A stretch of 38,295 bases of DNA from positions 1 through 38,295 of the IMG/VR virus record IMGVR_UViG_3300034106_004093; one strand, written 5' to 3'. Under the pieces are notes generated by a model, which was given only the letters and a program-made list of their open reading frames with translations, did not search any database and was not told the DNA's origin. Of the stretch, positions 1 to 38,295 are shown one piece after another. The DNA is from a virus. Position 1 is the stretch's first letter. The number at the start of each line of letters is the position of its first letter. A program made the translations under genes and the position numbers.

Positions 1-2
1 AC

Positions 3-1103
3 AAAGCCATCTATAATGCCATCTTGCAGTCCATTCAGATTATTGACGGCAAGGACAAGAACCTCACGCCCCATGCCCTGCCTGAAATCCTGTCCAAGGC
101 ACTTGCGGTTTCGTTTGACACCAATGTGGGACACGATTTCCTTGAGGACTACGAGAAGCGGCATGAGTTCTACCACAGGGTGGAGAAGAAGATTCCGTTT
201 GATCTTGAGATGTTCAATGTCATCACAAAGGGCGGAATCTCGCCCAAGACTCTGAACATCATCATGGCAGGCACAGGTGTGGGCAAGTCCCTGTTCATGT
301 GCCATCACGCGGCTGCTTGCCTCATGCAGAACAAGAATGTGCTGTATATCACTCTTGAAATGGCAGAGGAACGGATTGCAGAGCGAATTGATGCAAACAT
401 CATGGACATCACGATGGATGAACTGCAAGACCTGCCGCTTGAAATGTATGAGAAGCGGCTGCTTGGTAGCACACGGGGAGTAAGCGGAAAACTCATCGTA
501 AAGGAGTATCCCACTTCGTTTGCGAATGTGAACCACTTCCGTGTCCTGTTGGACGAGTTGCGGCTAAAGAAGCAGTTCACGCCTGACATTATTTTCGTGG
601 ACTATATCAATATCTGCTCGTCTGCACGGTTCAAGCACGGCAACAACATCAATTCATACGGATACATCAAGGCTATTGCAGAGGAGTTGCGTGGGTTGGC
701 AATGGAACGGGATGTGCCCATCGTGAGTGCCACACAGGTAAACCGAGCAGGCTTCTCGTCCACCGATGTTGACCTCACGGATACTTCAGAATCGTTTGGC
801 TTGCCCCACACCGCTGACCTGATGATTGCCCTCATCACAACGGACGAGTTGGAAAAGGCAGGGCAGATCATGGTGAAGCAGTTGAAGAATCGCTACAACG
901 GCAAGACTGCAAACAAGAAATTCATCGTGGGCTTGAACTACGCCAAGATGAAGTTCTACGATATTGACAGTGAACTATCCGAAGACCTCATGGACTCCAA
1001 CATTGAGAAGGGCGAGAACGACGGATACGGAGCAGGGTTCGGTGCAAAGGACTTCAAGGCAAAGTTTGGCGACAAGCGAGACACAAGCGACTGGACGATA
1101 TAA
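3..1103 (+). CDS. 41: Replicative DNA helicase, T4 gp41 type (5' end cut off by window edge)
   Basis: This is the hexameric 5'-3' helicase that unwinds the phage replication fork and works with the primase encoded next to it. The frame is open to the left edge of the window, so the N-terminal domain is missing; a TTG at 24 is in frame but is not a convincing start. A Walker A motif, GTGVGKS, lies at about 270-290. A Walker B-like stretch, IIFVDY, lies near 589-606, and VSATQVNR near 724-747 fits helicase motif H3. Segments such as ITKGG, LYITLEMAEE, RIDAN, LIVKEYPT and IKAIAEELR closely follow T4 gp41 from memory. The C-terminal tail is rich in D, G and K. The stop overlaps the primase start (TAATG), which indicates translational coupling. 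I am confident of the family; only the true start is unknown. Confidence 0.95.
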   Translation, partial: KAIYNAILQSIQIIDGKDKNLTPHALPEILSKALAVSFDTNVGHDFLEDYEKRHEFYHRVEKKIPFDLEMFNVITKGGISPKTLNIIMAGTGVGKSLFMCHHAAACLMQNKNVLYITLEMAEERIAERIDANIMDITMDELQDLPLEMYEKRLLGSTRGVSGKLIVKEYPTSFANVNHFRVLLDELRLKKQFTPDIIFVDYINICSSARFKHGNNINSYGYIKAIAEELRGLAMERDVPIVSATQVNRAGFSSTDVDLTDTSESFGLPHTADLMIALITTDELEKAGQIMVKQLKNRYNGKTANKKFIVGLNYAKMKFYDIDSELSEDLMDSNIEKGENDGYGAGFGAKDFKAKFGDKRDTSDWTI

Positions 1104-2092
1104 TGTCTGCGTATATTGACAAGAAATACATCAACATGGTATCGGCTCAACTTGAGCGATTCAAGTGGAAGGGTCCGAACCTTGCAAACTGCCGTTGCCC
1201 TATCTGCGGAGACTCGCGGAAGAACAAGAGCAAGGCTCGTGGTTTTTTCTTTCCAAAGAAAAACGACTACTTCTTCAAGTGCCACAACTGCGGAGCAGGG
1301 CATTCGGTCTACAGATTTCTTGAGATTGTTGCCCCTGCAATGGCTCAGGAGTATGCACTTGAGCGGTGGAGAAACGGTGAGAACGGGAAGAGCAATTATG
1401 TGAAGCCCGAAGAACCCAAACTCCTGCCCAATGCAAATATAAGACTTCCTCGGTGCGACACTCTGCCTCCAGATCACGCAGCACGGCTGTATTTGGAAGG
1501 CAGAGGAATTAAAGAATTAGACAGGTTTTATTTTTCAAATGGGTTTGGTGACTGGGTTCGTGCCATTGACCCTACATACACCACCATTCCGAATGACGAG
1601 CGTATCGTCATCCCGTTCGTGAACAAGGCAGGAGAACTCGTTGCAGCGCAAGGACGCAGCATAAGCGGCTCCAAGAACTCAATCCGATACATCACCGTAA
1701 AGTTCAGCAAGGACGGCAGAGCCATTTACGGAGAGGATCGGTTGGATTATTCCAAGAGGGTTTATGTTGTTGAGGGTCCACTTGATTCTGTATTTCTTGA
1801 TAATAGCGTTGCTCTCGCTGGCTGTGAACTGGCTTCTGCTGTCAAGTTGTTTCGTGATTGCGTTATTGTTTATGATAATGAGCCGCGCAATTCAGAAATC
1901 ACCAAGAAAATCGAAGAAGCCATACGAGGTGGATATTCCGTATGTGTGTGGGCTGACAGCGTAAGCGAGAAAGACATTAACGACATGGTGCTTGCGGGAC
2001 GATCCCCGCAGGAAGTTCAGCGTATCATTGACGAGTGTTCGTGCAGCGGATTGACTGCACTGGCACGATTTTCACAATGGAGAGTGCGATGA
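1103..2092 (+). CDS. 61: DNA primase, T4 gp61 type
   Basis: This enzyme makes RNA primers for lagging-strand synthesis and acts with the gp41 helicase in the primosome. A zinc ribbon is visible at residues 32-63 (CPIC and CHNC, Cys32, 35, 60, 63). A TOPRIM-like core follows, with YVVEGPLDS at about 221-229 (Glu224, Asp228) and an acidic VYDNE near 256-260. At 329 residues it is close to the size of T4 gp61 (about 340). The start ATG shares its A with the helicase stop, and its own TGA overlaps the next ATG, so the three genes form one translationally coupled unit. This helicase-primase adjacency supports a T4-like replisome. Confidence 0.93.
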   Translation: MSAYIDKKYINMVSAQLERFKWKGPNLANCRCPICGDSRKNKSKARGFFFPKKNDYFFKCHNCGAGHSVYRFLEIVAPAMAQEYALERWRNGENGKSNYVKPEEPKLLPNANIRLPRCDTLPPDHAARLYLEGRGIKELDRFYFSNGFGDWVRAIDPTYTTIPNDERIVIPFVNKAGELVAAQGRSISGSKNSIRYITVKFSKDGRAIYGEDRLDYSKRVYVVEGPLDSVFLDNSVALAGCELASAVKLFRDCVIVYDNEPRNSEITKKIEEAIRGGYSVCVWADSVSEKDINDMVLAGRSPQEVQRIIDECSCSGLTALARFSQWRVR

Positions 2093-2319
2093 GTCATTAT
2101 GAATTGAACCCAATAAATGAATTTTGCAACACCGAAAACGGAAGGTTGCTTCACAACAGAATCACAAACATGGACATCGTTGAACGCACTCAGGCTGCGT
2201 CCATGTCTCAGATGTTTTCTTTTTGGAAGGAAATACAGGAAACGCTTATAGCCTCTGCGGAGGAAATAAAGACTCTTCGTGCAAAGATCAGTGAACTAGA
2301 GAAGGAAAATCAGCCATGA
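2089..2319 (+). CDS. Small protein with C-terminal coiled coil, unknown function
   Basis: This is a 76-residue protein. I chose the ATG at 2089 because it overlaps the primase stop as ATGA. Longer in-frame starts upstream would lie inside the primase gene. The C-terminal half, from about residue 45, has a heptad-like pattern (TLIASAEEIKTLRAKISELE) that predicts a short coiled coil. There is no signal peptide or membrane segment. The gene is coupled on both sides (ATGA with the primase and with thyX), so it belongs to the early replication/nucleotide operon. It could be a small replisome accessory, but I do not recognise a family. Confidence 0.75.
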   Translation: MSHYELNPINEFCNTENGRLLHNRITNMDIVERTQAASMSQMFSFWKEIQETLIASAEEIKTLRAKISELEKENQP

Positions 2320-3032
2320 CAAAAAATGTTGTAGTGCTTGATCGTGGATTCGTTGAGTATGTTGACCACCTAGGCAACGATCTCACGGTTGTGAACGCCG
2401 CCCGAGTTTCGTTCAACAAGGAGAGCGATTGGGACAGTGAACCCCATTGGAGTGGTTCTCGTCAACACAAACTCTCCGAAAAGGATACCAAACTCATCCG
2501 CTACCTTGCAAAACACAAGCACTGGACTCCCTTTGCACATCCACAAATTACCCTGCGGATCAAGGCTCCGATCTTTGTGCGGACTCAACTGTTCAAGCAC
2601 AAGGTGGGATTCACCGAGAACGAGGTGAGCCGCCGCTATGTGAGCGATCCGCCAAGCGTGTATATGCCACGATGGAGGGGAAAGCCCACCAACGGAGCGA
2701 AGCAGGGGTCAGAAGACTTCATGCCCATAGATGAAGACTACAATACGGTGAACCGCCACTACGAAATGACTGTGAAGGAAGCACTGCTCACATACGATGA
2801 ACTACTGAAGCGGGGCGTGGCTCCCGAACAGGCACGGGCTGTCCTGCCGCAGGGAACCTATACGGAGTGGTGGTGGACGGGTTCCCTTGCAGCGTATGCT
2901 CGGGTGTTCTCGCAGCGGAGCGATCCACACGCACAATGGGAATGCCGCGAATATGCAGAGGCAATACACGCAATAATTCAGCCACTTTTCCCCCAATCTT
3001 GGGCTGCTTTGACGGGCAAAGAGCCTGTCTGA
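2316..3032 (+). CDS. thyX: Flavin-dependent thymidylate synthase ThyX
   Basis: ThyX makes dTMP from dUMP using FAD, NADPH and methylenetetrahydrofolate. It keeps a phage supplied with thymidine independently of host ThyA. The 238-residue length is normal for the family. The signature motif appears at residues 94-108 as KHKVGFTENEVSRRY, a conservative form of the RHR-x(7-8)-S motif with Lys in place of both Arg; Ser105 and Arg106/107 are kept. The N-terminal NAARVSF and the HWTPFAHPQ segment (about 69-77) are also typical. The start overlaps the previous stop (ATGA), with AAGGA as a plausible ribosome site. It closes the replication operon, and fibre genes begin 18 bases later. Confidence 0.95.
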   Translation: MTKNVVVLDRGFVEYVDHLGNDLTVVNAARVSFNKESDWDSEPHWSGSRQHKLSEKDTKLIRYLAKHKHWTPFAHPQITLRIKAPIFVRTQLFKHKVGFTENEVSRRYVSDPPSVYMPRWRGKPTNGAKQGSEDFMPIDEDYNTVNRHYEMTVKEALLTYDELLKRGVAPEQARAVLPQGTYTEWWWTGSLAAYARVFSQRSDPHAQWECREYAEAIHAIIQPLFPQSWAALTGKEPV

Positions 3033-3036
3033 CTCG

Positions 3037-3045
3037 CCTAAATAC
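3037..3045 (+). promoter_or_regulatory. Late-promoter-like box CCTAAATAC before the collagen-like fibre gene
   Basis: CTAAATA matches the reduced late-promoter core described for T4-like cyanophages (T4 itself uses TATAAATA). It lies in the only gap between thyX and the fibre gene, at the switch from replication to structural genes. Its last A is only 7 nt before the ATG at 3051, and no Shine-Dalgarno sequence is present. The promoter role is inferred from the motif and its position. Confidence 0.5.
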
Positions 3046-3050
3046 TTGCG

Positions 3051-4565
3051 ATGAACAGACCTCGCAAGTCATCCAAGCCCACAGAGCCACGCCGAACTGC
3101 TGCCATTTCAACTGGTCAGTTCGTGTCGGGTTCGCTGTTTCGTCTAGTGCGCGAAATCCGTGGTTCCGCGTACTCTGTGGGCGATCAATTCATGCTTCTG
3201 GACGAAGCGGACTGCCATGATCCTAATATATTAAAATTGGGTGGAGTGGGTGAAACATTTTTCACCGATCCCCGTGGTCTACCTCTGAAGATAGAGGCAG
3301 GCGATAAACAGATTGATTCCATATTTGAATATGTTCCCGCACCAGATATATCAGAATCAACTTCTAGTGAGTTGTTAGAGGAAACTGCAAGTTCAAATTT
3401 GCGTTCGGTAAAGGGAGAGAAGGGAGATGCGGGAGAGCGCGGTCCTAGAGGAGAACCGGGACTACCTGGAAAAAAGGGGCTAAAGGGGGATCGTGGAGAA
3501 CGCGGTGAACGCGGTGAACGCGGTGATCGTGGTCCTAGAGGATTTCCAGGAATTGCAGGACCAGCCGGTCCCGTTGGAAAAACAGGAAATCGTGGGGCAA
3601 AAGGATCTAAAGGTCCAAAAGGAGATCGTGGAGAACAAGGACCAGTAGGAGAAACTGGAATTGTCACAGCACAATTTCCTCTAGTATACGATCCTGAAGA
3701 AAAGTCTATAAAAATTGATGAAGAGAGACTTGATAAGGTACTGAAAAAAATATTGAGCGGTAAAACCGTTTCTTCGGTGGACATGAGGTGGCTTGCCTCA
3801 ACAGGCGGTGGTGGAAAAGTTTCAGTTCTTTGGAATGGGAATGCTATCACACCAGATGTGAGATCCCTGAACTTCAAGGGGTCTGCTATAGAATCTGTTA
3901 CAAAGCGTGGCGGAGTAATTACGATAAATGTAGTGGCTCCTCCACAGGGAGTAACTGATATAACTGCTGGTGCTGGCATAAGTGTTTCTGGTTCAACTGG
4001 ATCTGTTACCGTATCAAACACTGGTGTTCGTGAAATTGTTGCAGGCACAAACATATCCGTTTCCGCTTCTTCGGGATCAGTCACGATAAACTCAACGGCA
4101 GCAGGAGGAAGTGGTGGTAGTAGATTCTTCTACCAAGAAAATTCCCCTGTTTCGGGAATCACCGCAGGCGACCGGTGGATGGACTCTGAAAACGGTCAAG
4201 AGTACATCTATATTGATGACGGAAACAGCCAGCAATGGGTTCAGCCCAGCATTCCTAGCACTATCAGCGCAACAATTAACACTGTTGTCGGGGTGGAGCA
4301 GTCGGCGTACTTTGCCACCCAACTAGACTACTACATTGGGGTGAACTACGCAGGCAAGGTCACTATTACCCTGCCAGACTCGCCTGAAGAGGGTCGTGAA
4401 ATAATAATAAAAGACGAGTCTGGCAATGCTGGCAAAGGACTAAACCGTGCCATCACAATCGTAGGCTCTGACGGGCAAACCATAGATAATAAGCCATCGG
4501 TGGTTCTAAACCTAGACAATGCAGCCCTGCACCTGATCTACAGAAACGGTTGGAGAATCGTATGA
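3051..4565 (+). CDS. Collagen-like tail fibre/virion protein
   Basis: This 504-residue fibre-type protein carries an uninterrupted run of 27 Gly-X-Y triplets (nt 3414-3656), rich in GER, GDR, GPR and GPK. Such a run should form a collagen-like triple helix, as in other phage fibres. After it come beta-rich repeats of the form GAGISVSGSTGSVTVSNTGV, about residues 305-350. Near residue 362 is a segment with DRWMDSENG. The C-terminal domain contains YYIGVNYAGKVTITLPDSP and IIIKDESGN, a terminal domain I recall from many marine phage fibres. No Shine-Dalgarno precedes the ATG; a CTAAATA box sits just upstream. The TGA overlaps the next ATG. The role is probably host contact or a fibre shaft. Confidence 0.85.
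   Translation: MNRPRKSSKPTEPRRTAAISTGQFVSGSLFRLVREIRGSAYSVGDQFMLLDEADCHDPNILKLGGVGETFFTDPRGLPLKIEAGDKQIDSIFEYVPAPDISESTSSELLEETASSNLRSVKGEKGDAGERGPRGEPGLPGKKGLKGDRGERGERGERGDRGPRGFPGIAGPAGPVGKTGNRGAKGSKGPKGDRGEQGPVGETGIVTAQFPLVYDPEEKSIKIDEERLDKVLKKILSGKTVSSVDMRWLASTGGGGKVSVLWNGNAITPDVRSLNFKGSAIESVTKRGGVITINVVAPPQGVTDITAGAGISVSGSTGSVTVSNTGVREIVAGTNISVSASSGSVTINSTAAGGSGGSRFFYQENSPVSGITAGDRWMDSENGQEYIYIDDGNSQQWVQPSIPSTISATINTVVGVEQSAYFATQLDYYIGVNYAGKVTITLPDSPEEGREIIIKDESGNAGKGLNRAITIVGSDGQTIDNKPSVVLNLDNAALHLIYRNGWRIV
3414..3659 (+). repeat. Collagen-like Gly-X-Y coding repeat
   Basis: Twenty-seven consecutive Gly-X-Y triplets plus a final Gly are encoded here. Within it is a short perfect DNA repeat: a 9-base GGTGAACGC-type unit is repeated around 3500-3525 and encodes GER GER GER. 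Slippage at such units could change the triple-helix length. Confidence 0.9.
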
Positions 4566-5803
4566 GTTATCTTTTCAACAACAAGGTTGGCTTTGAAGAC
4601 GGTGCTATTGATGCATTCAACCGCCTGAAGGTAGCCACTCCGTTTACCCTGTTTGATTCGCAGCACCGATACAAGGACAACGGAAAGTTTGATACTGCTG
4701 TGGTGAACGGCGGAATCACATCCTATCTGTCAAATCAGAGTTCCGTAGACATGGTGATCGGCACCACGGCAGGAGCGTCCGTGATTCGTCAGACCAAACG
4801 AATTTTTGCGTATCAGCCAGGCAAGTCCCTGTTGGTGCTGAACACCTTCGCCATGAACAGCGGAAAAGCCAATCTCACACAGCGCGTGGGCTTCTACAAC
4901 CAAAACAACGGAATATATTTTGAGCAGGCAGGGCTGATGGGAGTAAGTCTTGCGTTCGTGCTGCGCTCAAGCGTCACTGGTTCTTCCGCAGAGCGGCGCG
5001 TGTATCAGGGTGAGTGGAACGGAGACAAACTAGACGGCAGCGGGGCTTCAGGAATAACCCTTGACCCAACAAAGGGCAACATTTTCTGGATGGATGTGGA
5101 GTGGCTTGGTGTGGGTGATGTTCGTTGCGGATTCTTCCATGACGGCAAGCCAATAGTTGCACACACATTCCACAATGAAAACCTGTACAGCACCCCGTAC
5201 ATGACCACAGCGTGTCTTCCCATACGGGCAGAGATATTCAACGGCAACACCGCTGGCAGTGGCAGCACTCTGAAGACCATATGCTCGTCCGTGATATCAG
5301 AGGGTGGATTTGAACCCATATCTCCCCTGTTCCATGTGGGAACCACTCTTGCTCCAGTCAATCTTGCCACCGCAGGGCAGTATTACCATGTTGCGTCCAT
5401 ACGGCTGAGGAGTGACCGATTGGACTCCATCGTGATTCCTGCAAACATTTCTGCTGCAATTATTCCTCAGAATGCAAATCAGCCCCGTGTGGTTCGGTGG
5501 GAACTGTTCTCCAATGCCACCCTCACCAACGCAGGGTGGACTGCACACAGCGCGAACAGCGCGGTGGAGTATGCGTATCCGTCAGGAGAAGCCATATCCG
5601 TGTCCGGCGGAACTTCCATACGGTCAGGATATTTTGATTCCAATGCGATACTGGAGTTGGGTGGATCGGATGGTGCGCGTGAGTTTTCGTACCAGTTGGG
5701 ACACACCATTGGCGGCACATCCGATACCGTGACCCTTGTGGTGGCTCCGTATGCAGGCTCAACATCATTCTTGGGCGAACTAGGATGGTTTGAACTACTG
5801 TAA
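4562..5803 (+). CDS. Virion structural protein with AFNRLKV/PFTLFDSQHRY N-terminal motif
   Basis: This is a 413-residue protein. The ATG at 4562 overlaps the fibre TGA (ATGA), so I prefer it to a TTG 12 bases upstream. Near the N-terminus it has IDAFNRLKVATPFTLFDSQ, a motif I know from virion proteins of marine T4-like and related phages (usually AFGRLRVSxPFTLFDS). The rest looks beta-rich, with GDVRCGFFHDGKPIVAHTFHNEN near residues 185-207, and is Gly/Ser-rich near the end. There is no signal peptide or membrane segment. Location in the fibre operon and the family resemblance support a virion role, perhaps tail or fibre attachment. The exact function is not known. The stop overlaps the next start (TAATG). 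Confidence 0.8.
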   Translation: MSYLFNNKVGFEDGAIDAFNRLKVATPFTLFDSQHRYKDNGKFDTAVVNGGITSYLSNQSSVDMVIGTTAGASVIRQTKRIFAYQPGKSLLVLNTFAMNSGKANLTQRVGFYNQNNGIYFEQAGLMGVSLAFVLRSSVTGSSAERRVYQGEWNGDKLDGSGASGITLDPTKGNIFWMDVEWLGVGDVRCGFFHDGKPIVAHTFHNENLYSTPYMTTACLPIRAEIFNGNTAGSGSTLKTICSSVISEGGFEPISPLFHVGTTLAPVNLATAGQYYHVASIRLRSDRLDSIVIPANISAAIIPQNANQPRVVRWELFSNATLTNAGWTAHSANSAVEYAYPSGEAISVSGGTSIRSGYFDSNAILELGGSDGAREFSYQLGHTIGGTSDTVTLVVAPYAGSTSFLGELGWFELL

Positions 5804-6237
5804 TGCCTCTGAACTTTCCATCATCTCCGTCACCCAATCAGTTGTACTCTGCTTTTGGCAAGACATGGCGGTGGAACGGCGAGGGGTGGGAAGCCTATGG
5901 GGTGCTGCCGTCCACTGGCTCACTTGGGGTAAAGGGAACGAGCGGAGAGATTGATGTCAGCATCAGCGGAGCCACCTATATCATTGGACTGCCAAACGAT
6001 GTACAGATAGCGAATTCACTGACCACTCAATATTTGAATATTGGCGGCAACACTTTCAGCGGTGGACCGAGTGGAATCACCCTTGGATCGTCTTTGGGAA
6101 TAGTTGGCGATATAAATATCACAGGAAAACTGCTTGTTGATGGAATAATTGTTTCCAAGACAGGCTTCAGCGGATTCACGCTAGACAGTGATGTGGAACC
6201 GATCACGGATGTTTCCCTTGACGGAGGAGAATTCTAA
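5803..6237 (+). CDS. Short fibre-like protein ending in DGGEF
   Basis: This 144-residue protein opens with PSSPSPNQLYSAFGKTWRWN, a form of the FPxSPxxNQxYxxxGKxWxWNG head module common at the N-terminus of phage tail fibres. Then come Gly/Ser/Thr-rich beta segments like those in the neighbouring giant fibres (ITLGSSLGIVGDINITGKLL). It is short for a complete fibre and may be a connector or a truncated relative. It ends in DGGEF, one of several GG-x-aromatic endings in this cluster; the GGAGGAG encoding it also forms the ribosome site for the next gene. It is coupled to the previous gene by TAATG. Confidence 0.75.
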   Translation: MPLNFPSSPSPNQLYSAFGKTWRWNGEGWEAYGVLPSTGSLGVKGTSGEIDVSISGATYIIGLPNDVQIANSLTTQYLNIGGNTFSGGPSGITLGSSLGIVGDINITGKLLVDGIIVSKTGFSGFTLDSDVEPITDVSLDGGEF

Positions 6238-6239
6238 AA

Positions 6240-7469
6240 ATGGCAATCATTAGGATCAAGCGCACAACAACAAGCGAACTGCCAACTGGATTGACTTTTG
6301 GTGAGTTGGCGTTTGTTGGTGCTAGTGGTGGCTACACTGCCAATCGTTTGTATATTGCTGGTCCCGCAGGAACCTGTTTGTGGATCGGGGCACAAATTCT
6401 AAACGCTCCCGCCTTCTGGGATGGAATTACTGCCCAAACAACCGTTCCAACAGTTTCTGCCGTATTCCAAAATACTGTTGCGCGAGTAGGAACTTCTGGA
6501 GACTGGAGAAAAAATAGCGTAGCGGTTTACGGAGCAACAGGCGGAATTACTCTGTCGGGAGTTACTTGGGCTGGCAGCGTCAATCCTGTTTTGGTCACAC
6601 AGCCGTCTTGGGGAATATCGGCGGGGACGGTATTGACTGGCATGACCCCAATGGAAATCTTAGAACTAATGCTTGTTCAGTATTTGCCTCCATCATTTAG
6701 CAGTTTTAGTATTGCTTTTACAACTCATACTGGAGTAAACCTATCATCTACAACAGCAATACCAATTGGATTGACTCTTGATAACGATAGTGCGGATATA
6801 TCCTTTGCTACCACCAATACAACAAATATTGCCAGAAACAACAATAATGCTCGCGGAGCAACATTCTATGTCGCTTCCATGAGTACAGGAACTGCAATTC
6901 AAGGAGACAATATCAGCAGTGCTTCTGGATTGGGTTTCACTGCAAATGTGGCAAGCGGATCGTATGTTGGGTTTAATCCCACTGTAAAGTACAAGGGACT
7001 CAGCCTTGTTAGTAACGGTTCGTATCCATCCGTACAGTTCAGAATAGACGGAACGAATACACAGGGTACCATTTTCAACAGAACCTATACCTACACATTC
7101 TATCCAAGAATGTTCTATGGGTGGCATCCTGACACATCACTGACACACCCACCAGACGCATGGAAAGCCACCAACAGAGTAAGTGGAATGACAAGTGGAG
7201 TTCTTACAACTGCTTCAAACACTACTCAACCGAACATAACATTCGTGCCAGAAACTCCTGGCGGATCTCAATATCTTTACTTGTGGCTGCACAATTCGTT
7301 TACCCCCGCCTCATTCAAAGACAACTTGAGTGGATTCGGATTTGGATTTGAACCTGCCGTGGTTGCACACGGAGTCACACTTGATGATGGTGTCACAAAG
7401 CAGTCGTACAAAATGTACAGATCAACATATGCGTTGAACCTTGCACAAAACATTACTATTGGACCTTGA
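6240..7469 (+). CDS. Fibre protein, cassette copy A gene 1 (paralogue of the gene at 16664)
   Basis: This 409-residue protein begins with a compact head module: IIRIKRTTTSELPTGLTFGE then LAFVG and LYIAGPAG. That layout resembles the Mtd-type/fibre N-terminal modules that attach fibres to the virion. It shares several landmarks in the same order with the product of 16664-18010: SGDWRK near residue 85, LSGVTW near 102, ME(I)LELMLVQY, a YPRMFYGW segment, YLYLWLHNS and SYKMYRS near the end. The centre is Ser/Thr/Asn-rich and probably beta-structured. A strong GGAGGAG ribosome site lies at 6223-6229. The function is inferred as a receptor-binding or fibre component; no enzyme motif is visible. Confidence 0.8.
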   Translation: MAIIRIKRTTTSELPTGLTFGELAFVGASGGYTANRLYIAGPAGTCLWIGAQILNAPAFWDGITAQTTVPTVSAVFQNTVARVGTSGDWRKNSVAVYGATGGITLSGVTWAGSVNPVLVTQPSWGISAGTVLTGMTPMEILELMLVQYLPPSFSSFSIAFTTHTGVNLSSTTAIPIGLTLDNDSADISFATTNTTNIARNNNNARGATFYVASMSTGTAIQGDNISSASGLGFTANVASGSYVGFNPTVKYKGLSLVSNGSYPSVQFRIDGTNTQGTIFNRTYTYTFYPRMFYGWHPDTSLTHPPDAWKATNRVSGMTSGVLTTASNTTQPNITFVPETPGGSQYLYLWLHNSFTPASFKDNLSGFGFGFEPAVVAHGVTLDDGVTKQSYKMYRSTYALNLAQNITIGP

Positions 7470-7497
7470 GTATTATCATAAACTAATAAGGTAATAT

Positions 7498-9420
7498 ATG
7501 CCATCAATTCCAGGCACAATCCAACTAACATCTCCAATTTCTCCGCAGACTACGGAGAACAATTATTATGTTACTGATCCTCAGTACGGATTGGGTGGAC
7601 TTCGAACGGTTGGCACTACTGCTGAACTTGAGGCAATCTACGATCTTCGCCGTCAAAAGGGAATGATCGTATATGTTGAAGGTGCGTCTGCCTATTATGC
7701 ACTGATTGGAACTACCTTCAACGCAGGATGGACAACAGGATTTACATTTGGAAGTGGTGGTGGGGGTGGCGGAGGAATAGTAGGCGATTATGTCGTATCT
7801 TTCAATGGTAACACAGGAGCAGTTTCTGGTGCATCCCTTGGTGCCAACATATTTGTTGGTCTAAACTCATTCTATGCAGGAATATCTGCTTCTGGCATTT
7901 CAGCAAACACAATAGTTACAAGTGCAGGAATCACTGTTGCTGGTGTGGCAGTATTCAACAGCGGAGTGACACTTAATGGTCGTCTTGATGTCATTGGAGA
8001 TGCAGAATTTGATGGAAATGTAACTCTAGGAAATGCGTCAACCGACAACATAAACGCAACCGGAACTTTTCAGGGCATAACAGTATCTGCCAGACCGGGC
8101 ATATTCAACTCGGGAATATCTGTTGCAGCGGTTGGCTCCACTTTCGGAGGAACGGTACTAGTAAGCGGAGGTGCAACCCTTTCTGGTCGTGTTGATGTTG
8201 GCGGAATACTTGATGTGGTTGGTGGAGCAACATTTGAATCTAGTCTTGATGTAACTGGACTGGCAGTTTTTGGAACTAGAGGTGGAGTAACATATCCGTT
8301 CTCTAATCTTGCAGCAGGAACCTGCCTCGGTCAAGGAATTTCGTTTGCGGTACTGAGCAATGCTGCGTTCAACGGAAATGTTCTCATTGGTCCAAGTGGA
8401 GGAGTTATTTCCGGAACTACTCTTGGAGTAGTGTATGTTCGCAGTGGAACCACCTTTGAAAGAGATGTGAATTTCTCTGCTGCGGTTCGTGCCACTACAT
8501 TCACTGGAAATCTTACTGGTAATGTAACTGGTAATGCTGATACTGCTACAAATGCTACAAATGCTACGAATGCAATAAATGCTTCTAATTTTGGTGGTCT
8601 GTCCCATACCGCTTACGCAAAACTAGGTTCTGCCAATACATTTACTGATGCTCTAAACACATTTAATAATGATGTGAGCATAGGAAAGACACTTACCGTT
8701 GGTGGAAATTTCTATGTAACCGGAACCGTAACCACCGTAAACAGAACAGAACTTGCTGTTGACGACATCAAAGTAAGTCTTGGAACCACCACTGGTTCTA
8801 TGACAGATGTTTTGGCGGATGGTGGTGGTATTGTCCTCAAAGGAACTACAGATAAAACCTTCACATGGGTTAACTCTACCGATGCGTGGACAAGCAATCA
8901 GCACATTGATTTGTCTAACAATCAGTGGGCTTATAAAATTGCAGGCATAACTGCACTCGAAGGCACAACTCTTGGTGCTGCCGTAGTAAGTTCTAGCCTT
9001 ACCAGAGTAGGAACTATCAACACTGGTGTCTGGGAAGGAACAGTTGTTGGAATTACCTATGGTGGCACTGGAAGAAATCTTGGTGGCGGAACAAACTGGG
9101 GACTTATCTACAAGAGCAGTGATAACACTCTGCAAATTACCTCCGCTGGTACTGTAAATGATGTACTGCAAGGAAATGCTTCTGGTGCCCCAACATGGGT
9201 GAATCGTTCTACACTGACAGGATTGACTGCTGACAAAGTTCGTTTGACTGGAGAAACAGGAATAAATGTGAATGTGCCTCTAGTATATGCCAGCACAGTA
9301 ATTTCAATAGGTGATAGAGTAGAAGGACTAAGACACGATACCGGACTATACTATAATCCTTTGTTTCAGACTCTTTTTGCCGAAAAAATAGAAGGCACAA
9401 TAGACGGCGGAACATGGTGA
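7498..9420 (+). CDS. Repeat fibre protein, cassette copy A gene 2 (paralogue of the gene at 18026)
   Basis: This is a 640-residue fibre-type protein. The N-terminal module, with YGLGGLRTVGTTAELEAIYD, then RRQKGMIVYVEGASAYYALIG, is nearly repeated in the protein at 18026. A poly-Gly linker at about residues 89-95 (nt 7756-7782) follows. The rest is Gly/Ser/Thr/Ala repeats of the kind GATLSGRVDVGGILDVVGG. The late segment LTVGGNFYVTGTVTTVNRTE with VDDIKVSLG is a pattern I recall from marine phage fibres. The segment starting GGVTYPFSNLAAGTCLGQ recurs in the giant fibre at 9684. It ends in IDGGTW. A modest AAGG ribosome site precedes the ATG. Confidence 0.8.
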   Translation: MPSIPGTIQLTSPISPQTTENNYYVTDPQYGLGGLRTVGTTAELEAIYDLRRQKGMIVYVEGASAYYALIGTTFNAGWTTGFTFGSGGGGGGGIVGDYVVSFNGNTGAVSGASLGANIFVGLNSFYAGISASGISANTIVTSAGITVAGVAVFNSGVTLNGRLDVIGDAEFDGNVTLGNASTDNINATGTFQGITVSARPGIFNSGISVAAVGSTFGGTVLVSGGATLSGRVDVGGILDVVGGATFESSLDVTGLAVFGTRGGVTYPFSNLAAGTCLGQGISFAVLSNAAFNGNVLIGPSGGVISGTTLGVVYVRSGTTFERDVNFSAAVRATTFTGNLTGNVTGNADTATNATNATNAINASNFGGLSHTAYAKLGSANTFTDALNTFNNDVSIGKTLTVGGNFYVTGTVTTVNRTELAVDDIKVSLGTTTGSMTDVLADGGGIVLKGTTDKTFTWVNSTDAWTSNQHIDLSNNQWAYKIAGITALEGTTLGAAVVSSSLTRVGTINTGVWEGTVVGITYGGTGRNLGGGTNWGLIYKSSDNTLQITSAGTVNDVLQGNASGAPTWVNRSTLTGLTADKVRLTGETGINVNVPLVYASTVISIGDRVEGLRHDTGLYYNPLFQTLFAEKIEGTIDGGTW

Positions 9421-9431
9421 TATAAAAGGAG
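9421..9431 (+). promoter_or_regulatory. TATAAAA box merging into AAGGAG ribosome site
   Basis: TATAAAAGGAG directly follows the stop of the 640-residue fibre gene. The AAGGAG part is a good ribosome site 6 nt before the ATG at 9438. The TATAAAA part only partly resembles the late-promoter box, so the promoter role is doubtful. Confidence 0.35.
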
Positions 9432-9437
9432 AACCCC

Positions 9438-9659
9438 ATGAGTGAACCTAATTACAATGAAACTGTTGTTATTCCCCTTTTGCAAAACAAGTTCAAGGAA
9501 CTGACCAATCAGAATCTTGTTCTTGAAGCCAATCTCATGGTAGAGCGAGAGCGAAACGCTTTCCTGTCCGCACAGATCGCTGAACTACAATCAAAAGTGG
9601 AATCGCAGTCTAAGCGAAAGAAGCGTGAAGAGCCACAGTTGGACGGACAGGTCTACTGA
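9438..9659 (+). CDS. Small coiled-coil protein of the NET family, cassette copy A gene 3
   Basis: This is a 73-residue protein. The N-terminal motif NYNETVVIPLL, followed by LTNQNLVLEANL, is shared with the proteins at 19806 (plus strand) and 32614 (minus strand). From about residue 10 to 55 it is strongly helical with a heptad pattern, so a coiled coil is likely. A basic KRKKR patch follows, and the end is LDGQVY. Its place between the same two fibre genes as its paralogue at 19806 suggests a matched helper for those fibres, for example an oligomerisation or assembly factor. That role is inferred. AAGGAG gives a good ribosome site. Confidence 0.8.
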   Translation: MSEPNYNETVVIPLLQNKFKELTNQNLVLEANLMVERERNAFLSAQIAELQSKVESQSKRKKREEPQLDGQVY

Positions 9660-9683
9660 TTGGTCACTACATACTGATACACT

Positions 9684-12600
9684 ATGGCAACGATCAAGAT
9701 CAAGAACAGCACATTAGCGACAGCGAACCCACCAACAGGTCTTGCGGCAGGTGAGTTGGCAGTCAACATTCCCCAAGGACGGATGTTTATTGGGAATGGT
9801 TCCACCACTATTGAACTTGCTGGTCTTGCAGGCAACACCTTTACCGGAAATCAGATATTTGGAGTGTGTGGAGGGGTAACATACCCTTTCTCAAACATTC
9901 CAGCAGGGACTTGTCTTGGTCAGGGGATGACATTCACTGTATTGAGTAATGCTGCGTTCAATGGAAATGTCATTATTGGTCCGAGCGGCGGTAGAATTGT
10001 TGGTGGAACCACTCAGGGCGTGATGTATGTGCGAGTAGGAACCACATTCGAAAAGAATGTTAATGTGTCTGGAATTTTAACTGCCACAAACATAATTATT
10101 GGAGGAAGTCTTGGTATTGATGGAGATGTAACATTTTCTGGTGGAGCAGGAATAAGTGGCGGATCAGGGCAATTTCCAAACGGCGTAACAACTAGTTATC
10201 TGTATGTTTCCAAAGGAACAACACTAAATGGATTTTTGCAGGTAAACGCAGGAACAACCTTTTCTGGAACAACCGACTTTGCCAATGTTGCTAGATTTAA
10301 TGCTGGAGTAACATTTGGATCACCAGGTTTGTCTTCTGATATAAATGTGTGGGGTTCAGCCAATTTAGCAAGAGGTCTTTATGTTGGAGGTTATCTAGAC
10401 GGGGCATCTTATGGTGTAACATTTGGAACACCAGTAATGTTTAATTATGGATTTATCCAAAGAAGACCAACAGACATCATAGAAAATGCTGGTGGTTTTA
10501 TTAACTCAGGGGGTGCTACATTTGATTCCACTGTAGCGGTTAGAACTTTAACAAATGATGCCAACAAATCAGGCGGAATCGGACTAACTCTCAGCATAAT
10601 AACCAACCCCTACTTTACTAGTAAGGGAAATCTATATGTTAGAACTACTGGCGACATAATACTGTCAACGGCAGCAGCATCAGGTGTTGGTGGAGATACG
10701 CCAAAATTAGAAATTTTCGGAAACGATAATGCAACAGGATTGGTTTCCGTGAACGGTGGTGATGTTTACCTTGGAAGTAAAATGGGAGCAAGCGGTATAA
10801 CTGTTCCTGTTGCCATTCGGTTTGGAAATCACACAAATGCTTTTGTCACAGTTTTTAATGCCAGTACATCAGGAAGCAATAAGGGAATTACACTTCCAAA
10901 TGCTTCTGGAACTGTTGCACTAGACACAACCGAAAATACATTTACTGCCCTACAGTCTTTGTTAGCAGGAATCTCTGCCAGCGGTGCCACATTCAATGGA
11001 ATGATTGGTGCTTACAGGGGAATCTCTGCCAGCGGTGCCACATTCAATGGAATGATTGGTGCATATCAAGGAATATCAGCAAGTGGTGCCACATTCAATG
11101 GAATGATTGGTGCTTACAGGGGAATCTCTGCCAGCGGTGCCACATTCAATGGAATGATAAGTGCTTACAGGGGAATATCAGCGTTTGGTGCTACTTTTAG
11201 TGGATCGGTTATTGCCCCTACCAGACCTTTTGGAACAAACGACGATACGGTTGCAACCACTGCGTTTGTGTTGGCAAACAGCAGTTCTACGAATGTGGTG
11301 AAGTCTGTCAATGGTCGGACTGGTGATATATCCATCTCTGACGGACAAGGAATATCATTTGTAAACCGAGCGGGAGATGATTGGGAAATCCTTCCAAGAA
11401 TAGACTACTTGTATACAACTGGTCTTGGTGAATTGGTTGCATCGCAAGAACCTTATAGGGGAATTACATTTTCAATTTATGAAGATTTCCTTGTAGCAAG
11501 TGGTCCATCATTCATTCCATCCAACGATTATATTCTAATCAAATCCGCAGTTACCAGAAATGGAGATGTAGAATATCCCAGTCAGATGTATCTTACAACG
11601 CTAGGGCATCTTAAATTATGGATCAATGGTGCAGGAACCGTTCCAGGATTTGCAGAGGATGAAGCATTTTTTATAAATGGAATCACAGTTGGTGGAACTG
11701 CTGCCTTCCAAAAACAGGCAACTTTCAATGCACTGACACAATTCAACGCAGGAATCTCTGCTGCGGGTGGCATAACTCTAGGATCTCCAAGCCTCACAGG
11801 AACACCCACAGCACCAACAGCAGCATTGGGCACCAACACCACGCAGATCGCAACCACTGCTTTTGTTCAGTCAGAAATTGCCGCTGATGCAGTCACTTCA
11901 TTCAACGGGCGCACTGGTGCAGTTCAGGGAGTATCTGCTGCGGTGGCAGGTAATGGAATCTCAGTATCAGGTGCTACTGGTGCGGTCACCATCACCAACA
12001 CAGGTGTGACCCGAGCCGTTGCTGGCACTGGTATTAGTGTAAATGCCAACACAGGAACCGTGACAATCACCAACAGCGGTGTCACTAGCCTTGCGGCAGG
12101 AACTGGTGTTGCCGTAAGTGCAGGAACTGGTGCAGTGACTGTCACCAATATCGGAGTTCAGTCGTTCAACGGGCGCACTGGTGCGGTCACGGGTGCATCG
12201 CTTGGTGCGAACACCTTCACAGGTCTACAGACATCCGCTACGGGCTTTAGCGGTCCATTGACTGGAAATGCCACAAGTGCAACCAATGCTTCTCAACTGG
12301 GTGGAGTTGCTGCTGCCAGTTACGCACTGCTAGCATCTCCAACATTCACAGGAACACCTGCATCAACCACTGCTGCCGTTGGAACAAACACCACACAGAT
12401 TGCCACCACCGCATTCGTTCAGAATGAGATTGTTGCCGATACGGTCACTGCTTTCAACGGGCGCACTGGTGCGGTACAAGGTGTCTCTGCTGCTGTGGCA
12501 GGCAGTGGAATTTCAGTATCGGCTGCAACTGGTTCTGTAACAATTTCGAACACTGGTGTCTTGTCTTTTAATGGTTCTACAGGTGCGGTGACGGGTGCAT

Positions 12601-15600
12601 CTCTTGGCGCGAACACATTCACTGGTCTACAGACATCGGCTACAGGTTTCAGCGGTCCACTCACAGGAAACGCTACCACTGCTACAACAGCAACCAACTC
12701 CACCCAACTTGGGGGAGTAGCAGCAGCAAGTTACGCACTACTGGCATCTCCCACATTTACGGGAACCCCCGCATCAACCACTGCCGCCGTTGGAACCAAC
12801 ACAACACAAATTGCCACCACTGCATTTGTCAATGCAGAAATTGCCGCTGATGCAGTCACCGCTTTCAACGGTCGCACTGGTTCGGTGCAAGGCGTATCTG
12901 CTGCTGTCGCTGGTGACGGCATTACCGTTTCAGGTGCAACAGGTGCAGTCACCATCACCAATGCGGGTGTGACCAGAGCCGTTGCTGGAACTGGTATAAG
13001 TGTAAATGCAAATACTGGCACTGTGACAATTACTAACAGTGGTGTCACTAGTCTTGTCGCAGGAACTGGTGTTGCCGTAAGTGCAGGAACTGGTGCAGTT
13101 ACTGTTACGAATATCGGTGTACAGTCATTTAATGGACTGACTGGTGCTGTTACAGGAGTTACAACAGGAACAGCAAATACGTTTGGTCCTATTCAAAGTT
13201 TTACCACAGGCATATCTGCATTGGGTGGTACATTTTCTGGACAATTAAGTGCTCAAAACTTTAGAGCACTGACTATTGGTGGAGATGAGGGTGGTCAGAT
13301 TGATTTTGGTTTACCTACAACAAATACCAGTTTAACTGGTGGTGTTTCAATCGATGTATTTCAAAATAGAGTTCGTATTTTTGAAAGCGGTGGAACAAAT
13401 CGTGGTGTATTTATTGATTTAACAGGTGTAAGTGCCAGTGCAGGAACAAATCTTATTGGTGGTGGGGCAGTTTCATCTGTTTCAGGATCTGGAAATGGTA
13501 TTTTGGTGTCACCGACTACAGGTGCTGTGGTAATACAAAATACTGGTGTACATTCATTCAATGGAGCCACTGGTGCAGTCACGGGTGCATCTCTTGGCGC
13601 GAACACATTCACTGGTCTACAGACATCGGCTACAGGTTTCAGCGGTCCACTCACAGGAAATGCAACCACAGCAACGACTGCCACAAATTCCACCCAATTG
13701 GGTGGAACAGCCGCCGCTTCTTGGGCACTCCTTGCATCACCAACCTTTACGGGAACTCCTGCATCAACCACCGCTGCTGTTGGAACCAACACCACACAGA
13801 TTGCGACTACTGCTTTTGTAAATAATGAAATAATTGCTGATGCGGTCACTTCATTCAACGGGCGCACTGGTGCAGTTCAGGGAGTATCTGCTGCGGTGGC
13901 AGGTAATGGAATCACCGTATCAGGTGCCACGGGTTCTGTAACAATTACCAATGCGGGTGTCACCCGAGCCGTTGCTGGCACTGGCATCAGCGTAAATGCA
14001 AATACTGGTACGGTTACAATCACGAATAGTGGTGTCCTGTCGTTCAACGGAAACGCTGGTGCGGTCACAGGCGCGTCGCTCGGTGCCAACACCTTCACAG
14101 GTCTACAGACATCGGCTACGGGTTTCAGCGGTCCACTCACTGGAAACGCAACCACTGCCACAACAGCAACCAATTCCACTCAATTGGGTGGAACAGCCGC
14201 CGCTTCTTGGGCACAACTAGCAGCAGCAAATACATTCACAGCACTGAATACATTTAACTCTGGAATAAAGAGTAATGTCTATGAGCCTCTTACGGGTGGA
14301 GCAGGAGTAACGATTGGATCATTGAGCGGCGGTGGAAGCGGAACCGTCCATGTTCTGTCCAGTGAGATGCGAATCGGCGGAACAGGAACCCTGCAAGGGG
14401 TCACACTGGCAACTCTGAGTGGCGTGACTATGACTGTTCTTCCGCGACATAATTTGATTGTATCTGCGATAGGAACTATAACCATTCAACCTCAAGTGAG
14501 TTCTGTTGGTGTTGGTAGTATGCCGAGCGTATTGATTCAAAATACTGACAATGGAAGTGGACAGATTCGTATATCTGGCGGAAACCTGTATCTTGGAACA
14601 CGATATAATGGAGTTGCGGATATATCATCCGACATAATTTTTGGAAATCCAAACAACGCTTTCACCACTACACTCACCGCGCCAAATACTGCAACGAGCA
14701 ACAAGACCATCACCCTTCCAAATGCCACGGGAACAGTTGCGGTTGATGCAGCAGCAAACACATTCACCGCACTGAACACATTCAACAGTGGAATCACTAC
14801 TTCTGTAATCTATGCATCTACTGGTTCTACATTTGGCGGAACCTTGCAGGTAAACGGTGGAGCAACCCTCGCAGGAAGAATTGATGTTGGTGGGATTCTT
14901 GATGTTGTCGGTGGAACAACTCTTGAGTCAACACTCGATGTTGTCGGAGTTGCACGATTCGCCGCAGGAGTCACAGTTTCTGGTACTCTTGACGGAACCA
15001 CTGCGGCTTTTAGTCGTTTGGTAACCTTCAGACAGGGAATCTCTGCCGCTGGTGGAATCACTCTGGCATCTCCTAATCTAACAGGAACACCAACTACAGT
15101 AACTCCTCCAATTCAATTTGATAATTCAACACAAATTGCAAACACAACATGGGTTACTAACTTCTTCGCAGGTGCTGTAAATAACAATGTCAATTTTGGT
15201 GCTGATATTGCAGTAAACGGTGGTGATATTACAACTACCGCTGCCACTGCCACATTATTTAATGCTAATGCCACTACCCTGAGCATTGGCGGAGCAGCAA
15301 CCACCACGAATCTAGCAACCGCCGCATCAGGACTGACCCTGAACATTGGAACCGGAGCAAACGGTTCCGGCATCAAGAACATCTACATTGGAACTGGTCC
15401 TGTTGGCGGAGGATCGGCACGGACAACCATAGGATACAACGGCGGTCTTATTGTCAGCCACGGAAGTGGAATAACCCTGAGTGATAGCGGTGGTGGCTAT
15501 TTCGTAAACATCCGCTCTGCCACCACGAACATTACAGGAACACTGAACGCCAGCGGTTCTCTGAACTCCACAGGACTGTTCACCACAAGCGGTGGGTTGT

Positions 15601-16037
15601 CCGCTGCTGGTGGAATCACATTCAATACAGGAATGGTTGTAACAGGAACCGTGAACGCCAGCGGTCTGCTGAATTCCACTGGCGGAATCTCTGCAAGCGG
15701 TGGAGTCACATTCAACACCCCAATCGTGTCTACCCGAATGGCACGAACATCTTCGGGTGTGTTTGACACCAGAACTGGAAGTTTCAGCCCCACCGAAGCA
15801 GACAACGGCAAGATTTTTGTCATCGACATCAGCGGAAAAACCTCTATCACAGTAACATTGGAAGGGCTTTCCACTGGTTGGAGAGCAAAGTTCCTGTGCC
15901 TTGGCGGAGCAACCAGTTTCAGCAGCACCACAGGAAATGTTTTTGGATCATTCGGAGCAAACGGAAGCGGGTTCCTATCATCAACAGAGTGTGTGGAAGT
16001 CCACTGCTACGCAAGCAACACATACCATGCATCATAA
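9684..16037 (+). CDS. Giant 2117-residue repeat tail fibre, cassette copy A gene 4
   Basis: This is the largest gene in the window. The N-terminal head module (IKIKNSTLATANPPTGLAAG, then ELAVN and MFIGNG) matches that of the genes at 6240, 16664 and 20446. The body is a mosaic of repeats. There are five 17-residue GISASGATFNGMIGAYR-type units. There are at least four blocks of SFNGRTGAVQG...GISVSGATGAVTITN...GASLGANTFTGLQT. There are also four SPTFTGTP...GTNTTQIATTAFV units, a classic phage fibre repeat. IQNTDNGSGQIRISGGNLYLG and SNKTITLPN modules recur in the gene at 23423. The C-terminal domain, about the last 90 residues, is non-repetitive (VFDTRTGSFSPTEADNGKIF) and may be the tip. No Shine-Dalgarno is visible at the start. 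The role is probably a long trimeric fibre. Confidence 0.88.
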   Translation: MATIKIKNSTLATANPPTGLAAGELAVNIPQGRMFIGNGSTTIELAGLAGNTFTGNQIFGVCGGVTYPFSNIPAGTCLGQGMTFTVLSNAAFNGNVIIGPSGGRIVGGTTQGVMYVRVGTTFEKNVNVSGILTATNIIIGGSLGIDGDVTFSGGAGISGGSGQFPNGVTTSYLYVSKGTTLNGFLQVNAGTTFSGTTDFANVARFNAGVTFGSPGLSSDINVWGSANLARGLYVGGYLDGASYGVTFGTPVMFNYGFIQRRPTDIIENAGGFINSGGATFDSTVAVRTLTNDANKSGGIGLTLSIITNPYFTSKGNLYVRTTGDIILSTAAASGVGGDTPKLEIFGNDNATGLVSVNGGDVYLGSKMGASGITVPVAIRFGNHTNAFVTVFNASTSGSNKGITLPNASGTVALDTTENTFTALQSLLAGISASGATFNGMIGAYRGISASGATFNGMIGAYQGISASGATFNGMIGAYRGISASGATFNGMISAYRGISAFGATFSGSVIAPTRPFGTNDDTVATTAFVLANSSSTNVVKSVNGRTGDISISDGQGISFVNRAGDDWEILPRIDYLYTTGLGELVASQEPYRGITFSIYEDFLVASGPSFIPSNDYILIKSAVTRNGDVEYPSQMYLTTLGHLKLWINGAGTVPGFAEDEAFFINGITVGGTAAFQKQATFNALTQFNAGISAAGGITLGSPSLTGTPTAPTAALGTNTTQIATTAFVQSEIAADAVTSFNGRTGAVQGVSAAVAGNGISVSGATGAVTITNTGVTRAVAGTGISVNANTGTVTITNSGVTSLAAGTGVAVSAGTGAVTVTNIGVQSFNGRTGAVTGASLGANTFTGLQTSATGFSGPLTGNATSATNASQLGGVAAASYALLASPTFTGTPASTTAAVGTNTTQIATTAFVQNEIVADTVTAFNGRTGAVQGVSAAVAGSGISVSAATGSVTISNTGVLSFNGSTGAVTGASLGANTFTGLQTSATGFSGPLTGNATTATTATNSTQLGGVAAASYALLASPTFTGTPASTTAAVGTNTTQIATTAFVNAEIAADAVTAFNGRTGSVQGVSAAVAGDGITVSGATGAVTITNAGVTRAVAGTGISVNANTGTVTITNSGVTSLVAGTGVAVSAGTGAVTVTNIGVQSFNGLTGAVTGVTTGTANTFGPIQSFTTGISALGGTFSGQLSAQNFRALTIGGDEGGQIDFGLPTTNTSLTGGVSIDVFQNRVRIFESGGTNRGVFIDLTGVSASAGTNLIGGGAVSSVSGSGNGILVSPTTGAVVIQNTGVHSFNGATGAVTGASLGANTFTGLQTSATGFSGPLTGNATTATTATNSTQLGGTAAASWALLASPTFTGTPASTTAAVGTNTTQIATTAFVNNEIIADAVTSFNGRTGAVQGVSAAVAGNGITVSGATGSVTITNAGVTRAVAGTGISVNANTGTVTITNSGVLSFNGNAGAVTGASLGANTFTGLQTSATGFSGPLTGNATTATTATNSTQLGGTAAASWAQLAAANTFTALNTFNSGIKSNVYEPLTGGAGVTIGSLSGGGSGTVHVLSSEMRIGGTGTLQGVTLATLSGVTMTVLPRHNLIVSAIGTITIQPQVSSVGVGSMPSVLIQNTDNGSGQIRISGGNLYLGTRYNGVADISSDIIFGNPNNAFTTTLTAPNTATSNKTITLPNATGTVAVDAAANTFTALNTFNSGITTSVIYASTGSTFGGTLQVNGGATLAGRIDVGGILDVVGGTTLESTLDVVGVARFAAGVTVSGTLDGTTAAFSRLVTFRQGISAAGGITLASPNLTGTPTTVTPPIQFDNSTQIANTTWVTNFFAGAVNNNVNFGADIAVNGGDITTTAATATLFNANATTLSIGGAATTTNLATAASGLTLNIGTGANGSGIKNIYIGTGPVGGGSARTTIGYNGGLIVSHGSGITLSDSGGGYFVNIRSATTNITGTLNASGSLNSTGLFTTSGGLSAAGGITFNTGMVVTGTVNASGLLNSTGGISASGGVTFNTPIVSTRMARTSSGVFDTRTGSFSPTEADNGKIFVIDISGKTSITVTLEGLSTGWRAKFLCLGGATSFSSTTGNVFGSFGANGSGFLSSTECVEVHCYASNTYHAS
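10968..11216 (+). repeat. Five tandem 51-bp coding units (17 residues each)
   Basis: Units start at 10968, 11019, 11070, 11121 and 11172. The first four are near-identical and encode GISASGATFNGMIGAYR or close variants; the fifth has drifted (GISAFGATFSGSVIAPT). The reading frame is kept, so unit gain or loss would lengthen or shorten the fibre without a frameshift. Confidence 0.93.
11892..11960 (+). repeat. 69-bp patch identical to 13845-13913
   Basis: Reading base by base, 11892-11960 and 13845-13913 are identical over 69 bases within the same fibre gene. Flanking bases differ. It encodes part of the SFNGRTGAVQGVSAAVAG module. Confidence 0.93.
12591..12670 (+). repeat. 80-bp patch identical to 13581-13660
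   Basis: 12591-12670 and 13581-13660 are identical over 80 bases. They encode the GASLGANTFTGLQTSATGFS module and the start of the following PLTGN segment. Adjacent sequence differs at several positions, which fits recombination between modules. Confidence 0.93.
13581..13660 (+). repeat. Second copy of the 80-bp patch
   Basis: This is the partner of 12591-12670, 990 bases downstream within the same gene. Confidence 0.93.
13845..13913 (+). repeat. Second copy of the 69-bp patch
   Basis: This is the partner of 11892-11960, 1953 bases downstream within the same gene. Confidence 0.93.
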
Positions 16038-16605
16038 TCCGAATTCTTATCTGCTGTCTACCATATACAGATGGGCAAGATTCAATGGCTACGGTCGGGA
16101 CTGTGCCTATCGGCGTTTTTTGTTTCTCCGAGGGCTTTCTTTCGGATCAGTGCTTGATGTGGGGTCTGGTCCGTGTCTGCTGCGGGGATGGTTGCAGGAA
16201 AACGGGATAACTGCGGACTACGAAGCGGTTGACATCCGTGCAGACGCACTTGCGCTCTGTGATTGCCCCACATATCACTCTATACCGCAGCAAAAGGCGT
16301 ATGATCTTGTGTGTCTGTTCGGAACCGTGACCTACAACATAGACCACGATGAAGCACGGAACAAAGAAGTGCTGCGCGACCTACTGCGGCAGTCAATTGG
16401 GGTGTGTCGAAAGTGGTTGGTGTTCACTGTGTTCAGGGAAAGCATTCGGAAAAAAAACGAACACAACATCCCACAGGACTTTTTTGTGTATTTCAGCCGC
16501 GAAGAGATCGGGGAAATGCTTGAGGGATTGGGCATATATCGGTTCGGTATAGTGGAAGACGACCGCCTTGACGATCAGGAATACTTTGTGGCGTGCCAAC
16601 CGTAA
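16027..16605 (+). CDS. Class I SAM-dependent methyltransferase (substrate unknown)
   Basis: This 192-residue protein has a Rossmann-type methyltransferase core. Motif I is VLDVGSGPC at residues 42-50, an acidic post-I residue lies in YEAVDIRA (Asp69), and AYDLVCLFGTVTYN at 91-104 fills the motif IV area. There is no DPPY/NPPY-type motif, so DNA adenine methylation is less likely; the SAM fold resembles small-molecule or protein methyltransferases. I chose the ATG at 16027, which overlaps the end of the giant fibre by 11 bases; longer in-frame versions would run inside that gene. It sits between the two copies of the fibre cassette and is followed by a TATAAATA box. It might modify a fibre or a host surface molecule, but that is speculation. 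Confidence 0.8.
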   Translation: MHHNPNSYLLSTIYRWARFNGYGRDCAYRRFLFLRGLSFGSVLDVGSGPCLLRGWLQENGITADYEAVDIRADALALCDCPTYHSIPQQKAYDLVCLFGTVTYNIDHDEARNKEVLRDLLRQSIGVCRKWLVFTVFRESIRKKNEHNIPQDFFVYFSREEIGEMLEGLGIYRFGIVEDDRLDDQEYFVACQP

Positions 16606-16608
16606 GGG

Positions 16609-16616
16609 TATAAATA
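16609..16616 (+). promoter_or_regulatory. T4-type late promoter box TATAAATA
   Basis: This is a perfect TATAAATA, the T4 late-promoter consensus read by the gp55-type sigma. It sits 3 nt after the methyltransferase stop and 47 nt before the ATG at 16664. The predicted leader of about 42 nt contains AGGAAG before the ATG. It would start transcription of cassette copy B. Confidence 0.7.
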
Positions 16617-16663
16617 CATTTACGGTGCGGTAGCGTCACAATATTTGAATATAGGAAGCACTC

Positions 16664-18010
16664 ATGCCAACAACAATCGTCATACGCCGTGGATCAGCGG
16701 CTCCAACAGCGGCATCAGGACTCACGCTTGGTGAGCCAGCGTTCAACTCCACAGACCAGACACTTCACATTGGTCGCGGAACGGGTGTAACCGCAGCATG
16801 GGTGGGGGCACGAATCAATGGTCTGTCTTCAGATATTGCCGCAGGACTCACGCTACAGATTCCTACACTGGCGGCGGTAAAGAATTATGTTACGGATTAT
16901 GTTGCTAGCAACACTTCTGGCGTGGCTAGCCTGAACTCACTCACAGGCACTCTGAACATTCTCGGTGGTTCAAATATTGGAATCTCTGCTGCATCAGGCA
17001 GCATCACAGTGACGAACAATGGTGTTCGCACATTGGGTGTGAGTGGCGATTGGAAAAAAGCCGTCGTAACCATTTTTGGTGGATCAACTGGTGCTCTGCT
17101 TGTTTCGGGTGCAACATGGGGATCAGCAACCGTGACTAATGCTGGAAATGTGGGTGGAATTGCCAACGGAACGAACCTTGCAGGCAAGACTGTGTTTGAA
17201 ATTATCGAAAGCCTCCTGTTCTCGTATCAGACCGTATCGTTTGCGTCTGCCGCCATAACAGCAGGAACATTCACTACGGGCAACCTTGAATTGGGACAGA
17301 CCGCCGCTGCTTCAGGCAACTATACATTCTCTTGGACGGTAAACAACTCTTCGAATGTGGACTCCACAGGCATGACGGTGATCTACACGGGTGGAGGCGG
17401 AATCGGATCAGGTAGCGTGATCGGTGCAACAGCGTATTCTCCCACCACAGGACGAGTAGGCAATCTCGGCATCAATGCCCGTGGACTGACCATCGGCAGT
17501 TCGTTCTCCATGACCGCACAGGCAAGCCAAGCAACCGCATATGCAGCAGCAGGATCTCCAGGAACCACCAGCGGCGCAACTGCTTCTAGTTCGCTCGGAA
17601 CCGCTACATGGTATTCAAAAATCTACTACGGATACACCACAGGCACATCCATCACCGGTCGGTCGCAACTAGTCACCACGGGAATGGGCAGCAGCGAAAG
17701 ACTCATCACCAGTACCAGCACTTCTCTTTCGTTTGCTAATGGAAGCGGAACCACGCTTGCATTTACCCCCGCATCGGGAGGAGGATCGGGACTCAAGTAT
17801 CTGTATGTGCTTGTGCATGACTACTACGGTGCAATAAGCAACTGGTACGACGCAAGCAACAACTTGCAGTTCGGCATGACAGGAAACGGCGGAGCAGTCA
17901 TTGGAGCAACACTCTCCATTACGAATGCTCAGGGTTTTGCGTCAACATACAAGGTGTATCGTTCAGCCGAAGCCACAGACACTTCTTATATCTCAATCTA
18001 CTCCGCCTGA
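16664..18010 (+). CDS. Fibre protein, cassette copy B gene 1 (paralogue of the gene at 6240)
   Basis: This is a 448-residue protein. The head module IVIRRGSAAPTAASGLTLGE, then AFNSTDQTLHIGRG, parallels those at 6240, 9684 and 20446. An inserted segment with LNSLTGTLNILGGSNIGIS, absent from copy A, follows. The shared landmarks then appear: SGDWKK, LVSGATW, FEIIESLLFSY, YSKIYYGY, LKYLYVLVHDYYG and TYKVYRS near the end. The middle is Gly/Ser/Thr-rich. Order and landmarks match copy A, but DNA identity looks low, so the duplication is old or one copy came from a relative. A probable receptor-contact protein, directly behind a TATAAATA box. Confidence 0.8.
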   Translation: MPTTIVIRRGSAAPTAASGLTLGEPAFNSTDQTLHIGRGTGVTAAWVGARINGLSSDIAAGLTLQIPTLAAVKNYVTDYVASNTSGVASLNSLTGTLNILGGSNIGISAASGSITVTNNGVRTLGVSGDWKKAVVTIFGGSTGALLVSGATWGSATVTNAGNVGGIANGTNLAGKTVFEIIESLLFSYQTVSFASAAITAGTFTTGNLELGQTAAASGNYTFSWTVNNSSNVDSTGMTVIYTGGGGIGSGSVIGATAYSPTTGRVGNLGINARGLTIGSSFSMTAQASQATAYAAAGSPGTTSGATASSSLGTATWYSKIYYGYTTGTSITGRSQLVTTGMGSSERLITSTSTSLSFANGSGTTLAFTPASGGGSGLKYLYVLVHDYYGAISNWYDASNNLQFGMTGNGGAVIGATLSITNAQGFASTYKVYRSAEATDTSYISIYSA

Positions 18011-18025
18011 TAAAGCGAGAACCAC

Positions 18026-19774
18026 ATGGCAGACTTTCCAAGCACAAATGTAAGAATCAACAGCCAACTGAGTCCGTATACGGACGCACAGACCTTTCCG
18101 CTGTTTGACACTGCCCACGGACTGGGTGGTCTGCGAACCGTTGGCACCACGGCTGATCTAAACAACATCTTCGACCGTCGCCGCGTTCGTGGCATGATGG
18201 TGTATGTGAGTGGCGTGTCTGCATACTACGCACTCATTGGCACCACAGCGAACAGCGGATGGACAACCGAATTTCAGATGGGCACGGGAACAAACATCCT
18301 TCCTCTGAACAATACATTCACAGGTCAAAATATATTTACTCAGGGAGTTTCTTTTGATAGTGCAGTTGATTTTACTTCTGGAATGGAATTGCGTTCTTAT
18401 GGACTGACAGTAATAAGCAGCGATGCATATCAAAACACCACTTTTGAAAAGAACGGACAAACAGTACTACAGACAGGTACTGGTGTAGAAATACCAAGTT
18501 CCTCTTCTGGTTTTTCTGTTGCAACTGGATCTACATTTGACGGAACTGTAGCCTTTTCCAACACAATACAGGGAACAACCGCATCTTTCTCTCGTCTGGT
18601 CACAGCCAGTGCAGGAATCTCTGCCTCTTTTGTAAGATCACAGTCTCATAGAGGACTTTGTGCAAACGCAGAAATGGTCATGTCCTCCAGTGGTGAGATT
18701 TCAATCGTATCACCGACGAATGTTCTTATTGGCGATCTTGCCCCGAACTATGGCGGTTCTGAAAACGGAATATCCATCAGTCGTGCATCAAACAGTGTTG
18801 TAATAAGCACAGGCAACGCAACAATCGGTGCTGTTGGCGCTCCTGACATATCAACAAGTGCGTCTGGTGTTAGGGCACACACCCTGTTTACTGCTAGTTC
18901 CGGAATCTCTGCTGCTGGTGGCATAACCCTTGCAGGCAATCTATCAGGAACCACAGCATCTTTCTCTCGTCTGGTCACAGCCACACAGGGAATCACAAGC
19001 AGCAGCCTGAACACCACAAGGATTCAGGCATACGGCGGTTCCACATTTGACTCGGATCTGTATGTGGGTGCCACACTCACGGTGGCAGGAAACTTCATAG
19101 TCAACGGAACCACCACAACCATAAACTCAACCACTATTACGGTTGACGACAAACTCATAGAGTTGGCTCACACTCCAGGCGGTTCAGCAGGAAACAATGC
19201 TGCCGCAGACGGCGGAGGTATACAGTTAAACTCTAGTCAAGGAAACAAGACCTTTACATGGGTCAATGCCACTGGAGCATGGACTAGCAGCGAAGACTTT
19301 AACCTGTTGACTGGCAAAGTTTATGAAATCAACGGCACCTCTGTTCTGTCTAGCAGCACTCTTGGAAGTGGAATCACCACATCAAGCCTGCAAGCAGTAG
19401 GAACCATCAGCAGCGGTGTCTGGCAGGGAACAGTTGTTGGTGCAACCTACGGAGGAACAGGGCGCTCCACCTATACCATAGGAGATGTTCTGTATGCAAA
19501 CGGAACCAGTTCACTAACGGTTCTAGGTGCCTCTACAGCGGGAAGATTGTTGTCTTCCAACGGTGCTGGTGCTGCGCCTGAATATAAGCAACTTATAATT
19601 CGTGATGCAGATGCTACAACTGTTGCAACAGAGTCTTCTGGAACAGGAACCCTTGTTATGACAATACAAAACGCAAGCACCACGGTGAAGGGGCTTGCAC
19701 GGTTTGATCCTCTCAATTTTACCGTGAGCGGATTGAGTGCTTCCGTCACGGCAATAGACGGCGGCAGTTACTGA
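18026..19774 (+). CDS. Repeat fibre protein, cassette copy B gene 2 (paralogue of the gene at 7498)
   Basis: This is a 582-residue fibre. The N-terminal region, with HGLGGLRTVGTTADLNNIFD and RRRVRGMMVYVSGVSAYYAL, is plainly homologous to copy A. The middle has GGTL/GTTASFSRLVTA-type beta repeats. A later LTVAGNFIVNGTTTTINSTT module with VDDKLIELA is a form I recall from marine phage fibres, followed by KTFTWVNATGAWTSSEDF and GVWQGTVVGATYGGTGR, both also present in copy A. It ends in IDGGSY, against IDGGTW in copy A. It starts 15 bases after the previous stop with only a weak GCGAGAA ribosome site. Confidence 0.82.
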   Translation: MADFPSTNVRINSQLSPYTDAQTFPLFDTAHGLGGLRTVGTTADLNNIFDRRRVRGMMVYVSGVSAYYALIGTTANSGWTTEFQMGTGTNILPLNNTFTGQNIFTQGVSFDSAVDFTSGMELRSYGLTVISSDAYQNTTFEKNGQTVLQTGTGVEIPSSSSGFSVATGSTFDGTVAFSNTIQGTTASFSRLVTASAGISASFVRSQSHRGLCANAEMVMSSSGEISIVSPTNVLIGDLAPNYGGSENGISISRASNSVVISTGNATIGAVGAPDISTSASGVRAHTLFTASSGISAAGGITLAGNLSGTTASFSRLVTATQGITSSSLNTTRIQAYGGSTFDSDLYVGATLTVAGNFIVNGTTTTINSTTITVDDKLIELAHTPGGSAGNNAAADGGGIQLNSSQGNKTFTWVNATGAWTSSEDFNLLTGKVYEINGTSVLSSSTLGSGITTSSLQAVGTISSGVWQGTVVGATYGGTGRSTYTIGDVLYANGTSSLTVLGASTAGRLLSSNGAGAAPEYKQLIIRDADATTVATESSGTGTLVMTIQNASTTVKGLARFDPLNFTVSGLSASVTAIDGGSY

Positions 19775-19805
19775 TACCAATCCCTAATGTGAAAGGAAAT
19801 ACATC

Positions 19806-20423
19806 ATGGACAAGAATCCAAACGAAACCATACTCGTTCCCATGCTCAACCGGCGGGTCGCTGACCTGACTGTAACGAACATTCTGCTTGAAGCCCGTTT
19901 GACATGGGAAGAGAGTGAAAAAAAGCGGATTGCAGATGAACTGCTCCAAGAACAGGAGAAGCACAGTGCTCTTCAGCAGGGACAGGCAGATCACCAAGCA
20001 GCGATTGCAGCGGCAGAAGAACGAGGTCGGCAGTCCGCACTCGTTGCGTGGGAAACGGAAAAGTCTGCACTGCTGTGCTCTTTTGAAGACCAGAAGCGCG
20101 ACCTGAACGCTTCTATTGCAAACGCGGTGGCTGATGTGAAGCGTGCGTCAAGTATGGATATCGGTTTTGCGAATGCACAACGGGACGAGATTGGGCGTGA
20201 GTGCGAGGCGCTGAGGGTCAGAATTGCAGAACTGGAGTCCCGTGCAGAACACCTGTCCGCAGCAAAGGCAGAACGCGACCTGCTTGCCACCGAAAACGCA
20301 GAATTGCAGTCGCGTGTGGCAAAATTGCAGGCGGAAGTAGACTCTCTGACGCAACCAGCACAGGTGATTGCCCCAAAGAAGCGTGGCAAGAAGGTGGCTG
20401 TAATGGGTGGAGACACCTACTAA
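19806..20423 (+). CDS. Coiled-coil protein of the NET family, cassette copy B gene 3
   Basis: This is a 205-residue protein. The N-terminus (NPNETILVPMLNRR, then LTVTNILLEARL) matches the short proteins at 9438 and 32614. The remainder, to about residue 180, is almost entirely Ala/Glu/Arg/Leu helix with heptads (EESEKKRIADELLQEQEK; ELESRAEHLSAAKAERDLL), predicting a long coiled coil. A basic KKRGKK patch and the end MGGDTY follow; the 73-residue paralogue has the same order of basic patch then terminal motif. It is 2.8 times longer than copy A because the coiled coil is extended. AAAGGAAA is the ribosome site. A role as a structural spacer or assembly partner is inferred. Confidence 0.82.
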   Translation: MDKNPNETILVPMLNRRVADLTVTNILLEARLTWEESEKKRIADELLQEQEKHSALQQGQADHQAAIAAAEERGRQSALVAWETEKSALLCSFEDQKRDLNASIANAVADVKRASSMDIGFANAQRDEIGRECEALRVRIAELESRAEHLSAAKAERDLLATENAELQSRVAKLQAEVDSLTQPAQVIAPKKRGKKVAVMGGDTY

Positions 20424-20426
20424 ATA
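20420..20426 (+). promoter_or_regulatory. CTAAATA late-promoter-like box overlapping a stop codon
   Basis: CTAAATA contains the TAA stop of the coiled-coil gene and lies 19 nt before the TTG start at 20446. It matches the other short boxes in the window. Assignment is by motif only. Confidence 0.4.
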
Positions 20427-20431
20427 AGGGC

Positions 20432-20436
20432 AGGAG
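20432..20436 (+). promoter_or_regulatory. AGGAG ribosome site that decides a TTG start
   Basis: AGGAG lies 9 nt before TTG at 20446. No ATG is available upstream in frame, and the residues after TTG line up with the head module of sister genes, so TTG is the likely initiation codon. Confidence 0.6.
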
Positions 20437-20445
20437 ACACACGCC

Positions 20446-21342
20446 TTGCCCACGCAGATTCAAATAAAGCGCGGCTCTACCACGCCATCGGGACTGACAA
20501 CCGGTGAATTTGCCGTCAATACATCCACAAGCCAAGTGTGGATAGGCACTGGTAGCGGCAGTGTATGGGTGGGTGGAGAGGTCACCGGTGGAACAGACAT
20601 GGGTGGTGGCTTGGTCGCCTCGCAGAACAGAGTTCCCACACAAAGTGGTGTATACAATTATGTGCGTGGAAACTTTGTGGCATCTTTCAATGGGCGCACT
20701 GGTTCAGTTCAAGGTGTATCTTCTGCCGCTGCTGGTGATGGAATTTCTGTATCAGGTGCAACTGGTTCAGTCACTTTTACAAACACAGGAGTGACCCGAG
20801 CAGCGGCAGGAACAGGCATTTCTGTGTCGGCAAATACGGGAACAGTCACAATCACCAATACTGGTGTGCTGTCATTTAATGGAAATGTTGGTGCAGTCAC
20901 TGGTGCATCCCTCGGTGCCAACACCTTCACTGGTCTACAAACCCTCACCGCAGGACTGTCTGCAAGCGGCGGCATCACATTCGGTTCCAATGTGACCATC
21001 AACGGAAACCTGAACGCAACAACAAAGTCATTCGTGATTCCACACCCCACCCGCAAGAATGCCACTCTGCACTACGGATCATTGGAAGGACCAGAACACG
21101 GCGTGTATGTGCGCGGAAGGCTAACGGGAGAGAGTACCATCACCCTTCCAAAGTATTGGAGCAAACTGGTGGACGAGGAGTCCATCACCGTGACCCTTAC
21201 ACCCATTGGTTCCGCAACTCCACACTTCGTGAAGTCCGTGAGCAGCAAAGCCGTGAAGATCGGCAGCAGCGGAGAGATTGACTGCTTCTACATGATTAAT
21301 GCCGAGCGCAAGGATGTTCCCAAACTGCAAGTGGAGTATTGA
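20446..21342 (+). CDS. Short tail fibre with conserved C-terminal tip domain, cassette copy B gene 4
   Basis: This is a 298-residue protein read from a TTG start. The head module (IQIKRGSTTPSGLTTGEFAV, then VWIGTG) is the same type as in the giant fibre at 9684. The middle has one copy each of the SFNGRTGSVQG, GISVSGATGSV and GASLGANTFTGLQT modules that the giant fibre carries many times. The C-terminal domain, about residues 195-298, holds KSFVIPHPTRKNATLHYGSL and EGPEHGVYVRGRLTG, a domain I recall at the end of many marine phage fibres. It differs from the giant fibre's tip. It is effectively a minimal version of the fibre in copy A. Confidence 0.82.
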   Translation: MPTQIQIKRGSTTPSGLTTGEFAVNTSTSQVWIGTGSGSVWVGGEVTGGTDMGGGLVASQNRVPTQSGVYNYVRGNFVASFNGRTGSVQGVSSAAAGDGISVSGATGSVTFTNTGVTRAAAGTGISVSANTGTVTITNTGVLSFNGNVGAVTGASLGANTFTGLQTLTAGLSASGGITFGSNVTINGNLNATTKSFVIPHPTRKNATLHYGSLEGPEHGVYVRGRLTGESTITLPKYWSKLVDEESITVTLTPIGSATPHFVKSVSSKAVKIGSSGEIDCFYMINAERKDVPKLQVEY

Positions 21343-21344
21343 AC

Positions 21345-22013
21345 ATGGCAGTTGTGTACAATCCACGCATAGTGACGGACGGGTTGGTGCTGTGCTTGGA
21401 CGCAGCGAATCTCAAGAGTTATCCTGGCAGCGGTGTGACATGGGGAGACATGAGTGGATGGGGAAACAACGGAACTCTTACCAACGGACCAACTTACAAC
21501 AGTGCAAATGGAGGCTCCATAGTTTTTGATGGGTCAAACGATATTGTAAACACAAACTATGTTTCTTCTTCTGTGTTTACATGGTCTGCTTGGTTTAAAA
21601 CAGATGTAGTTTCATCAGGATATAGAAATATAATAAGCATCCCTTCTCCAAATTATATGTTGATGCTACTTGATATATCAACACCAAACTTAGGATTTTG
21701 GACACCCGATGGATTGGGTGGTGTAAATTTAAGCACACCAACAATAGCCATAAATACTTGGTATAATGCAGTATTTGTGCGAGAGGGAAATAGCATAACT
21801 GGTGGCTATAAGGCTTATGTGAATGCTGTTCTGTATGGAAACGCAAACACTGGAACTTGGAGCAGCAGTTCCACTTTGTCTTTGGGTGGTAGAGTGGGTG
21901 AAACACAATTTTTAGATGGAAATATAGCACAGGCATCAATATACAACCGAGTTCTTTCAGCCGCAGAAATCCTCCAAAACTTCAATGCCCTGCGCGGAAG
22001 ATTCGGCATCTAA
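21345..22013 (+). CDS. LamG/concanavalin A-like lectin protein 1 of 3
   Basis: This is a 222-residue protein built as a single LamG_3-type jelly-roll domain. The opening motif IVTDGLVLCLDAAN with SYPGSG is followed by NNGTLTNGPTY and IVFDGSND, then WYNAVFVREG and YVNAVLYGN, and SAAEILQNFNALRGRFG at the end. Such domains bind carbohydrates in many adhesins. There is no signal peptide. I chose the ATG at 21345 (GGAG 8 nt upstream) over the upstream TTG that overlaps the previous gene. The stop overlaps the next start (TAATG). Probably a virion-surface sugar-binding tip or decoration. Confidence 0.82.
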   Translation: MAVVYNPRIVTDGLVLCLDAANLKSYPGSGVTWGDMSGWGNNGTLTNGPTYNSANGGSIVFDGSNDIVNTNYVSSSVFTWSAWFKTDVVSSGYRNIISIPSPNYMLMLLDISTPNLGFWTPDGLGGVNLSTPTIAINTWYNAVFVREGNSITGGYKAYVNAVLYGNANTGTWSSSSTLSLGGRVGETQFLDGNIAQASIYNRVLSAAEILQNFNALRGRFGI

Positions 22014-22717
22014 TGGCACTCTCCCACTCACCACGCATCGTAACGGATGGGTTGGTGCTGTGCTTTGACGCAGCCAATCCAAAGAGTTATCCTGGCAGTG
22101 GAATCACATGGGGAGACATGAGTGGATTGGACAACAATACAATCCTATTCAATGGTCCCACATACAACACATCAAACAGCGGAAGCATAGTCTTTGACGG
22201 ATCTAATGACTACGGAATCACAACTTCATCAGTCGGAAACCCATCAGTTTTTCCCGACTTGACACACATAGTGTGGTTTTATCCCACATCTGCTGGACAA
22301 ATAATAGTGGAGTTGGGGCAAAATTCCATCAACACCGCTTGGCACGATTCCAACATTGAGATAGATTCGGGTGGAGTAATACGATTTTCCACATGGCATG
22401 GATCATTGAGCAACCGAGTAACATCATCAGCACAAAGTTTCAACAGATGGTATCAGTTGGCAATGACCTATCGTGCTTCTACACAAAAGTGTGAAGCCTA
22501 TATTAATGGGGTGAGCATAGGAACAACCACATTTGTTCGCCAATATTCTTTTACCGGTGCTGTTTTTTATGCATTCTGTGCAAACGACTCTACCAACATG
22601 AGTTCTAGTGCATACGCTGGTGGAGGAATGAGTCTGTATATGTTTTACAGGAGAGAATTAGCAGCCACCGAAATACTAGACAACTTTAACTGTTTCAGAG
22701 GAAGGTTCGGTCTGTAA
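22013..22717 (+). CDS. LamG/concanavalin A-like lectin protein 2 of 3
   Basis: This 234-residue paralogue of the previous gene has the same frame motifs: IVTDGLVLCFDAAN, SYPGSGITWGDMSG, IVFDGSNDY, WYQLAMTYR, CEAYINGVSIG and a terminal FNCFRGRFGL. The interior strands differ from copies 1 and 3, as expected for ligand-binding loops under diversifying selection. It has TAATG overlaps on both sides, so the three lectins are probably made in fixed ratio. The first half is closer to copy 1 than to copy 3. Confidence 0.82.
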   Translation: MALSHSPRIVTDGLVLCFDAANPKSYPGSGITWGDMSGLDNNTILFNGPTYNTSNSGSIVFDGSNDYGITTSSVGNPSVFPDLTHIVWFYPTSAGQIIVELGQNSINTAWHDSNIEIDSGGVIRFSTWHGSLSNRVTSSAQSFNRWYQLAMTYRASTQKCEAYINGVSIGTTTFVRQYSFTGAVFYAFCANDSTNMSSSAYAGGGMSLYMFYRRELAATEILDNFNCFRGRFGL

Positions 22718-23409
22718 TGGCAGTCCACGCAGGACCAGACATCGTGACGGACGGGTTGGTGCTGCACTTGGATGCTGCGAATCTGTCTTGCTATCCACGA
22801 AGTGGACTGACTGCAAGCGACATATCGTATACAGGAAACAATGGATCATTGGTGAATGGGGCAACATTCAGCACGGAGAACGGTGGACTGTTTGTCTTTG
22901 ATGGGACCAACGACACCATCAACTGCGGAGCAGCAACACAAATTGGCTCTTCTTTGACAGCACTATCTGTTGAAATGGTATTGCGATCCCGCAGTGCCAC
23001 AACAAAAATCATGGCTGAAAACGGATCATCTTTCAATACGGATACATTTTACTTGGCACAAGAAAACGCTTCAAATTTTTCGTTTTCAACCTACGGTCCT
23101 AGTGGTCAAGACATGGTGTTTGCAAATTTCACATATGCATTGAATACTTGGTATCATTTGGTGGGTGTTTGGAGGTCTGGTGTAAGGAACAAACTCTATT
23201 CCAATTCAGTAAATGTCACTTCTCCTAACACCGGAGGAATCATAAATTCGGTGCAAAACGGCAACACCAACCTGTTCATAGGGTCAAGAAACAACGGAAC
23301 ATTTGCATTCAACGGCGACATCGCTCTTGTGAGAATATACAACATCGAATTGTCTGCAAGTCAAGTCCTCCAAAACTACAACGCTCTACGGGGTCGGTTC
23401 GGACTCTAA
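22717..23409 (+). CDS. LamG/concanavalin A-like lectin protein 3 of 3
   Basis: This is a 230-residue protein and the most diverged of the three. It keeps IVTDGLVLHLDAAN, NNGSLVNGATF, FVFDGTND, WYHLVGVWRSG and the terminal YNALRGRFGL, but has CYPRSGLTASD where the others have SYPGSG. It is coupled to copy 2 by TAATG. The TAA stop lies in a TAATAAATA box before the next fibre gene. Confidence 0.82.
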   Translation: MAVHAGPDIVTDGLVLHLDAANLSCYPRSGLTASDISYTGNNGSLVNGATFSTENGGLFVFDGTNDTINCGAATQIGSSLTALSVEMVLRSRSATTKIMAENGSSFNTDTFYLAQENASNFSFSTYGPSGQDMVFANFTYALNTWYHLVGVWRSGVRNKLYSNSVNVTSPNTGGIINSVQNGNTNLFIGSRNNGTFAFNGDIALVRIYNIELSASQVLQNYNALRGRFGL

Positions 23410-23415
23410 TAAATA
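23408..23415 (+). promoter_or_regulatory. AATAAATA late-promoter-like box with very short leader
   Basis: AATAAATA overlaps the stop of the third lectin gene and ends 7 nt before the ATG at 23423. No Shine-Dalgarno is visible. If used like a T4 late promoter, transcription would start about 2 nt before the ATG. Confidence 0.5.
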
Positions 23416-23422
23416 CTAGCAC

Positions 23423-25021
23423 ATGGCTGACTCTGACAAAAACATCATCATTACCCCCAATCGTGGCGCAACATCGCAGCCACAGATATCCTTTACGGGA
23501 CAGGGCAATGATCCCATTACCATCCGTGTTCTAGACGGCATCACTGGCACAGGTGCCACCGCAGGGGGCGCACTGTCTGTTGAAGGCTCCGCAGGGCAGT
23601 TGTTCTCCATCGTGAACCGCTTGGGCACGGGCAGCATTTTCTCCGTGAACGACATTTCGGGAATCCCAAGCATTGATGTGGACGCAAACGGCACCATTGT
23701 GTTTGCAGGCTTCACTGGAAATGTGGGCATTGGTGTGACTGCTCCCGCACAGCGGTTGAGCGTGGCAGGAAACATCTCTGCCACTGGTCTGGTCACGGGT
23801 TCGCGCTTGGTGTATGCCCTGAACGGATTGACTGGCGGAGTCACACTCAACGCAGGCTCAAATATCACAATTACTTCCTCTGTCGCAGGAGGAATCACCG
23901 TTGCGTCCAGCGGCACTGGCTCGGGTGTATCTACCCTGAACGGATTGAGCGGAGCAGTGGGCATCACCGCAGGAGCAAATGTGACGATTACCGTGAGTGG
24001 TCAAACCCTTACCATTGCTTCCACTGGCGGCGGCAGCACCGATGTGGTGACCTCATTCAACGGCAGAACAGGTGCGGTGCAGGGAGTTTCGGCAGCGGTT
24101 GCTGGTGACGGAATCACGGTATCAGGTGCCACTGGTTCGGTAACCATCACCAATGCAGGTGTCACCCGAGCAGTTGCTGGTACTGGTATAAGTGTGAATG
24201 CAAATACGGGCACAGTCACCATCACAAACATCGGTGTTCAGTCTTTCAACGGACTTACTGGTGCGGTCGCGGGTGTATGTGCTGCGGTAACAAACACATT
24301 CACTGCCACCCAAGCATTTGCGGGTGGAATCTGCATGAGTGTTGCAGGACTGATTTCATCGCAAACTCTCACGGTGAACTCCGCAAGTGCAGGAATAACC
24401 AATGCAGGATTCATGTATGTGGGTGGTGGTGCCACTTTCAACTCATCGGTGTCGGTTAGCAGCATTGTGAGTCCTGGTGCCACACTCACCGTGCAATCAG
24501 GAACAGCAAGCACTGCTAGAACTCTGAGGCTGACTCCATACGGTGAAGTAATCATTGATCCACAAATCGTTGGATTTGGTGTGGGAGGATCGGTTCCAAA
24601 GGTAGTGATCCAAAACACCGATGATGGGATTGGTCAAATTCAGATATCCGGCGGAAACCTATATCTCGGGAGCCGCGCCGATTCAGAGGATGAGTTTCCA
24701 ACAGACATAATTTTTGCCAATCCATTCACTGCTTTCACTACGACTCTCACTGCTCCAGATACTGCAAGCAGCAACAAGACAATTACCCTCCCCAACAGGA
24801 CCGGAACGGTGGCACTCACCAATGGAGTGGTTACGGTTCTGAATGGTATTTCCGGTGGAATCACCCTTAATGCAGGCTCCAATGTGACCATTACCTCTTC
24901 TGTTGGGGGCGGCATAACCATTGCAGCATCAGGGGGAGGGGGATCAAACGGAGTCACTACTTTCAACGGATTAACAGGCGATGTAACAGGCACAAGCGTG
25001 GCGAGGCACTGGTTTATATGA
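23423..25021 (+). CDS. Repeat tail fibre with NRGATSQPQISFTGQ head module
   Basis: This is a 532-residue fibre. The N-terminal 110 residues (IIITPNRGATSQPQISFTGQ, VEGSAGQLFSIVN, GSIFSVNDISGIPSI) are a head type distinct from the other fibres here and familiar from marine phages. The body reuses the SFNGRTGAVQG, GITVSGATGSV and SNKTITLPN modules of the giant fibre. Also shared is VVIQNTDDGIGQIQISGGNL, matching the giant fibre near 14540. The C-terminus stops abruptly after FNGLTGDVTG with TSVARHWFI, where other fibres continue with ASLGANTFTG. This may mark a recombination joint. The TGA overlaps the next ATG. Confidence 0.82.
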   Translation: MADSDKNIIITPNRGATSQPQISFTGQGNDPITIRVLDGITGTGATAGGALSVEGSAGQLFSIVNRLGTGSIFSVNDISGIPSIDVDANGTIVFAGFTGNVGIGVTAPAQRLSVAGNISATGLVTGSRLVYALNGLTGGVTLNAGSNITITSSVAGGITVASSGTGSGVSTLNGLSGAVGITAGANVTITVSGQTLTIASTGGGSTDVVTSFNGRTGAVQGVSAAVAGDGITVSGATGSVTITNAGVTRAVAGTGISVNANTGTVTITNIGVQSFNGLTGAVAGVCAAVTNTFTATQAFAGGICMSVAGLISSQTLTVNSASAGITNAGFMYVGGGATFNSSVSVSSIVSPGATLTVQSGTASTARTLRLTPYGEVIIDPQIVGFGVGGSVPKVVIQNTDDGIGQIQISGGNLYLGSRADSEDEFPTDIIFANPFTAFTTTLTAPDTASSNKTITLPNRTGTVALTNGVVTVLNGISGGITLNAGSNVTITSSVGGGITIAASGGGGSNGVTTFNGLTGDVTGTSVARHWFI

Positions 25022-26730
25022 GTGGACGCATCAACAGTCTTAACAATGGATATGTCGGGAGTTCAGCAGAAATACCAACCTGTTCTGTTGCTCTCGGGAT
25101 TGTTACTCCCCGCAAACAATATATTAACGCACTTGAAATAGACCAGTGGAACAGACCCGATTACTGGATTCCTCTTCCTGCCGTTAGCCGTAGCGAACAG
25201 AAAATCGTTGGATTATTCGGGGTGTTCAAAGGTGCAAGTGGTGCAACCGGTGCGTCTGCGGACTCCAACTGGGTTGCTTTTACTTGCAGTGGAGCGTATG
25301 TGGTGGATTGGGGAATCACCACTCCTGCTCGTCCAAACGGGTTCACGCAAGCGTTTGCGGACAACACGCGGGCACAGTTCCAATACAACTACAGAGATTT
25401 GCCTGATTCAACCACGACACCACTTGGATATCGGCAGGCAATCATAACCATCACGCCGCAAGCAGGGCAGAATCTTACCACTGCACTGTTCAACCAGATG
25501 CCAACTGGTCTGTCGTTCTCTGCTGTTCAGTTTCCTGAGTGGCTTGAATTCAAGTTGTCCGTGCCAAACATGACCGCGCTTGCATTTGCTAGCCTGAACC
25601 ACTTGAAACAAGTGGAGTTTATTGGACCCACAAACATATCATATGCATTTGCAGCAGGAACAGCACCATTTTCTAGTTGTTTGGGCTTGGAGCGGATCAT
25701 AGGCACAGAGTGGACTACAAATCTCACAGATGGGATTCGTATGTTCAGTAACTGTAATTCGCTGAGAACTCTGCCTCTGCTTGACACGCGAAAAATGACC
25801 GCTCAATACGCGATGTTCAATGAGTGCTACTCTCTGCACACATTTCCATGCATAGACACATCCAAACTGACATCGTTTTCGTATTTTATGCTAAATGCAT
25901 ACGCACTTGTGGAACTGCCATTTCTAAACACATCTAGTGCCACAGCAATGAACGCTTTCTTGGCAGGCTCTCGTTCGCTTGAAAGCATTCCTCCACTTGA
26001 TTGCTCCAAAGTCACCAACTTCGGGGTGGAATACGGAATGTTTCAAAGTAGCGGTATAAAGAAACTGCCGTTCATAAACACATCTTCTGGCACGAATTTT
26101 TCTAATATGTTCAACGGTTGCAATAGATTGAAACAAATTCCTCTGTTGAACACCAGCAAGGGTCAGAATTTCAACGCTTTTATTGCAAACAGCGGAATTA
26201 TCACTCTCCCTCCCATAGACACTTCCAAGGGGCGTTCGTTCTATCAATTTGCTTTTCAAAACGGTGTTTTGAAGAACCTGCCTGGATTGTGCTTTGCTGG
26301 CGTAACTGGACATCCTGGAGACATATTAGCAAACAGTGCGGGTGCCTTCACCTATTTCTTTGCAAACTGCAATTCTCTTGTTCAGATACCAGATTGGGAT
26401 TTCTCTCACATTGCACACGGTCCAACCAGCGCAAGTGGTCTAGGAGCCACGGGACCGTTCAGCATGATGTTTGGAGATTTTTCTTCCTATTTTTCTTCCG
26501 CAGTGCGAGTAATGGGAATAAAAGGGATACAGCGAAGCATAAACTTGACCAGTCAAACACTTTCGCCCACGCAACTAAACAACATATTCACGAATCTTCG
26601 CGGTGTCACTGTATACGGAGGGTCAACGATAAATATAACCAATGTGTGGGGAGCCACCACCAGTTCTGCTTTTGGTCCCACCGCAGACCGCACCATTGCC
26701 ACGAACAAAGGGTGGACAGTCATAGGATAA
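25018..26730 (+). CDS. BspA/DUF285-type leucine-rich repeat adhesin-like protein 1 of 2
   Basis: This is a 570-residue protein. The N-terminal 200 residues are unique to this pair of genes (PDYWIPLPAV, FKGASGATGASADSNWVAF, GAYVVDWGITTPARPNG, LGYRQAIITITPQ). Residues about 242-425 contain seven or eight repeats of roughly 23 residues of the form MFNxCxxLxxxPxLDTSKxTxFxx. This is the pattern of BspA-like/DUF285 surface repeats, known in host-binding proteins of bacteria and protists. The C-terminal region is non-repetitive. There is no signal peptide, so it is more likely a virion component than a secreted protein. It starts by ATGA overlap and is followed 3 bases later by its paralogue. Confidence 0.78.
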   Translation: MSGRINSLNNGYVGSSAEIPTCSVALGIVTPRKQYINALEIDQWNRPDYWIPLPAVSRSEQKIVGLFGVFKGASGATGASADSNWVAFTCSGAYVVDWGITTPARPNGFTQAFADNTRAQFQYNYRDLPDSTTTPLGYRQAIITITPQAGQNLTTALFNQMPTGLSFSAVQFPEWLEFKLSVPNMTALAFASLNHLKQVEFIGPTNISYAFAAGTAPFSSCLGLERIIGTEWTTNLTDGIRMFSNCNSLRTLPLLDTRKMTAQYAMFNECYSLHTFPCIDTSKLTSFSYFMLNAYALVELPFLNTSSATAMNAFLAGSRSLESIPPLDCSKVTNFGVEYGMFQSSGIKKLPFINTSSGTNFSNMFNGCNRLKQIPLLNTSKGQNFNAFIANSGIITLPPIDTSKGRSFYQFAFQNGVLKNLPGLCFAGVTGHPGDILANSAGAFTYFFANCNSLVQIPDWDFSHIAHGPTSASGLGATGPFSMMFGDFSSYFSSAVRVMGIKGIQRSINLTSQTLSPTQLNNIFTNLRGVTVYGGSTINITNVWGATTSSAFGPTADRTIATNKGWTVIG

Positions 26731-26733
26731 TCC

Positions 26734-28446
26734 ATGAGAAGACGACTGAACAGGCGAAACGGCGGATATGTGGGAGACTGGCGACTGCAAGATCAGGCAG
26801 GCACCATTACTCCACTTACCCCCGTGACGCAGCACAACAAGAGCGCAGATTGGTATCGTCCCCAATCGTGGTTGCCCATGCCTGGTATGACCGCAAACAG
26901 CACGCAAATGGTTGCAGGACTTCTTGCAATCTTCAAAGGCGCAAGCGGTGCAACAGGTGCGTCTGCGGATTCCAACTTCGTGGCATTCCTTGCCAGAGGC
27001 GCGTATGTCGTGGATTGGGGAGTAACCACCGCAGCGCGACCAAACGGCATGACAAGCGCACACGCAGACAACACCGTGGCACAATTCCAATACAACTGGA
27101 ACGATGTGCCTGCAAGCACCGAAACGCCGTTTGGATACAGACAGGTGATGATAAAGATCACTCCACAAACAGGAGCGACCCTAACGACAATAAACATGAA
27201 TCAGCGGTTTGCGTCTTCTCCCATAACTATTCACACACGATCAAACAACCCGTGGCTGTCCATCAAGGCAAGCGTTCCCAATTGCACGAGTTTTGGGCTT
27301 GGTTCTTCCAGTCCTGCTGCAAGAAACGATCTGCTAGAAGAACTAGAATTTGTCGGACGCACTTCCATAAGCGGATTTGCAGATATATTGCAGCAGTGTA
27401 CTGGCATGGAGTGCTTGAAGGGCACAGAGTGGTCTGCTGTTGCAAGTTCTTGCAATTCCGCGTTTGCAGGTGCCGCAAGCATGAGGAGGTATCCCCTCTT
27501 TGATACACGCCGATTAACTTCAAATGTTCACGGAATTTTTGGCACAAACTTTAATTTGGAAATGGTTCCTCCCTTGACATGGGAAGGACTAAATGATTCT
27601 TCAATAATAAGCACTAACTCAATATTCAGCAGCACATCCATACTTGTGGCACCACGGTTTTCCATGCGCCGAGTGCAGATACCAACCACTTCCATCACCA
27701 ATGGCGCAAATTCCATGTTCAACAGTTGTTTTCGCTTGAAGCGCGTGGATGAAATTGACCTTTCCCGTGTTCGCCTTGCACAAAATATGTTCCTTTCTTG
27801 CAGTTCATTGGTGAAACTGCCGCCTACCCTTTCCACTCCCAATCTTGTTAATGCGGGTCTCATGTTCAATGGCTGCAATTCACTGCGAAACTATCCCACG
27901 GGAATGTCGTTTGCAAATGTGAATGAATGCAACGAAATGTTCCGAGACAACTGGCGGTGTGAATTCTTCCCAACCGAAACGGTTGGAACTGGAGTTACTT
28001 CAGGAATCACGGCAAACGATTTTGCACGAAATGCATACACGGGAATGGTGGCACCTCGTCTGAACTGGTCAAAGGTAACCACTGTGGTCCGTGCCTACAG
28101 CGGATCAGGATTCCCCGAAATTGTTGGTGGTGCGATGACCGCAGGATGGGCACCATCAAACGGAAGAGCAGGCGCGTGCATGGGATGGGGAGCAAACGCT
28201 GGTTTCCTTGACTCAACCCGTTCTTTGAAGATTCTTCCAAAGTTGGAGGGCTTGTTGCAGAACACAGACATAAGAAACGCGATGGCTTCTCCAACAGAAC
28301 TAGACGGTTTCTTCACCGCACTTGGAAGCACAGCAGGAAGGCTCAATGTAACAGGAAACTGGGGAGTAACCGCAGGCGGACGCACACCAGGTGGAGCATC
28401 GTTCGGAATAGCAACAGCGAAGGGATGGACTTTCAGCAATGTTTGA
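26734..28446 (+). CDS. BspA/DUF285-type leucine-rich repeat adhesin-like protein 2 of 2
   Basis: This protein is exactly 570 residues, like its upstream paralogue. The N-terminal landmarks are kept: FKGASGATGASADSNFVAF, GAYVVDWGVTTAARPNG, FGYRQVMIKITPQ. The repeat region, about 245-415, is more degenerate (MFNSCFRLKRVDEIDLSRV, MFLSCSSLVKLPPTL, MFNGCNSLRNYPTGM), with fewer clear DTS motifs. The N-terminus is basic (MRRRLNRRNGG). The last 20 residues, with ATAKGWTFSNV, match the other copy's IATNKGWTVIG. The stop overlaps the next start by 8 bases. Confidence 0.78.
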   Translation: MRRRLNRRNGGYVGDWRLQDQAGTITPLTPVTQHNKSADWYRPQSWLPMPGMTANSTQMVAGLLAIFKGASGATGASADSNFVAFLARGAYVVDWGVTTAARPNGMTSAHADNTVAQFQYNWNDVPASTETPFGYRQVMIKITPQTGATLTTINMNQRFASSPITIHTRSNNPWLSIKASVPNCTSFGLGSSSPAARNDLLEELEFVGRTSISGFADILQQCTGMECLKGTEWSAVASSCNSAFAGAASMRRYPLFDTRRLTSNVHGIFGTNFNLEMVPPLTWEGLNDSSIISTNSIFSSTSILVAPRFSMRRVQIPTTSITNGANSMFNSCFRLKRVDEIDLSRVRLAQNMFLSCSSLVKLPPTLSTPNLVNAGLMFNGCNSLRNYPTGMSFANVNECNEMFRDNWRCEFFPTETVGTGVTSGITANDFARNAYTGMVAPRLNWSKVTTVVRAYSGSGFPEIVGGAMTAGWAPSNGRAGACMGWGANAGFLDSTRSLKILPKLEGLLQNTDIRNAMASPTELDGFFTALGSTAGRLNVTGNWGVTAGGRTPGGASFGIATAKGWTFSNV

Positions 28447-28705
28447 ACAAGAAAACACATCTGGATTTTATCTATTTGATGGTGGGCTTGTATACGCACC
28501 TACATTTGTCCACTCGCCGGACTTCTACATAGATAGAGGCGGAAAAGACACATACACATACCCCGTTGGGGGATGGTATTGGTTCGACTCAAAAGAAGAA
28601 GCGCGGGCTTTTTTTGGATTACCATTGGAAGACCCACCTCCACCTTCGCCACTTGACATTTACAACAACATGAACTACCCTTATGATCCCAACGGAGGAT
28701 TTTGA
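28439..28705 (+). CDS. Small aromatic/proline-rich protein ending in PNGGF
   Basis: This is an 88-residue protein, rich in Tyr, Phe, Trp and Pro. The centre has YPVGGWYWFDSKEEARAFFG, and a PPPPSP linker follows near residue 66. It overlaps the LRR gene by 8 bases, so it is translated with it. Position and size would fit a small tail or fibre accessory or chaperone, but I do not recognise the family with confidence. The last codons (GGAGGA) also form the ribosome site of the next gene. Confidence 0.7.
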   Translation: MFEQENTSGFYLFDGGLVYAPTFVHSPDFYIDRGGKDTYTYPVGGWYWFDSKEEARAFFGLPLEDPPPPSPLDIYNNMNYPYDPNGGF

Positions 28706-28707
28706 AA

Positions 28708-29031
28708 ATGCCTGAGACATACAAGAGTTTTGGAACCGTGCTTGGAACAACCGCAGCAACAATCATATACAATGGGCTTTGCTCTGGCACAGCAATCGTA
28801 AACAGCGTTAATCTGAGCAATGTGAATAGCGGAGGCGGTGTGCTAGTTACGCTTGAGGCTGTCAAGGGCGCAACTGGATTTTCTCTCATCACAAACGCAT
28901 CAGTTCCTACATCAACCACGCTGCAAGCACTTGATGCACCTATCGTGCTAGAGGCAAACAATTTTCTAAGAGCCACAGCAGGATTTACTGGCTATATCCA
29001 TGCCTTTGTTTCTGTTTTAGAAATTACCTGA
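28708..29031 (+). CDS. Small beta-rich virion-type protein
   Basis: This is a 107-residue protein from the ATG at 28708, chosen because GGAGGA lies 8 nt upstream; a TTG 6 bases earlier is less likely. The pattern (YKSFGTVLGTTAATIIYNGL, then VNSVNLSNVNSGGGVLVTLE and a terminal YIHAFVSVLEIT) resembles small single-domain phage virion proteins with a VP..T.A.V.SI.V.N fold. There is no enzyme motif, signal or membrane span. It is the last gene of the fibre transcription block and is followed by a hairpin terminator 28 bases downstream. Confidence 0.72.
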   Translation: MPETYKSFGTVLGTTAATIIYNGLCSGTAIVNSVNLSNVNSGGGVLVTLEAVKGATGFSLITNASVPTSTTLQALDAPIVLEANNFLRATAGFTGYIHAFVSVLEIT

Positions 29032-29058
29032 CAGTAAAATACTCGCAGCGAATACTTT

Positions 29059-29081
29059 AGAGAGGCGCAAGCCTCTCTTTT
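29059..29081 (+). terminator. Rho-independent terminator after the fibre block
   Basis: A perfect 8-bp stem (AGAGAGGC / GCCTCTCT) closed by a GCAA tetraloop is followed by TTT. It lies between the last fibre-block gene and the ribonucleotide reductase and separates the two transcription units. Confidence 0.85.
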
Positions 29082-29084
29082 CGC

Positions 29085-29090
29085 TATACT
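29085..29090 (+). promoter_or_regulatory. Possible -10 box TATACT upstream of the ribonucleotide reductase
   Basis: TATACT directly follows the terminator and precedes the ATG at 29130 by 39 nt, with CAGGAG as the ribosome site. No good -35 hexamer is seen at the usual distance, so it could be a middle-type or activator-dependent promoter, or chance. Confidence 0.3.
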
Positions 29091-29129
29091 GTGACTACAT
29101 AATCTACCCAACAAAACAGGAGTAACCCA

Positions 29130-31049
29130 ATGAAGCGACTTCCCACACTCTACCAAGAGTTCATCCATCTGTCTCGTTACTCTCGCTGGCTTGAATCTGA
29201 AAAGCGCCGCGAGTCTTGGGAGGAAACGGTGGAGAGATACTTCCGCTTCTTTGACGAGCATTTCACCGAGAGTGGAGTGAAGATAAATAAAGCAGTCCGC
29301 GAAGAATTGCGTGAAGCAGTGCTGAATCTTGAGGTCATGCCGTCCATGCGGTCGCTGATGACCGCAGGTGAAGCCCTGAAGCGGGACAACACCGCCGGTT
29401 ACAACTGCTCATACATTGCTGTAAACAAGGTTCGCGCATTTGATGAGATACTGTATGTTCTCATGTGCGGAACCGGAGTAGGCTTCAGCGTGGAGCGCCA
29501 GTATGTGGAAAAACTTCCTACAATTGCTGAAGAGTTCACTAACAGCGATACGGTCATCGTGGTCAAGGACTCCAAGGAAGGTTGGGCAAAAGCCTTCCGT
29601 GAACTTGTATCCCTACTTATTGGAGGTCAAATCCCCCGATGGGATTTGTCTCACATTCGTCCTGCTGGTGCGCGCCTCAAGACTTTCGGTGGACGCGCAA
29701 GTGGACCGCAGCCGCTTGAAGACCTGTTCCGATTTACCGTCAACACTTTTAAAAAGAGTGCTGGCAGAAAACTCACTTCCATTGAGTGCCACGATATTGT
29801 CTGTAAGATTGCAGAGATTGTCGTGGTCGGCGGAGTTCGTCGGTCGGCTCTTATCTCGCTATCAAATCTCACCGACGAGCGAATGCGCGATGCTAAGGTG
29901 GGACAGTGGTGGTTGGAGAATCCCCAACGGGCACTAGCAAACAACTCTGTTGCCTACAAGGAGAATCCCGAGATCGGCACCTTCATGGAAGAGTGGGTGT
30001 CGCTCTACAAGAGCAAGAGCGGTGAGCGTGGCATCTTTAATCGCCAAGCCGCACAGAAGACGGTTGCAAAGTTGGGTGACCGCCGCGACCCTGCATACGA
30101 GTTCGGCACCAATCCCTGCTCCGAGATAATTCTCCGAGACAAGGAGTTCTGCAATCTGAGCGAAGTGATTGTCCGCGCAGAGGACACTTCAGATACGCTC
30201 CGTCGCAAGGTTCGCCTCGCGGCTATCTTGGGCACATGGCAAGCCTCGCTTACGCACTTCCCGTATCTCAGCAGCGACTGGCGCAAGAACTGCGAAGAGG
30301 AGCGTCTGCTTGGCGTGTCACTCACAGGCATTCTTGACAACGCAATGATGCGTAAGCAGGGTGGGGAACTCAATGCCCTGCTTGAATCCCTGAAGGCTCA
30401 TGCCGTTGAGACAAACAAGGAATGGGCAAAGCGGATTGGTATTGCTCCCGCTGCGGCTATTACTTGTGTGAAGCCAAGCGGCACGGTGTCGCAGTTGACG
30501 GACTCCGCGTCAGGCATCCACGCTCGGCACAACGAGTATTACATCCGCACCGTCCGTGCCGACCGAAAAGACCCCATGTGTCAGTTTATGATTGACAAGG
30601 GGATTCCTGCGGAGCCTTGTGTGATGCGTCCAGACCACACAATGGTGTTCTCGTTCCCACAGAAGGCAGTGGGATCGGTGACCCGCAACGACATGACAGC
30701 CATTGAACACTTGGAGTTGTGGCTCACATATCAGCGGCACTGGTGTGAACACAAGCCGTCCATCACGGTCACGGTTCGTGAGCATGAGTGGATGGAGGTG
30801 GGTGCGTGGGTCTACTCACACTTTGACGAGATCAGCGGCATCTCGTTCCTGCCCCACTCCGACCACACCTATCAGCAGGCTCCGTATCAGGACTGCACAC
30901 GGGAGGAATACGAAGCCGCAGCCTCCCGTCTTCCAAAGGAAATTGATTGGACTGAGTTGACGAAGTTTGAGAAGGAAGACACCACAAAGGGCACCCAAAC
31001 CTTTGCGTGTTCGGGTGACAAGTGCGAAGTTGTTGATATAAATACTTAA
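29130..31049 (+). CDS. nrdJ: Adenosylcobalamin-dependent ribonucleotide reductase, class II (monomeric, RTPR/NrdJ type)
   Basis: This enzyme reduces ribonucleotides to deoxyribonucleotides with a B12-generated thiyl radical. Key residues are visible: Cys93 in YNCSY and Cys341 in FCNLSE (the redox pair), the NPCSE motif at 329-332 with the radical Cys330 and Glu332, and a C-terminal CSGDKC pair (Cys627, Cys632) that would recycle the active site. PSMRSLMTAGE, CGTGVGFSVERQ and KPSGTVSQL are family landmarks. At 639 residues it is shorter than the roughly 740-residue Lactobacillus enzyme. No separate small subunit is present, as expected for class II. The host must supply or take up cobalamin. 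With ThyX it forms the visible dNTP supply. It has its own transcription unit between two terminators. Confidence 0.93.
   Translation: MKRLPTLYQEFIHLSRYSRWLESEKRRESWEETVERYFRFFDEHFTESGVKINKAVREELREAVLNLEVMPSMRSLMTAGEALKRDNTAGYNCSYIAVNKVRAFDEILYVLMCGTGVGFSVERQYVEKLPTIAEEFTNSDTVIVVKDSKEGWAKAFRELVSLLIGGQIPRWDLSHIRPAGARLKTFGGRASGPQPLEDLFRFTVNTFKKSAGRKLTSIECHDIVCKIAEIVVVGGVRRSALISLSNLTDERMRDAKVGQWWLENPQRALANNSVAYKENPEIGTFMEEWVSLYKSKSGERGIFNRQAAQKTVAKLGDRRDPAYEFGTNPCSEIILRDKEFCNLSEVIVRAEDTSDTLRRKVRLAAILGTWQASLTHFPYLSSDWRKNCEEERLLGVSLTGILDNAMMRKQGGELNALLESLKAHAVETNKEWAKRIGIAPAAAITCVKPSGTVSQLTDSASGIHARHNEYYIRTVRADRKDPMCQFMIDKGIPAEPCVMRPDHTMVFSFPQKAVGSVTRNDMTAIEHLELWLTYQRHWCEHKPSITVTVREHEWMEVGAWVYSHFDEISGISFLPHSDHTYQQAPYQDCTREEYEAAASRLPKEIDWTELTKFEKEDTTKGTQTFACSGDKCEVVDINT
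31037..31044 (+). promoter_or_regulatory. TATAAATA inside the last codons of the reductase gene
   Basis: A perfect TATAAATA encodes part of the C-terminal residues just before the stop. It is followed within 60 nt by a terminator, so transcripts from it would be short. It may be chance or a source of a short RNA covering 31050-31110. Confidence 0.3.
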
Positions 31050-31079
31050 TACCCCGCAGGAGATAGCATCTCCCGCCCG

Positions 31080-31110
31080 ACAACCCCCTTCTAGAGGGGG
31101 TTGTTTCTTT
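31080..31110 (+). terminator. Rho-independent terminator after the reductase gene
   Basis: A 10-bp perfect stem (ACAACCCCCT / AGGGGGTTGT) with a 5-nt TCTAG loop is followed by a T-rich run ending near 31110. A smaller hairpin (GGAGA / TCTCC) lies just upstream at about 31059-31073. A late-promoter box follows immediately. Confidence 0.88.
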
Positions 31111-31112
31111 TC

Positions 31113-31120
31113 TATAAATA
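31113..31120 (+). promoter_or_regulatory. T4-type late promoter box TATAAATA for the protease gene
   Basis: A perfect TATAAATA lies 3 nt after the terminator tract and 57 nt before the protease ATG at 31178. The predicted leader is about 52 nt and ends in a strong AAAGGAG. This clean terminator-promoter-gene arrangement isolates the protease as a single-gene unit. Confidence 0.72.
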
Positions 31121-31164
31121 CAAAATGGAGAGAACTCTGCATTGGATTGTTTCGTAATACTGGC

Positions 31165-31171
31165 AAAGGAG
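31165..31171 (+). promoter_or_regulatory. AAAGGAG ribosome site that fixes the protease start
   Basis: AAAGGAG sits 6 nt before the ATG at 31178. An upstream in-frame TTG at 31142 has no such site, so the protein should begin MVLPLLAAL, giving a short hydrophobic N-terminus. Confidence 0.7.
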
Positions 31172-31177
31172 ATCATC

Positions 31178-32584
31178 ATGGTTCTACCACTACTTGCCGC
31201 GCTTTTCCTTACTTCGCCTCCAACAGTAGACACGGCTCCACCCATAGACACCGTGTTTGTTGGGTGGAAAGACTCCGCAAACAAAAACGAAATACTGTCG
31301 TCTATCAGTGGGGTGGAATCGGCTACCCACTATTCAAATATCCCAAACCTGACACTGCTGGACATGACGGATATCCGATCCGCCCAGAGAGCGGTGGCAC
31401 AACTGTCCACCAATCCAAGCGTGGAATTTGTTGAAGAAGACCGATGGATCACGGTTGAACGGCAGTCTTTCCCCCCACCAAACGATACAGGATTTTCTCA
31501 GTGTTGGGGATTGCGGAACACTGGCTCTGCGGGTGGGGTCGCAGGATGGGACATGGGTGCGCTTGACGCATGGAGCATCACAACAGGAAACCCCAACATC
31601 AAGGTAATGGTGATAGAAACCGGAGTGGAAGAAACCCATCCTGATTTGAACACACAGACAGGACGAGACTTCACCACAGGAGCGGTGAACGGTGTGGCAG
31701 GAGGAAGCCCCACCAATTCATGCGACAATCACGGAACAGCGGTGGCAGGATGCGTGTCTGCACGGATAAACAATTCATCTGGAACCGTAGGAATTGCACC
31801 TGGTTGCACCGTTGTTTCGGCAAAGGTAGGAATTGCAAGCACTCCTTGCAACGGATCATGGAGCGGACAGACTAGTTGGACCGTCAATGCACTGAATTGG
31901 GCAGCAAGCAACGGAATACGAGTAACAAACAACAGCAACGATTACGGCAGCACATCCAATGCCATGAGCAGCGCGTATTCCGCAACCAGAAACGCAGGAA
32001 TCGTTCACTTTGCGAGTGCAGGAAACGGAGGAACCGATGGAATGGGGTTTCCTGCCAGACTCAGCACCGTGAATGCCGTAGGCTCTTCTTCCCGAAATGG
32101 AACACGATCATCCTTTTCTAGTTACGGAAATGGAATTGCCTTTGTTGCTCCAGGTCAATCCATATACACAACAGACCGAACCGGAAATTCAGGATACAAC
32201 AGCGGAAACTGGGTGACCATAGACGGAACATCATTCTCTTCTCCGTATGCGGCAGGTGTTGCTGCACTACTTCTTTCAGTAAATCCCAATCTAACTCCTG
32301 CCCAAGTAGAAAGTGCTATGAATACCACGGCAGATGACATGGGAACGGCAGGCTACGATATTTTTACAGGGTGGGGAATGATTGACGCAGGAAAGGCTTT
32401 GCGATCCGTTCTGCCAACACTCTGTCCTGCGGACATCAATAGGGATTCCGTTGTGAACGGAAACGACTTGGGAATACTGCTCGGTGGGTGGGGAGGATCG
32501 GATCAGGACTCCGATTTGAATAAAGATAACAGAGTTGATGGAATTGATTTAGGAATCCTATTAGCCGCATGGGGAGACTGTTAA
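31178..32584 (+). CDS. Subtilisin-like (S8) serine protease with C-terminal dockerin; catalytic Asp replaced by Glu
   Basis: This is a 468-residue protein. Residues 1-12 are hydrophobic without a basic start, a weak secretion signal at best. Residues about 24-92 look like an I9-type propeptide (VFVGWKDSANKNEILSSISG ... VEFVEEDRW). The S8 catalytic domain spans about 105-410: VIETGVEETHPDL (the usual Asp is Glu147), NHGTAVAG (His185), SAGN (oxyanion Asn283) and GTSFSSP (Ser352). The tail (416-468) has two dockerin/EF-hand-like loops, ADINRDSVVNGNDLGILLGG (D419, N421, D423, N427, D430) and DLNKDNRVDGIDLGILLAAW (D446, N448, D450, D454, D457), bracketed by Cys416 and Cys468. This tail style is frequent in Planctomycetota secreted proteins, so host origin is likely. 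It could process virion proteins or degrade host surface proteins. It does not resemble the T4 prohead protease. Confidence 0.88.
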   Translation: MVLPLLAALFLTSPPTVDTAPPIDTVFVGWKDSANKNEILSSISGVESATHYSNIPNLTLLDMTDIRSAQRAVAQLSTNPSVEFVEEDRWITVERQSFPPPNDTGFSQCWGLRNTGSAGGVAGWDMGALDAWSITTGNPNIKVMVIETGVEETHPDLNTQTGRDFTTGAVNGVAGGSPTNSCDNHGTAVAGCVSARINNSSGTVGIAPGCTVVSAKVGIASTPCNGSWSGQTSWTVNALNWAASNGIRVTNNSNDYGSTSNAMSSAYSATRNAGIVHFASAGNGGTDGMGFPARLSTVNAVGSSSRNGTRSSFSSYGNGIAFVAPGQSIYTTDRTGNSGYNSGNWVTIDGTSFSSPYAAGVAALLLSVNPNLTPAQVESAMNTTADDMGTAGYDIFTGWGMIDAGKALRSVLPTLCPADINRDSVVNGNDLGILLGGWGGSDQDSDLNKDNRVDGIDLGILLAAWGDC

Positions 32585-32589
32585 AACAA

Positions 32590-32615
32590 CAAACCCCCTT
32601 TCGGGGGTTTGCTTT
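32590..32615. terminator. Bidirectional terminator between convergent genes
   Basis: The stem CAAACCCCC / GGGGGTTTG (32590-32611, 9 bp) with a TTTC loop is followed by GCTTT on the plus strand; on the minus strand it is followed by TTGTTTT. It lies between the protease stop and the stop of the minus-strand coiled-coil gene and can serve both. Confidence 0.85.
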
Positions 32616-32799
32616 ACTCTGCTGTTTCGGCAACAGGAGGCGCAGTCAGCGCGTCCAGTTTCTTTTGCAGTGCTGCCTTTTCCTTTTCGGCAATCTGCAA
32701 CTTGGCTTCAAGCAGGATGCCCTGCGTCATCAGTGTATTGATCTTGTCCTGTAGGATGGGAATCAGCACGGTTTCATTGTAATTCTCTGCCTCAATCAT
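32614..32799 (-). CDS. Small coiled-coil protein of the NET family, third copy
   Basis: This is a 61-residue protein. NYNETVLIPILQDK, then LMTQGILLEAKL, matches the N-termini of the proteins at 9438 and 19806. The helix continues with heptads (QIAEKEKAALQKKLDALTAP) and ends in a short acidic tail (VAETAE) without the GG-aromatic ending. Unlike the other two it lies outside the fibre cassettes and on the opposite strand. It has its own TATAAATA box and a strong AAAGGAGG ribosome site, so it is probably well expressed late. Its function is unknown. Confidence 0.82.
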   Translation of the reverse strand: MIEAENYNETVLIPILQDKINTLMTQGILLEAKLQIAEKEKAALQKKLDALTAPPVAETAE

Positions 32800-32808
32800 G
32801 GATAGTAT

Positions 32809-32816
32809 CCTCCTTT
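32809..32816 (-). promoter_or_regulatory. AAAGGAGG ribosome site for the minus-strand coiled-coil gene
   Basis: A full-length Shine-Dalgarno lies 9 nt before the ATG whose first base is 32799. It is among the strongest ribosome sites in the window. Confidence 0.7.
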
Positions 32817-32820
32817 CCTG

Positions 32821-32828
32821 TATTTATA
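32821..32828 (-). promoter_or_regulatory. T4-type late promoter box TATAAATA, minus strand
   Basis: A perfect TATAAATA on the minus strand ends 21 nt before the start codon at 32799. The predicted start site falls at the edge of the ribosome site, giving a very short leader. It is back to back with a plus-strand CCTAAATA at 32832. Confidence 0.65.
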
Positions 32829-32831
32829 CCA

Positions 32832-32839
32832 CCTAAATA
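32832..32839 (+). promoter_or_regulatory. CCTAAATA late-promoter-like box for the resolvase gene
   Basis: CTAAATA ends 5 nt before the ATG at 32845. With T4 late geometry the transcript would begin on the ATG itself. Only a weak AGGG is nearby. It is divergently paired with the minus-strand TATAAATA. Confidence 0.5.
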
Positions 32840-32844
32840 AGGGT

Positions 32845-33426
32845 ATGGTAATAGCAGGAATTGACTATTCTCTGTGTGGTCCGGCAATCTGCCTGTTTCG
32901 TGCAAACGGCACAGGCAAGTTCTCTTACAGCGGATGCTCATTCTATTTCCTCACCGACAATAAGCGGCAGTCCGAGATCCGCACCATGAATATTTTTGGT
33001 GAGCGGTTGAGCGATTGGGACAACGACCAGCACCGCTACGAAACCATTGCAGACTGGGCAATTGACATCGTGATGGGCTGCACCCATGTGGCACTGGAAG
33101 GGTATGCGTATTCCGCAAGTGGCAAGGTGTTCCACATCGCAGAGAACACAGGCATTCTTAAATACAAACTGTACCAGTTGAGCGTTCCTGTCACGGTGAT
33201 CCCGCCCACCGAAGTAAAGAAATACGCCACAGGCAAGGGCAACGCAGACAAGAACGCCATGTACGATTCGTGGCTGCTGGAGACAGGGATCAATTTAAAA
33301 GGACTCTTGACACCGAAGCGCCAAGAGTCCGTGAGTCCTGTTTCAGATATTGTTGACTCGTATTACATCTGCAAAAAGATGTATGAGAGCCTGCCCGAAG
33401 ATGTCAGGATTGCTGACGAGGACTAG
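32845..33426 (+). CDS. RuvC-like Holliday junction resolvase
   Basis: This 193-residue member of the RuvC/RNase H-fold nucleases cuts four-way DNA junctions during recombination or before packaging. The acidic catalytic set is in place: Asp7 in GIDYSLCGPA, Glu85 in VALEGYAYS, and Asp168 and Asp171 in PVSDIVDSYY. A basic/polar region, TEVKKYATGKGNADKNAM (about 122-139), matches the PSxVKKxxTGxGxAxK helix of RuvC-type enzymes. It is the only plus-strand gene in this part of the window; its 3' end overlaps the convergent lipoprotein gene by 23 bases. It would take the role that T4 gives to the unrelated gp49. Confidence 0.85.
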   Translation: MVIAGIDYSLCGPAICLFRANGTGKFSYSGCSFYFLTDNKRQSEIRTMNIFGERLSDWDNDQHRYETIADWAIDIVMGCTHVALEGYAYSASGKVFHIAENTGILKYKLYQLSVPVTVIPPTEVKKYATGKGNADKNAMYDSWLLETGINLKGLLTPKRQESVSPVSDIVDSYYICKKMYESLPEDVRIADED

Positions 33427-33706
33427 GAGCCGCAGAAGTGGCTTCTACAGGTTTCTCTGCCTCTTCCTTGCAGTCCTCGCGCTTCCGCCCAAAGAACTCC
33501 TTCCACCCCCACGCTAGTGCCAGTAGAAGCACAGGGAGATACCACAGCATCCATCCCCAATTAGAAGAAATCTTGTCACCATTCAAAATTTGGTGACGAA
33601 GTTTCAGAATGATGGGCGAATCCGAAGTGGTATCAGGAATGATCTTTGGCGCTGTCTCGCAAGCCGTCAGAGCCAACAGTAGAAGTGGTGCAAAATATTT
33701 CTTCAT
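33404..33706 (-). CDS. Small lipoprotein with one membrane span, spanin-like candidate
   Basis: This is a 100-residue protein. Residues 1-16 form a lipoprotein signal, MKKYFAPLLLLALTAC, with the lipobox LTAC and Cys16. A second hydrophobic span, WGWMLWYLPVLLLALAWGW (about 50-68), is followed by a charged tail (GRKREDCKEEAEK). A lipidated N-terminus plus an inner-membrane span is the layout of unimolecular spanins, which join outer and inner membranes in the last lysis step. However, the part between the two anchors is only about 33 residues, short for that job. A GGAG ribosome site lies in the 10-base gap behind the holin-like gene. Lysis is favoured by context; a plain membrane lipoprotein is the alternative. 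Confidence 0.7.
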   Translation of the reverse strand: MKKYFAPLLLLALTACETAPKIIPDTTSDSPIILKLRHQILNGDKISSNWGWMLWYLPVLLLALAWGWKEFFGRKREDCKEEAEKPVEATSAAPSPRQQS

Positions 33707-33716
33707 GGTGTGCTCC

Positions 33717-34154
33717 TTATGACTTGTTGGACGCAGCGGCGCTTCCGAAATAGAAGCCTACGATGCTGACGAGTATTTGACGGGTTTCGCTTGCGTATAG
33801 GAATCCGTTCACCTCTACGAAATACTTTCGTGTGGTTTCAGGAATCAGTCCAAACAAGCCTTCTGGATTCTTGGCATCCACCTCTACGAATGTGGGTAGC
33901 CCAAAGAACGGAAGGATGAACGGTGCAAGCAGGGTTGCAAACAAGACTGCAAGCACAATGAGTTGGCGAATGCCCTTGCCCACATCAAGTGGAACACGCT
34001 CCGCTGCCTTGTCTTGGTTCTCGGTGGTCTGCTTGTTTGCAGCAATCAGGCGTTCAAAAATCTCTTTCTGATCCTGTGCCTTCTGTGCCATGTAGCGAAA
34101 CAGGAATCCTGTTGCCGCTCCGCCTACCAATGAAATCAATTCCGGTGTAAACAT
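33717..34154 (-). CDS. Holin-like protein with three membrane segments
   Basis: This is a 145-residue protein. Hydrophobic segments lie at about 7-22 (ISLVGGAATGFLFRYM), 62-85 (IRQLIVLAVLFATLLAPFIL) and 127-141 (ILVSIVGFYFGSAAA). The final IVGFYFGSAAA is like the conserved end of the 3TM holin superfamily (GTA-type holins). A charged helix (about 23-60) separates the first two spans. On the minus strand a CTAAATA box (34177-34183) and AAAGGGG precede the ATG. It is followed by the lipoprotein gene, making a plausible holin-spanin pair. No endolysin is visible in the window. Confidence 0.7.
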   Translation of the reverse strand: MFTPELISLVGGAATGFLFRYMAQKAQDQKEIFERLIAANKQTTENQDKAAERVPLDVGKGIRQLIVLAVLFATLLAPFILPFFGLPTFVEVDAKNPEGLFGLIPETTRKYFVEVNGFLYASETRQILVSIVGFYFGSAAASNKS

Positions 34155-34176
34155 AAATACCCCTTTCTGCTAGAGG

Positions 34177-34183
34177 TATTTAG
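34177..34183 (-). promoter_or_regulatory. CTAAATA late-promoter-like box before the holin-like gene
   Basis: On the minus strand CTAAATA overlaps the TAA stop of the small upstream gene. The predicted leader is about 17 nt and contains AAAGGGG (34160-34166), 5 nt before the ATG at 34154. Confidence 0.5.
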
Positions 34184-34371
34184 GCTTTCCGCTTCTTTCT
34201 CTTCAGAATATTTGATTTCTTTACGGGTGGAAAGTCGGGGGGAAGCCCTGCAATCTTAGTGCCGTCTGCCACATTGGTGGGCGGTGTCACAGCCATAGGT
34301 GGGGGAAATTCCTCACGCATGAAAGAGGAAAAGGGTTTTAGTTTACTGTGATCCAAAGGTGGCTCCTCCAA
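34180..34371 (-). CDS. Short proline/lysine-rich open frame, uncertain gene
   Basis: Up to 63 residues from a TTG at 34371, which overlaps the upstream virion gene by 29 bases, or 46 residues from an ATG at 34320. Neither start has a clear ribosome site. The sequence is Pro-rich (EEFPPPMAVTPP, GLPPDFPPVKK) and ends in a very basic KRKKRKA. It fills the gap between two accepted genes on the same strand, and its stop lies in a promoter-like box. It could be a real small basic protein or a non-coding leftover. Confidence 0.42.
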   Translation of the reverse strand: MEEPPLDHSKLKPFSSFMREEFPPPMAVTPPTNVADGTKIAGLPPDFPPVKKSNILKRKKRKA

Positions 34372-35305
34372 ATACCATGAAATGGACTCGCTGAGTCTTT
34401 CCAGATTGATATACGAACGATTGCAGAGTCCATCCGTTGTTTGTGGGATTCTGCTTCAGCACCTCAAAACGGAATCCGTTCACTGTTTTGTGTTGATCGG
34501 ACGCTCCACGCCGCACAAGCAGCATGGAGTATTCTTGCAGATTTGCGTATGCGTTCGCGTCTTCCAATTCTTCCGTTTCATAAGACAGTATGACAGAATA
34601 CTCTTTGCTGGACATTGGGCTAAGGAAAGCCACATCAAACACCGCATTTGATCCACAGGAAACACCTTTTATATTAAAAGAGTCTTCCAAGTAACAAGCA
34701 ACAGGGGATGCATTTGAAGTAATCGGAGGAATCACGACCGTGCCGTATGCGGATGCCCTGCGATTGGAATTTGTGTTCATCATGGCACTGCCGTATGTTC
34801 TGCCCTGAACAGTTGATATTCCATAGCCTCTCTCACCGGGGAACAGAGAATATGTTGCCCCTGCTGGCGTTCGGAGAGTGGTATCGGAACTCAGGCAAAA
34901 CACTGCGGCATTTGCACGAACAATTCCTGAACTCGGATCACCAACATTTGCTGTGTTTCCTCGCAGCACAGGTGTCGCGTAGTTTGGATATATCCACGAT
35001 ATCATGTCTGTGGATGAAGTAAATCCGGTTGCCGTTGCTCCGCCAGCAAGGGCAGACAATTGACAGTATGCAGCATCGTGTTTTAATTCTGGTGTGAGCA
35101 GAGTAACATAGGCACCAGCACCAAAATTTGAAGGGCTAGCAAAATTTATCCTGAAGTTGCCAGCGGATAGTCGTGAAACAGAAGACACACCAGAACTGAG
35201 TCCAGGAGTAACCGATGCGCCGTCCATTTGAAAATTCAACCACGCATCACAAGTAGGAACTGTTGTGGTGTATGATGGGTAGTTTGAATGGGAAAATGCA
35301 GTCAC
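34343..35305 (-). CDS. Virion-type protein with MTAFS N-terminus (GTG start)
   Basis: This is a 320-residue protein. The start is GTG overlapping the TGA of the upstream gene (GTGA); no ATG fits. The N-terminus, (M)TAFSHSNYPS, parallels MTAFSQSATPS of the gene at 35302, and VAFLSPMSSKEYSVILSYE (about 230-248) parallels FSFLTPMVDTKYKVFLQYYG there. This C-terminal module is typical of small beta-rich domains in phage tail proteins. The middle is Ser/Ala/Thr/Asn-rich and contains FPGERGYGIST. No membrane or signal sequence. A tail or fibre component is likely; the precise role is unknown. Confidence 0.72.
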   Translation of the reverse strand: MTAFSHSNYPSYTTTVPTCDAWLNFQMDGASVTPGLSSGVSSVSRLSAGNFRINFASPSNFGAGAYVTLLTPELKHDAAYCQLSALAGGATATGFTSSTDMISWIYPNYATPVLRGNTANVGDPSSGIVRANAAVFCLSSDTTLRTPAGATYSLFPGERGYGISTVQGRTYGSAMMNTNSNRRASAYGTVVIPPITSNASPVACYLEDSFNIKGVSCGSNAVFDVAFLSPMSSKEYSVILSYETEELEDANAYANLQEYSMLLVRRGASDQHKTVNGFRFEVLKQNPTNNGWTLQSFVYQSGKTQRVHFMVFGGATFGSQ

Positions 35306-35766
35306 AGAACCACCACTCCCATCTTAACTGGAGCATTGCTCCATAGACGAATCGTTCCCACTTGGTTTGTAACTCTACTAGAATCTGGATGGGTTGATGC
35401 ACCTATAGTAAATCCAGCCCTAACCCAAAAAGATGTGGTTGTTTTTGGGTATTTGGCGGAATTAAGAACATGAGCGTATAGAGGAACATTGCCGTAGTAT
35501 TGCAAGAACACCTTATACTTCGTGTCCACCATAGGTGTAAGAAACGAAAACTTCAGAGCACCGCTGTATGTTACATTTCCCGGCTGAGCAGTCTGCGTTC
35601 CAACATCCAACAGCATATTGTATCCGTCAATGAAATTTGTTGCATCAAACTGTGCCTGTGTCGGATTTCCAGCAGTCTGATGATTTGAAAGCAAGCACCA
35701 TGCCTTTACGGTGGCATTGTGTCCAAAAAACACAGAGGGGGTTGCAGACTGACTGAATGCGGTCAT
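35302..35766 (-). CDS. Short virion-type protein with MTAFS N-terminus
   Basis: This is a 154-residue protein, apparently a compact paralogue of its downstream neighbour: same N-terminal MTAFSxSxxPS and same FLTPMVDTKYKVFLQYYG module, without the long middle region. The second half has SFWVRAGFTIGASTHP and ends KMGVVVL. The ATG overlaps the previous TGA (ATGA) and the stop overlaps the next GTG, so the genes are translationally coupled. Probably a tail or fibre-associated protein. Confidence 0.72.
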   Translation of the reverse strand: MTAFSQSATPSVFFGHNATVKAWCLLSNHQTAGNPTQAQFDATNFIDGYNMLLDVGTQTAQPGNVTYSGALKFSFLTPMVDTKYKVFLQYYGNVPLYAHVLNSAKYPKTTTSFWVRAGFTIGASTHPDSSRVTNQVGTIRLWSNAPVKMGVVVL

Positions 35767-36146
35767 AGTTTTCGTAGAACCTCTGCCAACTTCATGTCCA
35801 TCGGGATGTCCGCGATCACCGCTCCATCAATAATCATCCCTTCATGTATGTAGTTCAGATACATGAGGCTTGTCTTCAGGGGAGGGTGTATGTCCGCTTC
35901 CAATTTGTGAAACAGCATTCGTGCGGCAGGATACGCACCAAACACATTCCCCATGATTACCATGTGGTTCAGCAGCAGGATGGGGCGTATCTTTCCGCTC
36001 CGCCGATACTTCTTCAGGAGCCGCTTGATGTATTTGATTTTTGAAAGGTCTTCCGTGAATTCACTCATGCCCGTGCAATCAGGATTGGTGTAGTTTCCCA
36101 TTGCATAGAGCATGAAGTTGTCGCGGGTTAGAACCTTGAAGTCCAT
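35763..36146 (-). CDS. Conserved marine-phage protein of unknown function
   Basis: This is 127 residues from the ATG at 36146 (MDFKVLTRDNFMLYAMGNYT). A longer frame upstream has no normal start codon and would run into the neighbouring gene. Features are NPDCTGMSEFTEDLSKIKYI, then RLLKKYRRSG and ILLNHMVIMGNVFG with AARMLFHKL. I recall this pattern as a widespread small protein near structural genes of T4-like marine phages, with no assigned role. It is mostly helical, with no membrane span. The gap to the gene upstream is 19 bases, and no clear ribosome site is seen. Confidence 0.72.
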   Translation of the reverse strand: MDFKVLTRDNFMLYAMGNYTNPDCTGMSEFTEDLSKIKYIKRLLKKYRRSGKIRPILLLNHMVIMGNVFGAYPAARMLFHKLEADIHPPLKTSLMYLNYIHEGMIIDGAVIADIPMDMKLAEVLRKL

Positions 36147-36165
36147 GACGAAGAGGGGTTGTGGT

Positions 36166-37797
36166 TCACCAACGCATATCGTGCTTGGAAAGCGTGTGCT
36201 TGATGGCAGACTGGCGACCAATCACATTCGCAGCGCCCGACCGATCAGACTTCTGTGGTGTCTTTTGCTTGGGCTTGCGAGCCTTTGCCATTGCAGCCTC
36301 TGCCATTTTTACTGCCTTCTTGTGGAACCGCTTGCCCTTGCCGCTCTTGTCAGCCATAGCGTCGCCTGGTGCAGGAGCCTGCAATGCCATGCCAGAAGCC
36401 ATGTCAATGTATTCCTTCATGGGCTTCTTCTTGGAGCGGAGCATGGCAAAATCCTGTGAGTCCAACCGCTTGTTTTTGTTCACATCAAGTCGCTTCTGAC
36501 CGCCAACCAACGCTTCCTTCACCGTCTTCTTGGCTTGCTGCTGTCCGCGCTCACGCTGCTTTATTTTCTTTCGAAGTTCTGCTTCTCGCGCAGCCAACTT
36601 TTCACCACCGTCCATGTGTCTGACATTGGCTCGCGCAGCCTCTAATCCCATCTGTCCTTCAGAACTTCTGGCAAAATCCTGTGCCTTGCGTTCTTGTTCG
36701 TCACGAACACCATCAAGTTCATCTCGCATCTTGTTGCTGCTGCGAACGGACTTTTCGTAGTAGGAGCGTTTGGTCTTTGCGCTCAACTCGTCAATCTGCT
36801 CCGCTTCTTCCTTCACGCCCATAGCCCGTTTGATGCCCTTGACGGCATTGGCTTGCTGCTTGCCAGTGAGTTGCTTGCCACGGGTGTGTCCGCTCAACAT
36901 GGAAGACAGTTGCGAACCGCGCTTGGCAACATATGCATCCTTCGTCTTCTTGCTCAATTCGTCAATCTGCTCGGCGGCTTCCCTCACAACCTTGTGACTG
37001 GGAACGGTGATGCTGCCGTGTTCGCCAACATCAACCACATAGCCGCCGCCGTGCTGCTGCGCCTTGCCGCTGCCGCCGTTGTCGTGGCGAACAATCTTGC
37101 CGCGCACCATCTTGCCCTTGTGGGGAACCTTCACTTTGTCTCCTGCCTTGAGCATTTCTTCGATGGGTTGGGCTTCTTCTTTCATTGCGTGCTTGCGAGC
37201 AGCGGTTTCTGTCTTGTGAACCTTTACGGTCTTGCCCTTCTTGTTCACAACCGCCGGACCCTTGGGGTGGTGAAGATGGGTGTACAGTTTTCCTGATTCG
37301 TCTACCTGCTCAACGCTCTCGGGCAGCACATCAGCCTTGGGCATGAGTTTGGCAGTCATGCGATACAGCCCGTCTTCGCCCACCTCCATCTGCACGGAAA
37401 GGGTAAACTCCATGAAGCCGTCAGGATTGTTAGCCTTGCCGTCCACGCGAATCTCGCCAGTGATGGCATCCACGCCGTCCACGCGACCGTAGCGGGTCAC
37501 TGTGAGAGCCACATTGCCCACACCGCCGTCGTTCCACAGATACGGAGTCCACGGGAAGTCAAGCATGAACACATTGAGGCGAGTCTTGATCTTGATGAAA
37601 GCCTCGTTGGGGTGCTGATACGAATAGCGGTTGAGCGCGTTGAGAACGGCATTCACCTTCATTAGCATGGACTGGTCAAACTTCACAGGACCAACATCGT
37701 TGTCAATGCCACGATTGGGATAGCCTGTGAGGACTTCCTTGTATTCGCTCTCGGTGAGTTCGCTGCGGAACGACTTGAAACGCTTGTTTTCGCTCAT
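36166..37797 (-). CDS. Large charged protein with EQIDELS repeats and an EF-hand-like loop
   Basis: This is a 543-residue protein. The N-terminal ~180 residues look folded (LTESEYKEVLTGYPNRG, FMLDFPWTPYLWNDGGVGNV). The rest is very rich in Lys, Ala, Glu and Gln. It includes a KGKMVRGKIVRHDNGGSG segment that resembles a small KOW-like beta barrel. Two repeats follow, EAAEQIDELSKKTKDAYVAK and EEAEQIDELSAKTKRSYYEK. This EQIDELS-type repeat is common in marine T4-like phage virion or head-associated proteins. Near the C-terminus KRLDVNKNKRLDSQDFAML has the spacing of a calcium-binding EF-hand/dockerin loop. The end is highly basic and could bind DNA. A capsid-internal or scaffold-type protein is a reasonable guess. 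Confidence 0.75.
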   Translation of the reverse strand: MSENKRFKSFRSELTESEYKEVLTGYPNRGIDNDVGPVKFDQSMLMKVNAVLNALNRYSYQHPNEAFIKIKTRLNVFMLDFPWTPYLWNDGGVGNVALTVTRYGRVDGVDAITGEIRVDGKANNPDGFMEFTLSVQMEVGEDGLYRMTAKLMPKADVLPESVEQVDESGKLYTHLHHPKGPAVVNKKGKTVKVHKTETAARKHAMKEEAQPIEEMLKAGDKVKVPHKGKMVRGKIVRHDNGGSGKAQQHGGGYVVDVGEHGSITVPSHKVVREAAEQIDELSKKTKDAYVAKRGSQLSSMLSGHTRGKQLTGKQQANAVKGIKRAMGVKEEAEQIDELSAKTKRSYYEKSVRSSNKMRDELDGVRDEQERKAQDFARSSEGQMGLEAARANVRHMDGGEKLAAREAELRKKIKQRERGQQQAKKTVKEALVGGQKRLDVNKNKRLDSQDFAMLRSKKKPMKEYIDMASGMALQAPAPGDAMADKSGKGKRFHKKAVKMAEAAMAKARKPKQKTPQKSDRSGAANVIGRQSAIKHTLSKHDMRW

Positions 37798-37809
37798 ATG
37801 CTTTGCCTT

Positions 37810-38241
37810 TTACTCTGAAGTAGTGTCTGAACGGTAGTCTGCATCGCTGGTTCGCTTGTTCCCGTTGCCAGCCTTCTTGCGGCGATCCGCCGCCCAATAC
37901 ATCTTGCCAGTTTTTTTGTCTTGCCGAGCCATTGGATTCACCGAACCTTTTGGCGGCGCAACAGGTTTGCTCATTTCAGCGGATGACTTGGCGTAGTCTG
38001 TCTTGGCTTTCTTCAATTTGGCTTGGGCAGGGGAACCTTCCCAATTTGCTTCGTCCAACTCGTCTACGAAATTAAAGAATGTCTTACCTTCGCTTACGCT
38101 CTTCCATCCGCCGCCTTGTTCGTTGTACCACTTTACTGCCCAACCGTTGGCATAGGCAGACGGATACACATCAAACTTTGCACGGGCTTTGGCTTTGGCG
38201 CGTGACCACAGTTCAGGCTTCGTGGGCTTGTTCTTTTCCAT
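37810..38241 (-). CDS. DUF5872-like small basic protein (start uncertain)
   Basis: This is 143 residues from the ATG at 38241. The N-terminal KPTKPELWSRAKAKARAKFD with VYPSAYANGWAVKWYNEQGG is a well-known pattern in phage and bacterial proteins (DUF5872-like, unknown function). The C-terminal half is Lys/Ala/Asp-rich and looks disordered, with KTGKMYWAADRRKK. The frame stays open from 38241 to the window edge (EGLDLLWLCEDAQALMEKN), so the gene might start further upstream outside the window. The usual start of the family is near MxKPTKPELW, which favours 38241. The gap to the gene downstream is 12 bases. Confidence 0.75.
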   Translation of the reverse strand: MEKNKPTKPELWSRAKAKARAKFDVYPSAYANGWAVKWYNEQGGGWKSVSEGKTFFNFVDELDEANWEGSPAQAKLKKAKTDYAKSSAEMSKPVAPPKGSVNPMARQDKKTGKMYWAADRRKKAGNGNKRTSDADYRSDTTSE

Positions 38242-38295
38242 TAGTGCCTGTGCGTCTTCACACAGCCACAGGAGGTCAAGCCCTTCCTGCGTGGG

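Follow-up and report, generated by a model that had tools for sequence, protein, structure and literature searches.

The window, which is the whole stretch of viral DNA analysed here (38,295 nucleotides; IMG/VR record IMGVR_UViG_3300034106_004093, positions 1 to 38,295), contains two consecutive sets of four fibre-like genes, A1 to A4 and B1 to B4 (Table 1). All eight open reading frames are present and encode proteins of 409, 640, 73, and 2117 amino acids in set A and 448, 582, 205, and 298 amino acids in set B. Did the second set arise by tandem duplication of the first, as was proposed in the initial annotation, or were the two sets built differently?

Table 1. Positions of the two fibre gene sets, their modules, and neighbouring features in the window
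Feature	Position	Strand	Description	Basis
Small structural gene	5803..6237	+	ends LDGGEF; conserved 5' of set A
A1	6240..7469	+	fibre protein; Mtd_N-like head and C-terminal tip domain	ORF
A1 tip	6471..7433	+	amino acids 78-398; first half of tip/Nmod block	HMM
A2	7498..9420	+	Nmod, core module, C-terminal IDGGTW
A2 Nmod	7507..7734	+	second half of block; predicted trimerisation-domain-like	alignment, tree, fold search
A2 core	8680..9057	+	member of A-set-specific clade	tree, support 94/93
A3	9438..9659	+	NET protein, probable coiled coil; ends LDGQVY	family alignment
A4	9684..16037	+	repetitive fibre; last gene of set A
Methyltransferase-like gene	16027..16605	+	start codon inferred; travels with A4	weak Methyltransf_23 match
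Late promoter box	16609..16616	+	TATAAATA, T4-type, before set B	conserved in L005
B1	16664..18010	+	resident-type fibre head and tip domain	head identity, tip by HMM
B1 tip	17018..17974	+	tip domain	HMM, tree, predicted structure (pLDDT 81.6)
B2	18026..19774	+	Nmod, core module, C-terminal IDGGSY
B2 Nmod	18047..18265	+	58% identical to A2 Nmod	tree
B2 core	19064..19450	+	core module	tree
B3	19806..20423	+	NET-family coiled-coil protein; ends GGDTY	family alignment, tree
B4	20446..21342	+	short fibre; Mtd_N-like head, one repeat, phrog_17490 C-terminal domain
Third NET gene	32614..32799	-	NET family; syntenic in relatives of this phage

Likeness between the two sets

Genes of the two sets are found in the same order, but the likeness is uneven from gene to gene (BLASTP within the window). 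A2 and B2 are 35% identical over 587 amino acids, most of the gene length (E = 2.8e-57). A1 and B1 match only in the C-terminal domain (40% over 95 amino acids, E = 7e-11), and A3 and B3 over 34 amino acids (41%, E = 2.4e-6). The shared motifs described before are all found in gene 2 (GLGGLRTVGTTA, SAYYALIG, and the ends IDGGTW and IDGGSY). Those of gene 1 are largely found as well (SGDWRK/SGDWKK, YLYLWLH/YLYVLVH, and YKMYRS/YKVYRS), except that LSGxTW, present in A1 as LSGVTW, reads VSGATW in B1.

While A1 and A2 have their counterparts in set B as closest relatives in the genome, A3 and A4 do not. A3 is 43% identical to a third NET-family gene, which had been overlooked, and 32% identical to B3. 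A4 is closer to a separate fibre gene at 23423 (E = 5e-56) than to B4 (E = 2e-40). The repeat common to A4 and B4 also occurs in other fibre genes, such as the one at 3051, and their C-termini differ. The likeness of the fourth pair is thus not specific. Nor do the length contrasts mark two specialised sets, as had been suggested: among relatives, A4 ranges from 197 to 2117 amino acids and B3 from 75 to 205.

A methyltransferase gene and a sequence box had been described as separating the two copies. The box, TATAAATA, is real and over-represented (five in the window vs. 0.49 expected); one copy lies 55 bases before B1, as in T4-type late regulation, where boxes precede late genes. The methyltransferase-like gene (Pfam E = 0.004, below the cut-off) is not a neutral spacer. 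It is found after A4 in relatives too (91% identical in L003, 54-55% in L024/L037), so that it belongs to set A. The small structural gene on the other side of set A is 96% identical in L002/L003 and 57-68% identical in L018/L023/L031/L175.

Histories of the modules

Modules of the same gene do not share one history: in set B, the head of gene 1 is of a resident type, while the tip and the N-terminal module of gene 2 (Nmod) are of the A type. The B1 head is 58-70% identical to the heads of single long fibres in relatives without set A, compared with 31% to the head of A1. These relatives (L053, L059, L060, L072, and L087) have one long fibre each, and their kinship to this phage is seen in RuvC-like (74-94%) and RNR (88-92%) identities. 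As for the type of head, Mtd_N (PF18454) gives weak in-place matches in A4, B1, and B4 (15.4-19.8 bits vs. a gathering threshold of 26.3), and no head among these genes is above that threshold. A clean duplication of all four genes is not supported, in view of the gene-1 heads, gene 3, and gene 4. What stands of the proposed common origin is the homology of the gene-1 tips and gene-2 Nmods, each in one clade.

In the tip tree, the B1 tip is sister to the A-position tips of L004/L175 plus L174 (support 98/98). The A1 tip is on a long branch, and its grouping with B1-type tips is not rejected by the AU test. The Nmods of A2 and B2 fall in one clade (97/80). The cores of A2 and B2 are placed apart, those of B2 among widespread phage modules; joint grouping is not rejected (AU p = 0.49), and as a test of A2/B2 sisterhood the core alignment is too short and its branching lacks resolution. 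B3 joins a non-A NET subfamily rather than A3 in the best tree (100/99). This tree, from an alignment of 42 columns, is suggestive and non-significant, since grouping of B3 with A-type NETs is not rejected (AU p = 0.26).

Graded states are found among relatives. L175 has set A alone in the same syntenic place and gene order, and is thus the kind of single-set relative that had been sought. L023 has set A and a B1-headed fibre. In L004, the B1 head is fused to the gene-2 core with neither gene-1 tip nor NET. In L026/L031, a single gene consists of the B1 head (66%) and the C-terminal half of B2 (57%) and is followed by B3 and B4; L031 lacks the gene-1 tip. In the window, L003, and L006, B1 and B2 are split by tip/Nmod. 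Note that in sister phages with both sets (L003 and L006/L018), the tip and N-module of A1/A2 differ from those of B1/B2. The correspondence seen in the window is therefore the state of an exchangeable block and not a frozen duplication. The intermediate B sets in L023, L004, and L026/L031 imply stepwise assembly, with direction and order of events drawn by parsimony over incomplete contigs.

The two sets, as read from sequence, are thus probably built differently, have different origins, and share one exchangeable block, made up of a fibre gene's end and the start of the gene after it. They would encode trimeric tail-fibre segments, presumably taking part in receptor binding. Set B probably derives from the fibre that is resident in this group of phages, as its first gene retains that fibre's head. 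Set A would have been inserted upstream, between a collagen-like gene and the resident fibre. The latter would next have acquired a core module, a coiled-coil NET protein, and a second head-bearing fibre, and at the last step would have been split by a tip/Nmod block of the kind also present in set A.

Two other histories were considered. The whole four-gene set may have been tandemly duplicated, and later recombination, involving both resident and foreign fibres, may have replaced heads, cores, and the NET gene. The ordered correspondence of genes 1 to 3, the clades shared by A and B tips and Nmods, the AU tests on tips, cores, and NET, and the single-set L175 are all compatible with this. 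Yet the B1 head and the tip-less fusions of B1 head and B2 core in relatives pre-date or bypass such an event, the fourth pair is not specific, A3 is nearer to the third NET, and in sister phages that carry both sets, tip/Nmod is not common to the two. We regard this history as improbable. Still less probable is that horizontal transfer brought in the entire set B from another phage lineage. The best-tree position of B3 and the widespread relatives of the B2 cores would fit a foreign source, but this phage group has the B1 type of head on its syntenic resident fibre, and all phages in which B3-type genes were found carry set A as well. For an unrelated phage as the donor, the resident type of the B1 head was taken as grounds for rejection.

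Pairing of gene ends and gene starts

The block common to A and B crosses a gene boundary, from the C-terminal tip of gene 1 to the N-terminal Nmod of gene 2. Nmod comes next after the tip in 58 of 61 tip genes, including those of unrelated phages. The same order is seen in all 12 loci not fetched by Nmod and in all 11 fetched by the tip. The pair is also found in Tunturiibacter phage Tunturi_5, Bacteroides phages DAC16 and SJC03, and megaphage LR756502. A second unit, tip'/N', in which N' is preceded by tip' in 44 of 45 cases, stands in for tip/Nmod in set A of sister phages. The two halves are exchanged together: all nine set-A phages are concordant, with either tip and Nmod or tip' and N'.

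Across non-redundant junctions, DGG ends precede heads (64) or NET (18), tips precede Nmod (41/42), and tip' precedes N' (11/12). End and start types match in 116 of the 118 classified junctions. The pairing code is incomplete, because heads (44), Nmod (10), and N' (1) are also preceded by ends classed as "other". Nmod-like genes with no clear tip upstream are found in Lu11 and Cellulophaga phi12:1. Sampling somewhat favours the linkage: part of the loci were collected through the downstream module, and genes lying upstream of that module served to build the tip and tip' models.

The recurrence of this pairing in many phages suggests a rule for fitting fibre pieces together. Each gene product may be a trimeric segment with a small trimerising head at its start and a connector at its end. 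The connector and the head that follows it would fit each other as the two parts of a joint: a DGGx(Y/F/W) tail would go with an Mtd_N-like head, a tip with Nmod, and tip' with N'. Under such a junction code, the N-terminal type of each product would be set by the C-terminal type of the product before it, and joint halves would be inherited together across the gene boundary in unrelated phages. Mosaic origins, linkage, joint exchange, and the matching of ends to starts are seen in the sequences themselves, whereas the physical joint is an inference, as is the succession of steps by which the sets arose. We propose this code tentatively, at somewhat less than even chances.

The Nmod model has its best structural matches in the collagen XV/XVIII trimerisation domain, with weak scores (best E = 0.22; TM 0.35-0.39 by query). 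Sequence searches of PDB with Nmod and with the tip gave nothing significant. Foldseek of the tip against PDB gave no match at E < 0.001, the best ones being mostly immunoglobulin-like. Scanning cultured prokaryote genomes with Nmod gave no relative. The wide Nmod and tip alignments contain no conserved stretches for degenerate patterns.

The linkage of tip and Nmod could also be explained without a physical joint. Nmod proteins may be cognate folding partners of the preceding fibre, or both halves may bind one receptor. Pairs of a fibre gene followed by a chaperone gene are known (e.g., Pam3 gp24/gp25; PMC9608196). However, the bodies to which Nmod is fused differ greatly in kind and length (77 to 2467 amino acids), which does not resemble a dedicated chaperone, and three distinct end/start pairings exist. 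This explanation appears unlikely. We give the same low weight to mere proximity, in which recombination junctions lie in the repetitive fibre bodies and a gene end is carried along with the start that follows it. Similar repeats common to fibre bodies could act as such junctions, but the pairs persist at deep divergence, from T4-like to Bacteroides phages with tips about 25% identical, and only two of the 118 classified junctions are mispaired.

Comparison with known fibre systems

In T4, the long tail fibre locus encodes gp34, gp35, gp36, and gp37, which join end to end, and the chaperones gp38 and gp57A (PMC3004832). This phage resembles T4 in its T4-like replication genes, the late box, consecutive fibre genes, and a small helper gene. 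It differs in having two sets, in a NET gene that lies inside the set and has the fibres' C-terminal tail, and in a pairing common to unrelated phages. No PHROG or Pfam match to gp34-gp38 was found among the eight genes. NET proteins are similar to gp57A in size, coiled-coil-like sequence, and position; they may be assembly factors or structural coiled coils.

The A2 core is 37-45% identical over about 115-130 amino acids to structural proteins of the T4-like cyanophages (Kyanoviridae) S-CAM7, Syn1, and S-RIM44, although the S-CAM7 fibre has a different C-terminal helix. No counterpart of B1 and no clear counterpart of NET was found in cyanophage fibres. It is reported that the N-terminal domain of a Klebsiella phage K1 lyase has the collagen XV/XVIII trimerisation-domain fold (PMC8822698), to which the weakly scoring Nmod model may be likened. 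That fibre domains are continually exchanged is well documented for phage receptor-binding proteins (PMC10684548). There the unit lies within one protein, whereas in this phage it runs across a gene boundary, from the end of one gene into the start of its neighbour. A description of such end/start pairing was not found in a non-exhaustive search of the open-access literature (C-terminal DGG, collagen XVIII-like, and gene-boundary modules).

A second fibre set would thus have been gained in this phage by splitting a resident fibre with a block of two half-genes, and not by copying a whole operon. If the pairing is indeed a joint code, one could read from sequence how the parts of multi-gene phage fibres are ordered and connected, and adjacent uncharacterised fibre genes could be assigned as partners.

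Correspondence between the two fibre sets

The fibre region had been read in the initial annotation as a four-gene cassette duplicated in tandem, and all eight genes are present where that reading placed them (see table). BLASTP within the window matches A2 to B2 (35% over 587 aa, E 2.8e-57), A1 to B1 (40% over 95 aa, E 7e-11) and A3 to B3 (41% over 34 aa, E 2.4e-6). The heads (small N-terminal Mtd_N-like domains) of A1 and B1 are 31% identical. A4 and B4 have repeats in common. This fourth pair is not specific, because the fibre gene at 23423 is a closer match to A4 (E 5e-56) than B4 is (E 2e-40) and the repeat also occurs in the gene at 3051. Within set A, A2 aa 253-333 (8254-8496) and A4 aa 54-135 (9843-10088) share 70% identity, and the module appears from sequence to have been copied between these genes.

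Features of the window
Feature	Position	Strand	Remarks
A1	6240-7469	+	
A2	7498-9420	+	
A3	9438-9659	+	
A4	9684-16037	+	
B1	16664-18010	+	
B2	18026-19774	+	
B3	19806-20423	+	
B4	20446-21342	+	
Three LamG-like paralogues in tandem	21339-23409	+	mutual identity 33-40%; Laminin_G_3 match in first
Two DUF285/BspA-like repeat paralogues in tandem	25018-28446	+	34% identity, 575 aa
Subtilase gene	31142-32584	+	secretion-like N-terminus, C-terminal repeat, two TATAAATA boxes upstream
Third NET-family gene	32614-32799	-	
TATAAATA box	32821-32828	-	just upstream of third NET gene

Both sets, with the gene order unchanged, are also present on the related contigs L003/L005 and L006/L018, with A genes matching A and B genes matching B. 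Since the C-terminal tip of their A1 and the N-terminal module (Nmod) of their A2 differ from those of B1/B2, the correspondence seen in the window is not conserved among two-set phages. In the Nmod tree, the A2 and B2 versions and that of L174 form one small clade (97/80), nested in a clade of seven rows that also includes L004 and L175 (99/95). In the tip tree, the sister group of the B1 tips consists of L174 and the A-position tips of L004 and L175 (98/98). The branch of the window A1 tip is long, and inclusion of this tip with B1-type tips is not rejected (p 0.41). The cores (another gene-2 module) of A2 form a clade (94/93) with B2 cores outside it, but an A2 + B2 grouping is not rejected (p 0.49). 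The A2 clade includes the core of the second-set gene of L026 (gene at 6869-9142), to which that of L027 (gene at 11154-13493) is near-identical; cores thus seem to have been exchanged between the two sets.

The observation behind the duplicated cassette is real, but it was over-read. The two fibre sets are best seen as a mosaic pair with a common exchangeable block made of two half-genes.

The tip|Nmod block and the probable growth of set B

The block spans a gene boundary: the tip is the C-terminal domain of gene 1, Nmod the N-terminal module of gene 2. Among 61 unique tip genes, 58 have an Nmod gene directly after them; the remaining three either overlap the Nmod gene or are separated from it by 301 bases. 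Adjacency holds in 12/12 tips from loci fetched by other modules and in 11/11 loci that the tip itself retrieved, most of which had been in the sample before. Among named phages checked, the pair is found in Tunturi_5 (gp28/gp29), DAC16_84/85, SJC03_81/82 and megaphage LR756502, and is not clear in Lu11 or phi12:1. It repeats in tandem in L179, L190 and L218. In L174 (6729-14044) the same genomic position has a collagen-like gene with the tip fused to it, and the next fibre (1357 aa) begins with Nmod, apparently an independent insertion of the block. The A2 homologue of L004 (9737-12136) has two tandem Nmod copies. In set A of sister phages an alternative pair, tip'|N', replaces tip|Nmod; set A is of one or the other type, concordant for both halves, in 9/9 phages, and tip' precedes N' in 44/45 cases in a separate scan.

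Relatives with fewer genes bear on the origin of set B. L175 shares its flanking genes with the window (primase, ThyX, collagen-like gene, two structural genes); A1-A2-A3-A4 come next, and set B is absent. Five phages related to that of the window (L053, L059, L060, L072, L087; RuvC-like 74-94%, reductase 88-92% identity) lack both sets in window form. Beside their collagen-like gene, towards the reductase, lies a single long fibre, and its head is 58-70% identical to that of B1, as against 31% between A1 and B1. L023 has set A, then one B1-headed fibre. L004 has B1 head and B2-like core in a single gene, followed by a B4-headed fibre; B3 is absent. In L026, L027 and L031 a single gene carries B1 head, core and B2 C-terminus, and next come B3 and a B4-headed fibre. 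On the simplest reading, whose order is inferred, a resident fibre would have grown step by step into set B, and the tip|Nmod block would have split it last.

The phage and its NET genes

The 38,295 bases are a complete IMG/VR record of class linear, encoding a DnaB-type helicase, primase, ThyX, the fibre region, a ribonucleotide reductase (identified from the window's own sequence) and a RuvC-like gene. The phage is T4-like; a search for a close cultivated relative found none. A T4-type late promoter box belongs to set B itself. The C-terminal repeat of the subtilase, judged by eye, resembles dockerin-type repeats. At the equivalent place L006 (19763) has a 480-aa gene with two TATAAATA boxes.

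A3 and B3 belong to the NET family. The third NET gene is the nearer of the two to A3, with 43% identity as against 32% for B3. It is syntenic in L059, L060, L071, L072, L077 and L087, and L053 has a NET gene at the equivalent place. In the NET tree, the B3 proteins fall with the third-NET type, apart from A3 (100/99), but an alternative grouping of B3 is not rejected (p 0.26). NET proteins share a DGG-type tail with the fibres, and their genes lie between matched partners. Their role may be that of a structural coiled coil or of a gp57A-like helper.

Matching of fibre ends and starts

A DGGx(Y/F/W) C-terminus is common among the fibre genes. In its strict form the motif occurs 101 times at ORF ends (6301 unique ORFs) versus 6 times internally (977,896 residues). 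At many loci this signature lies on consecutive fibre genes and NET proteins, almost never internally. It ends 0/69 tip genes and 0/46 tip' genes. In the non-redundant table, DGG ends precede heads (n=64) and NET genes (n=18) and never Nmod or N', while tip precedes Nmod in 41/42 and tip' precedes N' in 11/12. This table is not exhaustive, because some heads follow ends of other types, and its pairings are somewhat favoured by sampling, because loci were picked by modules in the pairs.

The predicted tip structure (mean pLDDT 81.6, core confident) is beta-rich and Ig-like. Its matches are predicted tail proteins of phages, crAss-like ones included, with E-values reaching 5e-11; among solved structures none matched at E below 0.001. 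The model of Nmod (pLDDT 75.8) is nearest, weakly, to the collagen XV/XVIII trimerisation domain, a fold also reported for the N-terminal domain of phage K1 lyase (PMC8822698). Each fibre gene product would probably form one trimeric segment, its trimer set by the small N-terminal domain. At its C-terminus would be either a tip domain or a tail of the form DGGx(Y/F/W). Successive segments appear to match, end to start, as they would at a joint. This putative joint may be likened to the junction of the T4 long tail fibre, where gp34 is joined to the gp35/gp36/gp37 half-fibre (PMC3004832). The mosaic pair of sets with its two-half-gene block is a variant of already known fibre modularity, and the part worth following is the possible junction code.
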